Shown here: piece after piece, positions 1-28,141 of the stretch | How positions within the stretch are numbered: position 1 is the first letter of the stretch | How the letters are laid out: every line of letters starts with the position of its first letter | Source of the DNA: a virus | IMG/VR virus record: IMGVR_UViG_3300022602_000325 | Span: 1 to 28,141 of that record | DNA: 28,141 bases | Reading direction: 5' to 3' (one strand) | The notes under the pieces: generated by a model | What the model was told of the DNA's origin: nothing | The model's input: only the letters and a program-made list of their open reading frames with translations | Database searches by the model: none | Position numbers and translations under genes: made by a program

Positions 1-7
1 TTTATAA

Positions 8-27
8 CCGTGTGTTATCGGACACGG
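8..27 (+). terminator. weak hairpin upstream of the primase promoter
   Basis: CCGTGT (8-13) pairs with ACACGG (22-27) across an 8-base loop. No T-run follows on the plus strand, so it may be a weak terminator or processing site for a gene outside the window. Bases 28-86 are AT-rich and show no gene. Confidence 0.25.
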
Positions 28-86
28 AAATTACCCAAAATTACAACTATTTCAAAACTAGATATAGTATAGGTTAAACTACACTT

Positions 87-124
87 TGTTATAATTTGAC
101 TTTGATCACACGAGTCTATATAAT
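87..124 (+). promoter_or_regulatory. tandem sigma70-type promoters for the primase operon
   Basis: Two host-type promoters are stacked. The first is an extended -10, TG-T-TATAAT, at 87-95, with no good -35. The second is TTGACT (96-101), a 17-base spacer and TATAAT (119-124). The second would start RNA near base 131, which is the A of the primase ATG. No late-type element is present, which fits early expression of replication genes. Confidence 0.7.
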
Positions 125-130
125 AGTAGG

Positions 131-1147
131 ATGCTCACAGCCGTACAAGACGCAGTAAATCTATTACTTCCAGCCAAACGCAAAACAAACTCCACTAGTG
201 GTTGGATCAGTTTCAATGCGCCCTGCTGCGGCGATCGTCGTGGACGTGGCGGCATTATTGCAAATGGTAACGGGTCAGTCAGCTATCACTGTTTCAACTG
301 CAACTTCAAGGCCAACTACACTCCGGGTCGTCACCTAAACTACAAGTTTCGAAAACTGCTGGGCTATCTGGGTGCTGATGACAACACCATCAAACGCCTG
401 GTGATTGAAGCAGTACGTGTCAAAGACTTGGTTGCGCCCGAAGAACTGGAAAAAGCAGTCAAGGAAGAAGTACACTTTGCACCAAGGCCCTTGCCCGACA
501 GTGTGGTCAGTTTCAGCGAGTGGCGCACATTTTTGCGATTGCAAAACGAAGATGATCCCATACATCCACAGTTTCAGGCAGCAGCTACATACGTGTTGGA
601 TCGCAAGATTGATGTTGATCGTTATGAATTTTATACAACTGATAGTGAAGCCTACAATCTACACAAACGTATTATCATTCCGTTTTACTGGAAGGGAGAA
701 TTAATTGGGTATACTGCCAGAGGGCTGGACGACAACGTCAAGCCAAAATATCACAGCCAATATGCCACTGACTTTGTGTTTAATGTGGATCTACAAACAG
801 TTGAAAAGAAATTCGTCATCGTCACAGAAGGACCGTTTGATGCGATGGCCATTGATGGTGTTGCTATACTGGGTAATGAGTGTAGTGAGAATCAAGCTGA
901 TATTATCGACAGTCTGGGGCGGGAAGTCATTGTCGTACCCGATAACGATAAAGCAGGAAAAAATTTGGTCAATCAAGCGTTGGAGTATGGCTGGAATGTT
1001 AGCTTTCCAATTTGGCACGAGACTTGTAAGGACATTAATCAGGCGGTGATGAAGTATGGTAAACTATTTGTACTAAAAGCCATAATAGAGGGCAAAGAGT
1101 CTAGCAGACTCAAGATTGAGTTGAGAAAGAAAAAGATGAATGATTGA
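131..1147 (+). CDS. 61: DNA primase, T4 gp61 / DnaG-like
   Basis: This primase makes RNA primers for lagging-strand synthesis and would work with the helicase encoded three genes downstream. A zinc-ribbon-like N terminus is visible, with Cys32/Cys33 and Cys54/Cys57 (CFNC). A TOPRIM domain follows, with the glutamate motif TEGPFDAM (Glu233) and the aspartate motif VPDNDKAG (Asp271, Asp273). At 338 residues it matches the short T4-type primases rather than bacterial DnaG (about 580). It lacks a separate C-terminal helicase-binding domain of DnaG type. The ATG lies 6 bases after a TATAAT box and has no spaced Shine-Dalgarno, so the mRNA may be leaderless. The stop overlaps the next start (1140). 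Confidence 0.93.
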   Translation: MLTAVQDAVNLLLPAKRKTNSTSGWISFNAPCCGDRRGRGGIIANGNGSVSYHCFNCNFKANYTPGRHLNYKFRKLLGYLGADDNTIKRLVIEAVRVKDLVAPEELEKAVKEEVHFAPRPLPDSVVSFSEWRTFLRLQNEDDPIHPQFQAAATYVLDRKIDVDRYEFYTTDSEAYNLHKRIIIPFYWKGELIGYTARGLDDNVKPKYHSQYATDFVFNVDLQTVEKKFVIVTEGPFDAMAIDGVAILGNECSENQADIIDSLGREVIVVPDNDKAGKNLVNQALEYGWNVSFPIWHETCKDINQAVMKYGKLFVLKAIIEGKESSRLKIELRKKKMND

Positions 1148-1700
1148 AGCAGTCAACAAACAGCTGGAGTACAGAAATACAACATTGACCAGCTATGGGT
1201 ACGACACTTCAAACAACATCGAATACCGATTCAACGCACAGGGATTTAGAAACGACTACGATTTTGACGCTGATCCTCAGATAATATTTGCTGGCGGCAG
1301 TCTGAGTTTTGGCATAGGTGTTGCTGAATCTGATAGATATAGTAGCATATTATCCTCGGATTTGGGATTGCACAAATGGGATATCAGCTATGCAGGCGAG
1401 TATTATGAAAACGCAACCATCTATCAAACACTGCTACAACTTACGAAATATAATCAAGTCCCCTTAATCATACAGTGGGTAAGTCAGAACAGAAACACTA
1501 AAAATAAAACCGCAGACTATATCAAAAACATAGATGCATTATTCCCCAATGCAGTGCATATAATGTATGATGGCACTGCGGTAGACGAGGGCGAATTCTT
1601 GATTACAAACCCAGTCTGGCTAGACAGTGTTGCAGACAATTCGCATCCCGGAGCAAAGACACATTGGGGTCTGGCTAAATTTTTAAGAACGCACATATGA
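1140..1700 (+). CDS. SGNH/GDSL-hydrolase-like protein
   Basis: This 186-residue protein has the outline of an SGNH hydrolase. A strand ends in AGGSLSFGIGV, with Ser54 as the block I nucleophile candidate. A C-terminal DNSHPG supplies the Asp166-x-x-His169 pair typical of block V. Such enzymes remove acyl or acetyl groups from glycans and lipids, so a role in modifying a surface polysaccharide is possible, but no substrate is evident. It overlaps the primase by 8 bases and the next gene by 4, so translation is probably coupled. It is a passenger in a replication operon. Family call is moderate; function is inferred. Confidence 0.7.
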   Translation: MIEAVNKQLEYRNTTLTSYGYDTSNNIEYRFNAQGFRNDYDFDADPQIIFAGGSLSFGIGVAESDRYSSILSSDLGLHKWDISYAGEYYENATIYQTLLQLTKYNQVPLIIQWVSQNRNTKNKTADYIKNIDALFPNAVHIMYDGTAVDEGEFLITNPVWLDSVADNSHPGAKTHWGLAKFLRTHI

Positions 1701-2365
1701 ATTTGCCTGATCCAAAAATTTGTATAGTATTCAATTCTGGGTCTTGCGGTGACTTCTTGGCAGCACTGATATCACAACAACTTGATGCCACTGATATAAC
1801 AATCAACACCATAACAGGTGCTGCCGAAAATATAGCAGCGCAAGAATTTAAAGAGGCTGCTAAGGAATACTATAAATCTAAGTTTAACCCTGACAAATTT
1901 AACAATGTCGCCAATACCACAGTTGTAAATACTCACTATTGTGGTACTGAACTTATGAACCTTTTTCCAAACTGTAAGTTCTACTACATCGATGATTCAG
2001 AATTTATAGACGAGTCTGTGCAGGTCTATATTAAAAAACGTGTGACGACCAAATACGATTCACTACTAGATTGGTTTCACAACTTCCCAAATGTATTCAC
2101 TCACATAACATCACGTATAAAGAACATAGACGAAGAAAAGATTTTGCAATTTATGCGACGAGATTGGCACAGAAACGTCACAGTATGGAAACAATTGGGC
2201 ATCCCTGCAATTGCATTACGTGACGTTGTTGGTGAAAAAAGTTGTAAACAAATAGTCAAAAATATTATACAATCAGAAGTTGATGAATTTATGTTTACAG
2301 CATCGTTTACAAATTGGGCTGAGAAAAATAAAGAATTAATAGAACAAATATCGGAACATAAATGA
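1697..2365 (+). CDS. unknown protein, possibly sulfotransferase-fold
   Basis: No confident family. The N terminus ICIVFNSGSCGDFLAALI is a strand, a glycine/serine-rich loop and a helix. NTHYCG and a strand, KFYYID, follow near residue 110, and the C-terminal half is helical and charged (FMRRDWHRN). The order resembles PAPS-dependent sulfotransferase-like proteins seen in marine phages, but the loop is not a clean 5'-PSB motif, so this is only a suggestion. It is more AT-rich than the replication genes around it, consistent with an inserted accessory gene. It overlaps both neighbours by 4 bases (ATGA type), so expression should follow the primase-helicase operon. Confidence 0.6.
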   Translation: MNLPDPKICIVFNSGSCGDFLAALISQQLDATDITINTITGAAENIAAQEFKEAAKEYYKSKFNPDKFNNVANTTVVNTHYCGTELMNLFPNCKFYYIDDSEFIDESVQVYIKKRVTTKYDSLLDWFHNFPNVFTHITSRIKNIDEEKILQFMRRDWHRNVTVWKQLGIPAIALRDVVGEKSCKQIVKNIIQSEVDEFMFTASFTNWAEKNKELIEQISEHK

Positions 2366-3801
2366 AAGAATACAGCACAGATTTACAAAAACTATTTTTA
2401 GAAATGATGATCAGTGACGCACAGAACTTTGTGCGTGTGCAGAACATCTACAACAGCGAAAACTTTGATCGTAGTCTGAGAGAGACTGCCAAGTTTGTCA
2501 ACGAATACAGCGACAAATATAAAACACTGCCCAGTACAGAACAAATTCGGGCAACTACGGGTGTTGAATTAAAATTCGACTCCAATATGAGTGAGCACAA
2601 TGATTGGTTTATCTCAGAGTTTGAACAATTCACAAAGCGACAAGAACTAGAAAGAGCCATTCTCAAGTCAGCAGACTTGTTAGAGAAGGGTGATTTCGAT
2701 CCAGTAGAGAAACTAATCAAAGATGCGGTACAGATATCACTTACTAAAGACTTGGGTACGGATTACTTTGCTGATCCTGCGGCTCGTATTACAAAATATT
2801 TCAGTTCGGGTGGACAGCAAAGCACAGGTTGGCCGCAACTAGACAGATTGTTGTACGGCGGATTCTCACGAGGCGAACTCAACATCTTTGCTGGTGGCTC
2901 AGGCTCTGGTAAATCTCTGGTTATGATGAACATTGCTCTGAACTGGCTATCACAGGGTCTGAGTGGCGTGTATATCTCGCTGGAATTGAGTGAAGAATTG
3001 GTTGCGTTGCGTAGTGATGCTATGTTGACCAGCACTGGCACAAAAGAGATTCGCAAAGACGTTGATGGCACAAGTCTGAAAATTGCTATGGCTGGTAAGA
3101 AATGTGGAGACTATCGCATCAAAGCACTACCAGCACAATCAAACATCAACGACATTCGTGCATTCTTAAAAGAATATCAGATTCAGACTGGCAAGAAGGT
3201 TGACTTTATGATGGTTGACTATTTGGACTTGTTGATGCCAATCTCAGCTAAAGTCAGCCCCAACGATTTGTTTGTCAAAGACAAATACGTATCAGAAGAA
3301 CTGCGTAATCTGAGTAAAGAATTGGGTGTGCTGTTTGTCACAGCGTCACAGTTGAATCGTAGTGCTGTGGATGAACAAGAGTTTACTCACGCACACATCT
3401 CGGGTGGTATTAGTAAAATCAACACAGCAGATAACGTGTTTGGTATCTTGACTAGCAGAGCTATGAAAGAGCGTGGACGTTATCAGATTCAGTGTTTGAA
3501 ATCACGTAGTAGTACTGGTGTGGATCAAAAGATTGACCTTGAGTTCAACGTTGAAACAATGCGTATCACAGACCCAGGACTTGAAACTGCACACACCGGC
3601 GGACCACCCAATGTGAATGCTATTATGAGCAAGATCAAAAATGTGGGTGCGGCAACTGCAAATACAGACGAAGATCAGCCAGCTAAATTTGAACGAGCAA
3701 CAGGTACACCTGCTTGGGAAAAGCCAGCACAAAACGTTACTGGAACTAGTCAGAGTGCAAAACTAAAAAGTATGATTGCTGGGTTCAAGAAGTCAGAATG
3801 A
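2362..3801 (+). CDS. 41: replicative DNA helicase, T4 gp41 / DnaB-like
   Basis: A hexameric 5'-3' helicase that would unwind the fork ahead of the phage polymerase and recruit the primase encoded upstream. The N-terminal 150 residues are helical, as in DnaB-type N domains. The RecA-like motor follows, with Walker A GGSGSGKS (Lys184), Walker B DFMMVDYLDLL (Asp286) and a later SQLNRS segment like the H3 motif. The tail after about residue 415 is low in complexity and rich in Ala, Asn and Thr. The 479-residue length matches T4 gp41 (475). The ATG overlaps the previous stop, and the end overlaps the radical SAM gene by 4 bases. Confidence 0.93.
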   Translation: MKEYSTDLQKLFLEMMISDAQNFVRVQNIYNSENFDRSLRETAKFVNEYSDKYKTLPSTEQIRATTGVELKFDSNMSEHNDWFISEFEQFTKRQELERAILKSADLLEKGDFDPVEKLIKDAVQISLTKDLGTDYFADPAARITKYFSSGGQQSTGWPQLDRLLYGGFSRGELNIFAGGSGSGKSLVMMNIALNWLSQGLSGVYISLELSEELVALRSDAMLTSTGTKEIRKDVDGTSLKIAMAGKKCGDYRIKALPAQSNINDIRAFLKEYQIQTGKKVDFMMVDYLDLLMPISAKVSPNDLFVKDKYVSEELRNLSKELGVLFVTASQLNRSAVDEQEFTHAHISGGISKINTADNVFGILTSRAMKERGRYQIQCLKSRSSTGVDQKIDLEFNVETMRITDPGLETAHTGGPPNVNAIMSKIKNVGAATANTDEDQPAKFERATGTPAWEKPAQNVTGTSQSAKLKSMIAGFKKSE

Positions 3802-4751
3802 CCTGCATTGACGCATTCAAGAATATCAATATAGCAGTATTTAATGGGCAGCTTCAAATAGGCCCATGCTGCTTAACGCCCACAGAGAAGGTCGATAAAA
3901 TTGACTTCTATGACTCTGCGTATCTCAACAGAATCAGGCGCAGTTGGGCTAAGTCGCAAATCCCCAATGAATGTCAGGGCTGTGAGACCAGAAGACTGGG
4001 TTCTAATCAATGGTATGCAGCACACGGCCTTGATAATACTGATGTTGAACTAGTCAGATTGGACTATTGGGTCGGTGATATTTGTAATCTTAGATGTGTG
4101 ATATGTGGCCCTCACAGTAGCAGCAGTTGGAAATCTGAGTTGGGCATCACTGAACAAAAACAGGTTGTAAACAAGTACTGGCAAACACTGGATCTAACAA
4201 AACTAAAATTTGTTCACTTCAACGGTGGCGAACCCTTGTTGAGCAAAGAGCACGTAGAATTTTTAAAAGATATTCCCAACAAAGCACAGGTTCAAATCAA
4301 CTACAATACCAATGGCACTGTAAGACCAAATCAGGCATTGATAGATTTGTGGTCTGAATTTGAGTTAGTCTTGTTGGATTTCAGCATAGACGATATTGAT
4401 ACACGCTATGAATATCAGCGTTATCCAGCATCTTGGCCAGAAGTCAAAGAAAATCTACAGTGGTTCCGAGATACAATGCCAGTGAACTGTATGTTTGCCA
4501 TCAACACTACAGTGAGTATTTTGAATCAAGACACTATTCAGGAACTAGATTCTTGGGTAAAAGAAAATTTCTCTGAAAATCGTTTAGGTGATAAAATTGA
4601 GCACAGAAAACAGATGGCAAATGGCATACTGAGTCCAGATAGACCCACTGGAAACTTTGTAAAATACTTGGATCAGTGTGATAATAGGCGTGGCACAGAT
4701 TGGCGACGAGTCTTTCCTAGTCTCTCACAGAAATTTATAAATATACGATAG
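3798..4751 (+). CDS. radical SAM protein with N-terminal twitch domain
   Basis: The motif CNLRCVIC (Cys96, Cys100, Cys103) is the CxxxCxxC signature that binds the 4Fe-4S cluster used to cleave S-adenosylmethionine. Upstream, a Cys-rich segment has CC near residue 25 and CQGC near residue 55. This matches the arrangement called the twitch-domain radical SAM family, which may hold an auxiliary cluster. After the motif, HFNGGEPLLS resembles the GGEPLL segment of the SAM-binding barrel. Substrate is unknown. The protein needs Fe-S clusters, which makes the phage IscA and IscU genes about 9 kb away relevant. It is the last gene of the replication operon, and a late promoter lies over its final codons. 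Confidence 0.88.
   Translation: MTCIDAFKNINIAVFNGQLQIGPCCLTPTEKVDKIDFYDSAYLNRIRRSWAKSQIPNECQGCETRRLGSNQWYAAHGLDNTDVELVRLDYWVGDICNLRCVICGPHSSSSWKSELGITEQKQVVNKYWQTLDLTKLKFVHFNGGEPLLSKEHVEFLKDIPNKAQVQINYNTNGTVRPNQALIDLWSEFELVLLDFSIDDIDTRYEYQRYPASWPEVKENLQWFRDTMPVNCMFAINTTVSILNQDTIQELDSWVKENFSENRLGDKIEHRKQMANGILSPDRPTGNFVKYLDQCDNRRGTDWRRVFPSLSQKFINIR
4736..4743 (+). promoter_or_regulatory. T4-type late promoter TATAAATA
   Basis: This is an exact match to the T4 late promoter element, and it overlaps the last codons of the radical SAM gene. Predicted RNA starts near 4749. It marks the switch from replication genes to the late operon 4753-9941. Confidence 0.7.
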
Positions 4752-4752
4752 A

Positions 4753-5040
4753 TTGGAGCAAATCTTGCAGAAGCAGACTCGCAGCATTTTAGACGAATTG
4801 GCCAATATCGGAGCGGATCGTGACCGCAGCCGAATCATTGAAACCAGAGCCAGTAACGTCATTGCAAGCGCAATCAATCTCATGGGCTATATCCGTGAGA
4901 ACTACGATGCTACTACTGCCGACGAACTGGAACGCAGATTACTAAACAGTATTCGCACACAAGACCCCAGTAAGTTTACTCGCAAAGTAAGAGGGCTCCA
5001 AGAAAACAAAGAGAGCCCAAATGAAAATAACAGACCTTAA
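4753..5040 (+). CDS. small helical protein, unknown
   Basis: Not recognised. The reading frame opens with TTG one base after the radical SAM stop and encodes 95 charged, largely helical residues with no Cys. No ATG lies near the start, so TTG is the likely initiator, perhaps coupled to upstream translation. The frame is open throughout and ends 20 bases inside the next gene, which supports a real gene. Residues 1-80 look like two or three amphipathic helices, and the tail is polar. The late promoter just upstream and the virion-like genes downstream suggest late expression. Confidence 0.65.
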   Translation: MEQILQKQTRSILDELANIGADRDRSRIIETRASNVIASAINLMGYIRENYDATTADELERRLLNSIRTQDPSKFTRKVRGLQENKESPNENNRP

Positions 5041-8000
5041 CGTCCCCGTCAGTTTTAAACTAGTAGAATCTCGTAGATATCTTTACGAGGGTCTAGATAG
5101 ATCCGCTACACAAAGCGCAATGCTTTGGGAAAGTGCTGGTAATCGTTTAGTAGAATACGCACTAACTCCAGATCAGATCAACAAGATTTTCCAAGATGCC
5201 GAAGCTGGTATGGCTGGGCAAGGTGCAAACCGCACAATGCTGGGCAAGGGTGTTGATGTTGCCAAGACAGGTGTTGAAGCAGCAAAAGAAGTTAACAAGG
5301 CTTGGGAAGACTTAAAGACAAAAATTTCTAACTCGGGTCCAGTTAAGGGATTCGATCAAAAAGTCAGCGATGTATTGAGCAAGATCGGTGTCGGTGCAAA
5401 AGATCCGCAGTTTCAGGGTTTGGTCAGTAACTGGGTACAAAAATATCGTGACTTTGCTACACAACATCCAATCATTCAAGGTGCTGTGTATGCTACCTTG
5501 ATCGCTGTGGCTGGTTTAAGCGGTGCTGGTGTTGCTGGCGCAGCAGGTTTGGGCTTGTTAAAGATGGCAGACAAACTATTGCAAGGTGAGCGTTTCAGTA
5601 GCGCAGCTTATTCTGGCGCTAAGACTGGTGCTTTGGCCTATGGTGCCGGTCAAGCTAAACAAGCATATAGTGCTCACCAAGCGGCAGCGAATGCAGCGAA
5701 CGGACAAGGTCTTCCTGCACACCCAAGCGCAGCCAGTGACTACAACGGAACTGCAACAGGCCCAGATGGTAGCAATGTTACAAATCCAATAGGTCCTGAT
5801 AATGTCACTGCTCCGGTGGGTGCTGGCGGTGATCTCGGTGGCGGTAACTATACAATAATGAAGGGCGATACAATGGGAAGTATCGCACAGGCACAGGGTA
5901 TTCCTGACGCAGACTTGCAAGGTCTAAATCCACAGATTGATTTCTCTAAACCATTGCAACCAGGTATGAATATTAACTTGCCTGGTGCAGGTGATAACGC
6001 AGGTAGCGTGTGGCAAGGATATCAAGGTGGTAACTATGGTGATGCAGCAAGTGCTGCTCACAAAGCAGCCGGACACGCAGCAAACGCAGCCACACAACAA
6101 GCAGATACAGCAACACAGGCAGCTGGTACCGCTACAAACGCAGCCACACAACAAGCAGATACAGCAACACAGGCAGCTGGTACCGCTACAAACGCAGCCA
6201 CACAACAAGCAGATACAGCAACACAGGCAGCTGGTGGAATTCACAATCAAGCAGACTTGGACAATTATGTTCAAAAGAGTATTGACGCTGGTACTACACC
6301 TACTGGTCCTGACCTTAGCGGCTTCACCGAAGTAACTCCACAGGGTGGCGATGTTACTACACAACTTAAAAACTTAGTTGCCAAAGGTTACCATGTTGCA
6401 CAAAGTCAACAGTATCCTGATCATATTGAGATTACTGATGCAAGTGGCAAAGTTGTACAACAGTTTAACCCAGGCAACAGATTCTTGGCAAATCGTTTGA
6501 GTGCGGCAGCGAATGGTATCAACTTGCGTGAATCGTTTATTGATACTCGTCAAACAGCAAGAAAATGGATGTTGCGTGAGAGTCTAGGTCGTCCACGCGG
6601 TGGTGTTGTTCTTACAGAAATGGCCATTGCAAATATACTGTATGAAGCAGGCGAAGCAGTTGATACTGGTGCTGCCCCAGCAGCAGAGCCAAAGAAACCT
6701 GGCGCTCTTAAACGTATTAGTAACTGGTTCAAACAAAAAGGCAGCAATCTTACAAACAAAGTCACAGCAGACAAGTTGAAACAAACTTGGATCAAACAGC
6801 AGATGCCTGATGACAGTGAAGAAATTGCTAAAATCTTATCAGACGCTGGTGTTGGTAAAGCCATCATCAGTAACATCTTTAAGGGTATGGGCGTTCCAAC
6901 AGCAGGTGCTGCACAGGCTCAAGCAGGTGGTCAACAACCACAAGCACAAGGTCAGGCGCAAAATCAAGGACAAGCACAACCCCAAGCACAAGGTCAACCA
7001 GGTGGTAATACTGGGACTCGAGGACAAGCACAACCCCAAGCTCAGGCAGCTGGCGCAGAAGAACCACAACAACAAGGTTTGGGTTCTAAGATCAAACAGG
7101 CCGCTGGTAACTTTGTCAGCGATACTGGAAAAGGTCTTGGTATGATCGGTGACGTGGCACGAGGTGCTGCTGGTGCAGTAGAACGAGGCAAATACGGACT
7201 TGCTGGTGCATCAGATACATCATATCTGCAAAAATCACAGACAGATAAAGCCAGAGGTCCCGAAACAGTTAATCCAAATGTGCATACAATGTATGACAAA
7301 GCCGGCAAGCCATACACATACACCAAGAAGGGTGGCAAATGGGTGGATGCTCAGGGTGGTGAAGTGCCTCCAGCATTTGCCGCAAGCATTGAAGCACAGA
7401 TTGCACAAAAACAAAAAGATGCTTTGAACAAACAAAAAGCTGGTCCAGGTGTTGATGCAAATGCTATGGCAGCTAAACAAGCTGCTGGTGCAAAAGCTGC
7501 TGCTGGTTCAATGAAGGCATCTGATGGCACTGCTACAAAAACACAGGCTACACAAGGCGGAGTAACCGCAGCAAACAGAATTAACAACACGACTCCTGGT
7601 CAGTATACTGCACACGGTGCTGGTACTACTGGTCCACAAACTTACAACAAAGGCATTCAGGCGTTCCCTAATAACGATACTACAAAAGCAGCACAGCCAA
7701 TGGCAACTGCTAACAATGCTAATGCTACAGCAGAACCAAAAGAGCCAACATTGAATCCTGAACCGCAAGCACAGGCAAAACCAGCAGCTACTAGTTTTGC
7801 TGGTAATCAGAATGCTGGTTACGGTAAAGCAACATACAATGTACCAACAGGTGCAGCTGTTCCAACTGCAAAAGCTCCAGCAGCAACTCCGACAAAAACA
7901 GCAGCAACTCCGACAGCAAGTGCTCAGGCAGATGCAGGGAAACCTGGGTTCTTACAAAGCAAGATTAAAGGTCGTCAACCAGCAGTCACTGCCGAAGGTA

Positions 8001-8044
8001 GAAACTTTGCTGGCATCTTGTGGAAACAAATGAAGGGTCTATGA
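5021..8044 (+). CDS. large LysM-domain virion protein, possibly protease-processed
   Basis: This 1007-residue Ala/Gln/Gly-rich protein is probably a virion component. The first 45 residues hold three sites matching the T4 prohead protease rule (LxE before S/G): LVE16-S, LYE23-G and LWE37-S. A hydrophobic Gly/Ala helix pair covers about 149-187. A LysM peptidoglycan-binding domain spans about 277-321 (YTIMKGDTMGSIAQ to INLPG). Three 18-residue repeats cover 355-408. A second cluster of cleavage-like sites lies at 502-543 (LRE504-S, LRE520-S, LYE542-A). The rest is low-complexity, with a PQAQGQ tract near 640-680. It overlaps neighbours at both ends. A head-internal, ejected protein is inferred; a tail component is possible. 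Confidence 0.85.
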   Translation: MKITDLNVPVSFKLVESRRYLYEGLDRSATQSAMLWESAGNRLVEYALTPDQINKIFQDAEAGMAGQGANRTMLGKGVDVAKTGVEAAKEVNKAWEDLKTKISNSGPVKGFDQKVSDVLSKIGVGAKDPQFQGLVSNWVQKYRDFATQHPIIQGAVYATLIAVAGLSGAGVAGAAGLGLLKMADKLLQGERFSSAAYSGAKTGALAYGAGQAKQAYSAHQAAANAANGQGLPAHPSAASDYNGTATGPDGSNVTNPIGPDNVTAPVGAGGDLGGGNYTIMKGDTMGSIAQAQGIPDADLQGLNPQIDFSKPLQPGMNINLPGAGDNAGSVWQGYQGGNYGDAASAAHKAAGHAANAATQQADTATQAAGTATNAATQQADTATQAAGTATNAATQQADTATQAAGGIHNQADLDNYVQKSIDAGTTPTGPDLSGFTEVTPQGGDVTTQLKNLVAKGYHVAQSQQYPDHIEITDASGKVVQQFNPGNRFLANRLSAAANGINLRESFIDTRQTARKWMLRESLGRPRGGVVLTEMAIANILYEAGEAVDTGAAPAAEPKKPGALKRISNWFKQKGSNLTNKVTADKLKQTWIKQQMPDDSEEIAKILSDAGVGKAIISNIFKGMGVPTAGAAQAQAGGQQPQAQGQAQNQGQAQPQAQGQPGGNTGTRGQAQPQAQAAGAEEPQQQGLGSKIKQAAGNFVSDTGKGLGMIGDVARGAAGAVERGKYGLAGASDTSYLQKSQTDKARGPETVNPNVHTMYDKAGKPYTYTKKGGKWVDAQGGEVPPAFAASIEAQIAQKQKDALNKQKAGPGVDANAMAAKQAAGAKAAAGSMKASDGTATKTQATQGGVTAANRINNTTPGQYTAHGAGTTGPQTYNKGIQAFPNNDTTKAAQPMATANNANATAEPKEPTLNPEPQAQAKPAATSFAGNQNAGYGKATYNVPTGAAVPTAKAPAATPTKTAATPTASAQADAGKPGFLQSKIKGRQPAVTAEGRNFAGILWKQMKGL
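6083..6235 (+). repeat. 54-bp tandem repeat, three copies
   Basis: Units begin at 6083, 6137 and 6191, and the third is cut short near 6235. The copies are nearly identical in DNA and keep the frame, giving an 18-residue unit beginning NAATQQADTATQ. The near-identity at silent positions suggests recent duplication. Confidence 0.92.
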
Positions 8045-8847
8045 TGTTTTTAGCAGAAGGCGGAAACGTATTCAAGAAAGCAGACAAGACTCCCGGTACT
8101 CAGCGTATTAACCGTGTAGATGTTTCAATCACAGTCAAGTGGCTAGAACAGGTCACTGGTCTAAGTCTGATGGACGCAATGGTTGGTAGTACTGGACAAC
8201 GAGATACCAGCGGCGACATTGATTTGGCACTAGACGGCAATCATATTACCAAAGCGGCTGTAATCGGCACATTGGTAAACTGGTGCAAGCAGAACGGTAT
8301 CCCAGACGATCAGATTATGAATCGCAAAGCAAAGGGTAAAAACCCATCTATGCTTGACGGTTGGATCGATCAGACTGGTATTGAAGTTCACTTCAAATGC
8401 CCAATCAACGGCGATATTAAAAACGGTCTAGTTCAAGTTGATTTTAACTTCTTGACACAAATGGCTTGGAGCAAGTTTATGCTTGCAGCAATGCCAGCAG
8501 ATAGTCAGTTCAAAGGCGTTGATCGTGCTGTGTTGTTTAACAGCATTGGTAAAACACAAGGGGTTAAAGTAGCAGTTAATTCTGGGGTTCACGACAGAGC
8601 AACTAACGAACTTGTTACTACAGACCCAGGCACATTTGCTCACATATTGCTTGGTCCACAGGGCACAATACAAGATTTGGCCAGTGTAGAAACTACTATT
8701 GCCGCACTGAGAAATGATCCACATCGTGATGCCAAACTGCACGATTTTGCAGAATACCTACAACGCAGTGGCAGACAAATGCCACAACTAGAAGCCAGCG
8801 CACACCCAAGCAACTGGTTTAAGTATATTAATCAGAGACTAAAATAA
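8041..8847 (+). CDS. Pol-beta-superfamily nucleotidyltransferase
   Basis: The segment VGSTGQRDTSGDIDLAL has the nucleotidyltransferase signature: Gly49-Ser50 followed by the metal-binding pair Asp59-x-Asp61. A third carboxylate is probably Asp134 in VQVDFNFL. These enzymes transfer a nucleotide from an NTP to nucleic acid, protein or small molecules; the substrate here is unknown. The protein is 268 residues from the ATG at 8041, which overlaps the previous stop (ATGA). An upstream GTG at 8020 is less likely. The N terminus MMFLAEGG contains LAE-G, a prohead-protease-like site, but only six residues in. The next gene starts in its stop (TAATG), so the two enzymes are probably made together. 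Confidence 0.85.
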   Translation: MMFLAEGGNVFKKADKTPGTQRINRVDVSITVKWLEQVTGLSLMDAMVGSTGQRDTSGDIDLALDGNHITKAAVIGTLVNWCKQNGIPDDQIMNRKAKGKNPSMLDGWIDQTGIEVHFKCPINGDIKNGLVQVDFNFLTQMAWSKFMLAAMPADSQFKGVDRAVLFNSIGKTQGVKVAVNSGVHDRATNELVTTDPGTFAHILLGPQGTIQDLASVETTIAALRNDPHRDAKLHDFAEYLQRSGRQMPQLEASAHPSNWFKYINQRLK

Positions 8848-9941
8848 TGCTGCTTGAATTTGTACAAATGCTCACAGAAGCACGAACTCCGCACCCCGAA
8901 GATTTCATTTTTCAGGGCAGCGAAAGTGCTATGGATGCTATCAACGGTATTGTCAGCGCAGTAGAGCAGCCACAAACAGTCACAATCAAGTGGGACGGAA
9001 GCCCAGCTATTGTATTTGGTCGTAGAACAGCAGATGGTATGTTTACCATGAACTACAAAGAATACATTGGCTTGCCAGGAGCACAAGTTACAACAGCACA
9101 AGAGTTGCTTGACTTCTATATCAAGAACAACAAGAACATTGAAGTGGGACGAAAACTTGCAAGCGTATTCAATGCCGTAGGCTCAATATGCCCACCCACA
9201 TTTCGAGGGTTTGTTCAGGGTGACCTGATGTGGCTAGAACCACTTCAGCCCAACAACGGTAAGTTTGTATTCAAACCCAATCCACACGGTGTCACATACA
9301 GAGTGCCTGTAGACAGCGATATCGGCAAAAAGATTGTGGGCAGACAAGTGGGATTGGCTGTACACAGCATTGGCTCAGATGTTGAAAACAACAAAGAAAC
9401 TCCTTTAGTTGGTCGTCGTAGTATGAACGGACTAGAAGGTCTTGTAGACAGTAACAAATGGTGTACAGTGTTTACTGGCAATATGGGCATTGATTTCAGA
9501 TTAAAACGCCCAGTCAGAGCAGAAAACGCAGCTCGTGCAGCAGTCAATAAGTTCAAAGCCATTGGTGGTGATGACTTCTTGGGCAGTATCACTGGGTCTA
9601 CCAAAGCAACTCTACAGACTTATTACAATCGAAAAGTCACTGGACAAGCAGTAGATCAAAACTGGCTAGAAACTAAGTTATCTAAGCCACAGTATGCTGT
9701 AATCAACAGCGAAGAAAATCGCCCCATTATCGAGGCTTTAGACAAGGTTTATAGCGCAATTGCTGCATTAAAGATGGCAATGTTGCAACAATTAGAACCC
9801 CAAGTATCTGGGGTAGAACAGTTTGTGAATGACGTTCCCAAGGGGGAAGGATTCAACATAGACACCCCCAGCGGCTTTATCAAGCTAGTTAACAGGGGTG
9901 TTTTCAGCGCCGCAAACTTCGCTGGAAGAGCACAAGTTTAA
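8847..9941 (+). CDS. KxDG nucleotidyltransferase / ligase-like protein
   Basis: The segment TIKWDGSPAIVFGRR carries KxDG (Lys48, Asp50, Gly51), the motif I of covalent nucleotidyltransferases such as DNA and RNA ligases, where the lysine is nucleotidylated. A GFVQGDLMW segment (about 121-129) and KFVFKPNPHG further on may correspond to later strands of that fold, but motifs III-V are not clear. The family is present in T4-like phages without a firm function as far as I know. The N terminus MLLEFVQMLTEA ends in LTE11-A12, a prohead-protease-like site resembling the capsid-targeting peptides of T4 internal proteins. It is the last gene of the 4753-9941 operon. Ligase activity is a hypothesis. 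Confidence 0.82.
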   Translation: MLLEFVQMLTEARTPHPEDFIFQGSESAMDAINGIVSAVEQPQTVTIKWDGSPAIVFGRRTADGMFTMNYKEYIGLPGAQVTTAQELLDFYIKNNKNIEVGRKLASVFNAVGSICPPTFRGFVQGDLMWLEPLQPNNGKFVFKPNPHGVTYRVPVDSDIGKKIVGRQVGLAVHSIGSDVENNKETPLVGRRSMNGLEGLVDSNKWCTVFTGNMGIDFRLKRPVRAENAARAAVNKFKAIGGDDFLGSITGSTKATLQTYYNRKVTGQAVDQNWLETKLSKPQYAVINSEENRPIIEALDKVYSAIAALKMAMLQQLEPQVSGVEQFVNDVPKGEGFNIDTPSGFIKLVNRGVFSAANFAGRAQV

Positions 9942-9960
9942 ATGATTTTTGAGACCTGTG

Positions 9961-9991
9961 CTAAATAAAAGTATGCAGTCGTATGACTCAT
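9961..9991 (+). promoter_or_regulatory. late promoter CTAAATA with 5' hairpin
   Basis: CTAAATA lies at 9961-9967, with predicted RNA start near 9973. The first transcribed bases can fold: ATGCAGTC (9973-9980) pairs with GACTCAT (9985-9991) leaving one bulged C. This could protect the 5' end of the abundant-looking transcript for the gene at 10012. A Shine-Dalgarno AAGGA lies about 7 bases before that ATG. Confidence 0.65.
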
Positions 9992-10011
9992 TAAATTAAA
10001 AGGAAAATAAA

Positions 10012-10479
10012 ATGGCAGTTTTTACACGTATTAATGGCGATGCAGCAGGCATCGTAAACGCAGACGCAGGCCGTAGCTTTGCTAACGCAGCGATTATCAA
10101 CACAGGTATCGCAGCTCCATTGACAGCTTACAGAATTTACTTCGCAGCATCTACATCTGGTGCTTATGGTAACTTGGCAGCTGAATTGACAACTGGTGGT
10201 GCAGTTGAAACTATCTTGCGTATCATCGAAGGTAACGCAACAGTTTTGGCTTACCAAGTTGACGCTACAACATCTGGTTCACAATTGAGCGTTCTTACAG
10301 AACGTAGCGGTTGGACAGACAGCTTGTTGACAACTCAACTACAAACTGGTGCAAACCAATTTGGTGCAACTGGTGGTAACATCGGTGCTACTGGTAACAT
10401 CTGGGTTAGCACAAACGGTACTTCTCCAGCAGTTAGCTCTGCTTACGGTATCAAGATCGCTTCTAGCTCATCGGTCTAA
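10012..10479 (+). CDS. probable virion structural protein, beta-rich
   Basis: This 155-residue protein is rich in Ala, Thr, Gly and Ser with no Cys, and its regular short strands are typical of phage decoration or head/tail surface proteins. The pattern near residues 40-60 (YRIYFAASTSGAYGN) and a repetitive Gly/Thr stretch near 115-140 (GATGGNIGATGN) support a beta structure. No named family was recognised. It is a single-gene transcription unit: late promoter, good ribosome site and a strong terminator directly after. That design, with codons that look well adapted, suggests high late expression, as for a capsid decoration protein. The specific role is inferred only. Confidence 0.75.
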   Translation: MAVFTRINGDAAGIVNADAGRSFANAAIINTGIAAPLTAYRIYFAASTSGAYGNLAAELTTGGAVETILRIIEGNATVLAYQVDATTSGSQLSVLTERSGWTDSLLTTQLQTGANQFGATGGNIGATGNIWVSTNGTSPAVSSAYGIKIASSSSV

Positions 10480-10500
10480 TTCGTTTTATTACGAAACTAC

Positions 10501-10526
10501 AAAAACCCACTTCGGTGGGTTTTTTG
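10501..10526 (+). terminator. intrinsic terminator with TTCG tetraloop
   Basis: The stem AAAAACCCAC (10501-10510) pairs with GTGGGTTTTT (10515-10524) around a TTCG loop, followed by a T-run. This is a textbook rho-independent terminator for the gene ending at 10479. It insulates the next late promoter, which starts 5 bases later. Confidence 0.95.
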
Positions 10527-10530
10527 TTGG

Positions 10531-10537
10531 CTAAATA
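10531..10537 (+). promoter_or_regulatory. late promoter CTAAATA, leaderless geometry
   Basis: CTAAATA ends 5 bases before the ATG at 10543. In T4 the element is centred at -10, so RNA should start at or next to the A of the ATG. No Shine-Dalgarno fits between them. Confidence 0.65.
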
Positions 10538-10542
10538 CAATT

Positions 10543-10980
10543 ATGAAAACAAACATTGAATATTATCGTATGTACAGCTTGGTTGATATAACCAAGACTG
10601 GTATTACCCGCGGTGATGGTTCAATGGAACGTGACCAACAACGTAACTACGAAACAGTGCTACAAGCCATTGGTCTTATCACTCAGCCCACAGAACTACA
10701 AGCTCCTGTAACAACTCACGCTCATATGGAATGGCTAGAGTTCGGAGAGTTCTTTGAAGGTGAACACAAAGTTTGGGTATGGCAGTTTGCTGTTGAGCAC
10801 ACAGACATATTCACCATTGGTACAAATCCCGTTGGCAGACTAAACGAAGCATTTGACCAAGTGCCAATCATCTGCGGTCTCGATGAGACTGCACGATTTA
10901 TGTTGCCTATTTTTTATCCTTATGGTACGATTAAAAACGTATATTTCAAAAAAGGATATCTTGACATAAATAACATATAA
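10543..10980 (+). CDS. conserved phage-type protein, unknown
   Basis: Not recognised. The product is a 145-residue, soluble, mixed alpha/beta protein rich in aromatic residues. Features include VTTHAHMEWLEFGEFFEGEHKV in several short strands near 55-80, and a hydrophobic region MLPIFYPYG near 125. No signal peptide or clear catalytic motif is visible. It is expressed from its own late promoter, probably as a leaderless message, directly after a terminator. An internal ATG (codon 10) also lacks a ribosome site, so 10543 is preferred. Placement among late genes suggests a virion or assembly role, which is inference. Confidence 0.8.
   Translation: MKTNIEYYRMYSLVDITKTGITRGDGSMERDQQRNYETVLQAIGLITQPTELQAPVTTHAHMEWLEFGEFFEGEHKVWVWQFAVEHTDIFTIGTNPVGRLNEAFDQVPIICGLDETARFMLPIFYPYGTIKNVYFKKGYLDINNI
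10966..10972 (+). promoter_or_regulatory. possible late promoter ATAAATA
   Basis: CATAAATA lies in the last codons of the gene ending at 10980. RNA would start near 10978 and cover the small ORF at 10981 and the gene at 11078. It is only a core match in an AT-rich stretch. Confidence 0.4.
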
Positions 10981-11073
10981 AAGATTGCTACTGCTACTTT
11001 AGGCTCACTTTTGTTTTCTTCATTATGGCTCATTATTTTACACCCACATAGCAGTACAAAAACACAAGAATAA
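10981..11073 (+). other. possible micro-ORF with a membrane segment
   Basis: Directly after the stop of the previous gene, and in the same frame, 30 sense codons run to a stop at 11071-11073. They encode a hydrophobic stretch (ATLGSLLFSSLWLIIL) and a short polar tail. There is no ATG; ATT (10984) or TTG (11011) would have to serve, or the upstream TAA would have to be read through. The composition is membrane-like, but initiation is unproven. Confidence 0.2.
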
Positions 11074-11077
11074 AGCC

Positions 11078-11368
11078 ATGATTACCACTGAAATAGAAAA
11101 GCAGAACCTAGAAGCGCACGTAGAAATCTGTGCTGTGAGGTATGCGAGTTTGGAAGCTAAATTAAACAACTTAGAAAACCGTATGGACAAAGTCGAGGGA
11201 CATTTACTCGACATTAAAACTGTTTTGGCTACTGTGGCTCAACCTAAGGAGCAGTCGAAACCTCAAACTGAGGACGCAAATCCTTACAAAACAATGATAG
11301 CTATCGGCACGACTATCATTGGTGTATTAATCACTGGCATCATCACTCTATTAGTGAAACTAAATTAA
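11078..11368 (+). CDS. coiled-coil protein with C-terminal membrane anchor, holin-like
   Basis: This 96-residue protein has three parts. A long heptad-like helix covers about residues 10-50 (LEAKLNNLENRMDKVEGHLL). A short polar linker is rich in Gln, Lys and Pro. One hydrophobic segment near the C terminus (MIAIGTTIIGVLITGIITLLV) ends in Lys. The layout matches XhlA-type membrane proteins linked with holins and other small phage membrane proteins. A lysis role is therefore possible, although the endolysin gene is 15 kb away and has its own signal peptide. One base separates it from the next gene, so the two are co-transcribed. Topology is well supported; function is not. Confidence 0.75.
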   Translation: MITTEIEKQNLEAHVEICAVRYASLEAKLNNLENRMDKVEGHLLDIKTVLATVAQPKEQSKPQTEDANPYKTMIAIGTTIIGVLITGIITLLVKLN

Positions 11369-11369
11369 A

Positions 11370-11594
11370 ATGCGCATCGTAGAACTCTTAAATAACATAC
11401 AACTGCCAATCACCAATGAAGAAGCAGAAGTATTGGACATGTTTGAAGATCGCAAAGAAGTTCACAAAAGTGAACTAGATCCAAGACACGTTATTATGGC
11501 AAACAAACTAGTCAACAAAGACGTACTCTACAGAATCAATGAAAACGGCCGTATCATCTACAAAAAACGAATCTCCGGATATCAAAGAAGTTAA
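11370..11594 (+). CDS. small protein, possible winged-helix
   Basis: This 74-residue, highly charged protein is not assigned to a family. Helices about residues 15-30 and 33-48 followed by a strand pair (DVLYRINENGRIIYKKR) give a pattern like a small winged helix-turn-helix, so a regulatory or virion-associated role is possible. It starts one base after the previous stop, and its 3' end overlaps the next frame by 56 bases. The N-terminal MRIVEL resembles the short amphipathic starts seen in several late proteins of this genome. Confidence 0.65.
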   Translation: MRIVELLNNIQLPITNEEAEVLDMFEDRKEVHKSELDPRHVIMANKLVNKDVLYRINENGRIIYKKRISGYQRS

Positions 11595-12069
11595 AAAAGT
11601 CATAGAAGCCACGGCTTTATATATAAGTCGTTGGACAGAACAACAAACACAAAAAATCAGCGCAGATACAAAAATGCCCTATATATGGCCCATCGAAGGT
11701 GTGGGTTATATCATAGGGCATTACCGTGTACTGAACAATAAGGGCAGCTGGCAAGTCAGAAATCTAGACAACGAATTGTTGTATACTTTCACAGAAAAAC
11801 TCAGCGCAGTCTTTTTTGTAATCTGTGAAATAACCAAGCGCTATACGTTGTCCCAAAATATACTAATGGCTGACACAAATGTAAATAGATTAAGAAATGA
11901 TATTGTTCATTACGAAGCCAGTATCAAGCGAGCCAAATCTGCTAAAAAGTTTGACAACCTAGACATTTGGAAAGCTCGTTTGTATGATGCAAATCTACAG
12001 CTGGCCTTTGCGAACCAAGAATTGAAGAAATCTTTGAACAGTGCTAAATACATTAAATATTGGGAATAA
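11539..12069 (+). CDS. unknown late protein with helical C-terminal half
   Basis: Not recognised. Residues 1-30 are polar, and residues 45-95 look like a compact beta region (YIWPIEGVGYIIGHYRVL). The C-terminal 70 residues form charged helices (VNRLRNDIVHYEASIKRAKSA). The start is uncertain. The ATG at 11539 lies 56 bases inside the previous gene with no clear ribosome site, but the frame remains open and no better ATG occurs before residue 46. The last codons contain a late promoter for the next gene. A structural or assembly role fits the neighbourhood but is inference. Confidence 0.7.
   Translation: MKTAVSSTKNESPDIKEVKKVIEATALYISRWTEQQTQKISADTKMPYIWPIEGVGYIIGHYRVLNNKGSWQVRNLDNELLYTFTEKLSAVFFVICEITKRYTLSQNILMADTNVNRLRNDIVHYEASIKRAKSAKKFDNLDIWKARLYDANLQLAFANQELKKSLNSAKYIKYWE
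12044..12050 (+). promoter_or_regulatory. late promoter CTAAATA
   Basis: CTAAATA lies inside the end of the upstream gene, 25 bases before the ATG at 12076, with predicted RNA start near 12056. Its flanks can form only a 4-bp arm pair (AGTG/CATT), far weaker than at other late promoters here. Confidence 0.55.
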
Positions 12070-12075
12070 CGAACC

Positions 12076-12873
12076 ATGCGTTTATCAGAAATGAGCAATC
12101 AGCCCCGCGCTGACAAAATTAACAAAGTAGTCGAAAGCCGTTTTGGTTTTAAAATTGATTACGCAAATCTAACATTCAAAAAAGCCTTCGGCATCGTTCA
12201 GGGTTTAAACGAGACACTTGACCGTGCTCGTCGTACTCACGGTGTTCACAGCGCAGAAAAGAATCCACACTATATGGAAATCTTGATGGTGCGTGAAAGT
12301 CTGAATCGCTGGATGGTAGAAAACCGTCAACAACTAATCGTTGAAAGCGAAATGGCTAAGGCAGAAGCAACTCTTGCTGCTAAAGACATGGTTGACAGCA
12401 TCCAAGATATGCTTGAGAAAATTGGCAAAATGCAAAACGAACAGCTTCCAGCTTTGTTGGATACTATTCGTGATCAAATCGGTGATCAACAGGCAGAACA
12501 GTTCAAGAGCACTGTAACTCCATTGCTACAACAACTATGGCAATCACTAAGTGATGGTCGTGGTCAAGCAGACACTGCCGCTCGTCAATTGACAGGCGAA
12601 GGTGGTAGTGATATGGGCTTGGGCGGTGGCGAGATGGGTGGTATGGGCGGCGCTCCAGCTCCAGCTCCAGGTATGGGCGGTGACGAATTGGGCGGCGGCG
12701 ATGAATTCGGTGCTACAGCCGCAGCAGCTGGTGGCACTGACGAACTAGGTCGTGAACGCCGTGAAATGGCAGAAGCTAAAAAAGCCAAGCCAGACTATAT
12801 CGATCTTGACAAAGACGGTAACAAAAAAGAAACAATGAAAAAAGCTGCGAAGGACGCAAAGGCTAAAAAATGA
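12076..12873 (+). CDS. helical core/scaffold-like virion protein with DxDxDG tail
   Basis: This 265-residue protein has three regions. Residues 1-165 are helical and charged. Residues 170-230 are a flexible Gly/Met/Ala/Pro linker (GGGEMGGMGG). A basic tail carries DLDKDG (243-248), like one EF-hand calcium loop, then a Lys/Ala-rich end. It has no Cys. IVE90-S91 matches the T4 prohead protease rule. This architecture recurs in head-associated proteins of T4-like marine phages, so a prohead core, scaffold or internal protein is a reasonable guess. It overlaps the next gene by 4 bases, so the two are probably made in step. Confidence 0.8.
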   Translation: MRLSEMSNQPRADKINKVVESRFGFKIDYANLTFKKAFGIVQGLNETLDRARRTHGVHSAEKNPHYMEILMVRESLNRWMVENRQQLIVESEMAKAEATLAAKDMVDSIQDMLEKIGKMQNEQLPALLDTIRDQIGDQQAEQFKSTVTPLLQQLWQSLSDGRGQADTAARQLTGEGGSDMGLGGGEMGGMGGAPAPAPGMGGDELGGGDEFGATAAAAGGTDELGRERREMAEAKKAKPDYIDLDKDGNKKETMKKAAKDAKAKK

Positions 12874-13325
12874 GATTCAACGAATTTCGCCCATTGTTTG
12901 AAGACGTCTTCGATGACGAGTACGGGGCTGATCCGTCAAGCTACATCGAAGACGACGCTGACCACGAGGCTGACAATGCGTTAATCGATACTTTGCGTGA
13001 GATACAGTTTAGCAGCAGCGATAAAAAGATTCCCAAAATCGCTGTTGGCGCACTAATTAATTTGGTTAAGAATAAACCAGGTGGTGAAGCGTTTGATCTT
13101 AATGCGCTAGAAAAAGCCAAAAAGAACAACGAGACTGTTAAAGAAATGATTAAGAACATTGAAGACAACGAAGAAGGGGTCAAGTATGTGTTCATTAATC
13201 CAATCGAGCCAATCGATGGACCAGAAGGCGAAGTGGGTGGTAGCGAAGATGGTCAAGCTGGTATGACTGCTCCAGAAAAGACAGTGGCTAGCATGGCTAA
13301 CAGAGCACTTTCAAGTCGCACATAA
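12870..13325 (+). CDS. acidic protein coupled to the scaffold-like gene, unknown
   Basis: This 151-residue protein has a strongly acidic N-terminal 45 residues (DVFDDEYGADPSSYIEDD), a helical middle (residues 50-105) and a Gly/Glu/Pro-rich acidic linker before a short C-terminal helix. The first residues MRFNEFRPLFE resemble the capsid-targeting type of N terminus, but the residue after LFE is Asp rather than Ala, Gly or Ser. It begins inside the stop of the upstream gene (ATGA). The hairpin at 13349-13388 follows it and may end its transcript. No known family; a virion or assembly role is inferred from position. Confidence 0.75.
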   Translation: MRFNEFRPLFEDVFDDEYGADPSSYIEDDADHEADNALIDTLREIQFSSSDKKIPKIAVGALINLVKNKPGGEAFDLNALEKAKKNNETVKEMIKNIEDNEEGVKYVFINPIEPIDGPEGEVGGSEDGQAGMTAPEKTVASMANRALSSRT

Positions 13326-13348
13326 CCAAAATAATTGCTTTTTAACTC

Positions 13349-13388
13349 AAAACTCCTTATACTAAATAAAAACGGTATAAGGAGTTTT
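13349..13388 (+). promoter_or_regulatory. inverted repeat enclosing a late promoter and the ribosome site
   Basis: AAAACTCCTTATAC (13349-13362) is perfectly complementary to GTATAAGGAGTTTT (13375-13388). The late element CTAAATA (13362-13368) starts at the arm end and fills the loop. RNA from it should start near 13374, immediately before the right arm, so it lacks the left arm. The Shine-Dalgarno AAGGAG (13379-13384), 7 bases before the ATG at 13392, lies inside the right arm. Read-through RNA would hide it and late RNA would expose it. The stem plus T-run could also terminate upstream transcription. Confidence 0.85.
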
Positions 13389-13391
13389 TCT

Positions 13392-13691
13392 ATGAAACGT
13401 TTACTTTTAGCTCTGGCATTAATAACAAGCACAACAGCATTTGCTCAACACGGCTACTGGCGTCACGATGGTCGCGGTGGTTGGGGTTGGGTCGCTCCTG
13501 CCGTAATTGGTGGTGTAGTCGGCTATGAAATCGCCCGTCCCCCGGTGTATGCACCTGCTCCAGTAGTTGTACAGCAACCAGTGATTGTCGAACAACCACA
13601 AGTAGTTCAGCCTGCACAACAAAATTGCAGTCCTTGGACACAGATCCAAAACCCTGACGGTAGCGTCACAAGCACACGGACTTGCAGATGA
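13392..13691 (+). CDS. small secreted protein with Sec signal peptide
   Basis: The ATG at 13392 is chosen because AAGGAG lies 7 bases upstream and the product then begins with a clean signal peptide, [18 protein letters not shown], cleaved before Gln19. The mature protein (about 81 residues) starts with a His/Trp/Gly segment ([12 protein letters not shown]). It then has a Gly-rich hydrophobic stretch ([14 protein letters not shown]), a Pro/Val/Gln tract, and a C-terminal pair Cys79 and Cys98 that could form a disulfide. Similar small periplasmic proteins occur in proteobacteria, so acquisition from the host is likely. It is the first gene of the transcript that continues into iscA and iscU. 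Confidence 0.85.
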
Positions 13692-14011
13692 TTACAATAA
13701 CTGAATCTGCACTGGAAAAAGTCAGAGATATATTGGCTGAGGAAAATAATCCTCAGATTAAACTACGCACATTTGTCCAAGGCGGAGGCTGTAGCGGATT
13801 TAGTTATGGCTTTACTCTAGACGAAGAACAAAATGAAGACGACTTTGTTATTGACAACAATGGCATTATCGTACTGATTGACAGTATGAGTATGCAGTAT
13901 CTGCAAGGCGCAACTATTGACTATAAAGAAGAACTTATGGGCAGTAGTTTTACAATACAAAACCCCAACGCACAAACTACTTGTGGCTGTGGATCAAGTT
14001 TTTCTGTTTAA
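13688..14011 (+). CDS. iscA: A-type iron-sulfur carrier IscA
   Basis: IscA-type proteins carry iron or assembled Fe-S clusters to target enzymes. From the ATG at 13688, which overlaps the previous stop (ATGA), the protein is 107 residues. It has the three ligand cysteines Cys35 (GGGCSGF), Cys99 and Cys101 (CGCG), the same length and positions as in Escherichia coli IscA. An upstream TTG at 13682 is less likely. All residues expected for function are intact. It lies directly before iscU in one late transcript. SufA or ErpA are alternatives within the same family. The setting with iscU favours IscA. Confidence 0.93.
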
Positions 14012-14018
14012 GGAGACA

Positions 14019-14069
14019 ATGGAAGTAGTGGAATCAATAACAGGAGTTAAGTATGTCATATTCGGATAA
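14019..14069 (+). other. 16-codon micro-ORF with strong ribosome site before iscU
   Basis: AAGGAG (14010-14015) sits 3 bases before an ATG opening a 16-codon frame, MEVVESITGVKYVIFG, whose stop lies inside iscU. It could be a leader peptide coupling iscA to iscU, or a remnant. The spacing is shorter than ideal. Confidence 0.3.
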
Positions 14070-14439
14070 AGTTTTGGATCATTATAATAATCCTAGAAAT
14101 GTCGGATCGTATAAAAAAGGTGAAGAAGGTGTTGGTGTTGGTCTCGTAGGGGCGCCATCATGCGGTGATGTTTTGCAACTAAGTATAAAAGTAGAAAATG
14201 GAGTAATAACAGATGCCAGATTCAAAACCTATGGATGCGGCAGCGCCATTGCCAGCAGCAGTCTCGTTACAGAATGGGTCAAGGGAAAAACGCTTGACCA
14301 AGCACGAACGATTACTAATTCAGACATTGCTCAAGAGCTTGCCCTCCCACCGGTTAAAATACATTGTAGCATACTTGCAGAAGATGCTATAAAGGCAGCA
14401 GTAGAAGATTATAAGAAGCGACATGATAGTTTACAGTGA
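14053..14439 (+). CDS. iscU: Fe-S cluster assembly scaffold IscU
   Basis: IscU is the scaffold on which Fe-S clusters are built from sulfur delivered by the desulfurase IscS. The 128-residue protein matches the E. coli length and carries every key residue: Cys37, Asp39, Cys62 and Cys105, and the LPPVK motif (98-102) that the chaperone HscA recognises. Long blocks such as the one around TYGCGSAIASSS are essentially those of proteobacterial IscU, pointing to acquisition from a host. AGGAG (14042-14046) is its ribosome site. No iscS, hscA or fdx occurs in the window, so host partners would be needed. It overlaps the next gene by 17 bases. Confidence 0.97.
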   Translation: MSYSDKVLDHYNNPRNVGSYKKGEEGVGVGLVGAPSCGDVLQLSIKVENGVITDARFKTYGCGSAIASSSLVTEWVKGKTLDQARTITNSDIAQELALPPVKIHCSILAEDAIKAAVEDYKKRHDSLQ

Positions 14440-15508
14440 CAGCAATATTATTGATTTAGAGTGGTTACCAAAATTAAGTTTAGCAGACTACACACTTTGT
14501 CACAGTTTTGAAGAATATATTGCAAGCACTGATGCTGTAAAGATCGCTTTCACTACGCACAGGTTGCATTGTGACCACGATATGAACTGTGCAGCCTATA
14601 AAGGCTTTGAAGATAAAATACGACAACTCAGCGCTGCAAGTCTGTTGGTGTTCAGCTTTGAAAGTGAGTTGCACAACTTTCATTGGCACATATGGGATCA
14701 GTGTCACGATAACAATGTTTACTGGGTCTTGCCCGGCAATGTCAACGATAATCCCGATATGCACAGTCATATCTTATTCTGGGGCGATTGGTTCAAGACC
14801 ACTGCACTACTCTACAAATCACTGCCCGATAAACTAGCAGAATTAAATCCCTACGCAACCAAGCCCAAGATGTTTGACGCATTGTTGGGTAGTCCCAAGC
14901 CACACAGAGATTTTGTCTATCGTGCTGTGCAAGAAAATAATCTACAGGATCAATTCATTATACCCTACGGTGGAAAATGGAACGACAATCAGTTCTATGC
15001 CAAAGACTATTTTATATGGGAACCTGGGGTAGAGGTCGTGGGTGAACAGCAAGCTGGCACAGCGGGTCCAGTAAAATACTATGGAGTATGGACTGGTCTG
15101 AGCAGAGTTATGCCTCTGCAAGTTTACAAGCAGACTGCTTATAGTATTATCACTGAAACAGATCACGACAATTCACTGAGTTTCTATACAGAAAAAACAG
15201 CCAAGGCCATGATTGCTCGTAGATTGTTCGTGGCATTCAGTGGCTACAAGTTCTTGGAAAATTTGCACGAACAAGGGTTTCTAACATTCTGCGATATCAT
15301 TGACGAGAGTTATGACCTAGAACCCAACGATACACACAGATACACAATGGCCTTTGAACAGGTCAAAAAGTTGTGTGCAATGGATCAGCAGTATGTGTTT
15401 GATGCTATCAGACCAGTGTTAGAGCACAACTTCAACAGAGTTATGAACACTGATTGGACTGCATACGCAGCAGTTCAAATAGATGCTGTCATCAAGTCAG
15501 CCCAGTAA
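14423..15508 (+). CDS. possible glycosyltransferase, phage type
   Basis: This 361-residue soluble protein is not firmly assigned. The C-terminal half includes SFYTEKTAKAMIARRLFVAF followed by GFLTFCDIIDESYD. It resembles the acceptor-side motif (FxTEK, then a short Gly/aromatic block) seen in fucosyltransferase-like and related phage glycosyltransferases. An earlier LGSPKPHRDFVY block fits the start of the second Rossmann domain. It could modify virion proteins, DNA bases or cell-surface sugars, and the substrate cannot be told. It overlaps iscU at its start and the reverse-strand gene by 34 bases at its end. Confidence 0.65.
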   Translation: MIVYSDSNIIDLEWLPKLSLADYTLCHSFEEYIASTDAVKIAFTTHRLHCDHDMNCAAYKGFEDKIRQLSAASLLVFSFESELHNFHWHIWDQCHDNNVYWVLPGNVNDNPDMHSHILFWGDWFKTTALLYKSLPDKLAELNPYATKPKMFDALLGSPKPHRDFVYRAVQENNLQDQFIIPYGGKWNDNQFYAKDYFIWEPGVEVVGEQQAGTAGPVKYYGVWTGLSRVMPLQVYKQTAYSIITETDHDNSLSFYTEKTAKAMIARRLFVAFSGYKFLENLHEQGFLTFCDIIDESYDLEPNDTHRYTMAFEQVKKLCAMDQQYVFDAIRPVLEHNFNRVMNTDWTAYAAVQIDAVIKSAQ

Positions 15509-16197
15509 CGATTAGCCTCATCTCCGGGATGGAATCCATCTGGTTGAAAACTGTTGAGTTGCTTTGCTACATCATAGATGGTGCGTGTTTGCCCATCAAA
15601 TACCCATTGTGCAAAATCAATCTCGTTGATTAGATTGTTAAGTTCTGGATATTTCTTGATGCCAAAATCTCCGTTTGGACTAACGTGATCGTTGGCATTC
15701 CAATAATCAACATAGCTGGTAAAACGATAGGGTATGTTCTTGGCCTTCAAGAAGTTTTGTAACTTGACGATCTCCATCAAGTTAATACTAGCCAGACTGA
15801 GTTCGCTGCTTACTTTGTACATTTCATAGAACATCTTGTGAGCAACGGGATTCTTAAACCAAGTGCCCATTTGTCCGCCACTAAAGATCCAACCCAGTTT
15901 ACCTCCGGGTATTCTGCGATAGAAGCCATAACTATCAAACAACGATTCCCAAGCTGGGTCTTCTAAGCTGGTCAGATAGTCAAGGCGACTAACTCCAGTC
16001 CACATAACCCATACCATTTCTGGTCTACGTTCTAGTACTGCACGAATTACACTGTCACAGATATATTGATTGCCAGCAGCAGCTTCGGCTACATTTTGTA
16101 TTTCGTGTCCTGCTACAAACTTGGGCCAACAAATATTGGGTCCGCCTGGATATTCGGGCCACTGCGTAAAGCTGCAACCCCCTATTAGAATTTTCAT
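15475..16197 (-). CDS. SGNH-hydrolase-like protein, only reverse-strand gene
   Basis: The 240-residue product starts MKILIGGCSFTQW, with Ser9 in the block I position of SGNH hydrolases, and ends with PDGFHPG, giving Asp220-x-x-His223 of block V. A central AAAGNQY may supply the Asn of block III. Catalysis on acetylated sugars or lipids is therefore possible. The ATG at 16197 is preferred to a TTG one codon earlier. A late element on the minus strand (16208-16202) ends 4 bases before the ATG, so the message is probably leaderless. Its 3' end runs into the convergent gene. A role in glycan modification with the neighbouring transferase is inferred. Confidence 0.78.
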   Translation of the reverse strand: MKILIGGCSFTQWPEYPGGPNICWPKFVAGHEIQNVAEAAAGNQYICDSVIRAVLERRPEMVWVMWTGVSRLDYLTSLEDPAWESLFDSYGFYRRIPGGKLGWIFSGGQMGTWFKNPVAHKMFYEMYKVSSELSLASINLMEIVKLQNFLKAKNIPYRFTSYVDYWNANDHVSPNGDFGIKKYPELNNLINEIDFAQWVFDGQTRTIYDVAKQLNSFQPDGFHPGDEANRYWADLMTASI

Positions 16198-16201
16198 CAA
16201 T

Positions 16202-16208
16202 TATTTAT
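16202..16208 (-). promoter_or_regulatory. minus-strand late promoter ATAAATA
   Basis: Read on the minus strand this is AATAAATA, ending 4 bases before the ATG at 16197. It touches the -35 box of the divergent plus-strand promoter (16208-16213), so the two promoters probably cannot fire together. Confidence 0.6.
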
Positions 16209-16236
16209 TGACTAAGTATTAAGCAACTGTTATAAT
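16208..16236 (+). promoter_or_regulatory. strong sigma70 promoter with extended -10
   Basis: TTGACT (16208-16213), a 17-base spacer and TATAAT (16231-16236), preceded by TG at 16228-16229. It has the same boxes, spacer and distance to ATG as the promoter at 96-124. RNA should start at about 16243, which is the A of the ATG. Confidence 0.75.
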
Positions 16237-16242
16237 TACTAT

Positions 16243-16953
16243 ATGATTAATCCTAAATTCAATTATGTCCCAATGAATCGAGAGACCATTGAGGGCAAGC
16301 GACATTATTGTTTACCAGATGGTTCCAAAGTTCCTAGCGTAACAACTATCCTAGACAAGACCAAGCCACAAGAAAAGCGTGAAGCACTGGCAAACTGGCG
16401 TAAAGCAGTAGGCGAACAACGAGCGCAACAAATTACCACAGAGGCAGCAAATCGTGGCACACGTATGCACAGCTATCTTGAGTCATACATTCTCAGCGAT
16501 GATATGAAACCCCTACCCACGAATCCATATGCTCACCCAAGTTGGTTCATGGCAGCAGAAGTCATTCTCAAGGGACTCACAAACGTAGACGAATATTGGG
16601 GCAGTGAAGTCCCACTTTACTATTCAGGACTCTATGCTGGCACCACAGACTGTATCGCAGTGTGGAAGGGCAGACCAGCAATTCTTGACTTTAAACAGAC
16701 CAACAAGCCCAAGAAGCGTGAATGGATCGAAGACTACTTTTTACAGTTAGCAGCCTACGCACAGGCACACAATCACACATACGGCACTAATATCAGAGAC
16801 GGTGTAATTTTGATGGCTGCACAGCCGAAATTGCTCGAAGATGGCACCTATACCACTCCGGAATACTTGGAATTTGAAGTTTCCGGTGAGGAATTCGACA
16901 AGTGGACAGACGCCTGGACCAAGCGAGTTGAACTGTATTATCTCACAAGCTAA
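16243..16953 (+). CDS. RecB-like PD-(D/E)XK exonuclease
   Basis: This 236-residue protein shows the core of the RecB/MGME1-type nuclease fold. A helix carries His76 and Glu80 (MHSYLE). Asp136 lies in GTTDCIAVW, and the catalytic pair Asp149-x-Lys151 in ILDFKQTNK is followed by a helix with QLAAYAQAH, the QxxxY motif of RecB nucleases. It would resect or process DNA ends during recombination-dependent replication, host DNA breakdown or packaging. The gene is preceded by a host-type early promoter with no leader space, fitting early expression. Its stop codon overlaps the late promoter of the tail-fibre gene. Confidence 0.85.
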   Translation: MINPKFNYVPMNRETIEGKRHYCLPDGSKVPSVTTILDKTKPQEKREALANWRKAVGEQRAQQITTEAANRGTRMHSYLESYILSDDMKPLPTNPYAHPSWFMAAEVILKGLTNVDEYWGSEVPLYYSGLYAGTTDCIAVWKGRPAILDFKQTNKPKKREWIEDYFLQLAAYAQAHNHTYGTNIRDGVILMAAQPKLLEDGTYTTPEYLEFEVSGEEFDKWTDAWTKRVELYYLTS

Positions 16954-16967
16954 ATAGATAATATAGT
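16932..16967 (+). promoter_or_regulatory. late promoter in an inverted repeat
   Basis: ACTGTATTATCT (16932-16943) pairs with AGATAATATAGT (16956-16967), 12 bp with one G-U. CTAAATA (16950-16956) is in the loop, with predicted RNA start near 16962 inside the right arm. The likely ribosome site TAAGG (16967-16971) touches the right arm, and the fibre ATG is at 16981. Confidence 0.75.
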
Positions 16968-16980
16968 AAGGTTTTAGAAC

Positions 16981-18327
16981 ATGGCAATCGTCCAGATTTC
17001 ACGCATTCAAATTCGTAGAGGGTTAAATCAAGACTTACCCCAGTTAGCCAGCGCAGAAATGGGCTGGAGTCTAGATACTCAGCAACTGTACATCGGTAAC
17101 GGAACTACTCAAGAGGGTGCTCCTAGCTCTGGGGTTACTGAGATTCTGACTCAGCATAGTAATATTTTGAACTTGATTGGTCTTTACACCTATCAGGGTC
17201 TGTCTGGTGGATACGCAGTTGTTACTGGTCTTACCAGTGCTACTCCTGTTACACGTACCCTACAACAAAAACTAGATGACACAGCTAACCTGCGAGATTT
17301 TGGCGTAGTGGGTGACGGTGTTACAGATGATACTGTAGCAATCAACAGAGCGATTCAGCAAATCTATAGCTCAGTCTACTTGGACAACTCTGCAAAAGTT
17401 CGTCGTACTATCAACTTCCCAGCTGGCACTTATATGGTCAGCAGCCCGATCTTAATTCCGCCTTATGCTAAATTGATTGGTGATGGTAGAGATAGTACTA
17501 TCATTATGACCAGCAATACCACTGCTCCTGTTTTCAAAACAGTGGACAGTCAGTACAATGGCTCTGGTACTACTAAGCCAAGAGCAGTCCTGATTCAGGA
17601 TATTCAACTAACTTCGAATGCTGCAACTAGTTCGACCTTGTTCCAAGTTGACAGTTTGGCCAACGGTAAGTTTGTGAATATGAAGTTTGCTGGCTATACT
17701 GGTTCTACTAACAACTTGGTCTACATTACAGACAGTATCAGCAACGTTCGCAACATCACATTTGATAACTGTACATTTACTACAGGGGTTTCTGGCATCA
17801 ACGTTGCTGTACAAGGTACTGGTATTGCCAGTGTCAGAGTCAATAACAGTAGTTTTGAAACTCTGAACGTTGGATATTCTATTCCAAACACAGTCAACGG
17901 GTTTAGCAGTGATCACAACTTCTTTGGTAATGTAACTACACCACGCATCTATGGTACTAATGGCACACACTACGTCTTTGGTGATGCAATGTGGGGCACA
18001 GGCAGTGCCAACGTCACTGGTGTAACACTGGGTCGTTTGAACACTATGGGTACAGTTACTAACAGTATCCCAACAGGTACTGCCACAGTGATTGGACAAT
18101 TATCCAATGGTGCTGGTAGTGTTGACTATCAACTTGACAATGGTAGTGCATATCGTTTTGGTACTGTGAAGTTTACTGTAACTGGCAGTGCTACAACATT
18201 TGAAGATGATTACACAGAAACTGGTACAAGCCTTGGTGGAAATCTTTTCATCAACGCAGCTGGCTATCTAAGTTGCAGCGTAACAACCGCTGCGACATTA
18301 AAATACAACCTAAAACAATATTTCTAA
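16981..18327 (+). CDS. tail fibre/spike with right-handed beta-helix
   Basis: The N-terminal 60 residues carry a common phage fibre module (IQIRRGL, ASAEMGWSLDTQQLYIGNG). DFGVVGDGVTDDTVAINRAI (about 105-125), the entry motif of pectate-lyase-type beta-helix domains, then leads into repeats with the rhythm of strands and Asn/Thr turns to about residue 320. The C-terminal 100 residues look like a beta-sandwich or trimerisation tip. Such proteins bind or cut host surface polysaccharide, but no catalytic acids can be assigned by eye. The late promoter and inverted repeat directly upstream fit virion expression. The 448-residue length is modest for a complete fibre, so it may attach to another fibre protein. 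Confidence 0.85.
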   Translation: MAIVQISRIQIRRGLNQDLPQLASAEMGWSLDTQQLYIGNGTTQEGAPSSGVTEILTQHSNILNLIGLYTYQGLSGGYAVVTGLTSATPVTRTLQQKLDDTANLRDFGVVGDGVTDDTVAINRAIQQIYSSVYLDNSAKVRRTINFPAGTYMVSSPILIPPYAKLIGDGRDSTIIMTSNTTAPVFKTVDSQYNGSGTTKPRAVLIQDIQLTSNAATSSTLFQVDSLANGKFVNMKFAGYTGSTNNLVYITDSISNVRNITFDNCTFTTGVSGINVAVQGTGIASVRVNNSSFETLNVGYSIPNTVNGFSSDHNFFGNVTTPRIYGTNGTHYVFGDAMWGTGSANVTGVTLGRLNTMGTVTNSIPTGTATVIGQLSNGAGSVDYQLDNGSAYRFGTVKFTVTGSATTFEDDYTETGTSLGGNLFINAAGYLSCSVTTAATLKYNLKQYF

Positions 18328-18330
18328 CAA

Positions 18331-18768
18331 ATGTGGAAACTTGACCCCGGTGAGCGCATTGCTCACTGGCGTGCTTTTCGATTAGCCATTGGTGGTATGC
18401 CTTTGGAATCTGCTATACAGGCAACTGCCGAGTATTGGCAAAGCTGCCCTCACAAACCATTCTATCTTAATCCGGATGATCCAGAAAGCTGGCCTACAGC
18501 CTGGGAATTAATTACGGAAAATTACTACTGTGACCTTGCAAAAGCTCTGGGAATGATATATACTATTTCATTCAGCGGACATAACTCTGTACCAATGGAA
18601 ATACACGTATATAATGATCTAGAAACGGGGTACGAATATAATTTAGCTGTTTTCGAACAAGGAAAATATGTTATTAATTTGATGGACGGACAAATTGTAA
18701 ATATTGAATCAGTCAAAGAGTTTAAGTTAAAGCGCTGTTACAACAGCAAACAATTAAAATTAGAATAA
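18331..18768 (+). CDS. conserved phage-type protein, unknown
   Basis: The 145-residue protein has a helical N-terminal half (LDPGERIAHWRAFRLAIGG, then PESWPTAWELITEN). A strand-rich C-terminal half follows (LGMIYTISFSGH, MEIHVYNDL, KYVINLMDG). I recall the same order of motifs in T4-like phage proteins without a function. It starts 4 bases after the fibre gene, lacks a clear ribosome site and is probably translated by re-initiation. A role in virion assembly or fibre maturation would fit but is not shown. A 14-base palindrome (18734-18747) lies in its last codons. Confidence 0.75.
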   Translation: MWKLDPGERIAHWRAFRLAIGGMPLESAIQATAEYWQSCPHKPFYLNPDDPESWPTAWELITENYYCDLAKALGMIYTISFSGHNSVPMEIHVYNDLETGYEYNLAVFEQGKYVINLMDGQIVNIESVKEFKLKRCYNSKQLKLE

Positions 18769-18781
18769 TACAGAGGTATCA

Positions 18782-21142
18782 ATGAGTAACATTCAAGTCA
18801 CGAAACGTAGTGGCCGAAAAGAGCCCTTAGCAGTTGAAAAGTGGCAAGCACAGATTACAAAAATCTGTTCAGGAATAGCGGACGTAAGTCAGAGTATGAT
18901 CGAGATTAGAAGTCAACCACACTTCTATGACGGCATCACAACCCGAGAGATTGACGAAATCACTCTACGAGCAATCGTAGACCTGATCGACGTTACCAGT
19001 AACCCAGATGTAGGACACGTAAACTATCAGTACGTAGCAGGCAAGCAACGCTTATCCATGCTGCGAAAGGATGTTTATGGCGAATACGAGGTCCCGCACC
19101 TCTACGATATTGTGAAACGCAATGTTGAAGTCGGTCTGTACACTCCCGAGTTGTTGGACTGGTATACTCCAGAAGACTGGAACAAAATGAATGATATGCT
19201 GGATCATGAAAAAGATGAACAGTATAGCTATGCAGCAATCGAACAGTTAATTGAAAAATATCTAGTGCGTAATCGTGCTACAAAGGAAGTATATGAAACT
19301 CCTCAAATCAGATACATGGTTGCATCGGCTACTATCTTCCATAAAGAAGAACCTAATACAGCCCGTATGCGATTTATCAAAGAATACTATAACGCAGCCA
19401 GTGATGGTCTATTCACTTTGGCTACTCCTGTCTTGGCTGGTCTGGGAACTCCTACTAAACAATTCAGTAGTTGCGTTCTTATTCGCAGCGATGACGACCT
19501 TGATAGTATATTTGCATCCGGAGAAATGATGGCCAAGTATGCCAGCAAACGTGCAGGCATTGGTTTAGAGATTGGACGTTTACGTCCATTAGGTGCTCCC
19601 ATTCGTGGTGGCGAAATCATGCACACTGGCATGATTCCATTCTTGAAGAAATGGTTTGGTGATCTACGTAGTTGCAGTCAAGGAGGTATTCGTAATGCAA
19701 GTGCCACTGTTTTTTATCCCATCTGGCATCATCAATTCGATGATCTTATTGTGCTCAAGAACAATCAAGGAACCGACGAAACCCGTGTACGACATATGGA
19801 CTACGGGGTGGTGCTTTCTGCTTTTTTCTGGCGTAGATTTAGAAACAAACAAGATATCACGTTCTTTGACCCTAACGAAGTACCGGATCTATATAACGCC
19901 TTCTACCGAGATACCGCGCTTTTTGAGGAGCTGTATGTCAAGTATGAAAAGCAAGCGGGTCTACGTAAAAAGTCTATGCCTGCCGAGGAAGTTTTTAAGA
20001 GTGGCATTCTAAAAGAGCGAACTGATACTGGACGAATTTATCTAGTGTTCATTGACAATGTGATGAATCAGGGACCATTCGATCCCGAGTATCACACCAT
20101 TTATCAAAGTAATCTCTGCTGTGAAATTCTATTACCTACTAAATCGTTTAAACGACTGGATGACGAATCCGGACGGATCGCACTTTGCACGTTGGGTTCG
20201 CTCAACTGGGGTGCTTTCAGGAATCCTGAGGATATGCGCCGCGCTGCTAGAATTCTTCACAGGTCCCTCAACAATATTCTTGACTATCAGGATTTCTTAT
20301 CCATCCAATCCAAGTTATCTAATGATGAGATTAGACCAATTGGCATCGGCGTTACTAATCTTGCCTACTGGCATGCGAAGCGCGGGTTCAAATATGGGGA
20401 CCGTGATTCGTTACGTGAAGTCAAATCGTGGATGGAGCATCAGGCATATTATCTTACCGAAGCCAGTGTTGAACTAGCCAAAGAACGTGGACGTTGTTTA
20501 CACAGCGATCAAACACGTTACGGCAAGGGCATCTTCCCTTGGGAACTACGTGCTAAAGGTGTTAATGAACTCGCAGACTTCACACCAGAACTAGATTGGG
20601 AAACTCTACGTGCTAATATGAGAGCATATGGTGTACGTAATGCTACACAAATGGCTGTAGCTCCTGTAGAATCTAGTAGCGTTGTCATTAACAGTACCAA
20701 CGGTATTGAAATGCCAATGCAACTGATTTCAGTTAAAGAATCAAAAGCTGGTAGTCTAGTACAGGTTGTGCCAGAATATCAGAAGTTGAAAAACAAATAT
20801 CAACTAATGTGGGATCAAACAGACTGTGATGGATACCTCAAGACTGCTGCCGTTATTGCAGCATATACTGATCAAAGTATTAGTACCAATACTTTTTATA
20901 ATCCTGCTAATTTCCCAGACCGTAAGGTTCCTACTACGCTGATTGCCAAGAACTTGATGCAAGCGCATATGTGGGGCCTGAAAACATTCTACTATAGCCT
21001 GATTAACAAGCAAGGTGCTAAAGCAGCACCCGAAGACAGACCCGGTGTAGTAGAAGAACAAAAATTGTGGAATGCAATCAAAGCACCAGTTGCACAACAA
21101 TATGACGACCTTGAAGATGACTGCGAATCGTGCAAGTTGTAG
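18782..21142 (+). CDS. nrdA: ribonucleotide reductase class Ia, large subunit NrdA
   Basis: NrdA reduces ribonucleoside diphosphates to deoxy forms using a radical passed from NrdB. The 786 residues begin with an ATP-cone-like domain (RSGRKEPLAVEKW), the overall activity switch. Expected residues are present: Cys231 in QFSSCVLI, Asn444, Cys446 and Glu448 in NLCCEILLPT, the radical-transfer tyrosines Tyr737-Tyr738 in KTFYYS, and the C-terminal redox pair Cys781 and Cys784 (CESCKL) that glutaredoxin recharges. It is complete. A ribosome-site-like AGAGG precedes the ATG. It heads an operon with nrdB and glutaredoxin, interrupted by an HNH gene. Confidence 0.98.
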   Translation: MSNIQVTKRSGRKEPLAVEKWQAQITKICSGIADVSQSMIEIRSQPHFYDGITTREIDEITLRAIVDLIDVTSNPDVGHVNYQYVAGKQRLSMLRKDVYGEYEVPHLYDIVKRNVEVGLYTPELLDWYTPEDWNKMNDMLDHEKDEQYSYAAIEQLIEKYLVRNRATKEVYETPQIRYMVASATIFHKEEPNTARMRFIKEYYNAASDGLFTLATPVLAGLGTPTKQFSSCVLIRSDDDLDSIFASGEMMAKYASKRAGIGLEIGRLRPLGAPIRGGEIMHTGMIPFLKKWFGDLRSCSQGGIRNASATVFYPIWHHQFDDLIVLKNNQGTDETRVRHMDYGVVLSAFFWRRFRNKQDITFFDPNEVPDLYNAFYRDTALFEELYVKYEKQAGLRKKSMPAEEVFKSGILKERTDTGRIYLVFIDNVMNQGPFDPEYHTIYQSNLCCEILLPTKSFKRLDDESGRIALCTLGSLNWGAFRNPEDMRRAARILHRSLNNILDYQDFLSIQSKLSNDEIRPIGIGVTNLAYWHAKRGFKYGDRDSLREVKSWMEHQAYYLTEASVELAKERGRCLHSDQTRYGKGIFPWELRAKGVNELADFTPELDWETLRANMRAYGVRNATQMAVAPVESSSVVINSTNGIEMPMQLISVKESKAGSLVQVVPEYQKLKNKYQLMWDQTDCDGYLKTAAVIAAYTDQSISTNTFYNPANFPDRKVPTTLIAKNLMQAHMWGLKTFYYSLINKQGAKAAPEDRPGVVEEQKLWNAIKAPVAQQYDDLEDDCESCKL

Positions 21143-21144
21143 CC

Positions 21145-21173
21145 TGTAAACTATAAGTTTTTGTAAACTATAA
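21145..21173 (+). repeat. 12-bp direct repeat after nrdA
   Basis: TGTAAACTATAA occurs at 21145-21156 and 21162-21173 between nrdA and the HNH gene. The first copy also forms a small hairpin AAACT-ATA-AGTTT followed by two Ts, a weak terminator at best. It may be a trace of the insertion of the endonuclease gene. Confidence 0.4.
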
Positions 21174-21184
21174 TAAATAATAGT
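21167..21184 (+). promoter_or_regulatory. late promoter before the HNH gene, leaderless geometry
   Basis: The element AATAAATA (21172-21179) is the exact loop of a short ACTAT/ATAGT arm pair (21167-21171 and 21180-21184). The ATG is at 21185, 5 bases after the element, the same distance as at 10543. Confidence 0.5.
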
Positions 21185-21871
21185 ATGAACTATCAAAGGA
21201 TTTACGATGCTATTATTGAAAGAGGCAAAAATAGAACACTTACAGGATACCAAGAATCTCATCATATTGTTCCAAGATGTTTAAATGGAACTGATGATAA
21301 AGATAACTTGGTATCTCTTACACCTGAAGAACATTATCTGTGTCATCTGTTATTAGTTAAAATATATCCAAATAATATTAAGTTAGTTAAAGCCGCTATG
21401 TTTATGGTATCATCAAACAATAATGTAAAAAGAAATAATAAGGCATACGGTTGGCTTAAACGACAATATTCAGATTATATGCGTGGACCAAATAACCCAC
21501 AAAAGTTAAATCCACGTAAAGGCGAAAGACACCATACATATAATCGTAAGATTGAATTTAACTTTACTGATGACGGTCGAAAAGTGTTATCCGATAAGAT
21601 GACTGGTAATAAAAATCCTTGTGCCGGTGTTAAGCCTTGGAACCATCCAAGAGCTACAGATTATTCAAAATCAGTTTGGAAGAAAGCTGATGTAATATAT
21701 CAAACTTGGATAGATAATAACAAACCATCGTACTGTAAGTTATATACATTACTGAACGAAAAATGTTATACTAACGAAAGCAAGGTAATAGGCCCTTATA
21801 TGAATATGATAAAATATTTTAGAGATGGTTGGGTTCCTACACAAGATACAGAATGGACAAAATATAAATGA
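21185..21871 (+). CDS. free-standing HNH homing endonuclease, MobE-like position
   Basis: The N-terminal domain has the HNH core: His26-His27 (SHHIVPR), Asn41 and His50 (LTPEEHYLCH), the type found in phage homing endonucleases. The rest (60-228) is Lys/Asn-rich and includes NPQKLNPRKG and a C-terminal segment likely to bind DNA. It is markedly more AT-rich than nrdA and nrdB and sits between them, where T4 carries mobE, so it is probably a selfish gene that spreads by cutting nrd genes lacking it. Its stop overlaps the nrdB start (ATGA), so it has become coupled to an essential gene. Intact frame suggests it is active. Confidence 0.9.
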   Translation: MNYQRIYDAIIERGKNRTLTGYQESHHIVPRCLNGTDDKDNLVSLTPEEHYLCHLLLVKIYPNNIKLVKAAMFMVSSNNNVKRNNKAYGWLKRQYSDYMRGPNNPQKLNPRKGERHHTYNRKIEFNFTDDGRKVLSDKMTGNKNPCAGVKPWNHPRATDYSKSVWKKADVIYQTWIDNNKPSYCKLYTLLNEKCYTNESKVIGPYMNMIKYFRDGWVPTQDTEWTKYK

Positions 21872-22968
21872 GCAAACAACAATATAATCTCTCAACTAAA
21901 ACAGACTATCTCAGTCGCAAGATGTTTCTTGACGAAGCAGGTCCTGTAACTATCCAACGCTTCGAAGAAGTCAAGTATCCCAAGATTGCTAACTTTGAAA
22001 CCACAGCACGTGGCTTCTTTTGGGTACCGGAAGAAGTATCATTGACCAAAGACGCAGCAGACTTTAAAGATGCTAGTGAAGCAGTCAAGCATATCTTTAC
22101 TAGCAACCTGCTACGCCAAACAGCATTGGACAGTTTGCAAGGTCGTGGCCCAAGTCAAGTGTTTGCTCCTGTGATCAGCTTGCCTGAACTTGAAGCACTT
22201 GTCTATAACTGGACATTCTTTGAAACAAACATCCATAGTCGTAGTTATTCACACATCATTCGTAACATCTATAACGTGCCCAAAGAAGTGTTCAACACAA
22301 TTCACGATACGCAAGAGATTGTTGAAATGGCAAGTAGTGTAGGTGATTATTATGATGCTCTGCACGTTATCAACTGCCGCAAAGAACTCGGCGAAACGGT
22401 GACTGAAAAAGAACATATTAAGGCGATTTGGATGGCATTACACGCCAGTTATGCACTCGAAGCCTTCCGTTTTATGGTGAGCTTTGCTACATCACTGGCA
22501 ATGGTAGAAAACCGTATCTTTATGGGTAATGGCAACATCATCAGTTTGATTCTACAAGATGAGTTGTTGCACAAAGGTTGGACAGCATACTTGATTAACC
22601 AAGTAGTTAAAGAAGATCCACGCTTTGCTGCCATCAAAGCAGAATGCGAACAAGAAGTATATGCTCTGTATATGGACGTGATTCGTGAAGAAAAGGCTTG
22701 GGCACATTACTTGTTCAAGAAAGGTCCAGTGATTGGTCTTAACGCAAACATCTTGTGTGACTTTATGGACTACACAGCACGTGGTGCATTGTTGGACATT
22801 GGTATCAAGTATCAGGCAACAGCACCCAAGACAACACCTATTCCATGGTTCAACAAACACACAGACACTAGCAAGAAACAAACAGCCTTGCAAGAATCTG
22901 AATCAACTAGCTATGTCATCGGTGTTATGAGTGATGCACTTGACTATGACGAGTTGCCCGACCTATGA
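21868..22968 (+). CDS. nrdB: ribonucleotide reductase class Ia, small subunit NrdB
   Basis: NrdB houses a di-iron centre and a tyrosyl radical that starts catalysis in NrdA. Visible ligands are Asp88 (LDSLQGR), the Glu119/His123 region (FFETNIHSRSY), a glutamate in ALEAFRF and the ExxH of QDELLH. The radical tyrosine is Tyr127 in HSRSYSHI. The C-terminal end DALDYDELPDL should dock into NrdA. The block reads ETNIH where E. coli and T4 have ETIH, an apparent one-residue insertion between two ligands. At 366 residues it is complete. Translation starts within the stop of the HNH gene, and it overlaps the next gene by 4 bases. Confidence 0.97.
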   Translation: MSKQQYNLSTKTDYLSRKMFLDEAGPVTIQRFEEVKYPKIANFETTARGFFWVPEEVSLTKDAADFKDASEAVKHIFTSNLLRQTALDSLQGRGPSQVFAPVISLPELEALVYNWTFFETNIHSRSYSHIIRNIYNVPKEVFNTIHDTQEIVEMASSVGDYYDALHVINCRKELGETVTEKEHIKAIWMALHASYALEAFRFMVSFATSLAMVENRIFMGNGNIISLILQDELLHKGWTAYLINQVVKEDPRFAAIKAECEQEVYALYMDVIREEKAWAHYLFKKGPVIGLNANILCDFMDYTARGALLDIGIKYQATAPKTTPIPWFNKHTDTSKKQTALQESESTSYVIGVMSDALDYDELPDL

Positions 22969-23390
22969 GAAATCTATTAAACTTAATGGAAGATGAACTA
23001 AACGATGCCTGGTTCAAAGATGGATTTGAAACATACAAAAAGCCAGCACAGGAACGTTATGAGATTGCACAACAAGACGGGACTATTCAAACTCTGGAAG
23101 GTCCTGTAAAGTATAAAGCTGGCTACTACATTCTGACTGGTCCAAAAGGTGAGCGCTATCCCGTACCCCCAGAAAAGTTTGCCGAACTCAAAGACGATCA
23201 AGGCAACGGTGTTTGCACACCCAAGAAGATCATGAAGATGGCCAAACTTGCTGACCATGATGGTAGTGTAAAAACAAGTTGGGGCGAAACTCTAAACTAC
23301 ACCAAGGGCAACGACTATATAGTTAGACACGGCGCTGGTGATTACGGTGTGGTCAAGGCAGACATTTTTAAACAAACATACGCAGTATAA
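22965..23390 (+). CDS. PGDYG-like duplicated-domain protein
   Basis: The 141-residue protein repeats one module. Residues 35-75 (GTIQTLEGPVKYKAGYYILTG, then YPVPPEKFAEL) align by eye with residues 100-141 (GSVKTSWGETLNYTKGNDYIV, then GDYGVVKADIFKQTY). The second ends in GDYG, close to the motif of small PGDYG-type proteins of unknown function. It overlaps nrdB by 4 bases and is followed by glutaredoxin, so it is made with the nucleotide-reduction enzymes. Function is unknown. The N terminus MRNLLNLMEDEL resembles other short amphipathic starts in this genome. Confidence 0.8.
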   Translation: MRNLLNLMEDELNDAWFKDGFETYKKPAQERYEIAQQDGTIQTLEGPVKYKAGYYILTGPKGERYPVPPEKFAELKDDQGNGVCTPKKIMKMAKLADHDGSVKTSWGETLNYTKGNDYIVRHGAGDYGVVKADIFKQTYAV

Positions 23391-23400
23391 GGAGAACTAG

Positions 23401-23640
23401 ATGAAAGCAGTAGTATGGAGTAAGTATCATTGCCCATTTTGCGATCAGGCAAAGGCATTGTTGAAAGCAAAAGGCATTGAATTTGAAGAAAAGAAAATTG
23501 GTGACGGTTACACAAAAGAGGAATTGTTAGAAGCAGTTCCTACAGCACGTACAGTTCCACAAGTATTCCTAGACGATCAATTGATCGGTGGATTCACAGA
23601 ACTTAAAAAATACTTTGAAAGCGAAAATGTTAATCAATAA
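23401..23640 (+). CDS. grx: glutaredoxin
   Basis: This small dithiol redox protein would reduce the C-terminal cysteine pair of NrdA after each turnover. The 79 residues show CPFC (Cys11, Cys14), the cis-proline motif TVPQVF (Pro53) and GGFTEL (63-68) for glutathione binding, all intact. A strong AAGGAG sits about 6 bases before the ATG and overlaps the previous stop. It is the counterpart of T4 NrdC by role, although T4 NrdC is a thioredoxin-like variant with its own motif. It overlaps the next gene by 14 bases. Confidence 0.96.
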   Translation: MKAVVWSKYHCPFCDQAKALLKAKGIEFEEKKIGDGYTKEELLEAVPTARTVPQVFLDDQLIGGFTELKKYFESENVNQ

Positions 23641-23941
23641 ATCAAGCAAAATTGAAGCTGGTGACCTAGTCACATTCAAACTCGTAAACGGCGATGAAAT
23701 CGTTGGCACAGTAGATGACCTAGATGGCACTGACTATCTAGTGTCGAATCCAATGACCGTGGTGCCAAGTCAAAAAGGCGTGGGCTTGTTCCCAAGTCTG
23801 ATGACCGGCAAAGACACGAGTGTAGTCAGACTTAAAGCACAGCACGTTATGATGGCAGCAATAACCACAGACGAACTCAAGCCACACTACACACAAATGA
23901 CCACTGGCATTGTCACGGCACCTGCAGGGATCATCAAGTAA
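23627..23941 (+). CDS. Sm-like / SH3-like small protein
   Basis: The 104-residue product from the ATG at 23627 has a compact beta pattern: GDLVTFKLVNGDEIVGTVDDLD, then YLVSNPMTVVPSQKG. The hydrophobic-x-L-x-N-G-x-E-x-x-G sequence followed by a strand resembles Sm1 of Sm-like (Hfq/LSm) folds. An upstream GTG (23588) is less likely because it lies deep in the glutaredoxin gene. If Sm-like, it might bind RNA or form a ring in the virion; neither is shown. It ends on the A of the PAAR start (TAATG). The fold call is tentative, the gene is not. Confidence 0.8.
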   Translation: MLINKSSKIEAGDLVTFKLVNGDEIVGTVDDLDGTDYLVSNPMTVVPSQKGVGLFPSLMTGKDTSVVRLKAQHVMMAAITTDELKPHYTQMTTGIVTAPAGIIK

Positions 23942-24222
23942 TGGCAAATGCTGCTCGTAAAGGTGACATAGACAATTTTGGGCATAGCATCACCGCCGCT
24001 GTGTCTGATACTGTCAAGATCGATGGTCAATTCGTTGCCACTAAGGGCAGCACGATGGATGACGGTGTTGCCATCGTCAGTGATACCATAGCCACAGTTA
24101 GATTCAATGGACAGCCCGCAGCAGTTGTGGGTAGTACTACAGAAAAACACACAAAAGATCCAGGTAAAAATAGTCCCGGCACCATTAAAGTAGGTGCTGG
24201 GGATGTTAATATTAGCGGATAA
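23941..24222 (+). CDS. PAAR-domain tail spike tip
   Basis: The 93 residues follow the PAAR pattern of short strands with Gly and His (ARKGDIDNFGHSITAAVSD, then TKGSTMDDG, TVRFNGQPAAVVGS, EKHTKDPG). PAAR proteins form a metal-bound cone at the tip of contractile tail spikes; T4 gp5.4 is about the same size (97). It would cap the hub spike that pierces the outer membrane. It overlaps the upstream Sm-like gene by one base. The late promoter of the next gene covers its stop codon. Being at the end of the nrd operon, it may be read from both early and late transcripts. Confidence 0.88.
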   Translation: MANAARKGDIDNFGHSITAAVSDTVKIDGQFVATKGSTMDDGVAIVSDTIATVRFNGQPAAVVGSTTEKHTKDPGKNSPGTIKVGAGDVNISG

Positions 24223-24234
24223 ATACTAATATTA
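24207..24234 (+). promoter_or_regulatory. late promoter in an inverted repeat
   Basis: TAATATTAG (24207-24215) pairs perfectly with CTAATATTA (24226-24234), and the late element ATAAATA (24219-24225) is in the loop. Predicted RNA start is near 24231. The ribosome site AGGA (24234-24237) abuts the right arm, and the ATG is at 24245. Confidence 0.75.
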
Positions 24235-24244
24235 GGAATTTTTA

Positions 24245-26200
24245 ATGGCTATTACACCAACAGTTATGATTGCCGCTCAGGGTATGTTGAGCGGTGGAGG
24301 TGTCGGAGTTAACCCCGATATGACTGCTCAAATCACGGGAGCGTCATCCAACTCTATCACTACTCTGATTGCAACACTTCAAGCAAACGTCGCCAATGTG
24401 GCTGGATTGGGTACTACACTGAGTAGTCTACCCAGTGCATTTACCACAGTGGCCTCAGCAGGTCAGGCAGCTGCCACTCAGGCAGCACAAATGGTACCAG
24501 ATGTTAAGACCTTCATCAGTCTACAAAGTGCAAGCACAGCTTTTGGCAGTGCTAGTGCTGAATATGGCGCAGCATTGTCTCAGTTTGGTTCTAAGAGTTT
24601 TGGTGATTTAGGCATTGGTGTGGGCAGTTTTGCAGACGCTAATAGTGGGGGTTTAACCAGTCTTGTTCCTGGATTGGGTGCATTGGCTGCAAAAGCCAAG
24701 AGTGATGCATTTGGTAGTATCGGTGCAAGTCTAGACCCCACAGCATTGCTCAAAGGGCAAGCAAGCATAGCTGGATCATCTTTAAAAGATGGTATGACTC
24801 AAGTTAGTACTGGATTAAAGAACTTTGGTTCATTGATGGACTTTAGTAATCCGCAATCATTGACTCCCAGAGGACTGTATCTTAGTCTGAAAAAACAGGG
24901 ACTAACAACCAGTAACGGTATTGATGACGCCATAGCCAACTTGGGTGAGACTAGTGCAACAATTACTGATGGTCCGTTAACGTTTATTTTCAGTGGTATA
25001 ACGGGCGATGACTTACAAAAGATTATTTCACAAACTGGGGCAAAGCCTGTTGGCAATCCTCAGACACTGAACGATCTACTAGACCCAACTATTATGATGC
25101 CGCCAGGCGCAAGTACAGCCTTGGGAATTGCACCCGGAGCTAGTGCTGACGGTTTAAAAAGTTTGGGTAACACACTGACAAACATTGGTGTTCCATTAGA
25201 CAATATGAGCGCAGCAAATTTGTTGGGCAGTGTTCAGACCAAAGTTGGGCCTTATCTGTCTCAGTTAAAGAGTTTAGTACCACAAAGCGTCAGCAGTGCA
25301 TTGATGCCAATGTTGGGCAGTGGCTCTAGTCCATTCGGAACTCCCAGTATGTCAGATATGTTGGGCAGTTTGGCTGGCAAGCACACAGCAGATTTTGCTA
25401 GTGCTGGCAATCAACTTAGTAGTATTACAGGCAGCACACAAGGGCAAAGTCTGACTAGTGCCATGCAAGCATTACAAACTGCTATCTTACAGGGCAGTGG
25501 CCTAAGTGCGGCGCTAACTGCACTACAATCAGCCGCTGCTGCTTTCAATAGTTCAGTTGCTGGTAACCCTAACTTGCAAAGTGCCATCAACAGTATCAAC
25601 ACTTCAATGAGCAACGTGACCAGTCATCTTGCGCTAGAGAACAGCAACTTGTCATTGGCTGGATTGAACTTATCTAGTCCACCAACAAGCCCAGGCGGAT
25701 CGGGACAGATACTTGCTTTTGCAAGCAAATTGCACAGTTTCGGGGTAGATAAGCTACAGTTAGGGCATAATGATTTATTCAATGGTGCAGCCACAGATGA
25801 TTTAACCGGAGACGCTATCAAGGCATCACTACTTGAGGGCAAGAATGTTGCACAAATGGCATCAGTGGGTAAAACTCCACCGACTGTCAGCAACACTACA
25901 CAGGCACTGTCTGCCGCAAATGCTTCAAACATTGACAGTTATATACAAGCATATCAAACAGCCAAGAGTGCTCTTAAAAATGCTCAGGCGGTAAGAGCCA
26001 CTGCTAAACAATCACTACTAGACTCTGCTGATCAAGCAGCACTGGCGGCAAACAAGGCAAACTATCAAACAGCCATTGCCAACGAAAATTCAGCCAGCAG
26101 TGCAGCCGATGCAGCTAGAGATAAAATGTTACAAGCAGCCGCATCAGCGCCGTCTAGTAGCGGTGCTTTGGACAAGGCACAAGCGGCAATTGAAGCATAA
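24245..26200 (+). CDS. large Ala/Ser/Gly-rich tail or baseplate protein candidate
   Basis: The 651-residue protein is low in charge, has no Cys and is dominated by Ala, Ser, Gly, Leu and Thr. Helical repeats run through residues 40-130, 320-350 and 395-470. A beta-looking segment lies near 235-250 (TDGPLTFIFSGITGDD). The C-terminal 100 residues are a strong Ala-rich coiled coil (AKQSLLDSADQAALAANKANYQ). It directly follows the PAAR gene and has a late promoter, so a hub, baseplate or tube-internal component is the best guess. No lysozyme domain is evident. Family not recognised. Confidence 0.8.
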   Translation: MAITPTVMIAAQGMLSGGGVGVNPDMTAQITGASSNSITTLIATLQANVANVAGLGTTLSSLPSAFTTVASAGQAAATQAAQMVPDVKTFISLQSASTAFGSASAEYGAALSQFGSKSFGDLGIGVGSFADANSGGLTSLVPGLGALAAKAKSDAFGSIGASLDPTALLKGQASIAGSSLKDGMTQVSTGLKNFGSLMDFSNPQSLTPRGLYLSLKKQGLTTSNGIDDAIANLGETSATITDGPLTFIFSGITGDDLQKIISQTGAKPVGNPQTLNDLLDPTIMMPPGASTALGIAPGASADGLKSLGNTLTNIGVPLDNMSAANLLGSVQTKVGPYLSQLKSLVPQSVSSALMPMLGSGSSPFGTPSMSDMLGSLAGKHTADFASAGNQLSSITGSTQGQSLTSAMQALQTAILQGSGLSAALTALQSAAAAFNSSVAGNPNLQSAINSINTSMSNVTSHLALENSNLSLAGLNLSSPPTSPGGSGQILAFASKLHSFGVDKLQLGHNDLFNGAATDDLTGDAIKASLLEGKNVAQMASVGKTPPTVSNTTQALSAANASNIDSYIQAYQTAKSALKNAQAVRATAKQSLLDSADQAALAANKANYQTAIANENSASSAADAARDKMLQAAASAPSSSGALDKAQAAIEA

Positions 26201-26237
26201 TATGCGTATATATTCGTCATTAACTGCGTACTTAACT

Positions 26238-26257
26238 AGTTATAGATAGATATAACT
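26238..26257 (+). promoter_or_regulatory. short inverted repeat with a TATAGATA element
   Basis: AGTTATA (26238-26244) pairs with TATAACT (26251-26257) around GATAGA. TATAGATA (26241-26248) is one base from TATAAATA. It may be a degenerate late promoter for the endolysin gene. Bases 26201-26327 otherwise hold no convincing gene. Confidence 0.3.
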
Positions 26258-26282
26258 CTGGATTTCAAACATTATATAAAAT

Positions 26283-26310
26283 ATGCGCTTTGAAAGAAGC
26301 GCATTTTCTT
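26283..26310 (+). terminator. hairpin before the endolysin gene
   Basis: ATGCGCTT (26283-26290) pairs with AAGCGCAT (26297-26304) around TGAAAG, followed by TTTCTT. It is probably a moderate terminator for the 24245 gene. The ribosome site GAGGAGG (26314-26320) follows immediately. Confidence 0.6.
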
Positions 26311-26327
26311 TCTGAGGAGGACGAAAA

Positions 26328-26939
26328 ATGAACAAGATTTTTACAATCTTATTCGCAATAATCGCCCTGGCAGTATTGGCACCCTGTCATGCGAAAGAGG
26401 TCGGCAAACAATCAGACCTCGACTGTCTAGCGAAAAACATATACTATGAAGCCGCTAGCGAACCAACAGAAGGCAAAGTTGCAGTAGGCCTTGTTACTAT
26501 AAACAGAAGCAACAGTGGAACTTTCCCCACAACCATTTGCGGCGTTGTTAATCAGCGCACAAATTTCAGTGTACCAAAAAAGGTCACTAAAACACACACC
26601 ATCACTGAAGGTGTGATCTTCAAAAAGACTCGTCAAGTCCGAGAAACCATGACCGTATGGGTAAACCACAGTGTTTGCCAGTTTAGTTGGAGATGTGAAA
26701 ATGCTCATAAAATTCGCTCAACAGATACTCGTTGGGATGATAGTCTGGACGTTGCCCGAGAACTACTCGCAGGAGGCTACGAAGAATACCGTGACAAATA
26801 TCGGGACGCTTTGTATTTTCACGAGCGCCATATTCACCCAGCTTGGGCTAAACAAAAGTCAAAAATAGACCGAGTGGGTGGTCATATATTCTATGCAGAA
26901 AAAGTTCAGGAGTTGACATTCGCACAGCGTGAGTTATAA
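26328..26939 (+). CDS. SleB-type cell wall hydrolase (endolysin) with signal peptide
   Basis: A Sec signal peptide (about residues 1-22, ending CHA) precedes a hydrolase of the SleB family, which cuts peptidoglycan glycan strands. CLAKNIYYEAASEP holds the conserved Glu41, followed by GKVAVGLVTINR and, after an insert of about 40 residues (79-116), CQFSW near 117-121. The C-terminal part (DVARELLAGGYEEYRD, then ALYFHE) also fits the family. The strong ribosome site GAGGAGG lies 7 bases before the ATG. Export by Sec would make holin unnecessary for delivery but not for timing. Its last codons contain a consensus host promoter. Confidence 0.9.
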   Translation: MNKIFTILFAIIALAVLAPCHAKEVGKQSDLDCLAKNIYYEAASEPTEGKVAVGLVTINRSNSGTFPTTICGVVNQRTNFSVPKKVTKTHTITEGVIFKKTRQVRETMTVWVNHSVCQFSWRCENAHKIRSTDTRWDDSLDVARELLAGGYEEYRDKYRDALYFHERHIHPAWAKQKSKIDRVGGHIFYAEKVQELTFAQREL

Positions 26940-26958
26940 TTGTTAAATACAATATAAC
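26913..26958 (+). promoter_or_regulatory. consensus sigma70 promoter overlapping a late promoter hairpin
   Basis: TTGACA (26913-26918), a 16-base spacer and TATAAT (26935-26940) form a perfect-box host promoter in the last codons of the endolysin gene. GTTATAATTG (26933-26942) then pairs with CAATATAAC (26950-26958), with one bulged A, and the loop is exactly the late element TTAAATA (26943-26949). The GGAG ribosome site follows at 26962-26965. The downstream gene could be switched from early to late initiation. Confidence 0.75.
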
Positions 26959-26971
26959 AACGGAGTCGAAT

Positions 26972-27199
26972 ATGTCACACGAACGAGTAACAGAGGAGTT
27001 GTTGGCAGCAGATGGTCTTGCTGACGATGACCTAGAGAATGATGATTATTGCTTTATATTCGACAAGGACGGTAAATTAAAAGGGGCCATTTTGCCAGAA
27101 GTGATCCCTTTCAAAGCTCCAAAGAATATTGCCAAGATTCTAAAGATACTGGGTGTACACGATATCAGTATGCTGGATCAAGAACAGCAACTACATTAA
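26972..27199 (+). CDS. small acidic protein, unknown
   Basis: The 75-residue product is acidic in the first third (LADDDLENDDY) and mixed after it. It contains CFIFDKDGKLKGAILPE, a strand-turn-strand, and a C-terminal helix (NIAKILKILGVHDISML). No family was recognised. It is preceded by both a consensus host promoter and a late element, so it may be made throughout infection, which is unusual for its virion-gene neighbours. GGAG lies 6 bases before the ATG. A regulatory or host-directed role would fit the dual promoter but is speculation. Confidence 0.75.
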   Translation: MSHERVTEELLAADGLADDDLENDDYCFIFDKDGKLKGAILPEVIPFKAPKNIAKILKILGVHDISMLDQEQQLH

Positions 27200-27207
27200 G
27201 ACTTTGA

Positions 27208-27239
27208 CTAAATAAGTGAAATAAGGAATTTTTCACTTA
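27208..27239 (+). promoter_or_regulatory. late promoter at the left arm of a hairpin spanning the start site
   Basis: CTAAATA (27208-27214) overlaps the left arm TAAGTGAAA (27213-27221), which pairs perfectly with TTTCACTTA (27231-27239). The loop holds the ribosome site AAGGAA and the right arm ends on the A of the ATG. RNA starting near 27220 would lack almost all of the left arm. Confidence 0.75.
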
Positions 27240-27538
27240 TGGCATCTCCACAAGTTATCGTAGCGACCACAACAAGCAGTCAGACTTCTGCGGTCGCCAG
27301 CACAAAAGTGCGTGTTACTGCAAACGCAGAAGTTCGTTTTACTGTTGGCTCTAACCCAACAGTGACTACTGGCAATGGCGAAGTAATCGCAGCAAACACA
27401 ACTCGTTATATCAATATGCAGGGCTTGAACAACAAGTTGGCATTTATCACTACCACTGGTGTAGCTGGGGTCAGTGTTCAGCAAATCGGCACAGTTTACG
27501 CATCAAGTATTCCTGGTGCTACTTATATCCAAAGTTAA
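27239..27538 (+). CDS. small beta-rich virion protein candidate
   Basis: The 99-residue product is almost wholly beta-type: Thr/Val/Ser-rich, no Cys, few charges. Examples are TKVRVTANAEVRFTVGSNP and KLAFITTTGVAGVSVQQIG. Such composition is typical of decoration or tail surface proteins. The late promoter and hairpin control at the start fit an abundant late product. No family was recognised. The stop is directly followed by the ribosome site of the next gene, so the two are probably co-transcribed. Confidence 0.75.
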   Translation: MASPQVIVATTTSSQTSAVASTKVRVTANAEVRFTVGSNPTVTTGNGEVIAANTTRYINMQGLNNKLAFITTTGVAGVSVQQIGTVYASSIPGATYIQS

Positions 27539-27550
27539 GGAGTAGCATAA

Positions 27551-27940
27551 ATGAACATCGCAGAAATACTACGCGGCCTAGCAGACAAAATTGACGGCAT
27601 TGAAAGTCAAGTACCACACCAAGACCAAAGCGCACAACTACATCAAGTTGACGCTGCCAATGGCGAACACCCAGATGTCAATGTTGACAGCATGGTCAGT
27701 CCCTTACAACAAAAACTAGAGTTGATCAAAAAAGTTGCCGGCGTTGACAATGCTTTTAGCAACGGCGAGCTAGACACACATGCTGATCATGATCATACAG
27801 GTGCTTGCGCCGATTGCGGTTGCGACCCTTGTGCTTGTGATGGAGAAGAAGATCCCCTAGACACCATGAAACATCTAGCAGGACTTGCCCCAGCAGCCAC
27901 ACTGGTAATAGCCGACGAAGACGAACCTTTTGAAGGGTAA
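27551..27940 (+). CDS. late protein with a His/Cys metal-binding cluster
   Basis: The 129-residue product starts with an amphipathic helix (MNIAEILRGLADKIDGIE). A central helix (LQQKLELIKKVAG) precedes a dense cluster near residues 76-98: HADHDHTG followed by CADCGCDPCAC. With three His and five Cys in about 20 residues, it is a likely zinc or other metal site. The tail is acidic. A strong AAGGAG (27537-27542) lies 8 bases before the ATG. No named family; it resembles small late proteins of T4-like marine phages. Function is unknown; a structural role with a bound metal is plausible. Confidence 0.8.
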   Translation: MNIAEILRGLADKIDGIESQVPHQDQSAQLHQVDAANGEHPDVNVDSMVSPLQQKLELIKKVAGVDNAFSNGELDTHADHDHTGACADCGCDPCACDGEEDPLDTMKHLAGLAPAATLVIADEDEPFEG

Positions 27941-27947
27941 GTCTTAG

Positions 27948-28141
27948 ATGTCAATCCAAAAATTATTTACTAGTAGAGCAAACGGTACAAACGGCAATAT
28001 ATACGTTGGTGAACGGGGCCATATGTTCTACAACGAACAGACTGGTAACTTAAGGATTAGTGACGGCGTTACTCCCGGTGGTAATCCCATTGCTCTGGGT
28101 AGTAATAGAATTGGTGACATAGAGTTCAATGGAACCACAAT
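27948..28141 (+). CDS. start of a tail-fibre-like protein (cut by window end)
   Basis: The frame opens with ATG at 27948 and runs to the window end without a stop (64 full codons). The start includes GNIYVGERGHMFYNEQTG then LRISDGVTPGG, a module common at the N terminus of phage fibre and appendage proteins. It is comparable in design to the IYIGNG module of the 16981 fibre. No strong ribosome site is visible; it begins 7 bases after the previous stop, so re-initiation is likely. The full length and C-terminal domain cannot be seen. Confidence 0.8.
   Translation, partial: MSIQKLFTSRANGTNGNIYVGERGHMFYNEQTGNLRISDGVTPGGNPIALGSNRIGDIEFNGTT

Follow-up and report, generated by a model that had tools for sequence, protein, structure and literature searches.

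This locus raised the question of whether an overlapping operon in viral DNA, three of whose proteins begin with peptides resembling the cleavage sites of the T4 prohead protease, encodes head-internal cargo that enters the host with the phage genome, and what the two nucleotide-transfer enzymes among these proteins would do there. The window, by which we mean the whole stretch of DNA analyzed, is a 28,141-base viral record assigned to a T4-type myovirus by its gene content, and its source phage seems to be a lake-dwelling T4 relative. In T4 itself, the internal proteins IPI, IPII, and IPIII, together with Alt, share a short N-terminal peptide with (L/I)xE before A, G, or S; variable bodies lie behind this conserved targeting peptide, and late expression is a further feature common to them and the present operon. 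From the conserved peptides, the linker sites, the late promoter, the protease of large relatives, and the similarity to polymerase X, all read at the sequence level, we infer that the two enzymes would be packaged, cleaved, and ejected. In our judgment, they are probably made late, carried in the head, and trimmed there by the prohead protease, and probably serve as a kit for gap filling and ligation that reaches the host together with the genome.

The layout of the operon (Table 1) bore out the original prediction of an overlapping, late transcription unit. The first gene, the LysM gene, and the genes for the family-X-polymerase-like nucleotidyltransferase (NT) and the DUF6267 KxDG protein all abut or overlap: the first open reading frame (4753–5040) overlaps the LysM gene by 20 bases, the NT start overlaps the LysM stop, and the DUF6267 gene start overlaps NT by one base. 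The longest first frame opens at 4753; the conserved start, MQKQTRS, corresponds to the TTG at 4765, and relatives of this gene begin with MQK(K/Q/R)TRS. A T4-type late promoter, TATAAATA, lies upstream, and TAAATA with A, C, or G in front of it was found 23–30 nt upstream of the first gene in 75/75 distinct relatives, against a chance expectation of 0.015 per relative, supporting the predicted late expression of the operon. The KxDG protein is encoded at 54 IMG/VR loci, and relatives of NT are encoded in at least 552 stretches. The helicase/primase neighborhood of the annotated Syn9, Atu_ph07, and Phosso records matches that of the window.

Table 1. Features of the window, with the evidence for each assignment.
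Feature	Position	Strand	Basis
Primase	131-1147		Read from sequence
gp41-type helicase	2362-3801		Read from sequence
T4-type late promoter of the operon, TATAAATA	4736..4743	+	Sole exact copy in window
First operon gene, phrog_11854 virion structural protein	4765..5040	+	PHROG E 3e-20
Variable cargo gene (putative), LysM protein, 1007 aa	5021..8044	+	Pfam LysM 6e-7
N-terminal candidate cleavage sites E16, E23, E37 (Glu codons)	5066..5131	+	
Second candidate cleavage cluster E504, E520, E542, between LysM protein halves	6530..6646	+	
NT, family-X-polymerase-like nucleotidyltransferase, 267 aa	8044..8847	+	AF2, Foldseek, hhalign
NT propeptide M-F-L-A-E, predicted cut before Gly6	8044..8058	+	Conservation; pLDDT
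DUF6267 KxDG protein, 364 aa, probably ligase-like	8847..9941	+	Pfam DUF6267 4e-30
DUF6267 propeptide MLLEFVQMLTE, predicted cut before Ala12	8847..8879	+	Conservation; pLDDT
Head/packaging protein phrog_14154, VVE-S at E20	12076..12873	+	PHROG match
Small acidic protein, targeting-type N terminus MRFNEFRPLFE-D	12870..13325	+	Relatives' N termini
nrdA	18782-21142		Read from sequence
nrdB	21868-22968		Read from sequence

The expectation of two nucleotide-transfer enzymes was supported and could be refined to a Pol X-like NT and a probably ligase-like DUF6267 protein. NT carries the motifs GSTG...SGDIDL and QVDF, and its catalytic residues G57, D58, D60, and D133 were invariant in 61 sequences. 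A Foldseek search with the AlphaFold2 model of NT (mean pLDDT of 90.1) returned Pol X, lambda, and beta as the best matches (best E value of 2e-4, probability 1.00). The hhalign comparison with bacterial Pol X gave 92.7% (E value of 4e-7) over 160 columns, an alignment that takes in the third Asp and the thumb stretch as well as GS...GDxD, while 15 column-permuted controls gave at most 0.7%. No Pfam or PHROG match was obtained for the window NT, and a PDB sequence search with the NT and DUF6267 profiles returned nothing credible. By fold search and profile comparison, NT is a predicted family-X-type polymerase, which shares the fold, GS...GDxD, the third Asp, and the thumb with bacterial Pol X, Pol beta, and Pol lambda, but differs from them in the absence of 8-kDa/HhH or PHP domains and in its low identity.

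The evidence for DUF6267 was weaker than that for NT, and we describe this protein as probably ligase-like. Its motif I residues K48, W49, D50, and G51 were invariant in 62 sequences, and EG335 and K346 (K346-L-V), late in the sequence and candidates for ligase motifs IV and V, were nearly invariant. A Foldseek search with its model (pLDDT of 90.4) placed ligases at the top at a level that was not significant (E value of 0.37), and hhalign against RNA/DNA ligase profiles gave motif-level agreement only (E value of 0.04 on short motifs, not significant). The gene that precedes NT in Atu_ph07 and Phosso encodes a different KxDG protein with a weak Pfam RNA_ligase match (E value of 0.002), suggesting that the polymerase-ligase pairing recurs. 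These matches bear on an alternative that we regard as unlikely, namely that the pair is packaged and cleaved in the same way and acts on RNA or host targets, either in tRNA/RNA repair against host anticodon nucleases or by nucleotidylation of host machinery, much as T4 Alt modifies host RNA polymerase. This alternative would be favored by the weak structural matches of DUF6267, in which tRNA and RNA ligases come first, by the RNA_ligase match of the jumbo-phage NT neighbor, and by weak matches of a few NT relatives to the AbiEii toxin nucleotidyltransferase; however, the profile and fold of NT agree with DNA polymerase X, thumb included, and tRNA-type nucleotidyltransferases were absent among the best 50 PDB matches listed.

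Both enzymes begin with a candidate propeptide. The NT site foreseen as MMFLAE-G is present when read from the ATG at 8041, but relatives favor the second ATG, at 8044, giving MFLAE-G with the predicted cut after E5. Among 64 non-redundant relatives, P1 was E in all 64, P3 was L in 40, I in 21, and V in 3, P1' was G in 63 and S in one, and P2 was occupied by eleven kinds of residue; the P1 Glu fell at residues 4–9, ahead of a conserved GGN. Conservation of the LxE sites in homologues, on which the original prediction depended, was therefore found for NT in 64/64. By its residues, this N-terminal pattern is the published gp21 rule, L/I-x-E (PMC9026906). Two distant NT relatives from bacterial bins had longer targeting-type starts (MRFYELTQSVYRVKLTE-GG and MLVREILIE-GGNVF), and the jumbo-phage NTs of Atu_ph07 and Phosso, from which the peptide is absent, begin with M-GG, the predicted mature start. 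In the KxDG protein, the start MLLEFVQMLTE-A was present as originally read, with its site at E11, and the split DUF6267 proteins of the window's clade keep LEF(V/I)xxLxE-(A/G) at the N terminus. Residues 1–5 of the NT model and 1–10 of the DUF6267 model had pLDDT values below 50, which is supporting evidence only, as terminal residues are often uncertain.

In the window's clade, NT and DUF6267 are encoded separately and both carry a propeptide; in most relatives they are fused as one protein of about 590–680 aa. The linkers of 43 non-redundant fusions contained [LI]xE[GAS] in 39/43 and [LIV]xE in 43/43, and a linker site directly precedes the DUF6267 core, at the propeptide position of the split protein, as expected of a cleavable polyprotein. 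The density of sites was 3.48 per 100 aa in the linkers versus 0.059 in the rest of the same fusions, so that [LI]xE[AGS] was about 59-fold rarer per residue outside the linker. At the first linker site, P1' was A, G, or S in 24/43 only, and often Q, T, N, or D. The putative cleavable NT-DUF6267 polyprotein appears to be new.

The LysM protein, with its LysM domain at residues 277–321 (Pfam), carried the three N-terminal sites originally pointed out, LVE-S at E16, LYE-G at E23, and LWE-S at E37, and its targeting N terminus reads MKITDLNVPVSFKLVE-S. Three [LIM]xE[AGS] sites in the first 45 residues were obtained in 0/20,000 shuffles. The whole protein contains six such sites, confined to these three and a second cluster at E504, E520, and E542, suggesting that the LysM protein may itself be split. 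Among 51 loci with a closed frame, a few of which took a neighboring frame, the gene preceding NT encoded [LIV]xE[GAS] within its first 30 aa in 34, against 2.9 expected. The bodies of these proteins belong to 13 unrelated families, and one N-terminal style is common to all, with starts such as MKINEIITE-A, MKSSEFLKE, and MQIHEITQQKLDE-G; the T4 controls gp24 (MAKINELLRE-S) and ipII/III (MKTYQEFIAE-A) are similar in style. In our refined reading, the position ahead of NT is a slot for exchangeable cargo, filled in the window by the LysM body as an extra. Overlapping genes do not account for the conservation of these N termini, since the LysM gene shares only 20 bases with its neighbor and its sites are located past that stretch.

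The motif alone is not diagnostic. Four proteins of the window had [LI]xE[AGS] with the Glu at residue 4–22, versus 1.8 expected from internal stretches, and no genome-wide excess was seen in a 127-kb relative, G001 (6 versus 6.3 expected); the pattern is therefore not significant from a single genome, and with such counts near chance its significance was decided by conservation among relatives. The regular expression also marked non-head proteins in the T4 stretch, such as tk.4 and gp17, and a census of Syn9 gave too few matches to judge enrichment among virion proteins. The check proposed originally, for the same N-terminal pattern in other proteins of the genome, turned up a T4-like targeting N terminus outside 5021–9941, that of the small acidic protein. 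The lack of a genome-wide excess would suit the view that the N-terminal motifs are fold parts or uncut tags and that the enzymes are cytoplasmic and unpackaged, as would the conservation of GGN(V)F past the NT site, which indicates that part of the NT N terminus is structural. We consider this view improbable, given that P2 of the NT site is free between a conserved P3 and P1, that sites occur in the fusion linkers, that 13 unrelated bodies have a common N-terminal style, that model confidence is low at the first residues of NT and DUF6267, and that the jumbo-phage NTs do without the peptide.

A gp21-type protease, shared with T4, was seen in large relatives: two in which NT and DUF6267 are fused, G007 (344 kb) and G008 (156 kb), contain gp21 (E values of 6e-24 and 1e-26, respectively), adjoining gp22-like and gp23 genes (gp23 E values of 1e-97 and 5e-100). 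Neither gp21 nor gp23 was found in the six closest contigs searched, all of them possibly fragments, and the window is likewise a fragment that lacks these head genes. In the reading that we prefer, the operon would make head cargo late in infection, and an N-terminal capsid-targeting peptide would bring each protein into the prohead core, where a gp21-type prohead protease would cut after (L/I/V)xE, freeing the mature protein inside the head and splitting the NT-DUF6267 polyprotein of most relatives. The cargo would enter the host with the phage DNA, and NT, with its Pol beta/X fold, would act together with DUF6267, a ligase-like protein probably employing a covalent nucleotidyl-lysine. Most likely, they would mend the phage DNA by gap filling and nick sealing while it is being ejected or shortly afterwards, at a time when the phage has not yet made its replication proteins. 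This suggested repair role draws on African swine fever virus, which packages a base excision repair set of Pol X and a DNA ligase proposed to repair viral DNA before replication (PMC12172490); that virus is an unrelated animal virus whose enzymes are not known as a cleavable polyprotein, and the analogy is functional only. That the proteins are instead scaffold or core components for head building, with enzyme folds secondary or inactive, is very improbable given the invariance of the catalytic residues of NT and DUF6267 in 61 and 62 sequences, even though the genes sit among head/packaging proteins and the cleaved T4 core proteins gp22, gp67, and gp68 are scaffold parts.

T4 provides the precedent for the targeting principle; the cargo and the cleavable polyprotein appear new. 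The T4 proteins include a nuclease inhibitor (IPI) and an ADP-ribosyltransferase (Alt), whereas the pair described here is of polymerase type and probable ligase type; moreover, unlike the T4 internal proteins, this cargo is usually one polyprotein with linker sites. In the giant phages phiKZ and SPN3US, a protease related to gp21 cleaves many head proteins behind xxE, and these are ejected; the motif there is S/A-x-E, and a virion RNA polymerase is part of the cargo. No phage virion polymerase X was found in open-licence papers, and no description of a phage head-packaged polymerase-ligase set in the searchable open literature. The original claim that no such set had been described has to be narrowed in one respect: according to the available text of PMC3037559, a putative cytidylyltransferase, T4-GC190, was detected by MS in cyanophage S-SM1 virions, and in that text targeting peptides are not discussed for it; the cargo and polyprotein described here still appear new. 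In Syn9, a cytidylyltransferase, judging by annotation presumably of the same family as T4-GC190, adjoins DUF6267 and has a targeting-like start, MKKFSAFLSE-A, while the Syn9 DUF6267 itself is without a targeting-type peptide. The cyanophage enzyme is a nucleotidyl enzyme in the same neighborhood, beside DUF6267, but its superfamily differs from that of NT. The NT gene of Atu_ph07 falls within CDS 31–76, a cluster of genes for virion proteins, 29 of which were identified by MS (PMC6102473).

If our preferred reading is true, a phage would bring along with its DNA a pair of enzymes ready for gap filling and sealing, and this could be part of the reason why phage genomes that are very large and easily damaged survive entry. 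The reading would also provide a function for DUF6267, an uncharacterized family represented in hundreds of phage records, and for a family of polymerase type that neither Pfam nor PHROGs includes. The broader proposal that widespread environmental T4-like phages ship a head repair kit, a Pol X-type and ligase polyprotein split by the protease and injected to mend the genome before replication, is one that we put forward tentatively. With the conserved targeting N terminus as a signature, further phage enzymes that are ejected could be searched for, and the linker of the polyprotein is a simple substrate on which the prohead protease could be assayed in vitro.

Downstream of the operon, the head/packaging protein phrog_14154 is a possible further protease substrate, and relatives of the small acidic protein encoded next to it begin with MRYREFARQINE-G, MRYSEIRRALRE-S, and MRIRDIIVE-N.

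Targeting-type N termini, short peptides ending in (L/I)xE, were also observed in other phages. The cytidylyltransferase gp184 of cyanophage Syn9 (L064:8893-10041), whose gene adjoins DUF6267, begins with the T4-like MKKFSAFLSE-A (hyphen, candidate cut site), and an additional 137-aa ORF located between the nucleotidyltransferase and DUF6267 genes of a relative (L069) begins with MKSTEFITE-S. In jumbo phage Atu_ph07, four adjacent proteins, gp059-gp062 (L156:7673-10357), carry the targeting-type N terminus M(R/K)W(H/D)QL(T/I/N)E, followed by A or N. Three of the four resemble one another, and their genes fall in a cluster with many virion proteins detected by mass spectrometry.

A further series of enzyme genes, several with targeting-like N termini, was found in G001, a 127-kb relative; the NT5C domain begins immediately past the peptide listed.

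Members of the second enzyme series of G001 (L059, stretch of G001)
Protein	Location	Strand	N terminus
NTP_transf_2 protein	within L059:8551-15376	minus	
Amidoligase_2 protein	within L059:8551-15376	minus	MRLSEIRTLLE
NT5C 5'-nucleotidase	within L059:8551-15376	minus	MKFFEIANGLE-S
SprT-like protein	within L059:8551-15376	minus	MARHNPIRYIME-A

In the window, positions 13682-14439 encode two small proteins whose sequences resemble the Fe-S assembly proteins IscA and IscU, one each, and G001 has ORFs similar to this pair (106085-106465 and 105793-106113). Judged from their own sequences, an HNH-type homing endonuclease-like ORF lies between nrdA and nrdB (21185-21871), and a cell-wall-hydrolase-like protein, whose start resembles a signal peptide, is encoded at 26328-26939 and is possibly a lysis enzyme.
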